A stretch of DNA of 64,000 nucleotides from an uncultured Maribacter sp. (GTDB lineage: Bacteria > Bacteroidota > Bacteroidia > Flavobacteriales > Flavobacteriaceae). The stretch lies in NCBI GenBank assembly GCA_947504045.1, contig CANNFY010000003.1, positions 186,001-250,000 on the forward strand, in the 5' to 3' direction. The notes under the pieces were generated by a model. That model made no database searches and was not told the origin of the DNA. It saw nothing but the letters and a program-made list of their open reading frames with translations. This document shows positions 1 to 64,000 of the stretch, one piece after another. Position numbers and translations under genes: made by a program. Each line of letters opens with the position of its first letter. Position 1 is the stretch's first letter.

Positions 1-292
1 AAAAACTTTATTAACAAATGCCGATTTAGAAAAAGAAATTGAAGGAAAAACTCCTAACTGGGATAAAGACCGTATAGCAGATATTGATGCTATTTTAATG
101 AAAATGGCAATCTGCGAGTTGTTAAACTTTTCTTCTATACCAGAAAAGGTAACTATAAACGAATATTTAGAAATTGCTAAAGAATATTCTACACCAAAAA
201 GCAGCATTTTTATTAATGGAATTTTAGATAAACTTGTTAAAGAATACAAAAAAGAAGGAAAGCTTAACAAAATTGGAAGAGGACTCTTATAA
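1..292 (+). CDS. nusB: Transcription antitermination factor NusB (C-terminal part)
   Basis: The reading frame is open from the left edge, so the N-terminus lies outside the window; about 96 residues remain. NusB is an all-helical RNA-binding protein that joins NusE (S10) on boxA RNA to promote antitermination of rRNA transcription. Visible family hallmarks are WDKDRIADIDAILMKMAICE followed by a segment with TINEYLEIAKEYSTPKSS and FINGILDKL, the usual C-terminal helices. The next genes, a DUF1573 lipoprotein and yajC, form the order commonly seen in Flavobacteriia, which supports the call. The first ATG visible in the frame (98) is internal to the domain and is not the start. Confidence 0.93.
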   Translation, partial: KTLLTNADLEKEIEGKTPNWDKDRIADIDAILMKMAICELLNFSSIPEKVTINEYLEIAKEYSTPKSSIFINGILDKLVKEYKKEGKLNKIGRGLL

Positions 293-332
293 AATATTTT
301 TTAATTTTGTAATAAATAAAAAAACTATCATA

Positions 333-809
333 ATGAAAAAAGTACTATTAATTACCGCTTTATTCTCTGCATTTGCATTTGTTTCTTGTAAAGAAAAAGC
401 ATCAAGTAAAATAAAAACAGAAAATGTTGCAGTAGCAGCTGAAAGAGACGAAGCTGCAAAAGCTTTACCAATAATGTCTTTTGATAAAGCGGAACATGAT
501 TTTGGAACAATAGTACAAGGAACGCCACAAGAAACTGTTTTTAAATTTACAAATACAGGAACTGGGCCTTTAATATTAACAAACGCAAAAAGTAGTTGTG
601 GTTGTACTATTCCAGAGTATCCAAAAAACACACCAATTGCACCAGGAGAATCAGGAGAATTATTAGTTAAATTTAATGGTTCTGGAAGCAATCAAGTAAC
701 AAAAACTATTACGGTTACTGCTAATACAGAAAAAAAGACTGAAACTTTACGTATTAAAGCATTTGTAAACCCTAAAGGAACTGCAGCAGTAGGACCAACA
801 GTTAATTAA
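333..809 (+). CDS. DUF1573 domain lipoprotein
   Basis: A 158-residue predicted lipoprotein. The chosen ATG at 333 gives a clean signal sequence ending in the lipobox FVSC, with Cys at residue 19; the frame is open further upstream but that stretch overlaps nusB and is not signal-like. The mature part carries the DUF1573 hallmarks FDKAEHDFGTI and SSCGCTIPEYP, followed by an immunoglobulin-like beta pattern rich in Thr and Val. DUF1573 proteins are common in Bacteroidota and have no settled function; an Ig-like (MSP/ASH-type) fold is usually proposed. It lies 40 bp after nusB and 20 bp before yajC, so the three are probably co-transcribed. Confidence 0.88.
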   Translation: MKKVLLITALFSAFAFVSCKEKASSKIKTENVAVAAERDEAAKALPIMSFDKAEHDFGTIVQGTPQETVFKFTNTGTGPLILTNAKSSCGCTIPEYPKNTPIAPGESGELLVKFNGSGSNQVTKTITVTANTEKKTETLRIKAFVNPKGTAAVGPTVN

Positions 810-829
810 TAAATATTTAAATAAATAGC

Positions 830-1123
830 ATGGGTGATATTGGACAGTTTTTGCCAATGATTTTAATTTTTGTAGTCGCATATTTTTTTATGATTAGACC
901 ACAAATGAAAAGGCAAAAAGACGAACGTAAATTTGCATCAGAATTAAAAAGAGGAGATCGTGTAATTACAAAAAGTGGATTGCATGGTAAAGTGGTAGAT
1001 TTATATGATAAAGATGATTCTTGTGTTATAGAAACCATGGCTGGAAAATTAAAATTTGATCGTTCCGCAATTTCTATGGAAATGAGTAAAAAAATAAATG
1101 CACCTGCGGTAGAGAAAAAGTAA
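830..1123 (+). CDS. yajC: Preprotein translocase subunit YajC
   Basis: A 97-residue protein with one N-terminal membrane segment (about residues 5-22), then the conserved IRPQMKRQKDERKF stretch and the domain with GDRVITKSGLHGKV. YajC associates with SecDF and the SecYEG translocon in the inner membrane and assists protein export. Length and motif order match the family. It is the last gene of the nusB-DUF1573-yajC group and is followed after about 20 bp by a strong hairpin terminator. Confidence 0.95.
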   Translation: MGDIGQFLPMILIFVVAYFFMIRPQMKRQKDERKFASELKRGDRVITKSGLHGKVVDLYDKDDSCVIETMAGKLKFDRSAISMEMSKKINAPAVEKK

Positions 1124-1143
1124 GGTTGTATTTTACATAGTAT

Positions 1144-1172
1144 AAAAAGACCAGCTTTTTGCTGGTCTTTTT
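1144..1172. terminator. Bidirectional intrinsic terminator (yajC / PLD lipoprotein)
   Basis: The stem AAAAAGACCAGC pairs with GCTGGTCTTTTT around a TTTTT loop. A-run and T-run flanks make it usable in both directions. It lies between the convergent ends of yajC and the minus-strand phospholipase D-like gene, whose stop is at 1176. Confidence 0.85.
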
Positions 1173-1175
1173 AGT

Positions 1176-2705
1176 TTATAAAATATCTTTTGGTAATATT
1201 TTACGTGTCCAAGTTTTAAGACGTTTGTATTTACTTACTTTACTATCAGGGTTAAAATCTGGCGTAATATGCCAAGAGTTTTCTGGTTTAAATTCTTGCT
1301 CCATGCCTTCTAATACAAATTTTGTAATTTCTTTAGAGTCTATTATGGTAATACACTCTGTGTTTAAGTTAGCACTTCTTGGATCTAAATTAAAAGTTCC
1401 TATTACAGTTGTTTTGCCGTCTATAACCATAGACTTTGCATGTAGGCCAAAGGTAGGTTTGTAGTCTAGTTCTTTTTGTAATTCGCTAGTCATTATTTTG
1501 GTTTGTTCTTCGGCATCTGGTCTAAACTCGTAAATTTGAACCCCCGTTTTTAATAAAGATTGGCGGTCTGTTTGGTAACTACTAAATGCTTCTATATTAT
1601 CTGTAGAAGCTAAACTATTTGTTAAGATTCGGACTTTTACACCGCGATCTACTGCTTCTTTAAAAAGGTTTTTTCCTAGGTCAGAAGTTATTAAATATGG
1701 TGTTTGTATTTCAATACTTTTCTTTGCGTTTTTTACTAATTTTAAAAGCTTACTTGTGGTAATACCGCCACCACCTAAACCGCTTTCGCCATCATTTTTT
1801 CCTGGAAAATCAGAAACAAATGAAACAGAATCTGTCCAAATTAGTTTTTCAGATTCTTTTAAAGAATTAAATACTTGAGGTAAATTTTGAATTTTTGAAC
1901 GTACTTGTGGCCAAAAATTATCTGGGTTACAAGCATATTCATGTAATTTATTAAATCGGTCTTTGTTACTGGCAAATTCGGGTAACTTGTCTGTTAATTT
2001 TATAGCAGAAACACTTAATGGATTGTCCCAAAATTGTTGGAAAGAGGTGTTTACTTTTTGGGTTTCTTTACCTAATAATAGAACATCGCGATCTCTGAAA
2101 TTATACTCATGGTCATAATCAAAATATTCATCTGCAATATTGCGCCCACCGGTTATAACCACTTCTTCATCAACTATAAAAGTTTTGTTATGCATTCTTT
2201 GGTTTGCAGATCTAAAATCTGTGGCAAATTTTTCTATTTTTTGAAAAATGTTTTTACCAAGATTAACGCCAGGGTTGTATATCTTAATTTGTATGTTCTC
2301 ATGGGCATCTAAAGATAATATATCATCAAAACCACCGTCTACCATAATATCGTCAATAAGTAAACGAACTTTTACGCCTCTGTTTGCTGCTCTTACTAAA
2401 TAATCGCAAGCAATTAATCCGATGTTATCTGTAGAAAATATAAAGTATTGTATATCTATACTTTTTTCGGCATACTCACATAGCCAAGCTCTTGTAACCA
2501 TAGCAGTACCACCATCTTCTAAAACGTAAACACCTGTTTTATCTTTCATTAAAGGTTTTATCTCTTTTAATGCTGCAGAAAGAGAGATGGTAGTGTCTCT
2601 TTTTATGTTTTGGCAATATTTGGTAGTATTTTTCATGGTCATATTTTCTTTACAAGAGAATATTACTGTTGCTATAAGTAAAAAATAAAAGTATTTTAAA
2701 TTCAT
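1176..2705 (-). CDS. Phospholipase D / cardiolipin synthase-like lipoprotein
   Basis: A 509-residue protein with two HKD phosphodiesterase motifs: HNKTFIVD near residue 172, followed by GGRN, and HAKSMVID near residue 422, followed by GTFNLDPRS. This is the two-domain PLD architecture of cardiolipin synthases and related phosphatidyltransferases. The ATG at 2705 gives a signal sequence ending in lipobox IFSC (Cys 18); an in-frame upstream ATG would add a non-signal extension overlapping the neighbouring gene. The lipoprotein signal replaces the two N-terminal membrane helices of classical Cls, so this resembles the periplasmic or outer-membrane YmdC/ClsC-like group. The substrate is not certain. 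It is the third gene of a minus-strand run after pepT and the YdeI-like gene. Confidence 0.85.
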   Translation of the reverse strand: MNLKYFYFLLIATVIFSCKENMTMKNTTKYCQNIKRDTTISLSAALKEIKPLMKDKTGVYVLEDGGTAMVTRAWLCEYAEKSIDIQYFIFSTDNIGLIACDYLVRAANRGVKVRLLIDDIMVDGGFDDILSLDAHENIQIKIYNPGVNLGKNIFQKIEKFATDFRSANQRMHNKTFIVDEEVVITGGRNIADEYFDYDHEYNFRDRDVLLLGKETQKVNTSFQQFWDNPLSVSAIKLTDKLPEFASNKDRFNKLHEYACNPDNFWPQVRSKIQNLPQVFNSLKESEKLIWTDSVSFVSDFPGKNDGESGLGGGGITTSKLLKLVKNAKKSIEIQTPYLITSDLGKNLFKEAVDRGVKVRILTNSLASTDNIEAFSSYQTDRQSLLKTGVQIYEFRPDAEEQTKIMTSELQKELDYKPTFGLHAKSMVIDGKTTVIGTFNLDPRSANLNTECITIIDSKEITKFVLEGMEQEFKPENSWHITPDFNPDSKVSKYKRLKTWTRKILPKDIL

Positions 2706-2712
2706 TTTAAGA

Positions 2713-3315
2713 TTAGCAATTACGGTATTTATCATTAAGCCCAATTCCTTTTTCTATTAATGGTATAATTTTTTCTAATCTAGTTATTTTGGTTTTTTCT
2801 TGCTTGGCAAATGCAATATATTCTGCATATTCTTTTTGTTTGTATGCAGTTAACTTTTTGAAGGCTATATTTAGTTCCGGTCTTTTGTTTAACACATTAG
2901 CTAATAAAGCGGGAATAACTAAGGTAGAAGTTTTCTTTTTTGATGTAGGAAGTTTTATCCCTTTTTTTTCGTTTTCTATAGCTTCATTACAATACGCTAT
3001 AATTAAATCGGGTACTATTTTATCTTCTGTAGTAAATTTCCATTGGCGCATTGCTTTGGTTTTTCCTTCTTGCGCATTTCGTAGTACTTTATTTGGGTCG
3101 GTTAAAAAAACACCATTAAAAAACCAGATACCATAATGTTTTTTAAACTTACCTAACGATAGAACATTTTTATTATTATGGGTATAGGTAGGTACCCTCC
3201 ATTTAAAAGTTTCATCTAGATTAGTAGATAAAACTAATTTTCGGAGTATTAATAGTTCTTTTTTAAATAAATGTTCTTCAGAAAAAAAGTTTTTTAACTT
3301 TTCAGAAGTTTCCAT
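2713..3315 (-). CDS. YdeI/OmpD-associated family protein (DUF1801 plus OmpD-associated domain)
   Basis: A 200-residue cytoplasmic protein. The N-terminal half (to about residue 110) has the DUF1801/YdhG fold signature, with FKWRVPTYTHNNKNVLSLG and HYGIWFFNGVFL. The C-terminal half has the OmpD-associated helical pattern AFKKLTAYKQKEYAEYI. The ATG at 3315 lies four bases past the pepT stop and is preferred over an upstream in-frame ATG inside pepT. Members have been linked to bacteriocin protection or stress in some annotations, but the biochemical role is unknown. It is likely translated from the pepT transcript. Confidence 0.82.
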   Translation of the reverse strand: METSEKLKNFFSEEHLFKKELLILRKLVLSTNLDETFKWRVPTYTHNNKNVLSLGKFKKHYGIWFFNGVFLTDPNKVLRNAQEGKTKAMRQWKFTTEDKIVPDLIIAYCNEAIENEKKGIKLPTSKKKTSTLVIPALLANVLNKRPELNIAFKKLTAYKQKEYAEYIAFAKQEKTKITRLEKIIPLIEKGIGLNDKYRNC

Positions 3316-3319
3316 GAAA

Positions 3320-4546
3320 TTATGCTTTTGCAGCAGTAATTTCGGCAATTTTTACGATAACTCCAACTGCTTGTACCATACTTTCTGCAGGAACATATTC
3401 ATATTTACCATGAAAATTATGACCGCCTGCAAAAATATTTGGACAAGGAAGCCCCATGTAACTAAGTTGAGAGCCATCTGTTCCACCTCTTATAGGTTTA
3501 ATTATAGGTTTTATGCCTATAGACTCCATTGCTCTTTTTGCAATTTCTACAATATACATAACAGGTTCTATTTTTTCGCGCATATTATAATATTGGTCTT
3601 TAATATCTATAGTAATGCAGTTACCGTGAATAGAGTTTAGCTTTTCTGTTATTTTTAGTAGTAGTTGTTTGCGTTCTTCAAATTTTTCTCTGTCATGGTC
3701 TCTAATAATTAAATCAAAGGTTGCTTTTTCTATCTCGCCTTGCATATGGTGCACATGAAAAAAGCCTTCTTTACCAGTAGTATGTTCTGGTGTTTCCTCA
3801 ATAGGTAAAATAGACATAAACTCATTAGCAATATTTATAGCATTAACCATTTTTCCTTTAGCGTAACCAGGGTGTACACTTTTACCAGCAACGTTTATTT
3901 TTGCTCCTGCGGCATTAAAATTTTCATATTCTAGTTCTCCTATTTGGCTACCATCCATAGTATAGGCCCATTGTGCACCAAATTTTTTAACATCAAATTT
4001 ATGTGCGCCTCTTCCAATTTCTTCATCTGGTGTAAAAGCAATTCTAATTTTACCGTGTTTAATTTCCGGATGTTTTATAAGGTATTCCATTGCCGTAACA
4101 ATTTCAGCAATACCAGCTTTATCATCGGCACCTAAAAGAGTAGTACCATCGGTAGTAATTAAAGTTTGCCCTTTGTATAAAAGTAAATCTTCAAAATAAT
4201 CTGGAGATAAAACAATGTTTTGTTCTGCATTTAAAATAATGTCTTTACCATCATAATTTTTAATTATTTGCGGATTAACATTTGTTCCAGAAAAATCTGG
4301 TGTAGTGTCAAAATGTGCAATAAAACCAATGGTAGGAACCTCTTTTTCTACATTACTAGGCAAAGTAGCCATAATATATGCATGGTTATCTATTGTAACA
4401 TCTTCTAAGCCTATATTTTTTAGTTCGGTTACTAACTCTAAGGCTAAATTCCATTGTTTTTCAGTACTTGGGGTAGTTTTAGAATTGGCATTACTTTGTG
4501 TATCAATCTTTACGTAGCTTAAAAATCGGTCAATAAGATGTTGCAT
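3320..4546 (-). CDS. pepT: Peptidase T (tripeptide aminopeptidase)
   Basis: A 408-residue M20B metallopeptidase that removes the N-terminal residue from tripeptides in the cytoplasm. Di-zinc ligand motifs are visible: [14 protein letters not shown] (His and Asp), [11 protein letters not shown], and the catalytic Glu pair in [15 protein letters not shown]. The C-terminal motif with [15 protein letters not shown] and [15 protein letters not shown] is diagnostic of PepT. Length is normal for the family. It is the first gene of a minus-strand operon with the YdeI-like protein and the PLD-like lipoprotein, with a TAnnTTTG element just upstream. Confidence 0.96.
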
Positions 4547-4562
4547 TACTATAATTTTTATT

Positions 4563-4570
4563 CAAAAATA
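4563..4570 (-). promoter_or_regulatory. Bacteroidota -7 promoter element for pepT
   Basis: On the minus strand this reads TATTTTTG, matching the TAnnTTTG consensus, and sits 17 bases upstream of the pepT ATG. I could not see a clean TTTG -33 box at the usual 19-21 base spacing. Confidence 0.5.
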
Positions 4571-4710
4571 GGGTTTCTAATGTATAAATTATAATATTGT
4601 ATTAGGTTAAAAGTAAGTTTGTTTTCACTTTTATTAGTACAACCTAAAAAATGCTTTTATTGTAAATTTTAATTACTCTTAGGAGGAAATTATTACTAAA
4701 TTGTAAATAG

Positions 4711-5151
4711 ATGAAGTATATTAAATATTCTAGTGTTCTTGTAATATTGTTTTCTTGTTATTTTAGTTTTTCTCAAGATTGTACGTTAAATGTAGGAGGT
4801 AGTAACGAGGAAATTATTATTTCTGTATTTCAATTAAATAGTATTCAGAAAAACAAATTAAAAACGATTAAAGAAGCGTATAGTGTTGATGTAAAGGCAT
4901 TAGAAGATGAAATTTCAAAATTGATGGAAGACCATCCGCAAAGTACTCCTGAAGATTTAGAAATTTTAGGAAATAAATATATTGTTTTAAAAAATAAACT
5001 GACAGAAAAATCGGAAGAGACCGATTTGGAGTTGCTTAAAATTTTTAACCAAAAGCAATATAGTCGTTATGTAGAGCTGTGTAATGAAGCGTATAGAAAA
5101 CCATTTAAAATTACTCCAATAGTTTATAAAGATAGTACTGGGCAAAAATAA
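4711..5151 (+). CDS. Hypothetical exported protein
   Basis: A 146-residue protein I do not recognise by family. A signal peptide is clear (KYSSVLVILFSCYFSFSQD, cleavage probably after FSQ or just before). The mature part is mainly helical and charged: a long amphipathic stretch (residues about 45-125) with regular Lys/Glu and ILKNKL-like patterns. That resembles small periplasmic helical-hairpin proteins of the Spy/CpxP type, but no LTxxQ motif is obvious. It lies alone between divergent pepT and downstream pyrD, which has its own promoter-like element. A CTTAGGAGGAAAT stretch upstream could be a purine-rich ribosome site but is some 30 bases away. Confidence 0.6.
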   Translation: MKYIKYSSVLVILFSCYFSFSQDCTLNVGGSNEEIIISVFQLNSIQKNKLKTIKEAYSVDVKALEDEISKLMEDHPQSTPEDLEILGNKYIVLKNKLTEKSEETDLELLKIFNQKQYSRYVELCNEAYRKPFKITPIVYKDSTGQK

Positions 5152-5207
5152 ATTGAAGTTCTTGTAAAAAACAGAGTTAGAAGAAGAAATTACTCAGGTT
5201 GAGTTTG

Positions 5208-5215
5208 TATTTTTG
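5208..5215 (+). promoter_or_regulatory. -7 promoter element for pyrD
   Basis: TATTTTTG matches TAnnTTTG. It lies 20 bases before the ATG at 5235 and inside the longer in-frame extension, which argues that the extension is not translated and that the 5235 start is correct. Confidence 0.55.
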
Positions 5216-5234
5216 CAAAAATGTTCTTTTTAAT

Positions 5235-6275
5235 ATGTATAAATTTTTAATACGACCATTATTCTTTTTACTAGACCCAGAAAGGGTGCACTATATTAGT
5301 TTTAAACTTATAAAGTTTTTTTCTAAAATAGGTATGTCTGGCGTATTTAGACTTTTGTTTGTTGTTAAAGATAAACGTTTAGAGCGTGAAGTGTTTGGTT
5401 TAAAATTTGAAAACCCAGTTGGTCTTGCAGCAGGTTTTGATAAAAATGCCGTGTTGTATAATGAATTATCAAACTTTGGATTTGGATTTGTAGAAATAGG
5501 AACTTTAACACCAAAACCACAAGAAGGAAACCCCAAAAAAAGATTATTTAGATTAAAGGCGGATAAGGCTATTATTAATAGAATGGGATTTAATAATAAT
5601 GGTGTTTTTGAAGCTGTTGAAAGATTAAAAAAAGAACATAAAGTTCTTATTGGAGGTAATATTGGAAAAAATAAAGTAACACCAAATAAAGACGCAATTA
5701 AAGATTACCTAGTTTGTTTTGATGCTTTATTTGATCATGTAGATTACTTTGTTGTAAACGTAAGTTCTCCTAATACTCCAGGGTTAAGAGAGTTACAAGA
5801 TAAAGAGCCTTTAACCGCTTTATTAAAAGAGTTAAAAATACACAGTCAGAAATATACAGAAAAAAGAAATGGGGTAAATAAACCTATTCTTTTAAAAATT
5901 GCGCCAGACTTATCAGATTCTCAATTATTAGATATTATTAGTATTGTTGCTTCAACAAAGATTGATGGGGTAATAGCTACAAATACAACTATAGAAAGAA
6001 AAAATTTAAAATCTAGCCTTGTAGATACGGAAGAAAAAGGTGGTTTAAGTGGTAAACCTTTAAAAAATAGAAGTACAGAGGTAATACGCTTTTTAGCAGA
6101 AAAAAGTAATAAAGCATTTCCTATAATAGGAGTAGGTGGTATTAATTCTGCAGAAGATGCTATAGAAAAATTAAAAGCAGGAGCAGATTTAATTCAAATA
6201 TGGACAGGCTTTGTGTATGAAGGACCTGCATTAGTAAAAAAAATTAACAAAGCAATTTTAGAGCAAAATATATAA
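5235..6275 (+). CDS. pyrD: Quinone-dependent dihydroorotate dehydrogenase (class 2)
   Basis: A 346-residue class 2 enzyme that oxidises dihydroorotate to orotate in pyrimidine synthesis and passes electrons to membrane quinone. The N-terminal hydrophobic helices ([16 protein letters not shown]) are the membrane-associating extension of class 2. FMN-site motifs are visible: AAGFDKNA, the catalytic-serine region [14 protein letters not shown], and IIGVGGI with [12 protein letters not shown] near the end. The start was set at 5235 because a promoter -7 element overlaps the upstream in-frame extension and the family normally begins here. Length matches the family. Confidence 0.96.
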
Positions 6276-6370
6276 CCTTGTATATTTAGGCTTATTAATT
6301 ACAGTATATTTATTGTCTATAAATAATTATTAGATAAATAATGGTAATTTTAGATATCCTAAGTTAATAC

Positions 6371-7237
6371 ATGTCCAAGTCTGTAAAAATTATAGAATGC
6401 CCTAGAGATGCCATGCAAGGCATTAAAGCCTATATTCCCACAGAAAAAAAAGCAAAATACATTCAGTCTTTATTAGGTTGTGGTTTTGATACAATAGACT
6501 TTGGGAGCTTTGTATCGCCAAGAGCAATACCACAAATGGTTGATACAGCAGAAGTGTTAGGGAATTTAGATTTGTCTAAAACAAATAGTAAGCTATTATC
6601 TATTGTAGCTAATGTTAGGGGAGCAAAAGAAGCCGCAAAACATAAAGATATAAGTTATTTAGGCTACCCTTTTTCTATATCAGAAAACTTTCAAATGCGT
6701 AATACGCACAAAACAATTGCAGAATCTGTTGTAGTACTGCAAGAAATATTAAATGTAGCAGAAGCATCTAATAAACAAGTGGTAACATATATATCAATGG
6801 GGTTTGGAAACCCTTATGGAGACCCTTGGAATGTAGATATAGTAGGAGAGTGGGTAGAAAAGTTAGCTTCTTTAGGGGTAAAAATACTTTCCCTTTCAGA
6901 TACTATTGGAACATCTGATCCAAAAACTATAAACTATTTATATTCTAATTTAATACCAAAATACTCTAATATAGAGTTTGGCGCACATTTACATACTACA
7001 CCAAGTAAGTGGCACGAAAAAATAAATGCAGCATACAATGCTGGTTGCCGTAGGTTTGATGGTGCTATACAAGGTTTTGGAGGTTGCCCAATGGCAAAAG
7101 ATGAACTAACGGGTAATATGCCTACCGAAAAAATGTTATCCTACTTTACGGCACAAAAAGTAAATTCAAATGTTAATTGGATGGTTTTTGAAGCTGCTTA
7201 TAATAAAGCAAAAGAACTTTTTTCTTCTTATCACTAA
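6371..7237 (+). CDS. Hydroxymethylglutaryl-CoA lyase
   Basis: A 288-residue TIM-barrel enzyme of the HMGL-like family that cleaves HMG-CoA to acetyl-CoA and acetoacetate at the end of leucine degradation. It shows the N-terminal ECPRDAMQG motif (the usual substrate/metal Arg-Asp), the metal-binding HLHTT near residue 200, and the C-terminal loop FGGCPMAKDELTGNMPTE containing the catalytic cysteine. It stands between pyrD (95 bp upstream) and the iron cluster promoter, and looks monocistronic. No other leucine-degradation gene is in the window. Confidence 0.92.
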   Translation: MSKSVKIIECPRDAMQGIKAYIPTEKKAKYIQSLLGCGFDTIDFGSFVSPRAIPQMVDTAEVLGNLDLSKTNSKLLSIVANVRGAKEAAKHKDISYLGYPFSISENFQMRNTHKTIAESVVVLQEILNVAEASNKQVVTYISMGFGNPYGDPWNVDIVGEWVEKLASLGVKILSLSDTIGTSDPKTINYLYSNLIPKYSNIEFGAHLHTTPSKWHEKINAAYNAGCRRFDGAIQGFGGCPMAKDELTGNMPTEKMLSYFTAQKVNSNVNWMVFEAAYNKAKELFSSYH

Positions 7238-7288
7238 TTATTAAGAGTTGTATTTAATACCCTTATTACTGTGATGTGTTAAATTTTT

Positions 7289-7348
7289 AATTTTATTTAG
7301 ATTTAATACAAATAAAATTTGTGTAATTCAATTTGGAGATTATTTTTG
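7289..7348 (+). promoter_or_regulatory. Canonical promoter with an overlapping dyad, upstream of the iron cluster
   Basis: TTTG at 7318-7321 is followed after exactly 19 bases by TATTTTTG at 7341-7348, a textbook Bacteroidota -33/-7 pair. A 10-base inverted repeat (AATTTTATTT, 11-base spacer, AAATAAAATT; 7289-7319) ends on the -33 box, a good place for a repressor operator. An iron-dependent regulator such as Fur is an inference from the downstream genes, not from a recognised box. Confidence 0.6.
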
Positions 7349-7389
7349 CACAACTCAATTATTTAAAACAAGTCTAAATTAACATAAAA

Positions 7390-8601
7390 ATGAAAAAAAC
7401 GTTACTAACTCTTAGTGCAATTTCCAGTTTATTATTTGTATCCTGTAGTTCTGATGATAATGATGGAGGTGAAGAAATATTAATAGATAACCCAGCAAGC
7501 TATACTTTTGAAAGAAATGGAAGTTCTACGGTTAGCTATAGTGGTCAAACTACTAGAATCTTAATGGGAGAAGAGTTTTTAGATGCGCTAACAGAAACTT
7601 CAAATACAGAGGCAGATTTAGACGGAATGTTTGCTCATGTAGAAGGTGAATCAGATTTTAGCGATGCAGATTTAAATGCATCAGATAAAAGTATACGCAG
7701 TAAAACAGCAGCTTCAGCAGATTTCTTTTCTGCAAATACTACCGATGCAAATGCTATAAAAGCAGATTTTGATGGATGGATTGCAGCACAAGTAGATGAA
7801 GTTTTTCCTAATTGGGAAGAAGAAGCAGTTGCAGGTTCAGCAGGTAATATACAAGAAGCAGGTGGTGGATCTGTAAGATACGTTAACGCTCAAGGTTTAG
7901 AATATAACCAAGCAATAAATAAAGCATTAATAGGTGCGCTAATGGCGGATCAAGCATTAAACAATTATTTAAGCACAGCTGTTTTAGATGCAGGAGATAA
8001 TGTTGCAAATAACGATGCTGATGTAGCAGATAATGATGATGTAACTTATACTACTATGGAGCATAAGTGGGATGAAGCTTATGGTTATGTATATGGTATA
8101 AATGCTGATGGAGCAAACCCTAATGATGATTTAGGAGTAGATAGCTTTTTAAATAAATATATTTCAAGAGTAGAAGGAGACACTGACTTTGCAGGAATTG
8201 CAGACGAAATTTTCCAAGCTTTTAAATTAGGTAGAGCTGCAATTGTTGCTAAAGATTATACTGTAAGAGATGAGCAAGCTCAAATAATCAGAGAAAAAAT
8301 ATCAGAAGTAATAGGTATAAGAGCAGTATACTATTTACAACAAGGTAAAGCAAATTTAGGTACAGATTATGCTTCAGCATTTCATGATTTATCTGAAGGT
8401 TTTGGTTTTGTGTACGGTTTACAGTTTACAAGAAAGCCTAATTCAGATGAACCATACTTTACAAAAGCAGAAGTAGATGCTTTTATTGCAACATTATTAG
8501 AAGGAAATGGTTTTTGGGATGTTACAGAAGAAACACTAGATACTATGTCGGATACTATTTCTGCAGAATTTAATTTTACAACAGCCGAAGCAGCAAATTA
8601 A
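7390..8601 (+). CDS. DUF4856 domain lipoprotein
   Basis: A 403-residue surface or periplasmic lipoprotein, with lipobox LFVSC followed by an acidic SSDDNDGGEE linker, a common lipoprotein arrangement in Bacteroidota. The body is acidic and largely helical, with the paired motifs MEHKWDEAYGYVYG and FHDLSEGFGFVYGLQF and the start SYTFERNGSSTVSYSGQT, which I recognise as DUF4856. This family is usually encoded next to imelysin lipoproteins, as here. Its function is not established; the context suggests a role in iron or haem handling. A strong hairpin follows, so the downstream genes probably also use their own promoter. Confidence 0.83.
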   Translation: MKKTLLTLSAISSLLFVSCSSDDNDGGEEILIDNPASYTFERNGSSTVSYSGQTTRILMGEEFLDALTETSNTEADLDGMFAHVEGESDFSDADLNASDKSIRSKTAASADFFSANTTDANAIKADFDGWIAAQVDEVFPNWEEEAVAGSAGNIQEAGGGSVRYVNAQGLEYNQAINKALIGALMADQALNNYLSTAVLDAGDNVANNDADVADNDDVTYTTMEHKWDEAYGYVYGINADGANPNDDLGVDSFLNKYISRVEGDTDFAGIADEIFQAFKLGRAAIVAKDYTVRDEQAQIIREKISEVIGIRAVYYLQQGKANLGTDYASAFHDLSEGFGFVYGLQFTRKPNSDEPYFTKAEVDAFIATLLEGNGFWDVTEETLDTMSDTISAEFNFTTAEAAN

Positions 8602-8631
8602 TAGCTTTCTGTTATACGTTCGTATTTTATT

Positions 8632-8670
8632 AAACTACTTGTCATTTAACCTTATTTGACAAGTAGTTTT
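8632..8670 (+). terminator. Hairpin between the DUF4856 and imelysin genes
   Basis: AAACTACTTGTCA pairs perfectly (13 bp) with TGACAAGTAGTTT across a 12-base loop. It follows the DUF4856 stop by 30 bases and its right arm ends three bases before the next -7 element, so it may terminate, protect the 3' end, or both. Confidence 0.7.
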
Positions 8671-8672
8671 GG

Positions 8673-8680
8673 TATTTTTG
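8673..8680 (+). promoter_or_regulatory. -7 promoter element for the imelysin gene
   Basis: TATTTTTG, 33 bases before the imelysin ATG and directly behind the hairpin. A TTTG inside the hairpin arm (8655-8658) is only 14 bases away, shorter than normal -33 spacing, so promoter strength is uncertain. Confidence 0.5.
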
Positions 8681-8712
8681 CAAAACCATTAAATTAGTAA
8701 GTTTTTTACATT

Positions 8713-9807
8713 ATGATTAAGAAGTTATTTTTACTAGCAATTGTTTTTTTAGTTTATGCATGTTCAAGTTCTACTGATGATTCTTCAGGAGGTGGAGATA
8801 ATGACAATTTTGATAGAGAAGCCGTACTTATAAATGTGGCAGATAATATTGTTATTCCTGCATTAGAAGATTTATCTCAAAAATTAGTTACATTAAAAGC
8901 AGATAAAGATGCTTTTGTTGCTACACCGGATCAAACTAATTTAGATGCTTTAAGAAGTTCTTGGTTAAGTGCTTATGAAGTTTGGCAATATGTAGAAATG
9001 TTTAATATTGGTAAAGCAGAAGAAATTTTATATTCTTTTCAGATGAATATTTACCCTGTATCTGTAGCTGATGTTGAAGATAATATAAACTCTGGTTCTT
9101 ACGATTTAACTCATGTTAATAATAACGATGCTGTTGGTTTTCCAACAGTAGATTATTTACTGTATGGTATAGCTGCTGATGATGATGCTATTTTAGTTAA
9201 ATACGAAGATGTAAAATATTTAAACTATTTATCTGATGTTATAAACCAGATGGATACTTTAACAGATGAGGTTTTAAATGATTGGACTACTTCTTACAGA
9301 GCTACCTTTATAGCAAGTACTTCTAATACAGCTTCAAGTGCATATAATAAATTAGTTAACGACTTTATTTTTTATTACGAAAAAGGCCTAAGAGCTAATA
9401 AAATTGGTACTCCTGCAGGTAATTTTTCTACAGATCCATTGCCAGATAGAGTTGAAGCTTTTTATAATAATGAAATTTCTAAAACTTTAGCATTAGAGGC
9501 ATTAACTGCAGTAGAAGATTTTTTTAATGGTAAAGCTTATAATGGTACTGCAATAGGAGAAAGTTATGCAACTCATTTAGAGAGTTTAGATAATTCTGCT
9601 TTACAAGCACTTATTAATACTCAATTTAATGGCGCACGAGAAAAAATAAATGAATTAGACAACAGTTTTTCTAATCAAATAAGTGTTGATAATACGAAAA
9701 TGACAGAAGCTTATGATGCTTTGCAGTTAAATGTAGTAGCTATAAAAGTAGATATGTTACAGGCATTTAATGTAAGTGTAGATTATGTAGATGCAGATGG
9801 CGACTAG
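8713..9807 (+). CDS. Imelysin family lipoprotein
   Basis: A 364-residue lipoprotein with signal LLAIVFLVYAC (Cys at 17) and a Ser/Gly/Asp-rich tether. The mature domain matches imelysin/IrpA-like proteins: a two-lobed helical structure with LRSSWLSAYEVWQYVEMFNI early on, the GFPTVDYLLYG stretch that replaces the GxHxxE peptidase-like motif in Bacteroidota members, and a late EALTAVEDFFNG repeat of the fold. Imelysins bind or process iron or haem at the cell surface or in the periplasm; the exact ligand is not known. It follows a DUF4856 gene and precedes a carboxylase homologue and a TonB receptor. Confidence 0.87.
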   Translation: MIKKLFLLAIVFLVYACSSSTDDSSGGGDNDNFDREAVLINVADNIVIPALEDLSQKLVTLKADKDAFVATPDQTNLDALRSSWLSAYEVWQYVEMFNIGKAEEILYSFQMNIYPVSVADVEDNINSGSYDLTHVNNNDAVGFPTVDYLLYGIAADDDAILVKYEDVKYLNYLSDVINQMDTLTDEVLNDWTTSYRATFIASTSNTASSAYNKLVNDFIFYYEKGLRANKIGTPAGNFSTDPLPDRVEAFYNNEISKTLALEALTAVEDFFNGKAYNGTAIGESYATHLESLDNSALQALINTQFNGAREKINELDNSFSNQISVDNTKMTEAYDALQLNVVAIKVDMLQAFNVSVDYVDADGD

Positions 9808-9829
9808 TCTAAAAAATATTTAAAATTTT

Positions 9830-9859
9830 AAGGTTATCTGGTTCAGATGACCTTTTTTT
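9830..9859 (+). terminator. Intrinsic terminator after the imelysin gene
   Basis: AGGTTATC pairs with GATGACCT (one G-T pair) and is followed by a run of seven T. It lies only 17 bases before the next gene, so partial read-through is likely to set the ratio of imelysin to downstream transcripts. Confidence 0.7.
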
Positions 9860-9875
9860 GTTTACAATACCAAAT

Positions 9876-11243
9876 ATGAAAAAACAAATCACCAAATATT
9901 TAGATAAAAAAGCCTCTAGCGCTTCTTTAGCTATTTTTCGTATTGGCTTTGGTTTAATGATGTGTTTTAGCATTATTCGTTTTTGGAGTAAAGGATGGAT
10001 AGAAACTCTTTATATTACTCCTACATTTCATTTTAAGTACTTTGGTTTTGAATGGGTAAAAGACCTAGGGGAATATACCTATATGCTATTTTTAATTTGC
10101 GGTGTTTCTGCCTTTTTAATAGCACTTGGCTATGTATATAGAGCGGCAATAGTTGTATTTTTTTTAAGTTTTACTTACATAGAATTAATAGATAAGACTA
10201 CTTATTTAAACCATTATTATTTTGTAAGTATAGCTAGTTTTTTATTAATTTTTTTACCAGCAAATACATACTTTTCTTTAGATGCAGTAAAAAGAAAAAA
10301 AGAATACTTATATATTCCAAAATGGAATATAGACGCTATAAAATTACTTTTAGGAATAGTATATTTTTATGCAGGTTTAGCTAAGCTTAATTCAGATTGG
10401 CTTTTTAAAGCAATGCCTTTAAAAATATGGTTGCCTTCTAAATATGATATACCCATATTAGGCACTACATTAATGCAAGAAAACTGGTTCCATTATGTAA
10501 TGAGTTGGTCTGGCATGTTGTATGATTTATGTATTCCTTTTTTACTGCTTTATAAAAAAACAAGAAATGTAGCTTTTATATTGGTTGTAATTTTTCATCT
10601 TTTTACAAGACTACTTTTTCCTATAGGAATGTTCCCGTATATAATGATAGTTGGTTCAATTATATTTTTTGATGCTAGTTTGCATATAAAAATTCTAAAC
10701 TATTTATCAAAAACATTTAATCCATTTAAGCAAAAATGGGACCTTGTTACCAAAAAACAAACTGTAGTAAAACCTTTTAAAAAATCTGCTCTTTATATGG
10801 TAGTACTATTTTTTGTATTTCAACTTGTATTTCCTTGGCGTTATTTAGTTTATCCAGGAGAATTATTTTGGACAGAAGAAGGGTATCGTTTTTCTTGGAG
10901 AGTTATGTTAATGGAGAAAATGGGTGTGGCAAATTTTAAAATTGTAGATGCTAAGACTAAAAAGTTTTTTTATGTAGATAATTCAGATTTTTTAACTCCA
11001 CTACAAGAAAAACAAATGGCTTTTCAGCCAGACTTTATTTTAGAATACGCTCATTTTTTAGGAAATCATTTTACAAAACAAGGTCATAAAAATGTTCAGG
11101 TTTTTGTAGATAGCTATGTGGCATTAAACGGAAGGTTAAGTCAACCATTTATAGATAAAACCGTAGATTTGTATCAAGAAAAAGAATCATTCAAACATAA
11201 AAAGTGGATACTATCATTCAACCATGAAATTAAAGGATTATAA
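9876..11243 (+). CDS. Vitamin K-dependent gamma-carboxylase-like (HTTM) membrane protein
   Basis: A 455-residue polytopic membrane protein with about seven to eight hydrophobic segments in the first 310 residues and a soluble C-terminal domain. It belongs to the HTTM/gamma-carboxylase family: DKTTYLNHYYF (His 113) and AGLAKLNSDW (Lys 170) match the regions that hold the catalytic His and Lys of animal GGCX, and the C-terminal part contains EEGYRFSWRVMLMEKMG, LTPLQEKQMAFQPDFI and VALNGRLSQPFID, strikingly similar to GGCX. Animal enzymes carboxylate protein glutamates using vitamin K hydroquinone; the bacterial role is unknown. The start is the ATG at 9876 rather than a TTG 18 bases upstream. 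Its end overlaps the TonB receptor start by 20 bases. Confidence 0.85.
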   Translation: MKKQITKYLDKKASSASLAIFRIGFGLMMCFSIIRFWSKGWIETLYITPTFHFKYFGFEWVKDLGEYTYMLFLICGVSAFLIALGYVYRAAIVVFFLSFTYIELIDKTTYLNHYYFVSIASFLLIFLPANTYFSLDAVKRKKEYLYIPKWNIDAIKLLLGIVYFYAGLAKLNSDWLFKAMPLKIWLPSKYDIPILGTTLMQENWFHYVMSWSGMLYDLCIPFLLLYKKTRNVAFILVVIFHLFTRLLFPIGMFPYIMIVGSIIFFDASLHIKILNYLSKTFNPFKQKWDLVTKKQTVVKPFKKSALYMVVLFFVFQLVFPWRYLVYPGELFWTEEGYRFSWRVMLMEKMGVANFKIVDAKTKKFFYVDNSDFLTPLQEKQMAFQPDFILEYAHFLGNHFTKQGHKNVQVFVDSYVALNGRLSQPFIDKTVDLYQEKESFKHKKWILSFNHEIKGL

Positions 11244-13650
11244 AGTATTAATTATATTTTTTATGTTGAGTTTTTCTTTAGCAGCTCAATATAAAATATC
11301 AGGTATTGTAACTAACTCGGATAATTCTTCTGTTATTAATCAGGTAGAAGTATATGACAAAGAAATAGGTAAACTTGCCACAACAAATAGCGAAGGCTAT
11401 TTTGAGTTTTCTACCCAGAAAGAAAAAATTACTCTTGTTTTTTTCTCTTTCAATTTTAAAGTAAAAGAAGAAGTATTATCCTTAACTAAAAATGTAGAAT
11501 TAACAGTTTCTCTTAACCCATTGGGAGAACAATTATCTGAGGTAGAAGTAACAGCCAGAAAAGCACAAGTTTTTGAAATAAAAAGATTGAATGATGTAGA
11601 GGAAACATCTATTTATGCAGGAAAAAAAACGGAAGTTGTTTTAGTAGAGCAGTCTATGGCAAATTTAGCATCTAATAATGCAAGACAAATTTATAGCCAA
11701 GTTGCGGGGTTAAATATTTTTCAAAATGATGATGCAGGTTTGCAACTTAATATAGGAGGTAGAGGTCTAGATCCTAATAGAACAGCAAATTTTAATACAA
11801 GACAAAATGGGTATGATATAAGTGCAGATGTTTTAGGCTATCCAGAAAGTTATTATACCCCAGCAGCAGAAGCATTACAAGAGGTGCAAATTATTAGAGG
11901 GGCAGCATCGTTACAGTATGGAACACAATTTGGAGGATTAGTTAATTTTGTAATGAAAAAGCCAAACGCAACCAAACCAATAGAATTGGTTACAAGAAAT
12001 ACAATTGGTAGTTATGGGCTTTATACTAATTTTACTAGTGTTAGTGGTGCAAAAAATAAGTTTAGTTATTATGCTTTTTTTAATTATAAGAAAGGAGATG
12101 GTTTTAGGCCAAATTCTGAATTTGAGTCTAAAAACGCTTATGCACATTTAGGATATCAATTTACAGACAAAACAAAATTAGAAGGAGAAATTACCTATTT
12201 AAATTATTTAGCACAACAAGCAGGAGGATTAAATGATCAAATGTTTGCAGAGGATCCCTACCAGAGTAATAGAGCTCGTAACTGGTTTCAGGTAGATTGG
12301 CTTTTATATAATGTAAAATTATCGCATAAGTTTTCAGAAAATACAAACTTTACGTTTAATATGTTTGGGTTAAATGCCTCTAGAGATGCATTAGGTTTTA
12401 GAACAAACAGAGTAGATCAGGTGGATCCAGGTTCTGAAAGAGATTTAATAAAAGGAGATTTTAATAATTATGGTTTTGAGGCTCGTTTATTAAGTGAGTA
12501 TAGTTTATTTAATAAAAAGGCGACTTTTTTAGTAGGAACTAAATTTTATAAAGCAAATAATACTGCGCAACAAGGACCAGGCTCTAATGGTAGCGATGCA
12601 AATTTTAATATTCAATTAGACGATTATCCAAACTATCCGAACCAATCTGAATATAAATACCCAAATCTTAATATTGCTCTTTTTGGAGAAAATATACTTT
12701 ATTTAAATGAGAAGTTATCTATTACGCCAGGATTTAGATTAGAGCATATAAAAACTGAAAGTGATGGTTTTTTTAAAAACATAAATACAGATGCTGCGGG
12801 TAATGTAATTTTAAATGAAACTATAGAAGATGCAGAAGAAAGAGAACGCTCGTTTGTGCTTTTAGGACTAGGGCTTGGTTACAAACCAAGTACAGATCTA
12901 GAGGTTTATGGTAATATTTCGCAAAATTATAGGTCTGTTACTTTTTCAGATATTAGTATTGTAAATCCAGCATTTGTTATAAGTCCAGATATATCTGATG
13001 AAAAAGGATTTACCGCAGATATTGGGTTTAGAGGTAATTACAATAATATAGTTTCCTATGATATAGGCTTTTTTGGCTTGTTTTATAAAGATAGAATTGG
13101 CTTTGTACAAAGAGCTTTTTCTGATGGAAGTGTAAAAAGTGAACGTAATAATGTAGGAGATGCAGTAATGTATGGCCTAGAGTCTTTGGTTGATTTTAAT
13201 TTAAATAAACTATTTATAAAGAATAGTAACTACAGCTTTAATTACTTTATAAATGCATCTATAATAGATTCTAAATACACAAAGTCTGAGCAAAACGGTA
13301 TAGAGGGGAATAAAGTAGAATTTATTCCAAATTTAAATCTTAAAACAGGAATTAGATTTGGGTATAAAAATATACTTTCCAATATTCAATACACCTATTT
13401 GTCTTCTCAATTTACAGACGCTTCTAATGCGGTAGAAGGTAATTTAAGTGGTGTTATTGGAGAAATACCAGCTTATAATGTGTTAGATTTTTCATTGTCT
13501 TATAGTTATAAAAAGTTTAAATTAGAGGCAGGAATAAATAATGTATTAAACAAGGCTTATTTTACAAGAAGAGCTACGGGTTATCCTGGTCCAGGAATAA
13601 TACCGTCTGCTCCAAGAAATTTTTATACAACCTTGCAGTTTAAATTATAA
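11224..13650 (+). CDS. TonB-dependent outer membrane receptor (FecA/iron-type)
   Basis: An 808-residue receptor. A signal peptide (FFMLSFSLAAQ) is followed by a carboxypeptidase-regulatory-like domain (about 24-100), a plug domain (about 135-245, with INIGGRGLDPNRTANF-like and EVQIIRGAASLQYGTQFGG motifs) and a 22-strand-type barrel ending in an aromatic C-terminus, FYTTLQFKL. The plug and the single-receptor arrangement without a SusD partner resemble FecA-like iron/haem transporters rather than glycan receptors. It overlaps the gamma-carboxylase-like gene by 20 bases, so the two are translationally linked. The imelysin and haem-binding neighbours support iron or haem as substrate. Confidence 0.9.
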   Translation: MKLKDYKVLIIFFMLSFSLAAQYKISGIVTNSDNSSVINQVEVYDKEIGKLATTNSEGYFEFSTQKEKITLVFFSFNFKVKEEVLSLTKNVELTVSLNPLGEQLSEVEVTARKAQVFEIKRLNDVEETSIYAGKKTEVVLVEQSMANLASNNARQIYSQVAGLNIFQNDDAGLQLNIGGRGLDPNRTANFNTRQNGYDISADVLGYPESYYTPAAEALQEVQIIRGAASLQYGTQFGGLVNFVMKKPNATKPIELVTRNTIGSYGLYTNFTSVSGAKNKFSYYAFFNYKKGDGFRPNSEFESKNAYAHLGYQFTDKTKLEGEITYLNYLAQQAGGLNDQMFAEDPYQSNRARNWFQVDWLLYNVKLSHKFSENTNFTFNMFGLNASRDALGFRTNRVDQVDPGSERDLIKGDFNNYGFEARLLSEYSLFNKKATFLVGTKFYKANNTAQQGPGSNGSDANFNIQLDDYPNYPNQSEYKYPNLNIALFGENILYLNEKLSITPGFRLEHIKTESDGFFKNINTDAAGNVILNETIEDAEERERSFVLLGLGLGYKPSTDLEVYGNISQNYRSVTFSDISIVNPAFVISPDISDEKGFTADIGFRGNYNNIVSYDIGFFGLFYKDRIGFVQRAFSDGSVKSERNNVGDAVMYGLESLVDFNLNKLFIKNSNYSFNYFINASIIDSKYTKSEQNGIEGNKVEFIPNLNLKTGIRFGYKNILSNIQYTYLSSQFTDASNAVEGNLSGVIGEIPAYNVLDFSLSYSYKKFKLEAGINNVLNKAYFTRRATGYPGPGIIPSAPRNFYTTLQFKL

Positions 13651-13666
13651 TATTAAAATCTAGATC

Positions 13667-14119
13667 ATGAAAAAAGTAATTAAAATAATTTTAGTTTGTT
13701 TAGTGCTAGCGTTTATTGTGTTACAATTTTTTAGTGTAGAACAGAATAATGCAGAAATTAGAGATGTAGCGGATTTTGAATTAGAAACTAAACCATCTAA
13801 AGAAATTGCTGCAATTTTAGAAAAGCAATGTTACGATTGTCACACCAATAAAACAGTTTATCCATGGTATGGATCTATTGCTCCAGTTTCTATGTGGATG
13901 GCAGATCATGTAGAAGAAGGAAATGAGCATTTTAACCTTACAGGATGGAGTAGTTATAGTGATAAAAAGAAAGATCATAAATTAGAGGAGCTTATTGAAG
14001 AAGTAGAAGAAAATAAAATGCCTTTAAAAGAATATACATGGACACATGGTAGTATGACAGATGCAGAAAAAGAAGCATTAATTACATGGGCAAAACAGGC
14101 TCGTTCTGTATATAAATAA
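13667..14119 (+). CDS. Haem-binding domain protein (single CxxCH)
   Basis: A 150-residue protein with one N-terminal membrane anchor or signal segment (residues 4-23) and the c-type haem motif CYDCH at 55-59, followed by YPWYGSIAPVSMW and DHVEEGNEHFNL. This is the 'haem-binding domain' family common in Bacteroidota. It probably faces the periplasm and carries covalent haem. It starts 17 bases after the TonB receptor and is followed by a terminator, making it the last gene of the cluster. It may serve as an electron donor or haem carrier for the imported iron species; that is inference. Confidence 0.87.
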   Translation: MKKVIKIILVCLVLAFIVLQFFSVEQNNAEIRDVADFELETKPSKEIAAILEKQCYDCHTNKTVYPWYGSIAPVSMWMADHVEEGNEHFNLTGWSSYSDKKKDHKLEELIEEVEENKMPLKEYTWTHGSMTDAEKEALITWAKQARSVYK

Positions 14120-14127
14120 ATTATAAT

Positions 14128-14175
14128 AAAAGGTTTTCTGTTTATTTACATAGTAGTATAAGCAGGAAACCTTTT
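14128..14175 (+). terminator. Terminator at the end of the iron cluster
   Basis: AAAAGGTTTTCTG pairs with CAGGAAACCTTTT (one G-T pair) over a 22-base loop. It closes the haem-binding protein gene, though the T-run after the stem is short. Confidence 0.65.
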
Positions 14176-14272
14176 GTGTTAGATGTTTAAGAATTTTAAT
14201 TTTCTCTTATAAGGCAAATTTTATTGAAGCTAAAGTCTGCTAGGAAAACAGAATACATATTAATAAAAACTG

Positions 14273-14280
14273 TATATTTG
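14273..14280 (+). promoter_or_regulatory. -7 promoter element for guaB
   Basis: TATATTTG matches TAnnTTTG and lies 24 bases before the ATG at 14305, inside the longer in-frame extension. It supports the shorter, family-typical start. Confidence 0.55.
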
Positions 14281-14304
14281 CCTGCAATTAAATCTATAAT
14301 TGCC

Positions 14305-15777
14305 ATGCAAGCACATCTCAATAAAATTGTTGGAGAAGGTCTTACTTACGATGACGTACTCTTAGTTCCTGCTTATTCTGAAGTTCTTCCAAGAGAAGTA
14401 AGCATTCAAACAAAATTAACAAGAAACATAACTATTAACGTTCCTATTATTTCTGCTGCCATGGATACAGTTACAGAATCTAGAATGGCAATTGCAATGG
14501 CTCAAGAAGGTGGTATAGGTGTTTTACATAAAAACATGACTATAGAGCAACAGGCTACGAAAGTGCGTAAAGTTAAGCGTGCAGAAAGTGGGATGATTAT
14601 AGATCCAGTAACCCTGCCTTTAAATTCTTTTGTGAGTGATGCAAAGGCAAATATGAAGGAGCATAGTATTGGAGGTATTCCAATTGTAGATGATGAAGGA
14701 AAATTAATTGGAATAGTTACCAATAGAGATTTAAGATTTGAGAAAAATAATAACAGACCAATTGCTGAGGTTATGACCTCTTCTAATTTAGTTACTGTTG
14801 CAGAAGGTACATCTTTAGAGCAAGCTGAAGGTATTCTTCAAGAAAAAAAGATAGAAAAATTACCAGTAGTAGATAAGAATAATAAACTTGTAGGGTTAAT
14901 TACTTTTAGAGACATTACAAAACTTACCCAAAAACCAATTGCAAATAAAGATAAATACGGAAGGTTACGTGTAGCTGCAGCTTTAGGGGTTACGGCAGAT
15001 GCTGTCGAAAGAGCAGAAGCTTTGGTAAATGCTGGTGTAGATGCAGTTGTAATAGATACAGCTCATGGGCATACTAAAGGAGTGGTTTCTGTTTTAAAAG
15101 AAGTAAAAAGTAAATTTCCAGAATTAGAGGTTATTGTTGGTAATATAGCAACAGCAGAAGCTGCAAAATATTTAGTAGATGCTGGTGCAGATGCTGTTAA
15201 GGTTGGCATTGGTCCTGGATCTATTTGTACAACAAGAGTTGTGGCAGGGGTAGGTTTTCCTCAGTTTTCTGCAGTTTTAGAAGTTGCAGCAGCATTAAAA
15301 GGAACTGGTGTGCCAGTTATAGCAGACGGAGGTATTCGTTACACTGGTGATATTCCAAAAGCTATTGCAGCGGGTGCAGATACAGTAATGTTGGGCTCTC
15401 TTTTAGCAGGTACAAAAGAGTCTCCAGGAGAAACTATTATCTATGAAGGACGTAAATTTAAGTCTTATAGAGGTATGGGTTCTGTAGAAGCAATGAAACA
15501 AGGTTCTAAAGATCGTTATTTTCAAGATGTGGAAGATGATATTAAAAAATTAGTGCCAGAAGGTATTGTTGGTAGAGTACCGTATAAAGGAGAGTTGTTT
15601 GAAAGTATACACCAATTTGTTGGTGGTTTAAAAGCAGGTATGGGGTATTGCGGAGCTAAAGATATAGAAACACTTAAAGAAACAGGTAGATTTGTGAAAA
15701 TTACAGCTAGTGGTATTAATGAAAGTCACCCACATGATGTTACCATAACTAAAGAATCGCCTAATTATAGTAGATAG
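14305..15777 (+). CDS. guaB: Inosine-5'-monophosphate dehydrogenase
   Basis: A 490-residue enzyme that converts IMP to XMP, the committed step of GMP synthesis. Architecture is complete: catalytic barrel, two inserted CBS domains (about residues 95-205; [13 protein letters not shown] marks the second) and the active-site loop [18 protein letters not shown] with the catalytic Cys. The flap region with [19 protein letters not shown] is also present. The start is the ATG at 14305, which gives the normal bacterial length and N-terminus ([18 protein letters not shown]). It stands alone between two terminators. Confidence 0.97.
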
Positions 15778-15796
15778 ATTTTTCTGCTTTTTAGAT

Positions 15797-15836
15797 AAAA
15801 AAAGAGCTGTTATATGTACTATAACAGCTCTTTTTT
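15797..15836. terminator. Bidirectional terminator (guaB / thioredoxin-like gene)
   Basis: A perfect long stem, AAGAGCTGTTATA with TATAACAGCTCTT, flanked by A and T runs, between convergent gene ends at 15777 and 15855. Confidence 0.9.
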
Positions 15837-15854
15837 GTTGTTGTAGTACAGAAG

Positions 15855-16382
15855 TTATTTTCCTTCTTCAGCATATGTTTTCCAATCTTTTTCTTTGTGT
15901 ATGTTTTCTCCAAAGTATTTTGCTATTTGTAAAAAAGGTTCTGGCTTTTGGTATCCAGGTACTGGGGAAAGCATGTCCATTTTTTCATCTAAAAAAATTG
16001 TAGTAGGGTAGCTCATTTTGCCTTGCATTAGAGCAGCAGCAAATTCATGATAGCCATTTCTGCCACTAGGAACAAAATTGAATGTTTTTCCTTTAAACTC
16101 TATTGGGTCTTTTCCTTCGCCATCAAATTTTACCATATAGTAATTCTCTGACATATATGCGGCAACTTCGGCATTTTGGAAAGTGTCTTTGTCCATTTTT
16201 TTACACCAACCACACCAGTCCGTATAAACATCTACAAAAATTTTCTTAGGATTTTTTTCTGTTTTTACTAATTCGGCAGCTTCATTCCATGTTAACCATG
16301 TTACTTCTTGTGCAGAAGTGGTTAAGGTAATTAAACTAATAAGAACTAGGTATATATATTTTTTATTCCTTCTTATTTTCAT
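15855..16382 (-). CDS. Exported thioredoxin-like protein
   Basis: A 175-residue protein with an N-terminal signal peptide (YLVLISLITLTTSAQ) and a thioredoxin fold of the DUF255/thioredoxin_7 type. The redox motif is WCGWC (Cys 57 and 60), preceded by FVDVYTD and followed by the cis-proline region MSYPTTIFLDE. It is expected to act in the periplasm in disulfide reduction or isomerisation. It is monocistronic, with a terminator immediately downstream. Partner proteins are not evident in the neighbourhood. Confidence 0.87.
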   Translation of the reverse strand: MKIRRNKKYIYLVLISLITLTTSAQEVTWLTWNEAAELVKTEKNPKKIFVDVYTDWCGWCKKMDKDTFQNAEVAAYMSENYYMVKFDGEGKDPIEFKGKTFNFVPSGRNGYHEFAAALMQGKMSYPTTIFLDEKMDMLSPVPGYQKPEPFLQIAKYFGENIHKEKDWKTYAEEGK

Positions 16383-16616
16383 ATTTGTTTTTTTGTAATT
16401 AGTCTTTGATTAACTAAAAACTTAACGAAATATATAACATTTTATTTTAAAATTCGTCAAGATGTAGTTCGAGTTTACAATTTCAATTTTCACGGAATAC
16501 AGGGGGTGTAAAAAAAAATCTTCCCCATAATTTTATACCAGAAATTGATATTGTGTACATAAACCTAATTAAGGGACTATGATTTCTAATTTTAATTATG
16601 GTTTTATAAAGAATAA

Positions 16617-17300
16617 ATGAATTTGGATATGATTTTAGAAAAAGTAATTACAATGCTTCAAGCTACTAGCCCAATTGAGGTATTAAAAAAAATAATTTCT
16701 TTTGATGAAGATGCGATTGGGAATTTTTCTGGTGCTGTAGTTAAAATAAGTTTTTCTTCTGGTTTGGTTTTAGAAGGGAGAGCGTTAAAATTAAATTCTG
16801 ATGGTAACATGGTTTTTGTAACTGTTGCTAATACTATTAGTTATGTAAATGTTAATGCGTTAGAGGCGATTGAGATTTTAAATCCAGAGTCATTACTTGA
16901 AGTACTAACCGATGGGGAGTATTTTAAAGTTCCTGAAGAAGAGGTGCCAACTAATTACCAATTAAAAAAAATACTTAAAACTAGTGCTGAAAATTTCAAA
17001 AGTAGTTTTGGGTTTGGTTTGCAAAGTAAGCTATTAGAAAATAGTTTGTTTACTGAAGTTGAAAAGTACCAATTTAAACAGTTCTTAAGTGTTTTAGAAG
17101 AAATTATAACATCTATAGGTAAAGATGATGTTGGGAAACAAGCCTTAGGAGAGTTAAATGAAATAGTTATTATATCTAATGAAGAGTCTATTCAAATAGA
17201 AGAATCTAAAAATAAATTAATAATAGGAATAAATTTTAAAAGTAAATTTTCAAAAAGCTTTAAGAATAAATTAAAAGAAGCCTTTGAATTAAAATTATAA
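16617..17300 (+). CDS. Unknown protein with an Sm-like N-terminal region; shares a C-terminal domain with the next gene
   Basis: A 227-residue cytoplasmic protein I cannot assign to a named family. Residues about 36-88 (GAVVKISFSSGLVLEGRALK, then ANTISYVNVNALEAIEIL) have the spacing of a small beta-barrel of the Sm/LSm type, but this is pattern-level inference only. The C-terminal part (about 150-225) resembles the C-terminal half of the next protein: both have FxxLLxxLxxI, then DD(V/M)GK(Q/E)A(L/I), an EL and a VI/EE stretch. The two genes are 17 bases apart and share a terminator, so they form an operon and probably a complex or duplicated pair. No signal peptide or membrane segment. Confidence 0.6.
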   Translation: MNLDMILEKVITMLQATSPIEVLKKIISFDEDAIGNFSGAVVKISFSSGLVLEGRALKLNSDGNMVFVTVANTISYVNVNALEAIEILNPESLLEVLTDGEYFKVPEEEVPTNYQLKKILKTSAENFKSSFGFGLQSKLLENSLFTEVEKYQFKQFLSVLEEIITSIGKDDVGKQALGELNEIVIISNEESIQIEESKNKLIIGINFKSKFSKSFKNKLKEAFELKL

Positions 17301-17317
17301 ATAATAAAAGTAAAATT

Positions 17318-17728
17318 ATGGGATTAGCAGAAAGAAGAATAACAAAAGAATTTCAAGAAAACGAATTTCAACAATTTTTAAAGGAGCTTAAAGAGGTTGT
17401 TGGTAAAGATTTAGAAGTAGATGTTGATTGGGGTACATTGCAAGTAGATGGTATGAGTCATTTGTATCAAAAATCTTGGCCACAAGTATATTTTCAGCCT
17501 TTGCTTACAGCATTAAAATCTATCTGTCAAGATGATATGGGAAAAGAAGCTATTGCAGATGAGTTAACTAAAGTGGTTATTAAAAACGAAGAAGGAATTT
17601 CTAGTGAAAGTAGATGGTCTACTTTTGCGGATAACACTTTGGTTTTAGATCATAAACCAACAACTAATGTGCACCATGTAGAGGCACGTGCAAAAAAATT
17701 ACAAACACTATTAGAGAATAGTCTTTAA
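17318..17728 (+). CDS. Unknown protein, domain-sharing partner of the upstream gene
   Basis: A 136-residue soluble protein. The N-terminal half (FLKELKEVVGKDLEVDVDWG, then YFQPLLTALKSICQDDMGKE) is helical with a short beta stretch, and the C-terminal half contains VVIKNEEGISSES and ends in a helix. The region QDDMGKEAIADELTKVVI aligns with KDDVGKQALGELNEIVII of the preceding gene, pointing to an old duplication. I do not recognise a function. It is co-transcribed with the upstream gene and followed by a strong terminator that overlaps the lysA stop codon. Confidence 0.6.
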   Translation: MGLAERRITKEFQENEFQQFLKELKEVVGKDLEVDVDWGTLQVDGMSHLYQKSWPQVYFQPLLTALKSICQDDMGKEAIADELTKVVIKNEEGISSESRWSTFADNTLVLDHKPTTNVHHVEARAKKLQTLLENSL

Positions 17729-17740
17729 TATTTTTAGTAT

Positions 17741-17775
17741 AAAAAAAGCCATGGTTTATTTAACCGTGGCTTTTT
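17741..17775. terminator. Shared terminator overlapping the lysA stop codon
   Basis: AAAAAGCCATGGTT pairs with AACCGTGGCTTTTT (one G-T pair) around a short loop. It serves the plus-strand unknown pair and the minus-strand lysA; the lysA stop (17756-17758) sits in the hairpin. Confidence 0.85.
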
Positions 17776-18997
17776 CTTTTTTAGTAGAAAATAAGTTTTT
17801 AACGTCTACTTGGTTTTTAATTAAATCATCAAAAGTTTCTCTTTCTCTAATTAAAATTGCTTCACCGTTATGCCATAATACTTCTGGTGGTCTAAATCTA
17901 GAATTGTAATTGCTAGCCATTGTAAAGCAGTAGGCACCAGCATTCTTAAATTGCAAAATATCGCCCTCTGCAATTTCGTTTATTCTACGATTACTAGCAA
18001 AGGTGTCAGTTTCACAAATGTAACCTACAACAGAGTAATAACGTTCTCTGCCTTCTGGGTTAGAAATATTTTGTATTCTATGGTAAGATCCATAAAGCAT
18101 TGGTCTTATTAAATGGTTAAAACCAGAATCTATACTTGCAAAAACAGTAGATGTAGTTTGTTTAACAACATTTACTTTAGCAAGAAAAGAACCAGCTTCA
18201 CTTACCAAGAATTTACCAGGTTCAAAAGCAAGCGTTAATTCTTTACCGTATTCTTTACAAAACTCATTAAAACGAGAGCTTAATTTTTTTCCAAGCTCTT
18301 CAATATTAGTTTCTATGTCGGCATCTTTATATGGTACTTTAAAACCACTTCCAAAATCTATAAAATCTAAATTTTTAAAATTCTTAGCAGTTTCAAAAAG
18401 TATTTCAGAAGCATAAAGGAAAACATCAATATCTAAAATATCGCTTCCAGTGTGCATGTGTATACCATTAATATTCATTTTAGTAAGTTCCACTATACGT
18501 AATAAATGCGGAATTTGATGAATACTTATTCCAAATTTAGAATCTATATGACCTACAGAAATATTAGAATTTCCACCAGCCATAACATGTGGATTTATAC
18601 GTATGCAAACAGGAACATTCGGGTGCTTACTACCAAACTGTTCTAATATAGAAAGGTTGTCTATATTTATACGTACACCTAATTTTGATGCTTCCTCTAT
18701 TTCTTCTAAAGAAACACCGTTTGGCGTAAATATGATAGACTCCGGTTTAAAACCAGCCATTAACCCAAGTTGTACTTCTTGAATAGATACGGTATCTAGA
18801 CCACTACCTAAACTATTCATTAGTTTTAAGATAGTTATATTAGATAATGCCTTGCAAGCGTAATTTAATTTAAGTTTTTTTACTCCGTTAAATGCATTTG
18901 TTAATCTTTGAAACTGAGAAATAATTTTTTCAGAATCGTAAACATATACCGGGTCGCCATACTTTTTGGCGATTGTAAGCAAATCAGAATGCTTCAT
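17756..18997 (-). CDS. lysA: Diaminopimelate decarboxylase
   Basis: A 413-residue PLP enzyme that decarboxylates meso-diaminopimelate to lysine. Features: PLP lysine in KLNYACKALSN, HMHTGSDI, the phosphate-binding FGSGFKVPY, EPGKFLV, and the C-terminal catalytic segment CETDTFA with GAYCFTMASNYNSR that binds substrate across the dimer. Length is normal. It is monocistronic, with a canonical promoter on the minus strand and a 3' hairpin that overlaps its stop codon. Its biosynthetic partner dapD is also in this window at 54.2 kb but in a separate unit. Confidence 0.96.
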   Translation of the reverse strand: MKHSDLLTIAKKYGDPVYVYDSEKIISQFQRLTNAFNGVKKLKLNYACKALSNITILKLMNSLGSGLDTVSIQEVQLGLMAGFKPESIIFTPNGVSLEEIEEASKLGVRINIDNLSILEQFGSKHPNVPVCIRINPHVMAGGNSNISVGHIDSKFGISIHQIPHLLRIVELTKMNINGIHMHTGSDILDIDVFLYASEILFETAKNFKNLDFIDFGSGFKVPYKDADIETNIEELGKKLSSRFNEFCKEYGKELTLAFEPGKFLVSEAGSFLAKVNVVKQTTSTVFASIDSGFNHLIRPMLYGSYHRIQNISNPEGRERYYSVVGYICETDTFASNRRINEIAEGDILQFKNAGAYCFTMASNYNSRFRPPEVLWHNGEAILIRERETFDDLIKNQVDVKNLFSTKKEKATVK

Positions 18998-19016
18998 AAT
19001 TAGTCATAATTTTGAG

Positions 19017-19047
19017 CAAATTTAGAATACTATTTTTGTTACACAAA
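19017..19047 (-). promoter_or_regulatory. Canonical promoter of lysA
   Basis: On the minus strand TTTG (19047-19044) is followed after exactly 19 bases by TAAATTTG (19024-19017), 19 bases upstream of the lysA ATG. This is one of two full consensus -33/-7 pairs in the window. Confidence 0.65.
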
Positions 19048-19089
19048 AAAAATAACAGCAATATTTATAAATACAACAATTTGTGATAA

Positions 19090-19120
19090 TTGTAACACTT
19101 ATTAAATGTTATTATATTTG
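19090..19120 (+). promoter_or_regulatory. Promoter of the LON-substrate-domain gene
   Basis: TTG at 19090-19092, a 20-base spacer and TATATTTG at 19113-19120; the ATG at 19164 lies 43 bases downstream. It is divergent from the lysA promoter. Confidence 0.55.
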
Positions 19121-19163
19121 TAAACACTTATTATAGGTGGTATATTTATTTAAAAAAAGTACT

Positions 19164-19802
19164 ATGATATTGCCAATGTTTCCGTTACAATCTATTTTTT
19201 TTCCGGGAGAAACAATTCCATTGCATGTTTTTGAAGATCGTTATAAAGAGTTAATAAGTGATTGTAGAAATGAGGCTATTACATTTGGTATTCCTGTTTA
19301 TATTGATGGGAAAATAGATTACGGTATAGAAGCACAACTTGTAGAAGTAGTTACTACTTATGAGGGTGGCGAAATGGATGTAATTTGTGTTGCAAGGCAA
19401 GTTTTTTCTATAAAAGAGTTTATACCAGTTATTAATGGTAAGCTATACCCAAGTGGGGAAGTTTCTTTTTTAGAGTTAGACTATGTTGCAGATGAGGAAT
19501 TAAAAAAAGAAGTTTTAAAAGCAATAGAAACCTTATATATGTTAATGGGTGCCGTGTTTACGCCAATAGCAATTTCTAAATTTAATAGCTATATGTTGGC
19601 GCATAAAATTGGACTTTCTTTTAAGCAAGAATATGAGCTTTTGCAGATAGTTAAAGAGAATGACAGATTATTTTATCTAAAAAAACACTTATTAAAAACT
19701 ATTGCTGTTTTAGAAGAGGTGAATAGAACAAAGAAAACTATAGAGTTAAATGGGCATTTTAGAAACTTCGACCCGTTAGATTTTGATGGTTTTGATCATT
19801 AA
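19164..19802 (+). CDS. LON peptidase substrate-binding domain protein
   Basis: A 212-residue protein consisting of the LON N-terminal (substrate-binding) domain without ATPase or protease. It opens with MILPMFPLQSIFFPGETIPL and HVFEDRYKELI, the usual signature, and ends in a helical bundle (KKHLLKTIAVLEEVNRTKKT). Standalone LON-N proteins are widespread; their role is not settled, possibly adaptor or substrate recognition. The ATG at 19164 is chosen over a GTG 27 bases upstream because it matches the family N-terminus. Monocistronic. Confidence 0.87.
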   Translation: MILPMFPLQSIFFPGETIPLHVFEDRYKELISDCRNEAITFGIPVYIDGKIDYGIEAQLVEVVTTYEGGEMDVICVARQVFSIKEFIPVINGKLYPSGEVSFLELDYVADEELKKEVLKAIETLYMLMGAVFTPIAISKFNSYMLAHKIGLSFKQEYELLQIVKENDRLFYLKKHLLKTIAVLEEVNRTKKTIELNGHFRNFDPLDFDGFDH

Positions 19803-19848
19803 TTGTTTTAGGTTGCTTTTTTCATTAGGGTAAATGCATTTGGTTTAT

Positions 19849-19856
19849 TATTTTTG
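19849..19856 (+). promoter_or_regulatory. -7 promoter element for sucC
   Basis: TATTTTTG, 26 bases before the sucC ATG; no clear -33 partner. Confidence 0.5.
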
Positions 19857-19882
19857 CTTACAAACATTAAGAAACTAGATAC

Positions 19883-21076
19883 ATGAATCTTCACGAATAT
19901 CAAGGAAAAGAAATTTTAGCAAGTTTTGGTGTACGCATCCAAAGAGGTGTTGTGGCACAAAGTGCAAAAGAGGCTGTAGATGCTGCAAAAAAATTAACAG
20001 AGGAAACTGGTACAGGTTGGCACGTAATTAAGGCACAAGTACATGCTGGTGGTCGTGGTAAAGGCGGTGGTGTTAAGCTAGCAAAAAATTTAAAAGAAGT
20101 AGAAGAAATTGCTGGTAACATTATAGGAATGGATCTTGTTACGCCGCAAACTTCTGCAGAAGGTAAAAGAGTACACCAAGTTTTAGTAGCTGAGGATGTA
20201 TATTACCCTGGCGATAGCGAAACAAGTGAATTTTATATGTCTGTACTTTTAAATCGTGCTACAGGTAGAAATATGATTATGTATTCTACAGAAGGTGGTA
20301 TGGATATAGAAGAGGTTGCAGAAAGCACTCCACATTTAATTTTTACAGAAGAGATAGATCCAGCTACAGGTTTATTACCTTTTCAGGCTAGAAAAATAGC
20401 TTTTAATTTAGGATTGTCTGGATTGGCATTTAAAGAAATGACAAAGTTTGTTGCTTCTTTATATAAAGCATATGTAGAAAGTGATTCTAGTATGTTTGAA
20501 ATTAACCCAGTGTTAAAAACATCAGACGATAAGATAATGGCTGTAGATGCAAAAGTATCTATAGATGATAACGCATTGTACAGAAGAAAGCAATATGCAG
20601 AAATGCGCGATTTACGCGAGGAAAACCCAATTGAAGTAGAAGCAGGAGCATTAGGTCTTAATTATGTAGATTTAGATGGTAACGTTGGTTGTATGGTTAA
20701 CGGTGCTGGTTTGGCAATGGCAACTATGGATTTAATTAAGATGGCAGGTGGTGAGCCAGCTAACTTCTTAGATGTAGGTGGTACTGCTGATGCAAAAAGA
20801 GTAGAGGAGGCTTTTAGAATTATTTTAAAAGATCCAGAAGTAAAAGCTATATTAATTAATATTTTTGGTGGTATTGTTCGTTGTGACAGAGTTGCTGAAG
20901 GTATTGTAGCTGCTTACAAAAATATGGGAGATGCTATTCAAGTGCCAATCATTGTTCGTTTACAAGGTACAAACGCAGAGTTAGCTAAAGAAATAATAGA
21001 TAATTCTGGTTTAGCAGTACAATCTGCTGTACAGTTTAAAGAAGCTGCAGATAAAGTAAAGGCTGTATTAAGCTAA
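19883..21076 (+). CDS. sucC: Succinyl-CoA ligase (ADP-forming) beta subunit
   Basis: A 397-residue ATP-grasp subunit that, with SucD, converts succinyl-CoA to succinate with substrate-level phosphorylation in the TCA cycle. Evidence: the N-terminal MNLHEYQGKEILASFGV, nucleotide-binding HAGGRGKGGGVKLAK, metal/phosphate residues in EINPVLKTSDDKIMAVDAK and the C-terminal NIFGGIVRCDRVAEGIV. Length is standard. The alpha subunit gene sucD is not adjacent; separation of sucC and sucD is frequent in Bacteroidota. A terminator follows directly. Confidence 0.97.
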   Translation: MNLHEYQGKEILASFGVRIQRGVVAQSAKEAVDAAKKLTEETGTGWHVIKAQVHAGGRGKGGGVKLAKNLKEVEEIAGNIIGMDLVTPQTSAEGKRVHQVLVAEDVYYPGDSETSEFYMSVLLNRATGRNMIMYSTEGGMDIEEVAESTPHLIFTEEIDPATGLLPFQARKIAFNLGLSGLAFKEMTKFVASLYKAYVESDSSMFEINPVLKTSDDKIMAVDAKVSIDDNALYRRKQYAEMRDLREENPIEVEAGALGLNYVDLDGNVGCMVNGAGLAMATMDLIKMAGGEPANFLDVGGTADAKRVEEAFRIILKDPEVKAILINIFGGIVRCDRVAEGIVAAYKNMGDAIQVPIIVRLQGTNAELAKEIIDNSGLAVQSAVQFKEAADKVKAVLS

Positions 21077-21096
21077 AATACTTTTTTAAATATATA

Positions 21097-21137
21097 AAAG
21101 AGGGTGGTGTTTTATAAAACGCTACCCTCTTTTTTTG
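21097..21137 (+). terminator. sucC terminator
   Basis: AAAGAGGGTGGTGTTTTA pairs with TAAAACGCTACCCTCTTT (two G-T pairs), followed by a T-run. Confidence 0.85.
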
Positions 21138-21315
21138 TTCTTTTTAATAGTGTAACTAGATTATTTTCTGTGTTTTAAGTGTTTTGTATAGATGGGTTAA
21201 GTAGCTAAAAAAATGTTAAAAAAGATACTGTGTGTAACAATTTGTTGTGCTGTGTCGTCTTTTAAGCATATCATCAATTATTAAACATCAATCAATTAAT
21301 TTAAAACAACAAGTC

Positions 21316-21651
21316 ATGAGAAAAATTAGTCTAGTATTAGTAGTTGCAATGCTTCTTTTTGTAGGAAACACATTTGCAAACAACACGGTAGAAGATAAGC
21401 CAGGAAAAAAATTAGTTACACAAATTGCAAAATTACTTTCTAAAAATACATTAACAAGTAAAGATGTTGATGCAACCGCTCAAGTGCGATTTACTGTAAA
21501 CAAAGAAAGTGAAATAGTTGTTTTGTCTGTTTCTACAAATAATTACAGGTTAGAGGGGTTTGTAAAAGGAAATCTTAATTATAAAAAAGTAGCATTGGAG
21601 GAATATACAGAAGGTAAAATATACACTATGCCTGTTCGTATTAAGAGTTAA
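21316..21651 (+). CDS. Small exported protein with a TonB C-terminal-like pattern
   Basis: A 111-residue protein with a signal peptide (ISLVLVVAMLLFVGNTFA). The mature part contains AQVRFTVNKESEIVVLSVS, LEGFVKGNLNYKKV and GKIYTMPVRIK, which follow the beta-alpha-beta-beta order of the TonB C-terminal domain (VxFxV...G.I..V.V...L...V...L...G....V.I). No membrane anchor or proline-rich linker is present, so it is not a working TonB. It may be a periplasmic module that borrows the fold; the family assignment is tentative. The start is the ATG at 21316, since the upstream extension lacks signal character. A perfect terminator follows. Confidence 0.65.
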   Translation: MRKISLVLVVAMLLFVGNTFANNTVEDKPGKKLVTQIAKLLSKNTLTSKDVDATAQVRFTVNKESEIVVLSVSTNNYRLEGFVKGNLNYKKVALEEYTEGKIYTMPVRIKS

Positions 21652-21665
21652 ATAGGTATATGAGT

Positions 21666-21700
21666 AAAAAAAAGTCCTGACTAAATCAGGACTTTTTTTT
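21666..21700. terminator. Bidirectional terminator overlapping the DUF1456 stop
   Basis: AAAAAGTCCTGA and TCAGGACTTTTT pair perfectly around CTAAA. It serves the small exported protein and convergent DUF1456, whose stop codon (21686-21688) is inside the hairpin. Confidence 0.88.
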
Positions 21701-22063
21701 GTTTTTATATTTTACATTACTTAAATCGTTATTAACTTTTTTTCTTTGCTGTGTTTTAAAGTCGGGTCTTTTGTTAATTGGGTTAGGTTTAGGAGAGCTC
21801 GGTTTAAAGCTATTTGCAAGCGCTTCGGCAGGAGTTTTAGGGTTTTCCTTTGTTCCTCTTAAATGAATAACTAAGCCATTTAAAAAGTTGCGTAATACTT
21901 GATCGCCACACTCCATGTATTTTGGGTGATCTTCATTTCTGAAAAATGCACCTAACTCACTTTTAGATATATTAAAGTCTACTAATTTTAAGATATCTAC
22001 AATATTGTCATCGCGTAGCATAAGAGCAACTCTAAGTTTCTTAAAAATATCATTATTCGTCAT
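21686..22063 (-). CDS. DUF1456 family protein (YehS-like)
   Basis: A 125-residue cytoplasmic protein with two copies of the short helical DUF1456 repeat: TNNDIFKKLRVALMLRDDNI with ELGAFFRNEDHPKY, and ECGDQVLRNFLNGLVIHLRG. It ends in a basic, low-complexity tail (KTQQRKKVNNDLSNVKYKNK). The family (YehS in Escherichia coli) is conserved but functionally uncharacterised. The gene is monocistronic and convergent with its left neighbour. Confidence 0.88.
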   Translation of the reverse strand: MTNNDIFKKLRVALMLRDDNIVDILKLVDFNISKSELGAFFRNEDHPKYMECGDQVLRNFLNGLVIHLRGTKENPKTPAEALANSFKPSSPKPNPINKRPDFKTQQRKKVNNDLSNVKYKNKKKS

Positions 22064-22147
22064 CTTACTTCATTTTTTTAGCAAGTTATTATAAAATGTT
22101 TAATACAATGCTTTTTGCTATTCTTTAATTTGAAAACTTAAGCAGCA

Positions 22148-22232
22148 TGTCAAAATGTCTTTATTTTAAATTTAAACACAGACAAAATGACATTTTTTTT
22201 AAAATGGTATACGTTTTGACTATCTAGATAGT
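22148..22232. promoter_or_regulatory. Putative operator region upstream of hsp20
   Basis: Three copies of a GTCAAAATG-like motif (22149-22157; GACAAAATG at 22181-22189; reverse-strand GTCAAAACG at 22212-22220) are followed by a perfect 14-base palindrome ACTATCTAGATAGT (22219-22232). The region lies 36-120 bases before the Hsp20 ATG. A regulatory role is inferred from arrangement; no known box is recognised. Confidence 0.4.
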
Positions 22233-22267
22233 ATAAATAATAAATTAATTTTTAAAAGATAATAGTT

Positions 22268-22702
22268 ATGAGTACAGTAAGAAAAAGTGATGTGTTTTTG
22301 CCTTCTTTACTAGATGAAATACTTAAGCCAGATTGGTTTGGTGGAATAGAAAATTTTGGAGCAAAAATACCTCCAACAAATATTCTAGAAAGAGATAATT
22401 TTTTTGAAATAGAGTTGCTAATTCCGGGAAGAAAAAAAGAGGAATTTAAGATAGAAATTGATAAGAATATTTTGTCTGTTTCTGTTGCAGATGAAAGTCA
22501 AAATCAAGATAAAAAAGAAGCGTCAAATTTTAAATATACAAGAAGAGAATTTAAAAAAATGGCTTTTAAAAGAGCTTTTAATTTGCCAGATTCTGTGGCA
22601 GAGGAGAAGGTGAATGCTACATATGAAGATGGAATTTTAAAGTTTGTTTTACCTAAAAAAGAAGAGGCTTTACCAAAAGAAAAACGACTAATAAGTCTGT
22701 AA
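22268..22702 (+). CDS. Hsp20/alpha-crystallin small heat shock protein
   Basis: A 144-residue ATP-independent holdase chaperone. The alpha-crystallin domain covers about residues 38-135: NILERDNFFEIELLIPGRKK, the FKYTRREFKKMAFKRAFNLP core, and the A-x-x-x-n-G-v-L signature seen as ATYEDGILKFVLPK. The C-terminal tail ends EKRLISL, which carries an I-x-L-like anchor for oligomer assembly. The gene stands alone with an unusual upstream dyad region and a hairpin terminator about 75 bases downstream. Confidence 0.94.
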   Translation: MSTVRKSDVFLPSLLDEILKPDWFGGIENFGAKIPPTNILERDNFFEIELLIPGRKKEEFKIEIDKNILSVSVADESQNQDKKEASNFKYTRREFKKMAFKRAFNLPDSVAEEKVNATYEDGILKFVLPKKEEALPKEKRLISL

Positions 22703-22776
22703 TAATTTTGTCATTTATTTTTACAGTTACAGTGTTTACTGTATTATTTTAAATGATTTTTTAGTTGGTTAGTTAG

Positions 22777-22811
22777 TGAGCGTTTTAAGTAATTAAAACG
22801 CTCATTTTTTT
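22777..22811 (+). terminator. hsp20 terminator
   Basis: TGAGCGTTTTAA pairs with TTAAAACGCTCA and is followed by TTTTTTT. Confidence 0.8.
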
Positions 22812-22951
22812 GCTTTTTTACAAATTTAGACATGTCTAAATATTGTATTTAACTATTTGTTTTCCAGTTTTTTATTTGTGTTTAAGTAAAGTTTTTATTT
22901 GTGTTTGGTGTTTTTTTGTTTTTAAAGTGTTTTTCTGTCTTAAATGAACAC

Positions 22952-24940
22952 TTATTTTTGGTCTTGTAATAATTTTATTTCATCTCTTAATTTTGCTGCT
23001 TGCATAAAATCTAATTCTTTAGCAGCTTTTTCCATCGCCTTTCTTTTGTCTTTAATTAGCTTTTCAATTTGCTCTTTTGTTAGATAATCCATGTCTGGTT
23101 CTGCAGCTCGTAATTCTTCTTTTTGAAAGTGATAAGTAGATACTGAATTTTTTGCCAGAGCACTATCTAAACTTTTATTTAATGCTTTTGGAGTAACATT
23201 ATTTTTTATGTTATATGCAATTTGTTTTTCTCTTCGGTAGGTAGTTTCGTCCATAGTTTTTTGCATGCTTTTTGTAATTTTATCTGCATACATAATTGCA
23301 AGGCCATTTAAGTTTCTTGCAGCTCTTCCTATGGTCTGAGTTAGGGATCTGTGACTGCGTAAAAATCCTTCTTTATCGGCATCTAAAATTGCGACTAAAG
23401 ATACCTCTGGAAGATCTAATCCTTCACGTAAAAGATTAACTCCAATTAAGACATCAAAAATACCTTTTCTTAGATCTTGCATAATTTCTACTCTTTCTAA
23501 AGTATCCACATCACTATGTATATATCTACACCTTACATTTATTCTTGTAAGGTATTTTGCAAGTTCTTCAGCCATTCTTTTGGTAAGAGTGGTAACTAAA
23601 GTTCTTTCGTCTTTTTCTACCCTAACTTGTATTTCTTCAATTAAGTCATCTATTTGGTTTTCACTAGGGCGAACTTCTATAATAGGATCCAATAAGCCTG
23701 TTGGTCTTATTACTTGTTCTACAACCACGCCTTGGCTTAATTCTAACTCATAATCTGCAGGTGTAGCACTTACATAAAGTACTTGGGTTTGTAAGGCTTC
23801 AAATTCTTCAAATTTTAAAGGTCTGTTATCCATTGCAGCGGGCAATCTAAAACCGTATTCTACAAGATTTTCTTTTCTAGAACGGTCACCGCCATACATA
23901 GCATGTACTTGTGGTATGGTAACATGGCTTTCATCTACTACCATTAAATAATCATCAGGAAAATAGTCTAATAAACAAAAAGGTCTTGTTCCTGGTTGTC
24001 TACCATCTAAATAACGAGAGTAGTTTTCTATTCCGGAGCAATAGCCTAATTCTCGAATCATTTCTAAATCAAAAGTGGTACGTTCTTCTAAACGTTTTGC
24101 TTCTAAATGTTTTCCAATTTCTTTAAAATAATCTACCTGTTTAACCATATCCTCTTGTATCTGGTGTATGGCATTTTGCAACACATCTTGTGAGGTTACA
24201 AACATATTAGCAGGGTAAATATTTAAATTTTCATATATTTCAATTACATTATTATTAAAAGGGTCAAAAGCTTCTATTTCTTCAATTTCATCACCAAAAA
24301 AGTGAATTCTAAAAGCATGGTCAGCATAACTAGGAAACACATCTATAACATCTCCTTTTACTCTAAAATTACCATTTTTAAAATCGGTAGTTGTTCTGGA
24401 GTAAAGACTTTGTACAAGTTGATGCATAAACTTAGTTCTAGCAATAACTTGGTCTTTTTTAATAGAAATAACGTTTTTTTGAAACTCTATAGGGTTACCA
24501 ATACCATATAAGCAAGAAACGGATGCAATAACTATAACATCTCTACGGCCAGATAATAAAGAGGATGTAGTGCTTAATCTAAGTTTTTCTATATCCTCAT
24601 TAATAGAAAGGTCTTTTTCTATATATGTTCCGCTTGTAGGTATATATGCTTCGGGTTGGTAATAGTCATAATAGGAAACAAAATACTCTACAGCATTTTC
24701 AGGAAAAAATTGTTTAAACTCAGAGTATAATTGGGCAGCAAGTGTTTTGTTATGCGCAAGAATTAAAGTTGGTTTTTGAACCGTTTTTATAACATTAGCA
24801 ACCGTAAAAGTTTTTCCTGAACCAGTAACCCCAAGTAAGGTCTGGTATTGTTCTTTTTGGTTAATGCCATTTACTAATTGTTTAATTGCATTTGGCTGGT
24901 CTCCTGTTGGCTTAAACTCTGATACTACCTTAAATTTCAT
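22952..24940 (-). CDS. uvrB: Excinuclease ABC subunit B
   Basis: A 662-residue helicase-like damage-recognition subunit of nucleotide excision repair. It has Walker A (GVTGSGKTFTVANV), the beta-hairpin region (YYDYYQPEAYIP), the DEAD-like box DESHVTIP, helicase motif VI (QTIGRAARN) and the C-terminal UvrC-binding coiled coil (LIKDKRKAMEKAAKELDFMQ). Length is normal. It lies 84 bases after the minus-strand ABC permease and could share its transcript. Confidence 0.98.
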   Translation of the reverse strand: MKFKVVSEFKPTGDQPNAIKQLVNGINQKEQYQTLLGVTGSGKTFTVANVIKTVQKPTLILAHNKTLAAQLYSEFKQFFPENAVEYFVSYYDYYQPEAYIPTSGTYIEKDLSINEDIEKLRLSTTSSLLSGRRDVIVIASVSCLYGIGNPIEFQKNVISIKKDQVIARTKFMHQLVQSLYSRTTTDFKNGNFRVKGDVIDVFPSYADHAFRIHFFGDEIEEIEAFDPFNNNVIEIYENLNIYPANMFVTSQDVLQNAIHQIQEDMVKQVDYFKEIGKHLEAKRLEERTTFDLEMIRELGYCSGIENYSRYLDGRQPGTRPFCLLDYFPDDYLMVVDESHVTIPQVHAMYGGDRSRKENLVEYGFRLPAAMDNRPLKFEEFEALQTQVLYVSATPADYELELSQGVVVEQVIRPTGLLDPIIEVRPSENQIDDLIEEIQVRVEKDERTLVTTLTKRMAEELAKYLTRINVRCRYIHSDVDTLERVEIMQDLRKGIFDVLIGVNLLREGLDLPEVSLVAILDADKEGFLRSHRSLTQTIGRAARNLNGLAIMYADKITKSMQKTMDETTYRREKQIAYNIKNNVTPKALNKSLDSALAKNSVSTYHFQKEELRAAEPDMDYLTKEQIEKLIKDKRKAMEKAAKELDFMQAAKLRDEIKLLQDQK

Positions 24941-25024
24941 GGTTTAAAAGTACAAAAAGAGTGGTAATAGTTTAAGGTTTATAGTTATATCTTTTTGTAT
25001 TTAAATTTTAGTTGAAATTCTGTA

Positions 25025-25855
25025 TTATAAATCTCTTTTTTCAAGTAGAGCATAAGAAGCGTAAACAAATACCATAGTCCAAACAAGAACAATTAGTATT
25101 TGGTACCAATGCACATGGTAATCGTAAGAAAGGTTTGTTCCTATTTGGTTTCCTAGTTCCTGTACAGCATCTAATCTTCTACTAGGTTCTTTTATTAGAT
25201 TTTGCATAGACTCCATAGGAAAAACGTTTTTTATACTTTGTGCCGTTTCCCAGCTTGTAAATTTCCAACCTAATATTCCGTACATAAATTGTTCAAAAAT
25301 TAACCATAAAACTAAAAAACCAAGAGCAAAGGCAGATTTTTTAACAAAAATTCCTAAGAATAAACAAAAAGAGAAAAAGCCTAAAAGTTTTACAAAAAAA
25401 GCAAGTAAAAATTCTAAGTCAGAAAATATTATAGATATTTCATTATAATCAGAATATTTAAGCCCTAAAATTAAAGAAACAATAAAAACAAAAATAGTAG
25501 AGACTAAAGAAAATATACTTACTGTAAGAAACTTAGAAAGCACAAATTCTTTTTTAGATAAACCGTCTATTAAGTTTTGTTTTATGGTTTTATTACTATA
25601 TTCATTAGCCATCATAGATACTATTACAATAGCTAGAAATAGCTTAAAAAAGGCGGCAATAAATGTGTTAAAATGCCATATGTAAGGAAAATTAAAAATA
25701 CCCAAATCTGCTAATAATATTCCTTTGCCAAAAGGAAATTTAATAACAGATATTAAAGCAATACAACAGAGCAAAACAAAATAAGATACAATTAGTATTT
25801 TACTAGCTCTATTATTCCATAGTTTTATAAATTCTATTTGAAGTAATCTAATCAT
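25025..25855 (-). CDS. ABC-2 type transporter permease
   Basis: A 276-residue integral membrane protein with about six hydrophobic segments: an N-terminal anchor after IEFIKLWNNRASKILI, then helices near residues 60-85, 105-130, 150-170, 175-195 and 245-268. The ABC-2 hallmark MMANEYSNKTIKQNLIDGLS follows the second helix. It resembles permeases of bacitracin/lantibiotic-type or stress-related exporters. It follows the ATPase gene by 21 bases and must partner with it. Substrate unknown. Confidence 0.85.
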   Translation of the reverse strand: MIRLLQIEFIKLWNNRASKILIVSYFVLLCCIALISVIKFPFGKGILLADLGIFNFPYIWHFNTFIAAFFKLFLAIVIVSMMANEYSNKTIKQNLIDGLSKKEFVLSKFLTVSIFSLVSTIFVFIVSLILGLKYSDYNEISIIFSDLEFLLAFFVKLLGFFSFCLFLGIFVKKSAFALGFLVLWLIFEQFMYGILGWKFTSWETAQSIKNVFPMESMQNLIKEPSRRLDAVQELGNQIGTNLSYDYHVHWYQILIVLVWTMVFVYASYALLEKRDL

Positions 25856-25876
25856 GATTTAAATTTTTAAGAGTAA

Positions 25877-26779
25877 TTAGTTAGATTGCTTTTTGGTTAA
25901 TGCTAAAAATTGCTCTTCTAAGCTTTCTTTTCTTTTTACTAAATGAGACAAAATAACTCCTTTGTTAAATAGATATTTATTAAGTTCTTCAGCGTTTAAT
26001 TCCGCTTTTAAAATTGCAGTTATAAGCCCGTTTGCAAATTTAATTTCACTAAAATCACCATGTTTTTCTAAAATGTTAATAAGCTTTTCTGGTTGTTTAG
26101 ATTTCAGTTCAAAAAAACCATAACTAGCTAACATACCGTCAACACTACCGGCGTATAGTTTTTCTCCTTTTCTTAAAATAATAACATGGCTACATACCTT
26201 TTCTACTTCATCTAATAAATGTGATGCTAAGAGTATTGTGGTTCCTTGTGCGGCTATTTTTTTTATAATTTCTCTTATTTGATGAATACCTTGTGGATCT
26301 AAACCATTGGTAGGCTCGTCTAATATTAAAATTTCTGGGTCATTCAGTAGGGCAGAAGCTATAGCAAGGCGTTGCTTCATTCCAAGAGAGTAGCTTCTAA
26401 ATTTACTATCTTTTCTATCTAATAGTCCAACTAGTTCTAGTTTTTCTTCTATTTTATTTTCGGAAACATTTTTTATTTTACAAACTAGTTTTAAGTTTTG
26501 AGAGGCTGTCATATATGGATAAAAATTAGGCCTTTCAATTATAGCTCCAACTCTTTTTAGAGCTTCGTGGGTAGAAACATTTCCATTAAACCACGAAAAA
26601 TTTCCACTAGTTCTATTAACAACATTTAAAACAATTCCTAATGTAGTAGATTTTCCACTCCCATTTGGGCCTAGAATACCATAAACATTTCCTTTTTCTA
26701 TAGTAAAGGATAAATCTTTTACAGCAGTAAGAGAACCGTATTTTTTGGTGAGATTATTTACTTTAAGAATGTTCTCCAA
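25877..26779 (-). CDS. ABC transporter ATP-binding protein
   Basis: A 300-residue ATPase: Walker A GPNGSGKSTTLGI, signature YSLGMKQRLAIASALL, Walker B EILILDEPTNGLDPQG and switch His in LASHLLDEVEK. The C-terminal extension (about 215-300) is typical of ABC-2 drug or peptide exporters (CcmA-like). The start codon is TTG at 26779; no ATG lies in a better position. It pairs with the downstream permease. The next gene to the right is divergent. Confidence 0.9.
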   Translation of the reverse strand: MENILKVNNLTKKYGSLTAVKDLSFTIEKGNVYGILGPNGSGKSTTLGIVLNVVNRTSGNFSWFNGNVSTHEALKRVGAIIERPNFYPYMTASQNLKLVCKIKNVSENKIEEKLELVGLLDRKDSKFRSYSLGMKQRLAIASALLNDPEILILDEPTNGLDPQGIHQIREIIKKIAAQGTTILLASHLLDEVEKVCSHVIILRKGEKLYAGSVDGMLASYGFFELKSKQPEKLINILEKHGDFSEIKFANGLITAILKAELNAEELNKYLFNKGVILSHLVKRKESLEEQFLALTKKQSN

Positions 26780-26951
26780 AATAATTTTTGTTTAAAAGGA
26801 TTATACTAACAAGACGCAATAAAGATGTTTTTGTTACAATTTTTCTCTGTATAATATACATTATATATGTAGCTAATAAAATATTAAAACTTTTTATTTA
26901 TATAAAGTTATGTTTAACTTGTGTGTTTCGTAGTATTAAAAAAAGAGAAAG

Positions 26952-28028
26952 ATGTCTGAGGAGAAATTAATGTCTAAAAAAAAGCCTGCTTATCCTGTTA
27001 ATAAGGATTTAGATGCATATTTAGGAAAATATAATAGAAAGGTAGAAATACCTGTTTTTTATGATGATTTATTGCGTTTTGCAGGTTCGGTTACGGTTTA
27101 TGATGTTAATGATGAAGATACTTTATGGATTAGGGTTTATTATTCTGAATATGACAGACAAGAGATAGATTTAAGTTTAAAAAAAGTATATTCTATTTTA
27201 CATTCAGATGGAGGTAATTCTATTATTCAATACCTAAATATTGATGCAGTAGACTATTGTACCTTTGGTAATTCTAAACCATTTAGAATAAAGGTTAGAA
27301 ATATTCTTAATGATAACTTTACTTATTTTTATGTAAAAAAAACAGATGCTTCTAGAATATATGGTTTAGAGTTAGAGCATATGTTGTCTCCTTATAATTT
27401 AAACTTTTTAGTACATAAAGACACCCTAATTGAAGAGCATATTGCAGGAATACCTGGAGATTTTTTTATAAAAGAAATGTTGCCAAAATGTACAGAGTCT
27501 GAAAAGTCTCAGTTAGCAAAAGAGTTTGTTAAGTTTAATGAACGATGTATGATTAGGTTACTTGGCGATATGCGCTCCTACAATTATGTTATTGTACCAA
27601 CGCATGATTTTGATCATGTTGTATATAAAATTAGAGCAATAGATTTTGATCAACAATGTTTTGAAGGTAAACTAAAAGTGTATAGGCCACAGTTTTTTAA
27701 AGAAAACTTTTTAATGGTAGAGTTGGTCAGAAGTAAATTGCAAAAAAACTCTATAGATCAATATAAAGTTGAGGAACGCTCAATAGTTGCTAAGCGTATT
27801 ATAAGTTGGCAAATTAGATTAACTAGACTTGTAGATATTTGTAAAAAAGACACAATATCTGTTCCAGAAAATGTAAATAATTTAAAAACTCTTATTTATG
27901 ATTTAACTTCTGATATGAATTTTAAAAAATGTAAATCAATGGGGCAAATTTTAGAGCTTGGTTTAGATTTTGTAAAAAGAAATTATGAAGATGTAAGTAT
28001 GAAAGAAATAATAGAAAGAAAATTTTAA
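26952..28028 (+). CDS. Conserved hypothetical protein with kinase/phosphotransferase-like motifs
   Basis: A 358-residue soluble protein I cannot name. Its middle section reads like a divergent protein-kinase or aminoglycoside-phosphotransferase fold: FTYFYVKKTDASR (possible ATP lysine, 129-130), GLELEHML (possible helix-C Glu), a hinge-like LIEEHIAGIPGDFF (159-172), a catalytic-loop-like LLGDMRSYNYVIVP (Asp 206, Asn 211), and IRAIDFDQQ (Asp 231) in place of DFG. The N-terminal ~110 residues are unassigned, with a beta-rich start, and the C-terminus is helical. This is motif-level inference. ATG 26952 is taken as start; ATG 26970 is also possible. It is monocistronic, divergent from the ABC genes, with a perfect terminator. 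Confidence 0.55.
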   Translation: MSEEKLMSKKKPAYPVNKDLDAYLGKYNRKVEIPVFYDDLLRFAGSVTVYDVNDEDTLWIRVYYSEYDRQEIDLSLKKVYSILHSDGGNSIIQYLNIDAVDYCTFGNSKPFRIKVRNILNDNFTYFYVKKTDASRIYGLELEHMLSPYNLNFLVHKDTLIEEHIAGIPGDFFIKEMLPKCTESEKSQLAKEFVKFNERCMIRLLGDMRSYNYVIVPTHDFDHVVYKIRAIDFDQQCFEGKLKVYRPQFFKENFLMVELVRSKLQKNSIDQYKVEERSIVAKRIISWQIRLTRLVDICKKDTISVPENVNNLKTLIYDLTSDMNFKKCKSMGQILELGLDFVKRNYEDVSMKEIIERKF

Positions 28029-28030
28029 AT

Positions 28031-28062
28031 AAAAAAGGTCTGTTTAAAACAGACCTTTTTTT
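28031..28062. terminator. Bidirectional terminator (orphan gene / ndpA)
   Basis: AAAAAAGGTCTGTTT pairs with AAACAGACCTTTTTT around a minimal loop, between convergent stops at 28028 and 28065. Confidence 0.88.
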
Positions 28063-28064
28063 AA

Positions 28065-29123
28065 TTAATTTTTTTCCTCTTTATTAAAGTATACTAAGTA
28101 ATAGTACATTTGTTTTTCTTCATCCCATCCTTTTTCTACAAATTTTTCTGCAGATTCCGGATTTATAAAATCCATTTTTATTTGAATGTTGGTATCTAAA
28201 TTAATAACATTTTTAATCTTTTTACGAGCATCAGATACTGCTTTATTAGCAATGTCAAAAGAAGAAACATCTTCTACACTATATTTAGGCCCTTTTTCTA
28301 CTTTATAATGTTTAAATTCCGGTATTAATTCTGGATTTTCCATTACTTCATTCAAGAAATTGTTTTCTTCAAAAGCATCATTTTTGGCAAAATGGTTTAC
28401 TGCTCTATTCATAAAAAGAACTTCTTGTTGTTTGTCTTCTGCTGGTAAAACAACATCTTTAGCAAAGTCTTGGCATAGTTTTATATAGTTTTTGGTATAA
28501 AAATTTTCATCGGCAAGAGCTTCTACACCTAAGAAGTTTTCTAACCAATATTTAGTGTCATACCTATTACTATCTACAGATAATACTTTAAAACCTTCTT
28601 CTTTAGCAGTGTTAAAAATTAAGCACCCTTTATCTAGTTTATTAATATTTATTCCTTGTTGTACTAAAATATTTAAATTTTCATCGGTTTCTTCAAACTG
28701 AAGAAAATCATGTTTAAGCTCACTTTTAAAAATTCCAACAGCTTCTACCTTTACATTATCTAACATAATATTAGATAAGTGTGTAACATAAACTTCTCCA
28801 CTTTTAATATGCGGATGGTTAGATTGCTCAAATAAATGTGATGCTATTCTTTTAGAGTTAGAGTGTAAGCTAGAAGGGTTTAAAAAAATATCAGAAACTA
28901 TTTTGTAAATCTCATTAAATTCAACGTCAATTTCATTAGAAAGTTTAAAGTAGTTTTCTTCTTTTTCTCTAAAAGGTTTAAAAAAATACTCTTTTAATAA
29001 TCCGGTAGTTTCATCATTTAAGCCAAAGGCTTCCGAAGAAAGAAAAAGACCTTCTCCTTTATTTTTATTTCCAACGCGGTGTAATGAAATACTTTCTATC
29101 TGAGTAGGGTATAAGTTAATCAT
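28065..29123 (-). CDS. Nucleoid-associated protein (NdpA/YejK family)
   Basis: A 352-residue cytoplasmic protein matching the 37-kDa nucleoid-associated family. Visible stretches include LYPTQIESISLHRVGNKNKG, the repeated YVTHLSNIMLDNVKVEAVGI, and the YDTKYWLENFLGV motif typical of the family core. Escherichia coli YejK binds the nucleoid and topoisomerase IV; the role in Bacteroidota is not well studied. The gene is convergent with the kinase-like orphan and 72 bases downstream of the pRiA4b-like gene on the same strand. Confidence 0.88.
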   Translation of the reverse strand: MINLYPTQIESISLHRVGNKNKGEGLFLSSEAFGLNDETTGLLKEYFFKPFREKEENYFKLSNEIDVEFNEIYKIVSDIFLNPSSLHSNSKRIASHLFEQSNHPHIKSGEVYVTHLSNIMLDNVKVEAVGIFKSELKHDFLQFEETDENLNILVQQGININKLDKGCLIFNTAKEEGFKVLSVDSNRYDTKYWLENFLGVEALADENFYTKNYIKLCQDFAKDVVLPAEDKQQEVLFMNRAVNHFAKNDAFEENNFLNEVMENPELIPEFKHYKVEKGPKYSVEDVSSFDIANKAVSDARKKIKNVINLDTNIQIKMDFINPESAEKFVEKGWDEEKQMYYYLVYFNKEEKN

Positions 29124-29195
29124 ATTAAATGGTAGTGTTTAATAGTAGTTTATGGTTTTTGAGGTAAATAATAATAGTAGTTTTTTGAAAAAAAA

Positions 29196-29699
29196 TTAAT
29201 TCCAATTTTCGTCAAAATCTAAATCATCATAATTGTCGATAGAATCATCATAATCATATGCATCTGAATCTTTTTCTGCTTCAAATTTCTTTTCTGGAGG
29301 AGATTCTGGTAATTCTCCAAAACTAAATAGCACATTTGGGTACGCTCTTCCATCTTCTTTTTCAACAATATCAGCCAGTTCAATAAGAAATGTCCACATG
29401 CTTAAAAAATCATAAACATAAATAAGTTTAGGATTGTTTTTTGTGATAATGTCTTCTAAAAAAGTTTCGTTCATTAAACGAACATCAGAGCCACTTTCGC
29501 TTAAATCAAAAAGAGCAATTTCTTCTTCTTGGTTCCATTCTTGGTCACAAGTGTAAAAAGAAGCCATTTCATTTCCTAAAAAACCAAAAGCTTGTGTAAT
29601 GGCATTATGAAAGTCTTCTAAAGAAGTATGAGATTCTATTTCTAAATCTCTAAATATATCTTCGGAGGCATCTAAAATTATTCTAACCTTGTAAATCAT
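29196..29699 (-). CDS. Plasmid pRiA4b ORF-3-like protein
   Basis: A 167-residue acidic protein of the pRiA4b ORF-3 / IS1096 TnpR-passenger family, recognised by IYKVRIILDASEDIFRDLEI, the helix TSLEDFHNAITQAFGF and LIYVYDFLSMWTFLIEL, which follows the family YxYDFGDxWxHxIxL pattern. The C-terminal 35 residues are a run of Asp/Glu/Tyr that looks disordered. Despite the name, members are common in chromosomes with no link to mobility, and no transposon signs are seen here. Function unknown. Confidence 0.82.
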   Translation of the reverse strand: MIYKVRIILDASEDIFRDLEIESHTSLEDFHNAITQAFGFLGNEMASFYTCDQEWNQEEEIALFDLSESGSDVRLMNETFLEDIITKNNPKLIYVYDFLSMWTFLIELADIVEKEDGRAYPNVLFSFGELPESPPEKKFEAEKDSDAYDYDDSIDNYDDLDFDENWN

Positions 29700-29742
29700 T
29701 AACTGAAAATTTGTGAGTAGGCAAAGTTACAATAAATACTTA

Positions 29743-30756
29743 TTATTTAGAGAATCTATGTAAAGTAAAGGTCATAGCTCCTAATAATAAAAATGCAACG
29801 ATCTGATGTGTAATACCTAACCATAATGGTACTGCTAAAACTAAGGTTAAAACCCCTAAAATAAATTGCAATACAACAAGCCCAACTAAAAAGTTAACCC
29901 CTTTTTTTTGCATTGCGGTTGTATTTATTTTTTTTGCTTTATATGCAATATATAAAATAATGGCTACTACTATATATGCAAGGTATCTATGTATAAATTG
30001 CACTCCGCTTTTTCCTTCTATAAAGTTTTTTATTACAGGAGTTTGTTCTATAAAAACGGTTTTATGAATTAACTTTCCTTCGCTCATTAAAGGCCAATGA
30101 TTATGAATAAATCCGGCATCTAAACCGGCAACAAACGCTCCCCATATTATTTGAGTAATTAATAAGAATAATGCAACTCGAAGTAATTTTTTAAATTCTA
30201 ATACGGCTGGTTTTCTTTCAGGGAAGATTAAATCTAGAGCAACCCAAAAACTATAAGCACAAGTTATAAATGCTGTAATAAGGTGAGCTGCTAATCTATA
30301 ATGAGAGACATCGGGCCTGTCTATTAATCCACTTTTAACCATATACCACCCAAGAAAACCTTGAAAAGCACCCAAGCCTAATAGAATAATACATTTTTTT
30401 AAGGTGGTTTTGTTTAATTTTTTTTTAATTAAGAAGAAAGAAAAAGGAATAATAAATACAATACCTATAAATCTGCCAATAAAGCGATGTAACCATTCCC
30501 AAAAAAAGATAGATTTAAAATCATCAATTGTAAAATGATAATTTAGCTTTTGGTATTCTGGGTATTGTTTATATAAGTCAAAAGCTTCTTGCCATTCTTG
30601 AGAATTTAATGGAGGTATTGTGCCTGAAATTAATTTGTAATTAGATATTGAAAGTCCAGAGTGGGTTAATCTAGTAATACCGCCAACAAGTACCATAATA
30701 AAAATTAAAATACATCCTGTAAGTAGCCAGTAAATTACCGATTTGTTTTCTTTCAT
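29743..30756 (-). CDS. ctaA: Haem A synthase (COX15/CtaA)
   Basis: A 337-residue membrane enzyme that oxidises haem O to haem A for aa3-type cytochrome oxidase. Eight transmembrane helices are apparent. Family motifs: GGITRLTHSGLSI near the N-terminus, EWLHRFIGRFIGIVF (haem-ligand His), SHYRLAAHLITAF, and the C-terminal-half pair KTVFIEQ... with FIHRYLAYIV and GITHQIVAFLLLG. Length fits the type 1 form. It appears monocistronic; a hairpin terminator to its right belongs to the next minus-strand gene. Confidence 0.95.
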   Translation of the reverse strand: MKENKSVIYWLLTGCILIFIMVLVGGITRLTHSGLSISNYKLISGTIPPLNSQEWQEAFDLYKQYPEYQKLNYHFTIDDFKSIFFWEWLHRFIGRFIGIVFIIPFSFFLIKKKLNKTTLKKCIILLGLGAFQGFLGWYMVKSGLIDRPDVSHYRLAAHLITAFITCAYSFWVALDLIFPERKPAVLEFKKLLRVALFLLITQIIWGAFVAGLDAGFIHNHWPLMSEGKLIHKTVFIEQTPVIKNFIEGKSGVQFIHRYLAYIVVAIILYIAYKAKKINTTAMQKKGVNFLVGLVVLQFILGVLTLVLAVPLWLGITHQIVAFLLLGAMTFTLHRFSK

Positions 30757-30861
30757 ATTTGTATTTTATTATGGAAATAATAATAGTATACAAAATTACT
30801 GTTCTTTACTCTAAAATAAAATATAAATGAACTAAGATATTTTGAAATAGAGATAAAATGT

Positions 30862-30895
30862 AAAAGGGACGATATTTTAAATATCGTCCCTTTTT
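30862..30895 (-). terminator. Terminator of the 3130-residue T9SS protein gene
   Basis: AAAGGGACGATATTT with TAAATATCGTCCCTTT forms a near-perfect palindrome with flanking A and T runs, 22 bases past the stop of the giant gene. Confidence 0.85.
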
Positions 30896-30916
30896 ATTTA
30901 TTGTTAAATGTAAAAA

Positions 30917-33900
30917 TTACCTGTTAATATATAAGTAACCTGCTTTCTTTTTTGGTTCATTAAGGTTAATATATTCTACAACATAATAGTAAATACCAAC
31001 TGGTAAATTTTCGTTTTTATTTATTGTTGCTCTTCCATTAGAGATTCCTCTAAATCCATTACTACCATTATTATAACCACTGGTTTCAAAAACCAATACT
31101 CCCCATCTGTTATAAATTTTCACAGTGTTATTTGGATAAGCTTCAATGTTAGTTATTTTGAATATTCCGTCTGTAATGCTAGGATCTACAAGGTCGTTTT
31201 CAAAAATAATGTCACATGCAATTCCATCAGGAGCCATTCCTCCAATATGATTACAAGGATCTAAAGGGTTCGTTTCATCAGAAACTTCTTGTCCATCTAT
31301 AATAGAGTCTCCATCAGTATCATCATTATTAGGGTCTGTACCTAAGGCTTCTTCTTCGGCGTTAGTTAAACCATCATTATCACAATCACTCTCGTCTAAT
31401 GGTGTTCCATCAATAGAATCACAATCATCTAAAGGATCTGTATTATCTAAAACCTCTTGTCCGTCTAGAATACCATCTTGATCCGAGTCTGAATTATTAG
31501 GGTCTGTTCCTAAAGCTTCTTCTTCTGCATTAGTTAAACCGTCATTATCACAATCGCTACTTTCTAGAGGGTTTCCTCCAATAGAATCACAATCATCTAA
31601 TGGGTTAGTACCATCTATGGCTTCTTGATTATCAGGAATGCCATCCCCATCCGTATCTGTATTATATGGGTCTGTACCGTTAGTACTTTCTGTACCATTG
31701 TTAATACCATCCCCATCGCAATCTGCTGCTGCCCAAATAGCATTACTAGCATCATAGCTTGTGTACCCTGCTATTTGTAAAGGATCACATGGATCTAAAG
31801 AATCGGTATTATTAATAGATTCTTCATTATCAGGAATGCCATCGCCATCCGTATCAGCATTATAAGGATCGGTATCATTAGCATCTTCTGTACCATTAGC
31901 AACACCGTCGTTATCACAATCCGCTGCTGCCCAAATAGCATTGGTAGCATCATAGCCTGTGTACCCTGCCGCTTGTGTTGGGTTACATGGATCAAGAGGA
32001 GCGGTATCTGTATCATCAGGAATACCATCGCCATCCGTATCTGTATTATATGGATCTGTACCATTGGTATCTTCTGTACCATTAGTTACATTGTCTCCAT
32101 CACAATCCGCTGCTACCCAAATAGCATTACTAGGATCATAACCTGTGTACCCTGCTGTTTGTGTAGGTCCGCAAGGATCTAAAGGTGCAGTGTCTGTATT
32201 ATCAGGAATGCCATCGCCATCCGTATCTGCATTGTATGGATCCGTGCCATTAGTATCTTCCGTTCCATTAACAACACCATCGCCATCACAATCTGCTGCT
32301 GCCCAAATAGCATTGCTAGCATCATAACCTGTATATCCATCGGCTTGTGTTGGGTTACATGGATCTAAAGGAGCTGTATCTGTATTATCAGGAATACCAT
32401 CCCCATCCGTATCTGTATTATATGGATCTGTACCATTGGTGTCTTCTGTGCCATTAACAACACCATCTCCATCACAATCTGCTGCTGCCCAAGTTGTATT
32501 GCTAGCATCATAACCAGTGTATCCTGCCGCTTGCGTTGGGTTACATGGATCAAGTGGAGCAGTGTCTGTATCATCAGGAATACCATCCCCATCTGTATCA
32601 GCATTATAAGGGTCTGTACCATTGGTATCTTCTGTACCATTAGCTATAGTATCACCATCGCAATCTGCAGCTGCCCAAATAGCATTGGTAGCATCGTAGC
32701 CTGTGTATCCAGATGCTTGAGTTGGATTACAAGGATCTAAAGGAGCGGTATCTGTATCATCAGGAATACCATCTCCATCCGTATCTGCATTATAAGGATC
32801 TGTACCATTGGTATCTTCTGTGCCATTAACAACACCGTCATTATCGCAATCTGCTGCCGCCCAAGTTGTATTGGTAGCATCATAACCTGTGTAACCAGCA
32901 ACTTGTGTAGGTCCACATGGATCAAGAGGCGCAGAGTCTGTATTATCAGGAATACCATCCCCATCCGTATCTGTATTATATGGATCTGTACCATTAGTAT
33001 CTTCCGTTCCATTAACAACACCATCGCCATCACAATCTGCTGCTGCCCAAATGGCATTACTAGCATCATATCCAGTATAGCCTGCTGCTTGTGTAGGGCT
33101 ACATGGGTCAAGAGGTGCAGTATCTGTATTATCAGGAACACCATCACCGTCCGTATCTGCATTATATGGATCTGTACCGTTGGCATCTTCAGTACCATTA
33201 GCAATAGTATCTCCATCACAATCTGCTGCTGCCCAAATAGCATTGGTAGCATCATATCCAGTATAGCCTGCTGCTTGTGTAGGGTTACATGGGTCTAAAG
33301 GAGCGGTATCTGTGTCATCAGGAATACCATCCCCATCCGTATCTGCATTATATGGATCTGTACCATTGGTATCTTCTGTACCATTAGTTACACCGTCATT
33401 ATCACAATCTGCTGCTGCCCAAATGGCATTACTAGCATCGTAACCTGTGTATCCTGCTGCCTGTGTAGGTCCACATGGATCAAAAGGCGCAGTGTCTGTA
33501 TTATCGGGTTCTCCATCACCATCCGTATCATTATTATAAGGGTCTGTACCATTATTATCTTCTACACCATTAGCAATAGTATCGCCATCACAATCTGCTG
33601 CTGCCCAAATGGCATTACTAGCATCGTAGCCTGTGTACCCAGCTGCTTGTGTTGGGTTACAAGGGTCTAAAGGAGCAGTATCTGTGTCATCAGGAATACC
33701 ATCTCCATCCGTATCTGCATTATATGGATCTGTACCATTGGTATCTTCTGTGCCATTTGTTACATTATCTCCATCACAATCAGCTGCTGCCCAAATAGCA
33801 TTGGTAGCATCATAACCTGTATAACCTGCAGCTTGTACTGGATTACATGGGTTAAGTGGTGCATTATCTGTAGCATCCGGAAAACCATCGCCATCTGTAT

Positions 33901-36900
33901 CTGCATTATATGGATCTGTACCATTGGTATCTTCTGTACCATTATCAATACCGTCGTTATCACAATCCGCTGCTGCCCAAATAGCATTGGTAGCATCATA
34001 TCCAGTATAGCCTGCTGCCTGTGTTGGATTACAAGGATCTAAAGGAGCGGTATCTGTGTCATCAGGAATACCATCGCCATCTGTATCTGTATTATATGGA
34101 TCGGTTCCATTAGTGTCTTCCATACCATTAGCAATACCATCGCCATCACAATCCGCTGCTGCCCAAATAGCATTACTAGCATCATAACCTGTGTACCCTC
34201 TATTTTGTATTGGGTTACAAGGATTGTTACCTTCGGCATCTGCATTGTCTGGAACTCCATCTCCATCAGTATCTACATTATATGGATCTGTACCATTAGC
34301 AGCTTCTACTCCGTTACTTGCTCCGTCACCATCGCAATCTGCTGCTGCCCAAATAGTATTGGTAGCATCATAACCTGTGTAACCGGCAACTTGTGAAGGA
34401 TCGCATGGGTCGAATGGATTATCATCGGTATTATCAGGAACGCCATCACCATCCGTATCATTATTATAAGGGTCTGTACCATTATTATCTTCTACACCAT
34501 TAGCTATTGTATCTCCATCACAGTCTGATGCCGCCCAAATAGCATTAGTAGCATCGTAGCCTGTATAACCAGCCACTTGCACAGGATCACATGGATCTAG
34601 TGGGTTAGTATCCGTATCATCAGGAACTCCATCCCCATCGGTATCTGCATTATAAGGGTCGGTACCATTAGTATCTTCTGTGCCATTAGTAACATTATCT
34701 CCATCACAATCTTCATTTGCCCAAATAGTATTGGTAGCATCATAACCTGTATAACCTGCAGCCTGTACTGGATCACATGGATCCAAGGCATTGGTATCTG
34801 TATCATCAGGGATACCATCGCCATCGGTATCTGTATTATATGGGTCGGTACCATTGGTGTCTTCTGTACCATTAGTTATACCATCCCCGTCACAATCTGC
34901 TGCTGCCCAAATGGCATTACTAGCATCATACGTGGTATATCCAGCTGCTTGCGAAGGATCACAAGGATTTAAACTATCGGTGTTATTGGTTAACTCCTCT
35001 TCATTAGTAACACCATCGCCATCACAATCTGCGGCATTCCAAGCTGCACTAGGTGTTTCTGTAGCACTTGTAATTACATAATCGCATAAATCATTAGGAT
35101 TTGTAAAATCTGTTTTCACCTCAGTACCATCTGTTACTCCATCCCCATCTGAATCTGGATTTGTAGGATCTGTGCCAGCTGCTGTTTCTTCATCTGTTGT
35201 TAATCCATCATTATCACAATCACTAGTTCCTAAAGGACTTCCCCCAACAGAATCACAATCATCTAATGGATCTGTAAGATCTGTGTTAACTTCTGTGCCA
35301 TCATCTATTCCATCACCATCTGAGTCTGAATTTGCTGGATCGGTACCTGCTGCAGCTTCTTGATTATTATTTAATCCGTCACCATCACAATCATTAGTTC
35401 CTTGTGGTCTCCAATCTACATGCGAACTAGGTTCACATGGGTCATTTGGTGCAGTATCAGCTGCATCACATACATTATCTCCATCAAGATCAGAACATTC
35501 AGGTGTTTCTACCGATAAAATTGCATCGTCACAAACGGTTCCATTACAAACTCTATACACTATGGTTACCGTAGTATTGTTTTCACCGTTAGTAGGCGTA
35601 TATGAAATTTCGCCAGTAGCTTGATTAATACTAATAATACCAGCCGCTGTACCCGTACCTAAATCTGTTATGGTACTGCCAACTAAAAAGTCGTCATTAA
35701 ATAAAACATTTATTGTTTTTTCTTCCAATACAGTTGCTGTTGTATAATCATCATTTGCAGTTGGCGCAAAAGGATTAGGGTCGGTAGCATTGGTATTACC
35801 ATCTTCATCACAATCTGCCGCTTGCCAAATAGCATTAGAAGCGTCATAACCAGTATACCCTGGCACTTGCGTAGGTGTACAAGGATCAAGTGGAGCTGTA
35901 TCTGTGTTATCCGGAACTCCGTCACCATCGGTATCGGTATTATACGGATCTGTTCCATTAGTTTCTTCGGTTCCATTATTAATACCGTCATTATCACAAT
36001 CTGCTGATTGCCAAATGGTATTAGTAGCATCATAACCTGTGTAACCTTCTGACTGTGCTGGATCACAAGGATTTAGTGGGTCAGTATCTACATTATCTGG
36101 AACACCATCGCCATCGGTATCGCTATTATACGGATCAGTACCGTTAGTATTTTCTGTACCATTATCTATACCGTCATTATCACAATCACCAGCTTGCCAA
36201 ATAGTATTAGAAGCATTATAACCAGTGTAACCAGCAGCTTGTGCAGGGTCACATGGGTCTAGTGGGTCATTATCAGTATTATCAGGAACCCCATCGCCAT
36301 CGGTATCTGTATTATACGGATCAGTACCATTAGTTTCTTCTGTACCATTAGTTATGCCATCATTATCACAATCACCTGCTTGCCAAATACTATTAGAAGC
36401 ATTATAACCGGTATAGCCAGGAGCTTGTGAAGGATCACATGGATCTAATGGATTAGTATCTAAATTGTCTGGAACACCATCGCCATCGGTATCTGTTCCA
36501 TAAGGATCTGTACCATTAGTTTCTTCTGTACCATTAGTTATACCATCATTGTCACAATCTGCATTTTGCCACATTGTATTAGTAGCATCATAACCTGAAT
36601 AGCCTTCTGTTTGTGCTGGATCACAAGGGTCTAGTGGGTTAGTATCTGTATTATCAGGAACCCCATCACCATCGGTGTCTGTATTATATGGATCTGTACC
36701 ATTAGTATCTTCCACACCATTATCAACACCATCCGCATCACAATCTGCGTTCGCCCATATTGTATTAGTTGCATCATAACCAGTATACCCTGCTGCTTGT
36801 GTTGGAGAACAAGGATCAAGAGGAGCTGTATCTAAATCATCTGGAACACCGTCACCATCCGTATCATTATTATAAGGGTCGGTACCATTAGTATCTTCTG

Positions 36901-39900
36901 AGCCATTAGTAACGCCATCGTTATCACAATCTGCATTTGCCCAAGTTGTATTGCTAGCATCATACCCAGTATACCCTGCTGCTTGTATTGGAGAACAAGG
37001 ATCTACTGCATCGGTATCAGTATTATCAGGAACACCATCACCATCGGTATCTGTATTATATGGATCCGTACCATTAGTATCTTCTGTACCATTAGTAACA
37101 CCATCACCATCACAATCTGCTGCTGCCCAAATAGCATTACTAGCATCATAACCTGTATAACCAGCTGTTTGTGTAGGATCACAAGGTTCTTGAGTATCTG
37201 TGTTATTTGCTACTTCGGTTTGGTTATCAATACCATCACCATCACAGTCTGCTGTATTCCAAGCAGTGCTAGGTGTTTCTGTTGCACTATCAATATCGTA
37301 GCTACATAAATCTAGGGGGTCTGTACCATCAACAGTTATTTCCCAACCATCTTTTACACCATCCCCATCTGAATCAGGATTTGTAGGATCTGTACCAGCA
37401 GAAGCTTCTTCGGCTTCAGTTAGTCCATCATCATCACAATCGCTTGTGCTTAAAGGAGTACCTCCGTTAGAACTACAATCATCTAAAGGATCCGTACCAT
37501 CTGTATTAATTTCTGTACCATCATCTATACCATCACCATCACTATCAGCTTCATTAGGATTTGTACCTGCAGCTGCCTCCTCATCATTGGTAAGTCCGTC
37601 ATTATCACAATCATTTGTTCCTTGCGGTTGCCAATACTGGTCACTTGAAGGTTGACATGGATCGTTAACCGTTGCAGGTGTTTCTGCAGCATCACACACA
37701 TTATCGCCATCAGAATCTATACATGCAGGAATTTCTACATAAAATATTGCAGTGGCACAAATAGTACCATTACAAACTTGATAATCTATAGAAACCGTAG
37801 AGAAATTTTCACTTATTGGTGCCGTATAGGTAATTTCTCCTGTTGCGTTATTAATAACAACTGTACCAGAAGCGGTACCCGTACCTAAATCTGTAATGGT
37901 ACTGCCTACTAAAAAGTCGTCATTATTTAAAACATTAAATGTTTTTGCAATAGTTACACTTGCTGTGGTAAAATCATCAGTTGCAGTTGGATTAAATGGA
38001 TTTGGATCACTACCATTTACATTACCATCGGCATCACAATCTGCTGCTGCCCAAACGGCATAATTCTCATCTGTGCTTTCACGCTCCGTTGGTGTTGTTA
38101 CAGAACAAGGGTCTGCAGGGTCTGTACCGTTTGCTATTTCCGTTCCATTATCTTCGCCATCACCATCGCAATCTGTTGTATTCCATATTGGATCAACATT
38201 AGCTACTACTTGGTTTGTGCTATACACACAAGCATCATTAGGGTCTGGATCTGTGGCATCTGGGTCACCATCGCCATCATCATCATTGTTTTCTATAGTA
38301 ATCGTTTCTTCTAAATCATCTGCCGTTTCATTAGAGTCTACTTGATCTTGTGAGTTTGACACCGTATTTGTAATTGAAACTTCTCTTGTAGGAGACTCAA
38401 TTGCATCGGGTATAGCAACAAGGGTTAAAGTTTGTTTTTCTCCACCTGTCATTGTACCTATACTCCAGTTTGGAGAAGACCAAGTTCCAGAAGAAGGTGT
38501 TGCACTAGATAAGGTTAAACCAGTAGGTAAGACATCGTTGATTACAACATTAGTAACATCGTGTACCCCTAAACTTTCTACAGTTATAGTAAAAGTAACA
38601 GTTTCCTCTTCTGAATACGTTGATTTATCTGCGGTTTTTGTTACTGCTATATCTGGATTACAATAATATATATTGATAACATTAGAATTGTAAAAACAGC
38701 CACCTGAAGAAACTTCAACATAATAATCACCAAGAGTAGTTGGTGTATAAGAAGAAAGGTTTGCACCAGGAATTAATTCTCCGTTTCTATACCATTGGTA
38801 GGTGTCAAAAGTATTTGTTAATGTAATTTCACTTCCTACACAACCGTCACCAGAAATAGTGTAATCCACTACAGGAACCGTATCAAAACCAGAGAAGTAA
38901 CCTCCAATACCAAGGGCTCCACTTAAACCAACTACACCAACGGCAATTGGACCTGAAGATTCTACAGAAACATTACCAGTAACACCTGGCACATAAAAAC
39001 TTTTCCAAGGTAAGCCTTGTGCTTCTTGAGATGCTGGTAATGTAACCACACCATTTTCATCTGTTACAATAATATTACTATCTAAAGTAGTTGAAGAAGC
39101 TAAAATGGTTAAACCACCGGAAATTACTGTACCTACTAAATCTTCTATTTCTGCAATATTGTTTAGTTCACTTGGTAACAGACAATTTACCGGAGCTATA
39201 AAGTTTAAACCTGTTGTAGCAACACTTGTACTTCCTGCTAAACATTGGTAAGCATATACATTATTTGATGTTGTAACCGTAAGGTTACTACCAGGTGTTG
39301 TACCTGTATAATTAGAACCTGGAATTAAAAAGTATTCTCCATCATTAATAGTTGCTATTGGGGTAGTTGCGCCATTTACAAATATATCGGTACCATTAAC
39401 AGTACCAATAATTATTGGAAACTCTAAATTGTTACCACCATTACCTCTAATAAAAACATATTCACGACCTAGAGATTCTATTGGAACTGGCTGATCTATA
39501 CCAGCATCTTGAGCAGTAGAATTGGCATCTACACCTACTAAAATATTACCGTTACTAATAACAATATTGTTGTTAGAAGCAATGTCTGCACCTAACCAAC
39601 CATCTTTATTTGCATCTCCAAGGTCTCCTCGGCTTTCTACTACATAACTTTGACCTTTATTTAAATTGACGGTTAATATATCATCGGTTAAACCATCTAC
39701 TGTGGTACCATCTCTAAACTTAGTTTCTGGATTATAATCCGATATAGTGACTACCGTATTGTCTTCAGTTGCCATAATACCTAATGTGGCATTATGAATA
39801 CTTCTATTTCTAATTAAAGGAACACCACCCCATTTAAAGTGTGTACCCATTGCCGCCCTACCTTTAGAGGTTAACGATGCTCCTTGCGCATTATTTTTAC

Positions 39901-40309
39901 CACGATAGTTTACATAAAATTTTTCACCACCAGGAGCTTCAAACCGAAGACCACTAGTACTTAAAATAGCATTAACATTTTCTGGAGTTACCATGGTAAT
40001 ATTGTTATTACCATTGGGTAAAGTATGAATATATGGTGCAGTATTAGAAACCTGTACAATTTGAGGCGTAGTAGATGTACCTATAAAAATATGTACGTCA
40101 AAAGCATCTGTTTCTGGAGTAGATAAATACACTGCTTGATCATCCATATCTGTTGCCCTTTGCCTTAATGGCGGCAAGTAATGCACATCACTAAGCTGCG
40201 CTTGTATTGATTGGAAAGGGATGAAAACTAATAGGAAGAGTAAAAAAATGAATACTTCTTTTTTTACTTTATCTTTTTTTGTTAAAAATAATTGGGGGAA
40301 TATTTTCAT
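30917..40309 (-). CDS. Giant T9SS type B surface protein with thrombospondin type 3-like repeats
   Basis: A 3130-residue secreted protein. In order: signal peptide (FIFLLFLLVFIPFQSIQAQ); an IgGFc-binding-protein-like N-terminal domain (about 60-470); an Ig-like segment (QWYRNGELIPGANLSSYTP); a DUF11-type repeat (DIAVTKTADKSTYSEEETVT); then two modules each made of a cadherin/VCBS-like domain (FNVLNNDDFLVGSTITDLG; INVLFNDDFLVGSTITDLG), DSDGDGIDDGTE-type calcium motifs and blocks of 62-residue repeats. The last ~89 residues are a gliding-motility-associated, type B T9SS sorting domain ([30 protein letters not shown]). It is very likely exported through T9SS and surface-attached as a calcium-stabilised adhesin; ligand unknown. 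The PorP/SprF and OmpA-like genes just upstream are probable helpers. Confidence 0.92.
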   Translation of the reverse strand: MKIFPQLFLTKKDKVKKEVFIFLLFLLVFIPFQSIQAQLSDVHYLPPLRQRATDMDDQAVYLSTPETDAFDVHIFIGTSTTPQIVQVSNTAPYIHTLPNGNNNITMVTPENVNAILSTSGLRFEAPGGEKFYVNYRGKNNAQGASLTSKGRAAMGTHFKWGGVPLIRNRSIHNATLGIMATEDNTVVTISDYNPETKFRDGTTVDGLTDDILTVNLNKGQSYVVESRGDLGDANKDGWLGADIASNNNIVISNGNILVGVDANSTAQDAGIDQPVPIESLGREYVFIRGNGGNNLEFPIIIGTVNGTDIFVNGATTPIATINDGEYFLIPGSNYTGTTPGSNLTVTTSNNVYAYQCLAGSTSVATTGLNFIAPVNCLLPSELNNIAEIEDLVGTVISGGLTILASSTTLDSNIIVTDENGVVTLPASQEAQGLPWKSFYVPGVTGNVSVESSGPIAVGVVGLSGALGIGGYFSGFDTVPVVDYTISGDGCVGSEITLTNTFDTYQWYRNGELIPGANLSSYTPTTLGDYYVEVSSGGCFYNSNVINIYYCNPDIAVTKTADKSTYSEEETVTFTITVESLGVHDVTNVVINDVLPTGLTLSSATPSSGTWSSPNWSIGTMTGGEKQTLTLVAIPDAIESPTREVSITNTVSNSQDQVDSNETADDLEETITIENNDDDGDGDPDATDPDPNDACVYSTNQVVANVDPIWNTTDCDGDGEDNGTEIANGTDPADPCSVTTPTERESTDENYAVWAAADCDADGNVNGSDPNPFNPTATDDFTTASVTIAKTFNVLNNDDFLVGSTITDLGTGTASGTVVINNATGEITYTAPISENFSTVSIDYQVCNGTICATAIFYVEIPACIDSDGDNVCDAAETPATVNDPCQPSSDQYWQPQGTNDCDNDGLTNDEEAAAGTNPNEADSDGDGIDDGTEINTDGTDPLDDCSSNGGTPLSTSDCDDDGLTEAEEASAGTDPTNPDSDGDGVKDGWEITVDGTDPLDLCSYDIDSATETPSTAWNTADCDGDGIDNQTEVANNTDTQEPCDPTQTAGYTGYDASNAIWAAADCDGDGVTNGTEDTNGTDPYNTDTDGDGVPDNTDTDAVDPCSPIQAAGYTGYDASNTTWANADCDNDGVTNGSEDTNGTDPYNNDTDGDGVPDDLDTAPLDPCSPTQAAGYTGYDATNTIWANADCDADGVDNGVEDTNGTDPYNTDTDGDGVPDNTDTNPLDPCDPAQTEGYSGYDATNTMWQNADCDNDGITNGTEETNGTDPYGTDTDGDGVPDNLDTNPLDPCDPSQAPGYTGYNASNSIWQAGDCDNDGITNGTEETNGTDPYNTDTDGDGVPDNTDNDPLDPCDPAQAAGYTGYNASNTIWQAGDCDNDGIDNGTENTNGTDPYNSDTDGDGVPDNVDTDPLNPCDPAQSEGYTGYDATNTIWQSADCDNDGINNGTEETNGTDPYNTDTDGDGVPDNTDTAPLDPCTPTQVPGYTGYDASNAIWQAADCDEDGNTNATDPNPFAPTANDDYTTATVLEEKTINVLFNDDFLVGSTITDLGTGTAAGIISINQATGEISYTPTNGENNTTVTIVYRVCNGTVCDDAILSVETPECSDLDGDNVCDAADTAPNDPCEPSSHVDWRPQGTNDCDGDGLNNNQEAAAGTDPANSDSDGDGIDDGTEVNTDLTDPLDDCDSVGGSPLGTSDCDNDGLTTDEETAAGTDPTNPDSDGDGVTDGTEVKTDFTNPNDLCDYVITSATETPSAAWNAADCDGDGVTNEEELTNNTDSLNPCDPSQAAGYTTYDASNAIWAAADCDGDGITNGTEDTNGTDPYNTDTDGDGIPDDTDTNALDPCDPVQAAGYTGYDATNTIWANEDCDGDNVTNGTEDTNGTDPYNADTDGDGVPDDTDTNPLDPCDPVQVAGYTGYDATNAIWAASDCDGDTIANGVEDNNGTDPYNNDTDGDGVPDNTDDNPFDPCDPSQVAGYTGYDATNTIWAAADCDGDGASNGVEAANGTDPYNVDTDGDGVPDNADAEGNNPCNPIQNRGYTGYDASNAIWAAADCDGDGIANGMEDTNGTDPYNTDTDGDGIPDDTDTAPLDPCNPTQAAGYTGYDATNAIWAAADCDNDGIDNGTEDTNGTDPYNADTDGDGFPDATDNAPLNPCNPVQAAGYTGYDATNAIWAAADCDGDNVTNGTEDTNGTDPYNADTDGDGIPDDTDTAPLDPCNPTQAAGYTGYDASNAIWAAADCDGDTIANGVEDNNGTDPYNNDTDGDGEPDNTDTAPFDPCGPTQAAGYTGYDASNAIWAAADCDNDGVTNGTEDTNGTDPYNADTDGDGIPDDTDTAPLDPCNPTQAAGYTGYDATNAIWAAADCDGDTIANGTEDANGTDPYNADTDGDGVPDNTDTAPLDPCSPTQAAGYTGYDASNAIWAAADCDGDGVVNGTEDTNGTDPYNTDTDGDGIPDNTDSAPLDPCGPTQVAGYTGYDATNTTWAAADCDNDGVVNGTEDTNGTDPYNADTDGDGIPDDTDTAPLDPCNPTQASGYTGYDATNAIWAAADCDGDTIANGTEDTNGTDPYNADTDGDGIPDDTDTAPLDPCNPTQAAGYTGYDASNTTWAAADCDGDGVVNGTEDTNGTDPYNTDTDGDGIPDNTDTAPLDPCNPTQADGYTGYDASNAIWAAADCDGDGVVNGTEDTNGTDPYNADTDGDGIPDNTDTAPLDPCGPTQTAGYTGYDPSNAIWVAADCDGDNVTNGTEDTNGTDPYNTDTDGDGIPDDTDTAPLDPCNPTQAAGYTGYDATNAIWAAADCDNDGVANGTEDANDTDPYNADTDGDGIPDNEESINNTDSLDPCDPLQIAGYTSYDASNAIWAAADCDGDGINNGTESTNGTDPYNTDTDGDGIPDNQEAIDGTNPLDDCDSIGGNPLESSDCDNDGLTNAEEEALGTDPNNSDSDQDGILDGQEVLDNTDPLDDCDSIDGTPLDESDCDNDGLTNAEEEALGTDPNNDDTDGDSIIDGQEVSDETNPLDPCNHIGGMAPDGIACDIIFENDLVDPSITDGIFKITNIEAYPNNTVKIYNRWGVLVFETSGYNNGSNGFRGISNGRATINKNENLPVGIYYYVVEYINLNEPKKKAGYLYINR
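31601..34976 (-). repeat. Coding tandem repeat block B: about 18 units of 186 bp
   Basis: About eighteen consecutive 62-residue units inside the giant protein. A typical unit begins DPCNPTQAAGYTGYDA, continues WAAADCDGDG and NGTEDTNGTDPYN, and ends ADTDGDGIPDDTDTAPL. Each unit carries two DxDGDG-type calcium loops and two cysteines (in DPC and DCD) that could form one disulfide per unit, as in thrombospondin type 3 repeats. Amino acids are highly alike, while Gly and Asp codons in the loops vary at third positions between units. Confidence 0.9.
35790..37190 (-). repeat. Coding tandem repeat block A: about 7.5 units of 186 bp
   Basis: The same 62-residue unit type as block B, but more diverged: variants include GYNASNTIWQAGDC, GYSGYDATNTMWQNADC and NGTEETNGTDPY. 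The last unit is cut short at DEDGNTNATDPNPF where the second cadherin-like domain begins. Confidence 0.88.
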
Positions 40310-40466
40310 AGGTAGTTTATAGGGGAATTATGTGTTTTAGTGTCTATTATCTAATATATAAATGAAGTAGCATTTTTTTAATGTTGTCTTCTTACTAAAA
40401 GATGTACATGACTTTGTGTAATTTTTTTTACATAAATAAATATTTGTGTTTCTTGTTTATGATATT

Positions 40467-40498
40467 AAAGAGAGAAAACCATAGTTTTCTCTCTTTTT
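40467..40498 (-). terminator. Terminator of the OmpA/PD40 gene
   Basis: AAAGAGAGAAAAC pairs with GTTTTCTCTCTTT around CATA, 10 bases past the stop of the OmpA-family gene. It separates the three-gene PorP operon from the giant gene downstream. Confidence 0.82.
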
Positions 40499-40507
40499 AA
40501 ACATAAA

Positions 40508-42448
40508 TTATTTTATAACAATAAATTCTGAACGTCTATTAGCTTGGTGCTTTTCTTTAGGGCAAGGAACATCATTACTACATTCGTTCGTAAGTTCAGT
40601 TTCTCCAAAACCTTTATATGATATTCTTTCTTCTGAAACTCCTTGAGAAATAAGATATGCTCTTGTTTCTTTAGCTCTACGAACAGAAAGACCTTCGTTA
40701 TACCAATCATTTGCACGAGAATCTGTATGCGATCTTACTTCAATATGAACTTCTGGAAATTCTTTTAGGTATGTAAGTACTTTTTCCATACTTACTTTAG
40801 CATCTTTTCTGATAAATGACTTATCAAAGTCAAAGTAGATAGGAGTAATATTTAAGTATTTAGCCAAGTCTGTGCCAATAGGTGCAGCTATTCTTGTTTT
40901 TTCGAGAGAAAGCTCTATATCTGTTACGTCTTTAGCATTTACAGTTGCAAAGACTTTATCTTCTTGGTTATACTCATCTTTAGTTGCTACTAATTTGTAA
41001 TCTCCTTTATCGCAATTGCCTTCTAATGCAAATGCACCGTTAGAGTCTGTTAAGCCTTTTGCAACAATCTCATTAGCACTATTATATACAGTAACTTCTG
41101 AATTGTCTAATAACGCTCCACTTTCTTTATCTTTTATGACACCAGCAATTTTATTATGACAATCTAAATCTAAAGCTTTGTTTTCTTTAAACTCGTAAAT
41201 ATCATCATCTCCTTGTCCGCCATCACGATTAGAAGCAAAAAAACCAATTTTAGTTTCTTCATTAAAAATAAAAGAAAAATCATCTTCTTCACTATTAATT
41301 GGTCTTCCAACGTTTTCTATAGTAGGTCTTTCAGTATTTTCTAAATTAGTAACAAAAACATCTAAACCTCCTAAACCAGGGTGCCCGTCTGAAGAAAAGT
41401 ATAATTTATTTTCTGAAGTTATAAATGGGAAAGTTTCTCTACTTTCTGTATTTATATTTTCTCCTAAATTTACAGGAGTACCATAACTACCATCGGAGTT
41501 TATGTCTACTACAAAAATATCTGACTCTCCTAATGTTCCTGGCATATCAGAAGCAAAATATAGTTTTGTTTCTTCTTTATTTAGGGTAGGGTGGGCAACG
41601 GAATAATTATCTCCATTAAAAGGTAGTTCTTGAATATTTGTCCATTCCCCTTCTTCTAAAGTTGCTTTATAAATTTTTAGTCTACTTACACCTTCTTCAT
41701 CTCTTGAAAATTTTCCATTTTCAGAATTATTTCTTGTAAAATATACCGTAGAACCATCTTTTGTAAAGGCAGTAGAGGATTCGTGGGTTTTTTTATTAAG
41801 TTTTTTAGAAAGTTTAGAGGCATTTATATATTCTCCTTGTTCATTAGGAGTGGCTTTGTAAAGATTTAAGAAAGCTTTATTATTCCATTCATGAACTTTT
41901 CTAGAAGTTATACCACTATCTCTAGCAGTAGAGAAAACCAACATTTTATCCGTAATTGATGGAGCAAAATCGGATTCTTTAGAATTGATTGCTAAATTTT
42001 TTACATCATACCTATTAGAATTACTTTCAATATTATCTAAATAATCTAAGTTGTTGCCAAATTTAATTGCTCTTTGATCACCAGATTTGCTAGCTTTAAA
42101 TTTCTGCATCCACCTATCTGATTCTTCATATTTTTCTAAAGATTTTAAACTTTGCGCATAGCGATACATAAATTCTGAATCTATAGAAGTATTTTCTAGT
42201 TGGAATAATTGCTCGTACCATTTAGTAGCCTCTTCATAATTGGCATTTAGGTAGTTAGCGTTTCCTAAGTTTTTAAAAATATCTTCTTTAGAATACCCAT
42301 CTTTAACCAATTTTTCGTAGGAATTTATGGCTGGTGCATAGGCATAATCATTATAATTTTGATTTGCTTTAATTTCTTTTTTTTCTTGAGCATTAACCAC
42401 AGCTGTCATTGTTGCTAATCCTAGGAATATATATTTTATTTTTTTCAT
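40508..42448 (-). CDS. OmpA/PD40 domain protein (PorE-like T9SS accessory)
   Basis: A 646-residue envelope protein. After the signal peptide (FLGLATMTAVVNAQ) come TPR-like helices (about 35-150), WD40/PD40-type beta-propeller repeats (about 180-420; KLYFASDMPGTLGESDIFVV and KLYFSSDGHPGLGGLDVFV), a carboxypeptidase-regulatory-like domain (about 430-505) and an OmpA peptidoglycan-binding domain at the end (YFDFDKSFIRKDA; VRSHTDSRANDWYNEGLSVRRA). The same four-part architecture occurs in PorE, which anchors the T9SS to peptidoglycan in Porphyromonas. Adjacent to a PorP/SprF gene (11 bases), a frequent pairing. Whether it is the core PorE or a locus-specific paralogue cannot be told here. Confidence 0.88.
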   Translation of the reverse strand: MKKIKYIFLGLATMTAVVNAQEKKEIKANQNYNDYAYAPAINSYEKLVKDGYSKEDIFKNLGNANYLNANYEEATKWYEQLFQLENTSIDSEFMYRYAQSLKSLEKYEESDRWMQKFKASKSGDQRAIKFGNNLDYLDNIESNSNRYDVKNLAINSKESDFAPSITDKMLVFSTARDSGITSRKVHEWNNKAFLNLYKATPNEQGEYINASKLSKKLNKKTHESSTAFTKDGSTVYFTRNNSENGKFSRDEEGVSRLKIYKATLEEGEWTNIQELPFNGDNYSVAHPTLNKEETKLYFASDMPGTLGESDIFVVDINSDGSYGTPVNLGENINTESRETFPFITSENKLYFSSDGHPGLGGLDVFVTNLENTERPTIENVGRPINSEEDDFSFIFNEETKIGFFASNRDGGQGDDDIYEFKENKALDLDCHNKIAGVIKDKESGALLDNSEVTVYNSANEIVAKGLTDSNGAFALEGNCDKGDYKLVATKDEYNQEDKVFATVNAKDVTDIELSLEKTRIAAPIGTDLAKYLNITPIYFDFDKSFIRKDAKVSMEKVLTYLKEFPEVHIEVRSHTDSRANDWYNEGLSVRRAKETRAYLISQGVSEERISYKGFGETELTNECSNDVPCPKEKHQANRRSEFIVIK

Positions 42449-42459
42449 TTTGTTAGCTA

Positions 42460-43398
42460 TTAAAAGAATCTAGGGGTTAATACTTTGTTATATCTTGTTT
42501 TAAGTTCATAACGTAACATTATTTCAAAAGAACCATCATTAAAAGCTGTATTTCCTAATTCTGTAGTTTCTTTATCATACGCTAAACCTACCATAAATTG
42601 GTCCGAAATTTGGAAACCAACCAAGGCACTTAAAGCGGCATCCCATCTGTATGCTGCACCAAGGGTTAATTTGTCATGTAGCATAAAATTTGCAGACACA
42701 TCTACTTGTAAAGGTGCACCTTGTACAGCTTTTAAAAGTGCTGCAGGTTTAAATTTTAAATCAGGATTAAGGTCAAATACATACCCTGTTATAAAATAAA
42801 GATTCATACGTTCTTGTGCTAAACCAGTTGAGGAACTTCCTGAATTATCAAAATGTTCTGTTTTTAAAAAGTTAGGTACAGATAATCCTGCGTAGAATTT
42901 TTCTGTATGGTAATAAACACCAGCACCAAAGTTTGGTGAAAACTTTTTATCTATATCTTGATATCCGGAAGGGTTAAATGCGGGATTGTAATTTCTTAAT
43001 TTATTAAAATCAATATTTAATAAATGGCCACCAGCTTTTAATCCGAAGGATAGTTTTCCTGTGTCTGAAGTAGGAACGGTGTATGAGAACACCGCATCAA
43101 AATAAGTATCTTGATTTGTACCATTACCAATCTCGTCATTTACAATAGATAAACCAATACCTACTCTTTTAGAAACTGGAGTATTAAAATTTAAGGTTTG
43201 AGTAGTTGGTGCACCATCTAAGCCTACCCATTGAGAACGATGCAAACCAGTAATGCTAAAAACACCACGAGAACCAGCGTATGCAGGGTTAACAGACATA
43301 GTATTGTACATATATTGTGTATACTGCGCATCTTGTTGTGCAATTATTCCTCCGATAGAGGTAAGGGCAAGCAGTAATGTTAAATATACTTTTTTCAT
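42460..43398 (-). CDS. PorP/SprF family type IX secretion membrane protein
   Basis: A 312-residue outer-membrane beta-barrel protein with signal peptide (LTLLLALTSIGGIIAQQ) and the family opening DAQYTQYMYNTMSVNPAYAG, then GLHRSQWVGLDGAPTTQTL. In Flavobacterium johnsoniae, SprF sits beside sprB and is needed for its export; PorP-like proteins also hold PorE or shuttle type B sorting-domain substrates. Here it lies 33 bases after a large T9SS type B substrate gene and 11 bases before a PorE-like gene, the expected helper position. It is probably the dedicated partner of one or both giant proteins. Confidence 0.93.
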   Translation of the reverse strand: MKKVYLTLLLALTSIGGIIAQQDAQYTQYMYNTMSVNPAYAGSRGVFSITGLHRSQWVGLDGAPTTQTLNFNTPVSKRVGIGLSIVNDEIGNGTNQDTYFDAVFSYTVPTSDTGKLSFGLKAGGHLLNIDFNKLRNYNPAFNPSGYQDIDKKFSPNFGAGVYYHTEKFYAGLSVPNFLKTEHFDNSGSSSTGLAQERMNLYFITGYVFDLNPDLKFKPAALLKAVQGAPLQVDVSANFMLHDKLTLGAAYRWDAALSALVGFQISDQFMVGLAYDKETTELGNTAFNDGSFEIMLRYELKTRYNKVLTPRFF

Positions 43399-43431
43399 AT
43401 TTTTTTTACTTTAGGGGGATGTTTTTATTTT

Positions 43432-46400
43432 TTATCTATTAATATATAAGTAACCAGCTTTTTTCTTGGTTTCTCCAAGGTTTGTATAATTTACTATGTA
43501 GTAATATATACCCACAGGTAATTTTTCGTTTTGTTGAATTGTGGCTCTTCCGTTTGATATACCACGGAAACCATTATTGTCATTAGTATAGCCATTTGTT
43601 TCAAAAACTAATACGCCCCATCTGTTATATATTCTTACTGTATTATCTGGGTATGCTTCTATGTATTTAATTTTAAAAACACCATCATTTACATTTGGAT
43701 CTACAACGTCATGTTCAAATTCTATATCGCAAATACTACCATCAGGAACTGTACCTCCAACATGATCACATGGATCTAGAGGATTTGTACCATCAGTAAT
43801 TTCTTGTCCATTAGTAATTTGATCACCATCGCAATCTGATGTTAAGTAAGGTTCCGTTTGAGTTAATGTTATATCTTCAATTATATAATCGCATGAATTA
43901 TCTGGATCAGTTGGAGTTTCCCCATCTGGAGGAGTTAATTCTTCTCCATTAGTTACGCCATCTCCATCACAATCGGATAGTAAGTAGTCTCCAGTTTGAT
44001 CTAATGTAATATTACCTCTATTGTAATCACATGGGTCTTCTGGATTTGTATTGTCATCTAATTCTTGTTCATTAGTTACGCCATCTCCATCACAATCTGC
44101 TACTAAATAATCTCCAGAAACTGGAAGTGTTGCACTTTCAATAATATAATCGCATGGATTATTAGGATCGGTACCATCTTCAACTTCGGTAGTATCTAGA
44201 ACACCATCACCATCGCTATCTGCTACTTCTCTAAAGTCAACTTCTGTAGTTGTTGGAATATCATCATTATCAGTTGCAATGGCACCTGTATCTAAATCGT
44301 TGTTAACATCGTTACCAGCGGTATCATCAAAGGCATCGTTTAACCCATCATTATCTGCATCTGCTAGAGGGTCTACCATAGTTCCTTGTCCTGCTTCTAC
44401 AACATCATCAATAGCATCATTATCAGAATCGGTATCTAAATAATCTGGTGTTGTATCGGTATCGGTATCTTCTGGTCTTAATCCGTTAGGATAATTGGTA
44501 TCTACACCAGAGGCGTTAAAAGCATCGGCTGGAGCTACATATGCTGCTGTTGGTTGTGCTTCTACGTTATCTGGAATACCATCGTCATCAGCATCAATAT
44601 CTAAATAATCGGGACCACCTGTAGTATCTGTATTTATTGGTGTTGTACCTTCTGAGTTATCTGCTTGACCATTATTTGTCGAATCTGCAAAATCTGTATC
44701 ATTGCTATCTATAACACCATCATTATTAGTGTCTAACGCATCGTTACCTGCTTCGTATACGTCAAGTATTCCGTCGTTATCACTATCTAAATCGAAGTGA
44801 TTAGGAATACCGTCTCCGTCAAAATCGAAGGCTGGTTCGGTTGTTCCGTTTGCATTCCCTATTGCAGGGTTTGTTGGATTATCATCTAAATAATTTGGAA
44901 CACCGTCATTATCCGTATCTGCACTTGGATCTATTCCATTAGCTTCATCTACATCTGAGATACCATCGTTATCATCATCAATATCTACTGTGTCTGTAAT
45001 ACCGTCACCATCGGTATCTAATACCGATCTAAAATCTACTTCATTTAAATCAGTATCATCTTCGTTATCGGTATCTGTTGCACCAGCATTTAAATCGTTG
45101 TTAACATCGTTACCAGCGGTATCATCAAAGGCATCGTTTAATCCATCATTATCTGCATCTGCTAAAGGATCTACCATAGTTCCTTGTCCTGCTTCTACAA
45201 CATCATCAATAGCATCATTATCAGAATCTGTATCTAAATAATCTGGCGTTGTATCGGTATCGGTATCTTCTGGTCTTAATCCGTTAGGATAATTGGTATC
45301 TACACCAGAGACGTTAAAAGCATCAGCTGGAGCAACATATGCTGCTGTTGGTTGTGCTTCTACGTTATCTGGAATACCATCGTCATCAGCATCAATATCT
45401 AAATAATCGGCACCACCTGTAGTATCTGTATTAATAGGTGTTGTACCTTCTGAGTTATCTGCTTGACCATTATTTGTCGAATCTGCAAAATCTGTATCAT
45501 TGCTATCTATAACACCATCATTATTGGTGTCTAAAGCATCGTTACCTGCTTCGTAAACATCATAAATACCGTCATTATCACTATCTAAATCTAAATGATT
45601 AGGTACGCTGTCTCCGTCAAAATTATTTATTGGGAGTGCTGTGCCAGGGCCATCGGTAGCTGTAGGTGTTGCATTATCATCTGTATCTACAATATCTGAT
45701 AATCCATCATTATCCTCATCATCTATAGTACCTGTACCAATAACACCATCGTTATCTGGGTCTAAACCACCAGCTTCTATTACATCTGAAATACCATCGT
45801 TATCAGAATCGGTATCAATTCTGTCATCAAAACCATCGCTATCGGTATCTGGATTTTCTAGTGGAGTTCCTGGAGATGCAGGACCTACAGAATCCACGCT
45901 ATCTGCTAAACCGTCATTATCTGTATCTGTTGCGAAGGTGTCTATAACACCATCACTGTCTGTATCTGTACCACCGGCTTCGGTAACATCTGGTATACCA
46001 TCATTATCAGAATCTAGATCTAATCTATCTTTAATACCATCATTATCAGAATCTTCATCTGGTAAAGGCGTTGTTGCTATTTCATCTGCAAAACCATCAT
46101 CGTTTGTGTCGGTCATTGAAGTTGGATCACCTGGTGTTGGGTAATCTATTTCACCATCACCATCTGTATCTGTACCACCAGCTTCTGTAACATCTGGAAT
46201 ACCATCATTATCAGAGTCTAAGTCTAAATAATCTGGAATACCATCGTTATCTGTATCTACTGCTGAAGTAAAACTTACCCCATCAATACCTACATACTCA
46301 CCATCGGCACATGAAGCAGGCGGAACTTGACTACCGCCACCTGTTTCTACTTCTATAATTATGTTTGATAACGTTGCCAATACATTTTCTAACTCTGCCT

Positions 46401-47928
46401 CTGTAATAGAACTATCGTCGCTATTATTTACCCATGATGCTGCATTTAAATCTATTTCAATTAACTGCCAACCGTTGTTATATATTCCAGTGGCATCAAA
46501 AGTGTGTTTAATAGTTAGAGAACTTCCTTGTAAAAGAACTTCTTGACTAGTTTGTGAGGCATCTTGAGATCCAACACCACTATACGTACCATTAACCCAA
46601 TAGTATGACAACGAACCACCTAGTAAATTTGGGTTAGAAAAAGAAGAAGCATTACCATTAAAATAGGTTGGTCCACCTGCAGGATCTGTAGCTAAAATAT
46701 ATTCGCCATCTGGACTTGCAGGAATTGAAGAAAAATCACAACCTTCATTAGTTACAGCATCAGTAGAATGATATACATCTCCTTCATTATCACCATTAGA
46801 ATTGGTGCCAAAGGTCCAAGTTCCTGAAGTTGGTGGTGTGTCAAAATTTTCTGAAACAGCAGTATAAATACCTTCATCGGTATCTAAAATACCATCATTA
46901 TCATCATCTAAATCTACATTGTTAGGAATAAAATCGCCATCCGTATCAAGAGGCGGTACAAAACCAGTAGCAGTTACTATTGCGCCTAAAGCTCCGTAAA
47001 TATCAGCTCCTGTTGTAGTAGTTTGTGGAAAAGTTGTTGGATCTAGTAAGTTATCTGTATCCTGTACATCATCTCCAAAAAACGAAAGACCGTAAAATGT
47101 TTGGCCTGCAGTAATACCAAGATCAGCAAAAGAGATCATGGTTAAGCCCATACGTTCATTATTTTCACCAACATATAAAGGTTGGTTATCGCTATTTGTA
47201 TCTTCAATAAATGAATTTACTCTTGCTGGGTTATAAGAATTGTCTGTAGGTTCTCCATAGGATGTGTTAGCTAATATTGTAACTAAGTTTCCATAAGAAG
47301 TTGGTACACCAGCTGAGTCTACAGTTAATATTGCAGCTGCTTTAAAGGTGTTGTTTCCGTTTTTTTCAGAAGCTAAAAATCCATTAAGACTTAGGTGGCT
47401 GGCATCTGAAATTGTAATTCCAGGATAAACAACATCTACACGTTCAATATTTGAAGGACCTTCATCTCCAGAGTTAGATCCGTCGTTCTTAAAAACGTCT
47501 AAAACTCCTCTGTTAATTATAGGGAGTTTTAAAATGGATTCTAAATCTATATTTCCAGGAGTTCCTGGTAAACTAGCATTGTATACATAGTCAGAAGTCT
47601 GTTCATAAAATATACTTGCTTTGTTTCCTGTAACCGCAACACCATTTGGGTTAGAAGCTATATCTACGCGATTAAATACATAGAATTGACTAGCAAATGG
47701 TATTGTAAAAACATCTGTGCCTATGGTTATTGAAGTAAGCTCTACGTTGTTTCCTTGCCCATATTCATAGGTGTTACCACCTACGGTATATGTGTCTTGG
47801 TCAGGAGCAGGAGAGGAACTTATTGTCCAGCTATCTACAGGTGTTTGTGCATGTAAATTACCCACACCAATAATTGTAAGGGTAATACATGCATAAAATA
47901 TGTTTAGTAGTTGTTTGTCTTTTTTCAT
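43432..47928 (-). CDS. Large T9SS type B surface protein with calcium-binding DxDNDG repeats
   Basis: A 1498-residue secreted protein. The ATG at 47928 places a normal signal peptide at the N-terminus ([16 protein letters not shown]); an in-frame ATG at 48048 would put 40 residues before it. An unassigned N-terminal region (about 30-330) is followed by [21 protein letters not shown] and a lectin-like insert ([16 protein letters not shown]). Then come many DSDNDGIPD calcium motifs, including a recently duplicated stretch, and three [12 protein letters not shown] segments. The final ~89 residues are a T9SS type B sorting domain about three-quarters identical to that of the 3130-residue protein. 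It heads the operon with PorP/SprF and OmpA/PD40 genes. Confidence 0.9.
44282..45621 (-). repeat. Near-identical 542-bp direct duplication within the 1498-residue protein gene
   Basis: Segments 44282-44823 and 45080-45621 are the same at nearly every base (offset 798 bp, 256 bp between the copies). They encode about 180 residues with [33 protein letters not shown] and [20 protein letters not shown]. The few differences are mostly single bases, so duplication or gene conversion is recent. Confidence 0.9.
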
Positions 47929-48422
47929 GTTTAATGGTCTTTCATTAATAGTGGTGTTTTTTAAATGAAAGTTTTTTAATGAATTGTCAAACAAATTTTT
48001 AAAGTGAATGCATTTCTTATGTAAAGAATAGCGACTGTAAATTTGCATTAGTAATTTGGTTTATAAAATGGTTAATGTTTTACATAAAACTTAAAAGTAG
48101 GAATAAGATTACATTTTATACAGGTAATGTTGTCTAATTCTTTTGTTTTAGTTGTGAAAACTAAGTATACTGTAGTTTAAGCTTTATATATTTTAGTTTT
48201 TATACATATTTACCATGTGTATTTTTTCGTTTTGTACACATAGAAAATATTTTTTGATATAAAACAAATATATTTAGACGAGTGTTTTTATAGAATTAAT
48301 TGTTGTGTAACAAGACAAAGGTGTATGTGTGCCTCTTATATTTTGTGTGTTAACAAAAAGTTAACGTATGTTTTTTGTCGATAAAAGCAAGTAGTAAAGG
48401 GGCTAAAGAGGGTAAGTAGAAT
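47929..48422 (-). promoter_or_regulatory. Long upstream region of the T9SS operon, with promoter-like elements
   Basis: 494 bases with no gene I can support. On the minus strand TATATTTG (48272-48265) matches the -7 consensus and would give a leader of roughly 330 bases before the ATG at 47928. GTTAAC-AAAAA-GTTAAC lies at 48349-48365. No riboswitch, tRNA or terminator is recognised. Confidence 0.4.
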
Positions 48423-49847
48423 TTATTTAGTTAGAGAAAGACCTAATTTTTTTCCTTTGTTAATCATAAATTCATATGCTTCTTTATAGTTGTTTGCTAT
48501 TTTTCCTTCTAAAATAGCTTCTTTAATAGCATCTTTAATAATACCTATTTCTTTTGAAGGTTTTAACCCAAAGGTTGTCATAATTTCTTCTCCAGAAATT
48601 GGAGGCTGAAAGTTTCTTACTTTATCCCGTTCTTCAACTTCAACAATTTTTTGGCGAACAATTTTAAAGTTGTTTTTATACTTTTTTTGCTTCTTGGTAT
48701 TTTTTGTGGTTATATCAGCCTCACATAAAGTCATTAAATCTTCTATATGGTCTCCGGCATCAAAAATTAACCTTCTTACCGCAGAGTCGGTTACAAAGTC
48801 TTCGGAAATTACAATGGGTCTAGAACTCATTAGTACAATTTTTTGTACAAATTTCATTTTATCATTTAAAGGCATACGTAACCTTTTAAATAATTTATAG
48901 ACCATTTTAGAACCAACAAACTCATGCCCATGAAAAGTCCACCCAATTTTTTTATGAAATTTTTTGGTAGGAGCTTTGCCAATATCATGCAATAAGGCAG
49001 CCCAACGTAGCCAAAGGTTTTCTGTAGTTTTGGCAATATTATCTACTACTTCTAAGGTGTGCCAAAAGTTGTCTTTATGTTTTTGTCCTTCTATTTCTTC
49101 TATGCCTTGTAAAGCAACAAGTTCTGGTAGTATATAAGGTAGTAAACCAGTTTTATGTAATAAGGTTAGGCCAATAGAGGGCTTTTTACTTGCTAAAATT
49201 TTATGAAGCTCTTCTACAATACGTTCTTTAGAAATAATTTTTATGCGTTCTTTATTTTCAGCAATAGCATCTAAAGAATTTTTTTCTATTGTAAAGTTAA
49301 GTTGTGTGGCAAAACGTATGGCACGCATCATTCTAAGTGGGTCGTCAGAATATGTTATACCAGGTTCTAAAGGGGTTTTTATTATTTTTTCATTTAAATT
49401 TTCAACTCCTTTAAAAGGGTCTAATAAGTTTCCAAAAGTTTTTTTATTAAGAGAAATTGCTAAGGCATTAATTGTAAAATCTCTTCTTTTTTGGTCATCT
49501 TCTAAAGAGCCATTTTCTACAACAGGTTTTCTACTATCTGCATGATAACTTTCTTTTCTGGCGCCAACAAACTCTAGTTCTAAATTTTTGTACTTAATCA
49601 TGGCAGTGCCAAAATTTTTAAATACAGAAACTTGTGGGTTATTAGGAAGTAAAGATGCTACTTTTTTGGCAAGTTCTATACCACTGCCAATAGCAACAAT
49701 ATCTATGTCTTTATGTGATCCTCTTTGTAATAAAAAATCACGTACATAGCCTCCAATAACATAAGATTCTAATGCTAATTCTTCTGTAGCTTGCGATAAA
49801 ATAGTAAATATGGAATCTTTTAGAGCGTTTTTGTAGTTTTCTTGCAT
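48423..49847 (-). CDS. cca: CCA tRNA nucleotidyltransferase with HD domain
   Basis: A 474-residue enzyme that adds or repairs the 3' CCA of tRNA without a nucleic acid template. The head domain shows YVIGGYVRDFLLQRGSHKD and DIVAIGSG (catalytic Asp pair), the RRDFTINALAIS motif and the BDD-like DPLRMMRAIRFATQL. A C-terminal HD phosphohydrolase domain has RWAALLHDIGKAPTK and HGHEFVGSKM. The ATG at 49847 nearly abuts the tsaC stop; a GTG nine bases upstream is an alternative. It is the last gene of the TupA-GT-tsaC-cca run. Confidence 0.95.
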   Translation of the reverse strand: MQENYKNALKDSIFTILSQATEELALESYVIGGYVRDFLLQRGSHKDIDIVAIGSGIELAKKVASLLPNNPQVSVFKNFGTAMIKYKNLELEFVGARKESYHADSRKPVVENGSLEDDQKRRDFTINALAISLNKKTFGNLLDPFKGVENLNEKIIKTPLEPGITYSDDPLRMMRAIRFATQLNFTIEKNSLDAIAENKERIKIISKERIVEELHKILASKKPSIGLTLLHKTGLLPYILPELVALQGIEEIEGQKHKDNFWHTLEVVDNIAKTTENLWLRWAALLHDIGKAPTKKFHKKIGWTFHGHEFVGSKMVYKLFKRLRMPLNDKMKFVQKIVLMSSRPIVISEDFVTDSAVRRLIFDAGDHIEDLMTLCEADITTKNTKKQKKYKNNFKIVRQKIVEVEERDKVRNFQPPISGEEIMTTFGLKPSKEIGIIKDAIKEAILEGKIANNYKEAYEFMINKGKKLGLSLTK

Positions 49848-49848
49848 T

Positions 49849-50409
49849 TTATTCACGAATCACTTTCACCTGTCCGTCATTACTTAATTTAATAATGGAT
49901 GATGGTGACCCAAAATTTTGGTCTGGTTGCAAATTTACAATATAGTCTACACCTTTTAAAATAACATTACTAATTTCATTTTTACTTTTAGGTGTGGGTT
50001 CTCCAGAAATATTTGCTGAGGTAGAAACAATTGGTTTTTTAAACTTGTTTATTAAATATTGACAAAATTTGTCTGAAGCTACTCGTATAGCAAGTGTATT
50101 ATCTTCTGCTATTAAATTTTTTGCAATTCCTTTGGGGTTATCATAAATAATAGTAGTTGGTTTGGTAGCTAAGTCCATAATATCAAAAGCTAGATCTGGT
50201 ACATTTTCTATATGGCGTTCTAGCATAGCATCATTAGCTACTAAACATATAAGAGCTTTACTATCTTCTCTTTGTTTTAGACGGTACACTTTTTTTACAG
50301 CTTCTTCATTAGTAGCATCGCAACCAATACCCCAAACAGTGTCTGTAGGGTAGAGGATAAGACCTCCGTTTTGTAAAACTTCTAAGGCTTTATTTATTTC
50401 TGGTGTCAA
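49849..50409 (-). CDS. tsaC: L-threonylcarbamoyladenylate synthase
   Basis: A 186-residue YrdC/Sua5 domain enzyme that makes threonylcarbamoyl-AMP for the tRNA t6A37 modification. Motifs: GGLILYPTDTVWGIGCDA (nucleotide pocket), KKVYRLKQREDSKALI, and STSANISGEPTPK. Only the YrdC domain is present (TsaC-type). The start is TTG at 50409, the only codon that gives the usual N-terminus. Next to cca, making a small tRNA-maturation pair that follows two glycan genes with 12-13 base gaps. Confidence 0.93.
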   Translation of the reverse strand: MTPEINKALEVLQNGGLILYPTDTVWGIGCDATNEEAVKKVYRLKQREDSKALICLVANDAMLERHIENVPDLAFDIMDLATKPTTIIYDNPKGIAKNLIAEDNTLAIRVASDKFCQYLINKFKKPIVSTSANISGEPTPKSKNEISNVILKGVDYIVNLQPDQNFGSPSSIIKLSNDGQVKVIRE

Positions 50410-50421
50410 TTTTTAAAAATA

Positions 50422-51258
50422 TTATTTGTTAAGAATTAATGTGTTAAGGTTAAAATGTTTAGACAGTGCGTTCCATTGCAATGTATTTTGGTCTTTACCT
50501 AGATTATCTTTTTTTAAAGATACTTTTTGAGAACCAATTATAGGTATAGGTTCTCTTGCTTGTTTTTTTGCAGGTATAGATAAGGTGCCATTAATTAGAG
50601 ACATAGCTTTAAACCATAAATCGTCTGCTTTTGGAGCTAAATCTAAAAATAGTTCTGCATCGGAAAATTGGTTATGTAAAGAATTTGGAGGGTATAAAAC
50701 GCCCCAAGCACCTATAGGTAAAAATGCTTTTTTTATTATTATATTATTTAATGGTTTTCTCCATTTTTTAAAAGGTAATGGTTTTCCGTCTTTATCATGA
50801 TTTATATGTACTGTTCTATTGCCTATAACTACATTTGGGTTTGCTAAATGCTCTTTATATAATAATGACAACCATTCTTTTCTATAAATTAAATCGTCAT
50901 CACATGTTACAATAATATCATTTGGGTAAGATTCTAAAGTGTGTATTAATTTTCGATGTGAGCAATTTAGTTTAGAATATTTAATTGTAAAGACTTCTGA
51001 TTGAAGTTTTATTAATGATTTTGGAAGTTTGTCTTTTAAGGTAATGTTAACCCATAAAATAATTTTTTCAGGTAAATCATCTTGTGTTAAGATACTTTTA
51101 ATAACAAGGTCTAAGGTCTTTAATCTTGGTTCAATAGTAGTTAAAGAAACAATTAATGGTAGTTTTTTTTTATTTTGAATTTTAGTTTTATTAATTGATG
51201 TAAGTCTTAACTTTATACTATGTAGTATTGAGAAAGGAAGTTCTTTTATTACTTTCAT
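50422..51258 (-). CDS. Glycosyltransferase (family 2-like)
   Basis: A 278-residue protein with a GT-A-like core: LPLIVSLTTIEPRLKTLDLV, ILTQDDLPEKIILWV, and the putative metal-binding DIIVTCDDDLIY, then PIGAWGVLYPPNSL and DDLWFKAM. This pattern is found in small polysaccharide-type transferases next to TupA-like genes. Sugar and acceptor are unknown; likely cell-surface polysaccharide or O-antigen. It is 13 bases from each neighbour in a four-gene minus-strand run. Confidence 0.78.
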   Translation of the reverse strand: MKVIKELPFSILHSIKLRLTSINKTKIQNKKKLPLIVSLTTIEPRLKTLDLVIKSILTQDDLPEKIILWVNITLKDKLPKSLIKLQSEVFTIKYSKLNCSHRKLIHTLESYPNDIIVTCDDDLIYRKEWLSLLYKEHLANPNVVIGNRTVHINHDKDGKPLPFKKWRKPLNNIIIKKAFLPIGAWGVLYPPNSLHNQFSDAELFLDLAPKADDLWFKAMSLINGTLSIPAKKQAREPIPIIGSQKVSLKKDNLGKDQNTLQWNALSKHFNLNTLILNK

Positions 51259-51271
51259 TAATTATTTTAAT

Positions 51272-52180
51272 TTAGATGGATGTTATATATTTTTCTCCTT
51301 TGGGAATCTTAGGTAATTTTATATAATCTCCAAATGTTTTGTTATATATGTCAGGTTTAAATTCGGATCTACCGTCACTTGGATAGAATGTCATTTCACC
51401 AAATAAAATAGTTCCATTAATATTATACAAGTCAACACGTACAAAAGGAAATTGATTGGCTAATTTCCTAGCTATATCTACCATTTCGTTAAATTTTTCT
51501 GGCTTTTCTACATGTCCTTCATATACTTTTAACCCTTTTGCTAAATTTTCTATTTTTTTCCATTCTAAATCATAGAAACATCTAGATTTTATAGAAGAAG
51601 AATCTAAGTCTATTTGAACAAACTTAGGTTCCCCGTTAAAACAAAAAAACTTATAATCATTTATAAAAGTTTTTCCCATTTCGGAAAGATATTTTTCGGC
51701 AATTAGTTTTGGAGTAACATTTTTATAAGCCCATTCTAAACCACCTCTGGTATATTGGTTTTTATTCATCCATTTAGTCATTAATAGCTTGGCTTTTATT
51801 TTATTGAGCTTACTTTTATCTTCTACAATAAGATTAAAGTGGAAACCATGAACAGCTTTAATTACAAATTGTTCTGGTAATTCATCAAAATTAACATCAC
51901 TTGCTTTGTTATATACTTTAATAAGTTGGTTTAAATATTTAGAACCAATAGTTTTTTCTACATATTTTCGAACTTCATATTTATCTACCAATTGGGTTAA
52001 AATAGGAACTCTATAATATGCTTTTAACCATTGTATTTTTTGGTTAAATTCTATGGGGTTATCTAAATCCATTTTCTTTCCAACATAATACTCGTAATAA
52101 CTCTCTAAGTATAGTTTTAATGGTAAGAATTGCATTTTTTTTATAATTGCCAATCTTAATTTTCGTAAAGTATAAGCCAT
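51272..52180 (-). CDS. TupA-like ATP-grasp protein
   Basis: A 302-residue ATP-grasp family member similar to teichuronopeptide synthesis protein TupA. Motifs: NPIEFNQKIQWLKAYY and LVDKYEVRKYV near the N-terminus, FVIKAVHGFHFNLIV (ATP-binding Lys), KLIAEKYLSEMGKTFINDYK, FVRVDLYNINGTILFGEMTF (metal-binding Asp/Glu) and TFYPSDGRSEFKP. Such enzymes probably ligate amino acids or similar groups to surface glycans. It is the first gene of the run to tsaC and cca and points to envelope decoration. Confidence 0.83.
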   Translation of the reverse strand: MAYTLRKLRLAIIKKMQFLPLKLYLESYYEYYVGKKMDLDNPIEFNQKIQWLKAYYRVPILTQLVDKYEVRKYVEKTIGSKYLNQLIKVYNKASDVNFDELPEQFVIKAVHGFHFNLIVEDKSKLNKIKAKLLMTKWMNKNQYTRGGLEWAYKNVTPKLIAEKYLSEMGKTFINDYKFFCFNGEPKFVQIDLDSSSIKSRCFYDLEWKKIENLAKGLKVYEGHVEKPEKFNEMVDIARKLANQFPFVRVDLYNINGTILFGEMTFYPSDGRSEFKPDIYNKTFGDYIKLPKIPKGEKYITSI

Positions 52181-52329
52181 GTTAACTTTAGGTATAGTGT
52201 GGTATATAGTGTATTTATATATTTAAAGTTGTTAAAGATAAACAAAGAATTTAAAGATTATTAGGCTTAAAAAAATAGAGGGTTTTATTTTAATTGATTT
52301 TTATTTATAATATAACTATAATAGTTTTA

Positions 52330-52337
52330 TATTTTTG
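52330..52337 (+). promoter_or_regulatory. -7 promoter element for the plus-strand glycosyltransferase
   Basis: TATTTTTG, 20 bases before the ATG at 52358; no clean -33 box. Confidence 0.5.
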
Positions 52338-52357
52338 CTAGAATCTTTTTAAACCTT

Positions 52358-53176
52358 ATGAAGAATATTCAAGTTTCAATAATAGTAAGCACTTATAATT
52401 CAGAAGATTGGCTGCGTAAAGTTCTTTGGGGTTTTAACTGTCAAATTTTTAAAAACTTTGAGGTTGTTATTGCTGATGATGGATCAGGCCCAAAAACTAA
52501 AGAACTTATAGATAAAATGTCTAAAGAAGTTTTTTATCCAATAGTACATGTATGGCAAGAAGATGAAGGTTTTCAGAAATCTAAAATATTAAACAAGGCA
52601 GTTGTAGCTTGTAATTCGGAATATATTATAATGACAGATGGTGATTGTATTCCGAGAGAAGATTTTGTTCAGGTGCATTATATAAATAAACAGCCCGGTT
52701 ATTTTATATCTGGTGGGTATTATATGTTACCTATGAATATATCTAAAGCAATTACATTAGAAGATATTAAACAGCAAAACTGTTTTAATATTAACTGGTT
52801 AAAAGAAATGGGTATTCCTAAAACTTTTAAAAACAAAAAGCTTACTGCTAAAGGTTGGATTTCAAAAATATTTAATTTAATTACTCCAACTAATGCTAGT
52901 TGGAATGGACATAACTCTTCTGGTTGGAAAAAAGATATTGTAAATGTTAATGGTTTTGATGAGCGTATGCAATATGGTGGACAAGATAGAGAACTAGGAG
53001 AACGGTTGTTTAATTTTGGTATAAAATCTAAACAATTACGCTATAGTGCAGTATGTGTGCATTTAGATCATAAAAGAGGATATAAAACTCCAGAGTCTAT
53101 TGCAAAAAATATAGAAATAAGAAAAGAAACTAGGAATAAAAAATTAGTTTGGGCGCATTATGGCATTACTAAATAA
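52358..53176 (+). CDS. Glycosyltransferase family 2
   Basis: A 272-residue GT-A enzyme. It starts QVSIIVSTYNSEDWLRKVL, has the donor motif VVIADDGSG, the metal-binding IIMTDGDCIPRED and the C-terminal acceptor region NGFDERMQYGGQDRELGERL, typical of galactosyl- or N-acetylgalactosaminyl-type family 2 transferases. It probably adds a hexose to a surface glycan. Its 3' end overlaps the 3' end of the convergent glycosyltransferase by 19 bases, with no terminator between them. Confidence 0.87.
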   Translation: MKNIQVSIIVSTYNSEDWLRKVLWGFNCQIFKNFEVVIADDGSGPKTKELIDKMSKEVFYPIVHVWQEDEGFQKSKILNKAVVACNSEYIIMTDGDCIPREDFVQVHYINKQPGYFISGGYYMLPMNISKAITLEDIKQQNCFNINWLKEMGIPKTFKNKKLTAKGWISKIFNLITPTNASWNGHNSSGWKKDIVNVNGFDERMQYGGQDRELGERLFNFGIKSKQLRYSAVCVHLDHKRGYKTPESIAKNIEIRKETRNKKLVWAHYGITK

Positions 53177-53952
53177 TAGGCTAACCCATTCTTTTTTTCT
53201 AAGCGTTTAAGCTCTTTACAATATTCTAGAACACCTATAGCATTTAAATAGCTAATAGTTATTCCTTTTTTACCATCTAAGATACCTAAACGTAAAAAGT
53301 AGTGGTTAAAAAATTTCCATAATGGCTTTGTAACCATTAATAAATAGGTGAATTTCTTTTCTCTATAAAAAGCTTCTTTGGCTTTTAACCTACCATACTT
53401 AAGCATTTTACCTTTATAATCTTTATAGTCTTTGTAACAATAATGGATTAATTTTTCTTTAAATATTCCAGAAGATCCTTCCACCTCTAAAGTTTCATGT
53501 ACTATTTTTTTGTCCGAAAATTGAGCCTTACTTTTTCTAAAAAGACGATAGTTTTTATCGGTTTGCCATCCACTAAAGTTTAATGGTTTATTTTGAAACA
53601 TAAATTTTCTGTAAAACCAGTAGGCAACATTATCGCTATTAGAATTAATTGTAGTAATTATTTCGGATTGTAACTTTTTAGTTACCACTTCATCAGCATC
53701 TAAAAACAATACCCAGTCATTAGTAGCTTGTTTTAATGTAAAAGCTTTTTGAGCTGTAAAATTAGAAAATGGATGTTGTATTACTTTTACTTTAGGATGA
53801 TTAACTAAATATTCATAAGTGCCATCTGTACTGTAAGAATCTACTACAATAATTTCATCTGCGAATAAAACAGATTCTATACATTGCTGTATGTAGCCTA
53901 TTTCATTGTAGGTGATAATTAAAGCAGATACTTTTTTTTGGGTATTTGGCAT
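53158..53952 (-). CDS. Glycosyltransferase family 2 (WaaE/KdtX-like)
   Basis: A 264-residue transferase: KVSALIITYNEIGYIQQCIE, EIIVVDSYSTDGTYEY, WVLFLDADEVV (DxD) and the downstream DKNYRLFRKSK and HETLEVEG motifs of the lipopolysaccharide core glucosyltransferase (WaaE) group. It likely acts on the LPS core or a related glycan at the inner membrane face. It converges on and overlaps the family 2 gene to its left by 19 bases. Confidence 0.87.
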   Translation of the reverse strand: MPNTQKKVSALIITYNEIGYIQQCIESVLFADEIIVVDSYSTDGTYEYLVNHPKVKVIQHPFSNFTAQKAFTLKQATNDWVLFLDADEVVTKKLQSEIITTINSNSDNVAYWFYRKFMFQNKPLNFSGWQTDKNYRLFRKSKAQFSDKKIVHETLEVEGSSGIFKEKLIHYCYKDYKDYKGKMLKYGRLKAKEAFYREKKFTYLLMVTKPLWKFFNHYFLRLGILDGKKGITISYLNAIGVLEYCKELKRLEKKNGLAYYLVMP

Positions 53953-54138
53953 TATAGTAATTAAGTTAGGTTATTCTTTAGATTCAAACTTTAAAAAAGG
54001 TTGCGCTAAATAAATAACATTTTCTTGAATTTATAACGTAAAAATTGAATGAATAGTGTGTGTTTATTTAAAAAGAAAAAACTTACTTATTGTGTAGGTG
54101 GTATTTTTTAAAGTTTTTTACTTGATAATAATAAAAAA

Positions 54139-54174
54139 ATAAAACTCTACTTAGATTAAATAAGTAGAGTTTTA
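54139..54174 (-). terminator. dapD terminator
   Basis: ATAAAACTCTACTTA pairs with TAAGTAGAGTTTTAT around GATTAA, 20 bases past the dapD stop, with A and T runs outside. Confidence 0.85.
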
Positions 54175-54193
54175 TTTTTTAAAAGTAGTGGTA

Positions 54194-55009
54194 TTAAACT
54201 GCTACATCATACTCTCTAAGAGCATCATTTAAAGAAGTTTTTTTATTTGTACTTTCTTTACGTTTTCCAATAATTAATGCGCAAGGTACATTGTACTCAC
54301 CTGCGGCAAACTTTTTAGTATAACTACCAGGAATAACAACAGATCTTGCAGGAACTACACCTTTTGTTTCAACTGGTTTATCTCCAGTAACATCTATAAT
54401 TTTAGTACTCATAGTTAAAACAACATTAGCACCTAAAACGGCTTCTTTTTCTACTCTTACACCTTCAACAACAATACAACGTGAGCCAACAAATACACCA
54501 TCTTCTATAATAACAGGGGCAGCTTGTAATGGTTCTAAAACACCACCAATACCAACACCACCACTTAAGTGTACATTTTTACCAATTTGCGCACAACTAC
54601 CTACAGTTGCCCAAGTGTCTACCATGGTACCTTCATCTACATAAGCACCAATGTTAACATAACTAGGCATTAAAATAGTACCAGCAGATAGGTAAGAACC
54701 TTGGCGTGCAGATGCTCCAGGTACTACACGTACACCTTGAGCCTCGTAATCTGTTTTTAAAGGCATTTTATCATGATATTCAAAAATACCTGCCTCTAAA
54801 GTTTCCATTTTTTGAATAGGGAAATAAAGTACTACACCTTTTTTTACCCATTCGTTTACTTGCCACCCATCAGCAGTTGGTTCTGCAACACGTAATTTTC
54901 CTTTGTCTAATAAGTCTATTACTTTTCTAATTGCATCTTGTGTAGCATCTTCTTTTAAAAGCTCTCTATTATCCCAGGCTTTTTCTATAATATTTTGTAA
55001 ATCTGTCAT
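54194..55009 (-). CDS. dapD: Tetrahydrodipicolinate N-succinyltransferase
   Basis: A 271-residue left-handed beta-helix transferase that succinylates tetrahydrodipicolinate in the lysine/diaminopimelate pathway. The N-terminal helical part includes LLDKGKLRVAEPTADGWQVN; hexapeptide repeats follow, with VRVVPGASARQGSYL, VNIGAYVDEGTMVDTWATVG and GGVGIGGVLEPLQAAPVIIE. The C-terminus ends in the usual KRKESTNKKTSLNDALREY. Length is standard. It is monocistronic and divergent from ruvX. Confidence 0.97.
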   Translation of the reverse strand: MTDLQNIIEKAWDNRELLKEDATQDAIRKVIDLLDKGKLRVAEPTADGWQVNEWVKKGVVLYFPIQKMETLEAGIFEYHDKMPLKTDYEAQGVRVVPGASARQGSYLSAGTILMPSYVNIGAYVDEGTMVDTWATVGSCAQIGKNVHLSGGVGIGGVLEPLQAAPVIIEDGVFVGSRCIVVEGVRVEKEAVLGANVVLTMSTKIIDVTGDKPVETKGVVPARSVVIPGSYTKKFAAGEYNVPCALIIGKRKESTNKKTSLNDALREYDVAV

Positions 55010-55029
55010 CTTGTATCTAAAAATTTATG

Positions 55030-55037
55030 CAAATATA
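55030..55037 (-). promoter_or_regulatory. -7 promoter element for dapD
   Basis: On the minus strand this reads TATATTTG, 20 bases upstream of the ATG. A TTTG lies 25 bases further upstream (55066-55063), slightly beyond the usual spacing. Confidence 0.5.
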
Positions 55038-55091
55038 ACTCGAAGTATGGTAATTCATCTTTCAAATTTATAGTTATAACAATTTATCGTT

Positions 55092-55099
55092 TATTTTTG
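55092..55099 (+). promoter_or_regulatory. -7 promoter element for ruvX-def
   Basis: TATTTTTG directly upstream of ruvX; it overlaps the farthest in-frame TTG (55097), which therefore cannot be the start if transcription begins about 7 bases downstream. Confidence 0.55.
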
Positions 55100-55111
55100 C
55101 AAAAAATTAAT

Positions 55112-55522
55112 TTGGGAAGAATTTTAGCCATAGATTTTGGAAGAAAAAGAACTGGTATTGCGGTAACAGATGAATTACAAATAATTGCATCTGGACTTAC
55201 AACAGTTGCTACTCATGATTTGGTTCCTTTTTTGCAAAAATATATAGCAGAAGAAAAGGTAGATGTTATTGTTGTTGGAGAGCCTAAACAAATGAATAAC
55301 ATGCCATCAGAGTCGGAATCCCACATAATTCCTTTTTTAAATAGATTAGCTAAAGTTTTTCCAAACATGCCTGTAGAAAGGCAAGACGAAAGATTTACAT
55401 CTAAAATGGCTTTCCAAACCATGATAGATAGTGGACTTAAAAAAAAGCAAAGACAAAATAAAGCATTAGTAGACGAAATTAGTGCTACTATAATATTACA
55501 AGCATATTTAAATAAAAAGTAA
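55112..55522 (+). CDS. ruvX: Holliday junction resolvase-like RuvX (YqgF)
   Basis: A 136-residue RNase H-fold nuclease. In Escherichia coli YqgF contributes to pre-16S rRNA 5' maturation. Motifs: GRILAIDFGRKRTGIAV (first catalytic Asp), VDVIVVGEPKQMNNM, PVERQDERFTSKMA and KALVDEISATIILQAYL. No ATG exists near the N-terminus; TTG at 55112 gives the family start, GRILAIDFG, with a leader of only a few bases after the -7 element at 55092. Its stop overlaps the def start (TAATG). Confidence 0.9.
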   Translation: MGRILAIDFGRKRTGIAVTDELQIIASGLTTVATHDLVPFLQKYIAEEKVDVIVVGEPKQMNNMPSESESHIIPFLNRLAKVFPNMPVERQDERFTSKMAFQTMIDSGLKKKQRQNKALVDEISATIILQAYLNKK

Positions 55523-56112
55523 TGATATTACCAATTGTAGCCTACGGAGACCCAGTTTTAAGAAAAGTAGGTAAAGAAATACAAAAAGATTATCCAGAGT
55601 TAGATGTTTTATTAAAAAACATGTGGGAGACCATGTATAATGCGCATGGTGTTGGTTTGGCTGCACCGCAAATAGGACTTCCTATCCGTTTGTTCTTGGT
55701 AGATGCTACTCCTTTTGCAGAAGATGATGAAATGTCTGAAGAAGAAAAAAAACAATTAAATGGGTTTAAAAAAGCATTTATAAATCCTAAAATAGTTGAA
55801 GAGTCTGGAGAAGAGTGGGTTTTTAATGAAGGATGTCTTAGTATTCCAGATGTAAGAGAAGATGTTTCTAGAAAAGATACTATACAAATAACGTATTTAG
55901 ATGAAAATTTTAAAGAACATAAAGAAACCTATAATGGATTGTTAGCTCGTGTTATACAACATGAGTATGATCATATAGAAGGTGTTCTTTTTACAGATAA
56001 ACTTTCAAGCTTAAAAAAACGCTTGCTAAAAGGAAGGTTAAGTAACATTTCTAAGGGAAAAGTTAAGGCAGATTATAGAATGCGTTTTCCTGAAATGAAA
56101 AAACGTCGTTAA
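55522..56112 (+). CDS. def: Peptide deformylase
   Basis: A 196-residue metalloenzyme that removes the formyl group from nascent proteins. The three motifs are present: GVGLAAPQIG, the metal-Cys motif NEGCLSIPDVREDV and the HEXXH-type VIQHEYDHIEGVLF. Length is normal. It overlaps ruvX by one base and is followed by a DUF5606 gene after 60 bases, a common flavobacterial order. Confidence 0.97.
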   Translation: MILPIVAYGDPVLRKVGKEIQKDYPELDVLLKNMWETMYNAHGVGLAAPQIGLPIRLFLVDATPFAEDDEMSEEEKKQLNGFKKAFINPKIVEESGEEWVFNEGCLSIPDVREDVSRKDTIQITYLDENFKEHKETYNGLLARVIQHEYDHIEGVLFTDKLSSLKKRLLKGRLSNISKGKVKADYRMRFPEMKKRR

Positions 56113-56172
56113 ATAGCTTAATTAATTAAAGTAAAAGTAGCATATTTGCGGTCTTAAAAATTTAAAAGTAGT

Positions 56173-56595
56173 ATGGGGTTAGATAAAATTTTATCCATTT
56201 CAGGAAAACCAGGATTATATAAGTTATTAACGCAAACAAGAACTGGTTTTATAGCAGAGTCTTTGTTAGATGGAAAAAAAATAAGTGTAGGATTGCGTAG
56301 CAACGTAAGTGTATTATCTGAAATTGCAATTTATACCTTAGATGAAGAATTACCATTACGTGAAGTTTTCTTAAGAATACAAGTAAAGGAAAAAGGAGGG
56401 AAAACAAGTGTAGCACATAAGGCAGAAAAAATTAAACTAGAAGAGTATTTTTTCGAAGTTTTACCTAATTATGACGAGGATAGAGTATATGCTAGTGATA
56501 TTAAAAAGGTAGTGCAATGGTATAATTTATTACACGATCAAGGTATTACAGATTTTGATGAGAAAAAAGAGGAAATAAATTCTGAAGAAGAATAA
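56173..56595 (+). CDS. DUF5606 family protein
   Basis: A 140-residue cytoplasmic protein recognised by its N-terminus, MGLDKILSISGKPGLYKL, then SLLDGKKISVGLRSNVSVL and PNYDEDRVYASDIKKVVQWY. The fold looks beta-rich at first, with a helical, acidic tail (FDEKKEEINSEEE). Conserved in Bacteroidota, nearly always behind ruvX-def; function unknown. A terminator follows within 15 bases. Confidence 0.9.
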   Translation: MGLDKILSISGKPGLYKLLTQTRTGFIAESLLDGKKISVGLRSNVSVLSEIAIYTLDEELPLREVFLRIQVKEKGGKTSVAHKAEKIKLEEYFFEVLPNYDEDRVYASDIKKVVQWYNLLHDQGITDFDEKKEEINSEEE

Positions 56596-56608
56596 GAAAT
56601 ATTCAACT

Positions 56609-56647
56609 AAAAAAAGCCTTTGCTACATTGTAGTAAAGGCTTTTTTT
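56609..56647. terminator. Bidirectional terminator (DUF5606 / hexosaminidase)
   Basis: AAAGCCTTTGCTACA pairs with TGTAGTAAAGGCTTT (one G-T pair), flanked by A and T runs, between convergent stops at 56595 and 56671. Confidence 0.88.
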
Positions 56648-56670
56648 ATGAAGTGAAAAGTAGTTGTAAT

Positions 56671-58251
56671 TTACTTCCAATCAATTAGTTTAGAAGGATA
56701 ATATTTTACATTCATACAATTAAGAAAAGGAGTTTGATTTCCTAGTCTAATTTTATAATCTTCCCAATTTCTATTTTCCTGAGTACTCCACCCTAATTCT
56801 GCATACCCAATAATTCTTGGAAATGCTAAATACTCCAATTCTTCAATATTACTTATAGTTTCTGACCATAAAGGAGCTTCTAAACCTAATATGTTTTCTC
56901 TAGGAATACCATCATGATTTTCTGGACTCCATAAGTATGCTGTATCTACAGGAATATATGCAGCCCAATGTAAACCATGTTTAGAAAGGGTGTCATATTC
57001 CATATCTAAGTACGCTTTTTTAGCCGGAGACATAATTATTTTCATGTTTTTAAGTACTCCTTTTTTTGCCGTTTTTGGGTTGGTCCAATATTGAGCTATA
57101 GAAGTAGAATCTACATTAGCATGTGCAATTTCTTCCCAACCAATCATTCTTTTTCCATGTTTTTGAACAATTTTTTCAACTTTATTTACAAAATAGATAT
57201 AGTCTTTTTTCTTAGTTACGTGGCTTTCATCTCCTCCAATATGAAAATATGGGCCTGGTGTTATTGCAGAAATTTCTCTAACAACATCATCTATAAAGCT
57301 ATATACCGTATCTTTTCTTGTGTCAAGAGTGCTAAAACCTACTCGCATACCCTCATAAGGTTTTGGTGTTTTTCCGTTGCCATTTAAAATAGGATACGAT
57401 ACTGATGCTGCATTAGTGTGTCCAGGCATATCTACTTCCGGAATTATTGTCATATATCTTTTTGCAGCATAGGCAACAATTTCTTTATACTCTTCTTGGG
57501 TATAAAAGCCACCAGATTCTCCGCCTACCTCAGTTTTTCCACCAATTTTAGTAAGATTTGGCCAAGATTTTATTTCTATACGCCACCCTTGGTCATCTGT
57601 TAAATGTAAGTGGAGTGTGTTTATTTTGTAATAGGCTAGGAGGTCTATATATTTTTTTACATCAGTTACACTAAAGAAGTGTCTAGAAACATCTAGCATA
57701 GATGCTCTGTATGAAAAATTTGGTTTGTCTATTATTTTACCAGATGGTACTGGCCAAATTTTATGTTTTGCTAAAGTGTCATTACTTGTTGTTGGAATAA
57801 TTTGCCTAAGGGTTTGTATGCCTCTAAAAGCACCTTCAGCGGTATTAGCATTAATAATAATTGAATCTTGATTTATGTATAATTGATACGCTTCAGGCTC
57901 TTTTAAATCTAAACTGTCAGATTTGTTAATATATATAACACGTTCTATCGGGTTTTCGTTTTCAGAATTTACAGGAATATTTAATTGTATTTTCGATTTT
58001 ATTTTCTGCGCTAAAAAAAGACCAATATTTTCAAAACCAGCAGCACCTTTTGTTGTGTATATAGCAGTATGCTTATCTAAACCAAAGGCAGAATTTGTTG
58101 CAATTGTTTTTAAAGGTTTTGGTATTATACTTTCTTTAGCTAAATCTGTTGATGGAAATTTAATTTTTGGTTTTTGTTCTTTTTTACAGGCAAAAACTAA
58201 AGTAAACATGAGTATTATAGCACTAAATAGGCATACGTTTTTTAAATTCAT
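56671..58251 (-). CDS. Beta-N-acetylhexosaminidase (GH20) lipoprotein
   Basis: A 526-residue glycoside hydrolase that releases terminal GlcNAc or GalNAc. The signal sequence ends in lipobox VFAC (Cys 22), so it is a lipoprotein. A GH20b domain (about 40-175) precedes the TIM barrel: LDVSRHFFSVTDVKKYIDLL, LHLHLTDDQGWRIEI, EVDMPGHTNAA, and the catalytic pair D341-E342 in HIGGDESH. It is the third gene of an operon with an SGNH hydrolase (6 bp upstream) and an SMP-30-like protein, pointing to breakdown of amino-sugar glycans such as chitin oligomers or peptidoglycan. Confidence 0.94.
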   Translation of the reverse strand: MNLKNVCLFSAIILMFTLVFACKKEQKPKIKFPSTDLAKESIIPKPLKTIATNSAFGLDKHTAIYTTKGAAGFENIGLFLAQKIKSKIQLNIPVNSENENPIERVIYINKSDSLDLKEPEAYQLYINQDSIIINANTAEGAFRGIQTLRQIIPTTSNDTLAKHKIWPVPSGKIIDKPNFSYRASMLDVSRHFFSVTDVKKYIDLLAYYKINTLHLHLTDDQGWRIEIKSWPNLTKIGGKTEVGGESGGFYTQEEYKEIVAYAAKRYMTIIPEVDMPGHTNAASVSYPILNGNGKTPKPYEGMRVGFSTLDTRKDTVYSFIDDVVREISAITPGPYFHIGGDESHVTKKKDYIYFVNKVEKIVQKHGKRMIGWEEIAHANVDSTSIAQYWTNPKTAKKGVLKNMKIIMSPAKKAYLDMEYDTLSKHGLHWAAYIPVDTAYLWSPENHDGIPRENILGLEAPLWSETISNIEELEYLAFPRIIGYAELGWSTQENRNWEDYKIRLGNQTPFLNCMNVKYYPSKLIDWK

Positions 58252-58257
58252 AATAGT

Positions 58258-58905
58258 TTAATTTAGGTGTTTTTTAATTACAGAATACCAAATGTTATAA
58301 CCATTTTTGTTCATATGTAGACCATCTGCGCCAAATAAACTAGTGTTTAGTTTTCTTCCATTTAACATAGGTTTCCATACGTCTACATAATGTAGTAAAG
58401 GGTCTTTTTTTGTTAGCTTGTATAGCTTTCTATTTAGTTGTTTATATTTTTTTCTAAAATGCCACCTGCTAATACTAGGTTTAGCAGAAATTAGTACAAC
58501 ATAAGTATTGGGGTTCTTATTTTTTATTTTTTGTATAATAAACTCTATGTTTTTTACAACTTCCTTTGGTGTTTTGTCATAAGCAATATCATTATCTCCT
58601 TCATAAATAAATACTTTGCTAGGGTTGTAGTTTAAAATTAATTTATCTGTAAAGTATACTAAGTCGCCCGATAATGATGCTCCAAAACCAGTATTTATTA
58701 TTTGATGATTTGGAAAAATAGAATCTAGTTTTTTCCATAAACGAATACTAGAACTGCCCGTAAAAACGGTAGTTTCTTTATTTGAATCCCAAATAGAGTC
58801 GTACTTTTTTTGAAGTAAACTTACCTCGTTATCAAATCTATTTTGGGCGTTTAAAAAGTAACTACTAAGTAGTAAAAAAAGTAGAAGTATAAATTGCTTT
58901 ACCAT
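58258..58905 (-). CDS. SGNH/GDSL hydrolase
   Basis: A 215-residue exported esterase-like protein (signal peptide ILLLFLLLSSYFLNAQ). SGNH blocks are clear: catalytic Ser in VFTGSSSIRLW, block II NTGFGASLSGD, block III EGDNDIAYD and block V DGLHMNKNGY with the Asp/His dyad. It probably removes acyl groups such as acetyl from glycans, in keeping with the hexosaminidase gene 6 bases downstream; substrate unproven. Confidence 0.9.
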   Translation of the reverse strand: MVKQFILLLFLLLSSYFLNAQNRFDNEVSLLQKKYDSIWDSNKETTVFTGSSSIRLWKKLDSIFPNHQIINTGFGASLSGDLVYFTDKLILNYNPSKVFIYEGDNDIAYDKTPKEVVKNIEFIIQKIKNKNPNTYVVLISAKPSISRWHFRKKYKQLNRKLYKLTKKDPLLHYVDVWKPMLNGRKLNTSLFGADGLHMNKNGYNIWYSVIKKHLN

Positions 58906-58973
58906 TTAAATTAAAAAGAAGGGGTTTTTACTAGTTGTATAAAAGTACAAAGTTATAGTCGTTATATTATAAA

Positions 58974-59870
58974 TTAATACCTAACACCTTTTACATTCAT
59001 TTGTAAAGTGTATACACTGTTCATTGCTGTAATGAAAAGAATATTTTGTTCTGTGCCGCCAAAGGTTACATTGGCAGTCCATTCTTCTGGAACTTTAATG
59101 TGTTTTATTTTTTTTCCATCTGAGTTAAAAACAGTAACGCCATCTCCTGTTAAATAAACATTTCCTAAGTTGTCTAATGTCATACCATCAGAACCCATGG
59201 TTGTAAAAAGAGTTTTATTGGTTAAAGAACCATCTTCTTTTATAGTGTAGAGGTATGTTTTTTTATCTCCAATATCTGCTATATATAAAGTTTTTCCATC
59301 TTTAGAGCCAATAATACCATTAGGTCTTACAAAATTATCCGCTACAATACGTACGGTTTTTTTATTTGGTGTAATGTAATATACTCGCTCTTGTTCAATT
59401 TCTTTTTTAGTTCGTGTCCAATAAGGTCTTTGGTAATAAGGGTCTGTAAAATAGATTCCTCCTTCTGGAGTAACCCATAGATCGTTAGGTCCATTAAGTT
59501 TTAAGTTGTCAAAATCTGCAACAACAATAGTTTTATTTTTTTTAGCATCTATTTTCCATAGTTCAAATTTTTCATCGGCACAGGCTAATAAATTTTCGTT
59601 GTTGTCAAAATATAATCCATTAGAACGTCCGGCATTTTCTAAAAACGTAGAAATAGAGTTGTTTTTTGCAGACCAAATATGGATCTTATTGTTTGGTTGA
59701 TCAGTAAAATAAACATCTCCTAATTTATTGCTAGCAGGACCTTCTGTAAAGGTAAATACATCTGAAATTAATTGTAATTCAGCATTTTCTTTTACTATGT
59801 TCTGCGCTATGGTACAAGAACAAAAAAAGCTGATAAAAAAATAAAGAAGGATATTTGTTGTCTTAAGCAT
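58974..59870 (-). CDS. SMP-30/gluconolactonase family protein
   Basis: A 298-residue exported beta-propeller protein (signal with LLYFFISFFCSCTIAQ; the Cys before TIAQ could also be a lipobox). Family motifs: FTEGPASNKLGDVYFTDQPN (metal-binding Glu), the central LNGPNDLWVTPEGGIYFTD with Asn, FVRPNGIIGSKDGKTLYIAD and GSDGMTLDNLGNVYLTG. It likely hydrolyses a sugar lactone in the periplasm. First gene of a three-gene minus-strand operon with an SGNH hydrolase and GH20. Confidence 0.9.
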   Translation of the reverse strand: MLKTTNILLYFFISFFCSCTIAQNIVKENAELQLISDVFTFTEGPASNKLGDVYFTDQPNNKIHIWSAKNNSISTFLENAGRSNGLYFDNNENLLACADEKFELWKIDAKKNKTIVVADFDNLKLNGPNDLWVTPEGGIYFTDPYYQRPYWTRTKKEIEQERVYYITPNKKTVRIVADNFVRPNGIIGSKDGKTLYIADIGDKKTYLYTIKEDGSLTNKTLFTTMGSDGMTLDNLGNVYLTGDGVTVFNSDGKKIKHIKVPEEWTANVTFGGTEQNILFITAMNSVYTLQMNVKGVRY

Positions 59871-59955
59871 ACTATTTTATTTTCATTGTAAATTAGAGGT
59901 TTTTTTTGACACCACAAAAGCATACTACTTTGTACCTTAGCACAAACTCTTATTT

Positions 59956-60729
59956 ATGAATTCTAGAGAAAGTCAATTACAAGCTATAGATCGTTTATTA
60001 ACTATAATGAATGAGTTAAGAGAAAAATGTCCGTGGGATAAAAAGCAAACAATGGAGACTTTAAGACACCTTACTATAGAGGAAACTTATGAGTTGGGTG
60101 ATGCTATTTTAGAGAATGATTTAGAGGAGGTTAAAAAAGAACTAGGAGATTTGCTATTGCATATTGTTTTTTATGCTAAGATAGGGTCCGAAACTAACAC
60201 TTTTGATATTGCAGATGTTGCAAATGAAATATGTGAAAAACTAATTCACAGGCATCCACATATTTATGGAGATGTAACAGTAGAAAATGAAGAAGATGTA
60301 AAACGAAATTGGGAGCAGTTAAAATTAAAAGAAGGTAAAAAAAGCGTGTTAGAGGGCGTGCCAAAAAGTTTGCCTGCACTGGTTAAAGCAAATAGAATAC
60401 AAGATAAAGTAGCAGGCGTAGGTTTTGATTGGGAAGAACCTAAACAAGTATTTATGAAGGTGCAAGAAGAGTTAGCCGAGCTACAAGTAGAAATTAATAA
60501 AGGAGATACAGATAAAATAGAAGCGGAGTTTGGCGATGTTTTATTTTCTATAATTAATTATGCCAGATTTTTAAAAGTAAACCCTGAAAATGCTTTAGAA
60601 AGAACAAATAAAAAGTTTATAGGTCGTTTTCAATATTTAGAGAAAAAAGCAAAAGAATTAGGTAAGTCTTTAGAGGATATGACACTTTCCGAAATGGATA
60701 TATATTGGGAAGAAGCCAAAGGAATGTAA
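59956..60729 (+). CDS. mazG: Nucleoside triphosphate pyrophosphohydrolase MazG
   Basis: A 257-residue protein with two MazG-type all-alpha NTP-PPase domains. The N-terminal domain has REKCPWDKKQTMETLRHLTI with EETYEL and KKELGDLLLHIVFYAKI (EExxE and ExxD metal motifs); the C-terminal domain has QEELAELQVEINKGD and EFGDVLFSIINYARFL. It hydrolyses non-canonical NTPs and thereby cleans the nucleotide pool. Length matches the Escherichia coli form. It is 67 bases before the MATE gene, which has its own promoter element. Confidence 0.95.
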   Translation: MNSRESQLQAIDRLLTIMNELREKCPWDKKQTMETLRHLTIEETYELGDAILENDLEEVKKELGDLLLHIVFYAKIGSETNTFDIADVANEICEKLIHRHPHIYGDVTVENEEDVKRNWEQLKLKEGKKSVLEGVPKSLPALVKANRIQDKVAGVGFDWEEPKQVFMKVQEELAELQVEINKGDTDKIEAEFGDVLFSIINYARFLKVNPENALERTNKKFIGRFQYLEKKAKELGKSLEDMTLSEMDIYWEEAKGM

Positions 60730-60766
60730 TTTCTTAATTTAAAAGGTTATTCCCTTTCCTAAATCA

Positions 60767-60774
60767 TATCTTTG
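60767..60774 (+). promoter_or_regulatory. -7 promoter element for the MATE operon
   Basis: TATCTTTG matches TAnnTTTG, 22 bases before the TTG start at 60797; no -33 box is obvious. Confidence 0.5.
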
Positions 60775-60796
60775 CCTTTTATAAATCAACTAAATT

Positions 60797-62188
60797 TTGC
60801 TGAAGCAATACACAAAAGAATTTCGATATAATATAAAGTTATCTGTACCTGTAATTATGGGTATGTTAGGGCATACATTTGTACAACTAGCAGATAATAT
60901 TATGGTTGGCCAATTAGGAACAGCAGAGCTTGCAGCAGTTTCTTTAGGTAATAGTTTTGTTTTTATAGCAATGTCTCTTGGTATTGGGTTTTCTACTGCA
61001 ATAACACCACTTGTTGCAGAAGCAGATGGAGCAGGCAAAAAAAAAGATGCTAAAAGCGCACTTAAACATGGGTTGTTTTTATGCACAATTTTAGGAGTAG
61101 CTTTATTTGGCGTGGTTTTTATTGCAAAGCCTTTAATATACTCTATGAAACAATCTGCTGAGGTGGTAAATCTAGCAATACCGTATTTAAACTTAGTAGC
61201 AATTTCTTTAGTTCCATTAGTTGTTTTTCAGGCATTTAAACAATTTTTAGACGGCTTGTCTCAAACAAAATACCCTATGTATGCTACTGTAATAGGGAAT
61301 ATTATAAATATTATTCTTAATTACCTTTTAATTTTTGGGAGTTTTGGATTTCCAAAAATGGGAATAGTAGGCGCAGCAATAGGTACATTAGTTTCTAGAA
61401 TATTTATGATTATTTATATATGGATATTACTAAATAAAAAAGAGAAGTTTAAAAGCTATGTTACTAATTTTAACTTTAGAATAATAGAAAATAAAGTTAT
61501 AAAAAAAATGATATCGCTTGGTTTTCCTTCGGCACTACAAATGTTTTTTGAGGTAGCTATTTTTACCGCAGCTATATGGTTAAGTGGTGTTCTAGGTAAA
61601 AATGCACAAGCAGCAAACCAAATAGCTTTAAATCTAAGCAGTATGACTTTTATGTTTGGAATGGGCTTAGGTGTAGCAGCAATGATACGTGTAGGTAACC
61701 AAAAAGGACTTAAGAATTTTACAGAATTAAGAAGAATAGGACAATCTATTTTTTTACTAACTCTATTGCTAGAAATAGTATTTGCTATATTGTTTTTAGT
61801 ATGTAGAAACTGGTTTCCCACACTGTATTTAGATGTGGATGATGTAATAAATTTATCGGACAATACCGAGGTAATTGCCCTAGCAGCAAAACTTTTGTTA
61901 GTTGCTGCTTTTTTTCAAATTTCAGACGGAGTGCAAGTTGTAGTTTTAGGTGCTCTGCGTGGCTTACAAGATGTAAAAATACCAACTGTAATTACATTTA
62001 TAGCCTATTGGGTTATAGGTTTTCCTATTTCATTTTATCTGGGGTTATATACAAATTTTAAGAGTACAGGTATTTGGATTGGGTTACTTACAGGTTTAAC
62101 AGCTTCGGGCATTATGTTGTATCTTCGATTTAATTATTTAACTAAAAAATTAATTAATACATCCAAAAGCGTACTGCTTAATAAATAA
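60797..62188 (+). CDS. MATE family efflux transporter
   Basis: A 463-residue inner-membrane transporter with twelve predicted helices in two six-helix halves, first half opening LSVPVIMGMLGHTFVQLADN and second half with MISLGFPSALQMFFEVAIF. The QLADNIMVGQLG motif is diagnostic. MATE proteins export cationic drugs or metabolites against Na+ or H+. No ATG lies near the N-terminus; TTG at 60797 gives the usual start, with CTG at 60800 as alternative. It begins the operon to the small acidic protein, PAP2 and GT39 genes. Confidence 0.92.
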   Translation: MLKQYTKEFRYNIKLSVPVIMGMLGHTFVQLADNIMVGQLGTAELAAVSLGNSFVFIAMSLGIGFSTAITPLVAEADGAGKKKDAKSALKHGLFLCTILGVALFGVVFIAKPLIYSMKQSAEVVNLAIPYLNLVAISLVPLVVFQAFKQFLDGLSQTKYPMYATVIGNIINIILNYLLIFGSFGFPKMGIVGAAIGTLVSRIFMIIYIWILLNKKEKFKSYVTNFNFRIIENKVIKKMISLGFPSALQMFFEVAIFTAAIWLSGVLGKNAQAANQIALNLSSMTFMFGMGLGVAAMIRVGNQKGLKNFTELRRIGQSIFLLTLLLEIVFAILFLVCRNWFPTLYLDVDDVINLSDNTEVIALAAKLLLVAAFFQISDGVQVVVLGALRGLQDVKIPTVITFIAYWVIGFPISFYLGLYTNFKSTGIWIGLLTGLTASGIMLYLRFNYLTKKLINTSKSVLLNK

Positions 62189-62205
62189 ATATAAAATACG
62201 TATTC

Positions 62206-62433
62206 ATGGAATTTCCAAAATTTTTATTAGGAGATAATACAGATTATCCTACAGCAATTTTTGTTGTACATACAGAGTATCCAAGATTTATAATAAATTT
62301 GGAAGATGATGAGGTGGAGTGGTTAGAAGAATTTTCTAAAGAAGATGAAAAAGAACTAGAAGCAGAAGCAGAGTCTTTAATTGAAGAGGCTTCCGCTTTT
62401 TACGATAGAGAGGTTTCTAGGTACGAAGAATAA
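62206..62433 (+). CDS. Small acidic protein of unknown function
   Basis: A 75-residue soluble, strongly acidic protein. The N-terminal half (FPKFLLGDNTDYPTAIFVVH, then YPRFIINLEDDEVEWLEEF) looks beta-stranded; the C-terminal half is a Glu/Lys/Ala-rich helix (EEFSKEDEKELEAEAESL). I recall similar small proteins in Flavobacteriia, but no function. It is 17 bases after the MATE gene and 5 bases before the PAP2 gene, so it is translated as part of the operon. Confidence 0.72.
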   Translation: MEFPKFLLGDNTDYPTAIFVVHTEYPRFIINLEDDEVEWLEEFSKEDEKELEAEAESLIEEASAFYDREVSRYEE

Positions 62434-62438
62434 CGGTT

Positions 62439-63008
62439 ATGTTAGAGGAACTTTTAAAGTTAGATAAAACCCTTTTTTTATTCTTAAATAATTTAGGAAC
62501 CCCAAAGTGGGATTTTTTTTGGTTATTTATAACTAATAAGGTTAACTCTATACCTCTATACTTATTATTACTCTTTTTGTCCTACAAACAATTAGGAGTA
62601 AAAAAAACACTTGTTTTGTTGCTGAGTGTTGGTATTATGATCGGTGTTACAGATCAACTAGCAAATTTTTTTAAGTATGGTGTGCAAAGACTGCGCCCTT
62701 GTCATAATACCGATGTAAATACACTTATGCGTTTGGTAAAAAGTTATTGCGGAGGTAAGTATGGTTATTTTTCTGCTCATGCAGCTAATTCTTTTGCTCT
62801 AGCAATGTTTTTTACAAACCTTTTAACTTTTAAATATAAGTACATAGGACTTTTTCTACTATTTTGGGCAGCAATGGTTGCTTATAGTAGAGTATATATT
62901 GGAGTGCATTTTCCTTTAGATATTTTTACAGGCGCATGTGTAGGTATGTTATTAGGTTGGTTGTTTGTAAAGTTATATATATTTGCACTTAAGAAATTTT
63001 CTTTATGA
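62439..63008 (+). CDS. PAP2 family phosphatase
   Basis: A 189-residue membrane phosphatase with about six helices. The three active-site motifs are KYGVQRLRP, YFSAHAANS and YSRVYIGVHFPLDI, the last holding the His/Asp dyad. Such enzymes dephosphorylate lipid phosphates, for example undecaprenyl pyrophosphate, lipid A or phosphatidate. It overlaps the next gene by four bases (ATGA), and the neighbour is a GT39-type transferase that uses lipid-linked sugars, so a role in undecaprenyl phosphate recycling or lipid A modification is likely. Confidence 0.9.
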   Translation: MLEELLKLDKTLFLFLNNLGTPKWDFFWLFITNKVNSIPLYLLLLFLSYKQLGVKKTLVLLLSVGIMIGVTDQLANFFKYGVQRLRPCHNTDVNTLMRLVKSYCGGKYGYFSAHAANSFALAMFFTNLLTFKYKYIGLFLLFWAAMVAYSRVYIGVHFPLDIFTGACVGMLLGWLFVKLYIFALKKFSL

Positions 63009-64000
63009 TATCTAACAAAAGATATTGGTTTTTTATGCTTCTTATTATTCTGGTATATTGTACTGGAATGTTTGTAACTCTTTTTGAGAACGATTCTGCA
63101 CAATTTGCTGTAATGGCAATGCGAATGGTACAAGAAAACGATTTTCTTAATTTATTTAAAGGGCCAAATGAGTATTTAGATAAGCCACATATGCATTATT
63201 GGTTGGCTGCTCTTTCTTTTAAAGTTTTTGGCTTGCATGAGTGGGCATATCGTATTCCAGGAATATTAGCATCTTTATTAGGAGCCTATAGTTGTTATGG
63301 TTTAGGAAAGTTGCTATATACTAAACCAATAGGAAAGTTAGCAGCATTAATATTTATGACTGCACAAACTATTTTTTTGTCTAATATAGATGTTAGGACA
63401 GATGCTGTTTTAACAGGATTTACCATTTTTGCTATTTGGAAATTAGCAGAGTATATAGAAACAAAATCTTTACTAGCAATATGTCTTGGAGCATTTGGAG
63501 CAGCTATTGCATTTTCTACAAAAGGACAAATAGCTATTCTGGTATTAGGCTTGCCGCTACTATGCCATATGGCGTACACTAAACAATGGAAAGTGCTTTT
63601 TAATTGGAAAGTACTTATTGCATTAGTAGTATTCGGAATTTTTATAGCACCTATGTTATATGCTTATTACCATCAGTTTGATTTGCATCCAGAGAAAGTA
63701 ATACGAGGTAAAGACCACAGAAGTGGAATTTTCTTTATTTTCTGGGAACAAAGTTTTGAACGTTTAAGTGGTGATGGTATTGGAAAAAATAGTAGTGATT
63801 ATTTTTTCTTTTTTCATACATTTTTGTGGGTGTTTTTACCTTGGACAGTAATTGGGTTATTAGCATATTGGAATAGCGCAAAAGAATTTATTAACACTAA
63901 ATTTAAAAGACTGCCTGGTCAAGAATTTTTAACCTTAGGCGGTATAACTATAATATTTTTAATCATAAGTTTTGCGCAATTTAAACTACCGCATTATCTT
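63005..64000 (+). CDS. GT39-type glycosyltransferase (ArnT/PMT-like), cut by the window edge
   Basis: The frame is open from ATG 63005 through the right edge (332 residues seen). The N-terminal membrane segment is followed by FENDSAQFAVMAMRMVQ (conserved Asp/Glu region of the first periplasmic loop), YLDKPHMHYWLAALSFKVFG (the D-K-P-P-L-like ArnT motif) and many further helices. This is the ArnT/protein-mannosyltransferase superfamily that moves sugars from undecaprenyl phosphate to lipid A or proteins. It overlaps the PAP2 gene by four bases. The donor sugar cannot be told. Confidence 0.85.
   Translation, partial: MISNKRYWFFMLLIILVYCTGMFVTLFENDSAQFAVMAMRMVQENDFLNLFKGPNEYLDKPHMHYWLAALSFKVFGLHEWAYRIPGILASLLGAYSCYGLGKLLYTKPIGKLAALIFMTAQTIFLSNIDVRTDAVLTGFTIFAIWKLAEYIETKSLLAICLGAFGAAIAFSTKGQIAILVLGLPLLCHMAYTKQWKVLFNWKVLIALVVFGIFIAPMLYAYYHQFDLHPEKVIRGKDHRSGIFFIFWEQSFERLSGDGIGKNSSDYFFFFHTFLWVFLPWTVIGLLAYWNSAKEFINTKFKRLPGQEFLTLGGITIIFLIISFAQFKLPHYL

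Follow-up and report, generated by a model that had tools for sequence, protein, structure and literature searches.

Human GGCX couples carboxylation to quinol epoxidation at an active site that faces the ER lumen, and what its bacterial homologues do is, to our knowledge, an unanswered question. Imelysins are described from operons such as ICMP/PA4370-4373 and EfeUOB, in which an imelysin is accompanied by a peroxidase of the EfeB/DUF1111 type (PMC3143127). An apparent counterpart of the locus described here is found in R. anatipestifer, where a TonB receptor (RAYM_09779), a VKGC-family protein (RAYM_09784), an imelysin lipoprotein (RAYM_09789) and a hypothetical protein (RAYM_09794) carry consecutive locus tags and stand in an RNA-seq table of putative Fur-regulated genes (PMC5609570). 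These counterparts were matched by product names and locus-tag order, RAYM_09794 being equated with DUF4856 from its position only. The WT-Fe/WT+Fe ratios printed there are 2.11 for the receptor, 2.64 for the carboxylase relative, 3.07 for the imelysin and 2.41 for the adjacent hypothetical gene, and those for the iron response of the fur mutant are 2.70, 2.77, 2.92 and 3.07, respectively; they are apparently log2 values, as the threshold applied was |log2Ratio| > 1. All four genes are induced without iron and in the fur mutant, and as the response to iron persists in the mutant, Fur is not the sole control. The four tags are absent from the Fur-box table of PMC5609570, where the word gamma-carboxylase occurs once, in the table of Fur-regulated genes; -7/-33 promoter elements are mentioned as well. 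In Bizionia argentinensis, MliR activates an imelysin-like gene together with a TonB receptor gene, and the transcript of this receptor becomes more abundant when ferric citrate is added (PMC9478572). The genome of this species carries the same four-gene order as our locus, and the MliR-activated genes are candidate members of that operon; if they are the same genes, their behavior would speak against simple iron repression.

The locus lies in a window of 64,000 nucleotides, the whole stretch of DNA that was analysed, and comprises the following features, all read on the + strand:

7295..7313, +, Fur-box-like site 1, ATTTAGATTTAATACAAAT, 15/19 matches to the R. anatipestifer consensus
7318..7348, +, Bacteroidetes-type promoter, TTTG-N19-TATTTTTG, called in the sequence against the Bacteroidetes consensus
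7361..7379, +, Fur-box-like site 2, ATTTAAAACAAGTCTAAAT, 15/19 matches to the R. anatipestifer consensus, downstream of the promoter
7390..8601, +, D, DUF4856 lipoprotein of 403 aa (Pfam PF16148, E 1.4e-148; lipobox Cys19)
8632..8669, +, hairpin between D and I with a 13-bp stem and a 12-nt loop, read directly in the sequence
8713..9807, +, I, imelysin-like lipoprotein of 364 aa (PF09375, Peptidase_M75/imelysin, E 7e-30; lipobox Cys17)
9830..9854, +, terminator-like hairpin and T run between I and V, from a terminator scan
9876..11243, +, V, membrane enzyme with HTTM and VKGC_lumenal_dom (Pfam, GGCX fold), 455 aa from the ATG
11224..13650, +, T, FecA-like TonB-dependent receptor of 808 aa (Pfam TonB_dep_Rec, E 1.4e-30)
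13667..14119, +, H, haem-binding (CxxCH) protein of 150 aa (Haem_bd PF14376, E 2.9e-46), an optional neighbor

An earlier note on this DNA had described five genes here, and the position and strand of each are correct, Pfam agreeing with every name that it gave; the overlap of the carboxylase and receptor genes (20 nt, 11224-11243), the promoter at the front of the cluster and the hairpins at 8632 and 9830 are likewise all present. V scores 263.6 bits for HTTM (E 2.6e-78) and 206.2 bits for the VKGC lumenal domain (E 3.1e-61) against a Pfam cut-off of 27.7 each. The alternative start TTG 9858 would give it 461 aa; the ATG at 9876 is the more likely start, since most relatives align from about residue 7.

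The imelysin operons resemble this locus in being iron-regulated and in holding an imelysin-like protein (PMC3143127), whereas here a VKGC protein and a TonB receptor stand instead of the peroxidase, none of the EfeB/DUF1111 type being found by Pfam among the five genes, and I is without the His of GxHxxE. I nevertheless belongs to the imelysin superfamily, matching the PDB imelysins 3n8u, 3pf0, 4ecg and 7xrx and scoring 105 bits with Pfam M75 (cut-off 23.5). In place of GxHxxE the window reads GFPTVD; over 63 aligned rows the position of the His is Pro in 47, the five residues listed there (60/63 rows) do not include His, and the last position of the motif is D in 53 and E in 10. D has a conserved H332/E336 pair (HxxxE) and an AlphaFold model (pLDDT 92.4) that is mostly helical and without a clear fold match in the PDB. 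In a search for D as a hidden imelysin, the best Foldseek E was 1.4 and the best VIA Z 5.7, with no imelysin in either list; a profile comparison reached a probability of 75 over 99 columns, again with no imelysin in its list. T carries Plug and CarbopepD_reg_2 besides TonB_dep_Rec. With a limit of E 1e-5, FecA entries (~1e-16) are its only relatives of solved structure, and it differs from its closest solved relative, E. coli FecA, by the N-terminal CarbopepD_reg_2 domain; against the NCBIfam FecA equivalog it reaches 104.8 bits with a cut-off of 1100.

The earlier note would have been refuted by the lack of a recurrent neighborhood of the carboxylase homologue with imelysins or TonB receptors, and the survey of relatives speaks strongly against such a lack. 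Among the named relatives, which were taken by similarity to V as the top 80 of at least 583 loci and are biased to close relatives (the best, Maribacter vaceletii, has 87% identity), the order D-I-V-T is found in 77 and I-V-T in the other three. H adjoins the operon in 12 of these 80 loci, ten times after T and twice before D, so that of the five-gene cluster described earlier the four genes D-I-V-T stand as a unit and H is optional. Two further samples give less biased counts. Class-wide, 46 of 149 genomes hold a VKGC gene, with 61 matches; 59 of these were taken as class-sample loci, the other two being the window itself and a match at a contig end, and among the 59 we find D-I-V-T in 33, I-V-T in two and V with none of these neighbors in 24. 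Three of the 24 lone genes fall in the operon clade and are relocated. The 35 operon loci of this sample carry 20 different family labels, by a hand count from tree labels. In the sample of its own family, at least 121 of 149 genomes have VKGC and 53 have DUF4856, and VKGC lies within ~3.5 kb of DUF4856 in 51 of those 53, coordinates being compared by eye among the matches listed. The V genes of the operon form one clade (support 94, from FastTree only and with long branches). Judged from gene order, D-I-V-T is a conserved operon of four genes with H as an optional member.

The two Fur-box-like sites bracket the promoter at 7318. An E. coli-type scan of the region did not list this promoter, and the sigma-70-like sites that the scan found are fewer than in its shuffles. 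Sites were scored as matches of 19 to the R. anatipestifer consensus, and a locus was used if the start of the gene could be read (for D, 73 of 80). Sites of at least 15/19 stand in the 160 nt before D in 70 of 73 close relatives and in 33 of 47 distant ones, and two sites of at least 14/19 in 60 of the 73. No site of at least 15/19 precedes the neighboring HMGL gene (0/55), V (0/73) or T (0/79), while I has one in 14/79 and H in 1/12. Over the whole 64-kb window there are five such sites on the + reading and four on the - reading, two positions being shared; 12 runs of a first-order Markov simulation gave between 0 and 7 per 64 kb, on average 1.75. Apart from the two before D, the other three sites of the + reading lie inside ORFs; those at 20812, 26624, 27293 and 29670 are all inside ORFs, and a further one is at 61474. 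As the total is not unusual compared with the simulation, the case for Fur rests on position and conservation, and in these terms a putative, conserved Fur box stands at the operon promoter, as would be expected of a Fur-regulated operon.

Of the seven terminator-like sites that were listed for the region, none is stronger than the hairpin at 9830. The one at 8632-8669, read directly in the sequence, has a loop exceeding the limit of both hairpin scans. As raw counts without a shuffled control, terminator-like hairpins occur in the I-V gap of 60/79 close and 0/10 distant relatives, and in the D-I gap of 40/76 close and 3/30 distant ones. Since they are common in the gaps of close relatives and few in those of distant ones, graded expression of the operon is likely within its own family, and the hairpin before V could uncouple V from D and I.

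Taken together, the Fur-like sites, the conservation and the R. anatipestifer table uphold the claim of the earlier note that an iron-linked cluster truly contains a GGCX homologue, and we consider it very probable that D-I-V-T(-H) is an iron-controlled operon. The iron response that the note predicted is in print for the apparent R. anatipestifer counterpart only (PMC5609570). The note had also known of no characterised iron system with a tightly linked enzyme of this kind. The system is not entirely new to the literature, since counterparts of the four genes appear in one published table of Fur-regulated genes, but among open-licence PMC papers we found none discussing the role of V in such an operon, and PMC5609570, in its table, was the only one found to name a gamma-carboxylase, an imelysin and a TonB receptor together.

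V has the same fold as human GGCX (PDB 9wfc, 9l6q and others). Its sequence aligns to human residues 50-502 (E ~2e-43, 25% identity), and its model (pLDDT 91.6) superposes on human residues 47-515 with Z 32.7 and rmsd 3.2 over 439 residues (Foldseek E 1.7e-21). Like the human enzyme it has the catalytic Lys218, His160 and Asn159, and the vitamin K pocket is for the most part the same; it differs from it in that human residues 516-758 are without counterpart, in that Asn158, Lys217, Met401 and apparently Arg436 are changed, and in being a bacterial protein inside an iron operon, from a genome in which no VKOR was found. In human GGCX, Lys218 is the base and Asn159/His160 form the Glu pocket, roles that, like those of the other residues listed here except Trp399, are taken from PMC12589487. 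For the residue counts, each of 140 loci contributed a single VKGC sequence, as did the window. The equivalents of K218, H160 and N159 (H113 and K170 of V, in ATG numbering, correspond to human H160 and K218) are kept in 120/120 operon-clade sequences, and so are those of A214, W223, G259, F286, F299, W399 and M402; F294 is kept in 116/120, and at the position of Y395, 96 of the 120 have Y and the other 24 have F. In the 21 unlinked VKGC genes K218 is kept in all 21 and H160 in 16. Other positions have changed throughout the clade, N158 to Leu and M401 to Val in 120/120 and K217 to Ala in 114/120, and the equivalent of R436 is Gln in 97, Met in 18 and Glu in five of 120, with an alignment gap close by; a Lys beside this position, K385 (TTG numbering), is kept in 119/120. 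In human GGCX the GLA backbone is held by N158, which is changed in V, and by R436, which apparently is too. There are also clade-specific charged residues, e.g. E340 and R344 (TTG numbering). The residues of the human propeptide-binding domain are placed beyond ~515 (PMC12589487), and the sequence and the model of V end at human ~515 of 758, short of a complete domain (PBD-1 and PBD-2).

With its domains, fold and catalytic residues, V is a member of the HTTM/VKGC family. No haem, flavin or metal domain was found among its Pfam matches or in its fold, and GGCX couples carboxylation to quinol epoxidation; the reduction of Fe(III) by V that had been suggested earlier finds no support in fold or residues and was set aside. 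From fold and residues, V is likely a menaquinol- and O2-using enzyme that acts on a carboxylate. COX1 was tried as a link to O2 and set aside; it is present in 145/149 genomes and in 46/46 of those with VKGC, and as nearly all genomes carry it, it is uninformative.

We propose, with a probability of roughly 0.45 for the reading as a whole, that the locus is a Fur-controlled ferric-chelate uptake operon with V as a menaquinol/O2 carboxylase. D and I would be outer-membrane lipoproteins working with T, their FecA-like receptor partner, and V would be an inner-membrane protein whose active site is turned toward the periplasm, by analogy with human GGCX, whose site is turned to the ER lumen. A strong base generated from menaquinol and O2 would there take a proton from a periplasmic substrate that bears a carboxylate, CO2 would be added to the substrate, and menaquinone epoxide would be left as by-product. 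The likeliest substrate would be a glutamate of an exported protein, possibly D, I or T, which would thereby gain extra metal-binding carboxylates; that V carboxylates a protein glutamate is our best single guess, and a tentative one. V would be a useful but dispensable add-on, several lineages keeping D-I-T without it.

These lineages serve as natural knockouts. D-I-T without V is found in eight genomes of the class sample and two of its own family, and four further loci have D-I without a match to V or T; in the 14 V-minus loci, tblastn at E 0.01 detected no remnant of V. In one V-minus locus, I and T are separated by a 735-nt gap. On the T tree (IQ-TREE, 56 rows, eight of them V-minus) the absence of V needs five changes, at least four of them by strongly supported branches, and since V is present in most of the T tree and is itself one clade, V has probably been lost repeatedly from D-I-T operons rather than regained. 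Two families contain operons of both kinds, with V and without; in one of these, DUF4856 is present in 10/10 genomes and VKGC in two. Comparing conserved columns between operons with and without V, in a V-minus set that is small and clustered and by a comparison blind to scattered Glu, we found no Glu that is present in at least 90% with V and in less than 80% without it, in T (49 V-plus and 10 V-minus), I (50 and 13) or D (48 and 13). The largest partial differences are at window Ala336 of I (Glu in 70% vs 23%) and Gln219 of T (57% vs 20%), and Glu103 of I is Glu in 60% with V vs 31% without; columns other than Glu differ as well, e.g. Asp139 of I (41/49 vs 2/8). Neither D, I nor T has a V-specific insertion, and the tails that follow the lipid Cys are no richer in Glu with V: per 30 residues, D tails have 2.4 Glu in operons lacking V and 2.09 and 1.8 in those that have it, and I tails 2.0 as against 1.94 and 0.76. 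As no strongly conserved Glu tracks V, no insertion is specific to it and the tails are not Glu-richer, the natural knockouts argue against a fixed Gla site in D, I and T, and are compatible with a different substrate or with sites that are scattered. The earlier note had imagined a Gla-like site made from surface glutamates; on D, I or T such a site is possible but unsupported.

The changes at the peptide-holding residues and the missing rest of the propeptide region, next to an intact quinol pocket and base, could also be read to mean that V is a menaquinol epoxidase or O2 consumer that has nothing to carboxylate and that draws down O2 or shifts the quinone pool close to the uptake machinery, such that iron is kept soluble or reduced. 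V would then stand in for the di-haem peroxidase that is usual beside imelysins, and the separate imelysin cluster of its own genome does hold a di-haem oxidoreductase. The activity of a Leptospira homologue is reportedly altered in a way that hints at some role different from carboxylation, which we count in the same direction. A bare epoxidase, however, should not need the carboxylate-binding N159 and H160, which are invariant, nor Y or F at Y395, and the lack of a haem, flavin or metal domain is at odds with Fe(III) reduction. The epoxide would also have to be recycled. VKOR (PF07884) has no match in the 99.7% complete genome and is found in only 1/46 VKGC genomes vs 7/103 others of the class sample, which leaves epoxide recycling unexplained; an animal-type vitamin K cycle with VKOR recycling in the same genome is not what we find. 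We regard an epoxidase without a substrate to carboxylate as unlikely. The same pattern of residues, a retained pocket for a side-chain carboxylate with backbone-holding residues changed clade-wide and E340 and R344 specific to the clade, would also suit a V that modifies the imported ligand, such that a carboxylate-type ferric chelate delivered by T undergoes carboxylation or oxidation where membrane and periplasm meet and its affinity for iron is changed. FecA, a receptor for ferric dicitrate, is T's closest among solved structures, and no strongly conserved protein Glu tracks V. Against this, GGCX acts on peptide Glu, we know of no precedent for a small-molecule substrate of this enzyme, and T misses the FecA equivalog cut-off by far, so that modification of the chelate strikes us as very unlikely. 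That a GGCX-type enzyme was recruited in Bacteroidota to carboxylate or oxidise, with menaquinol and O2 at the inner membrane, a ferric chelate or some other non-propeptide substrate is a long shot.

V may, on the other hand, have nothing to do with iron and be an ancient neighbor that serves some housekeeping function and stays in place by operon structure, its translation being coupled to that of T. The D-I-T operons without V fit such a bystander, as does the I-V hairpin, which may separate its expression, and many of these genomes hold an unlinked VKGC without a common context: no gene family recurs in more than five of the 24 off-operon loci (21 of the unlinked clade and three relocated members of the operon clade), and the Maribacter genome itself has a second VKGC copy away from the operon. 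Yet the V genes of the operon are a single clade in one arrangement across many families, their active site does not vary, and the V of R. anatipestifer is induced together with its neighbors (PMC5609570). As T survives without V, coupling to T is not needed, and a bystander role appears distinctly improbable.

Many marine and related bacteria thus have a relative of the carboxylase at a fixed place in what is very probably an iron-controlled uptake operon. This fixed place, the unchanging active site and the existence of operons with and without V make the question of the bacterial GGCX homologues open to direct experiment, and the locus could help in assigning functions to DUF4856 and to its partners, the non-canonical imelysins. 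Such experiments might show that vitamin K chemistry serves in the uptake of metals, and if a chelate were indeed its substrate, this chemistry would extend outside protein gamma-carboxylation.

VKGC is also found on plasmids, in four of 72,556 records, three of which (Persicobacter, Bernardetia and Paracoccus) were inspected. Next to the Bernardetia and Paracoccus genes we found neither imelysin-like ORFs nor a match to D or T. On the Persicobacter plasmid, imelysin-like ORFs directly precede V, with no match to D or T nearby, and its VKGC falls inside the operon clade (FastTree).

Two terminator-like hairpins lie within the operon that runs from the DUF4856 lipoprotein gene to the TonB receptor gene, and a further gene precedes it on the same strand:

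6371-7237, + strand, HMG-CoA lyase-like gene, upstream of the operon
8632-8669, terminator-like hairpin within the operon
9830-9854, terminator-like hairpin within the operon

As the hairpins recur, mainly among close relatives, the sequence suggests that expression is graded, the two lipoproteins being produced above the carboxylase homologue (VKGC) and the receptor.

In 52 of 80 relatives (the best 80 of at least 583 by VKGC similarity) the HMG-CoA lyase-like gene precedes the operon in the same orientation, separated from it in some by 1.6-2.6 kb, and none of the 55 relatives scanned carries a Fur-like site (at least 15/19 to the R. anatipestifer consensus) upstream of this gene itself. Two loci (L095 and L105) exhibit a short, weak VKGC-like match upstream of the DUF4856 gene (42 and 31 bits), possibly a remnant or else a different HTTM protein.

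Outside the window, the same genome carries a second VKGC copy unlinked to the operon (G000:C1:463183-464502), flanked by genes for riboflavin kinase/FAD synthetase and seryl-tRNA synthetase.

Also outside the window, on the operon's own contig and ~61 kb beyond it, is a cluster of imelysin, di-haem oxidoreductase, imelysin and DUF2490 (G000:C3:261580-265112). At seven loci (L038, L040, L048, L056, L064, L081 and L086) at least two imelysin-like ORFs follow the operon within 0-1.6 kb on the opposite strand, two of them ~1.5 kb apart, and therefore the two imelysin systems sometimes adjoin.

Elsewhere in the window, the minus strand holds a single ORF of 3130 codons (30917-40309).
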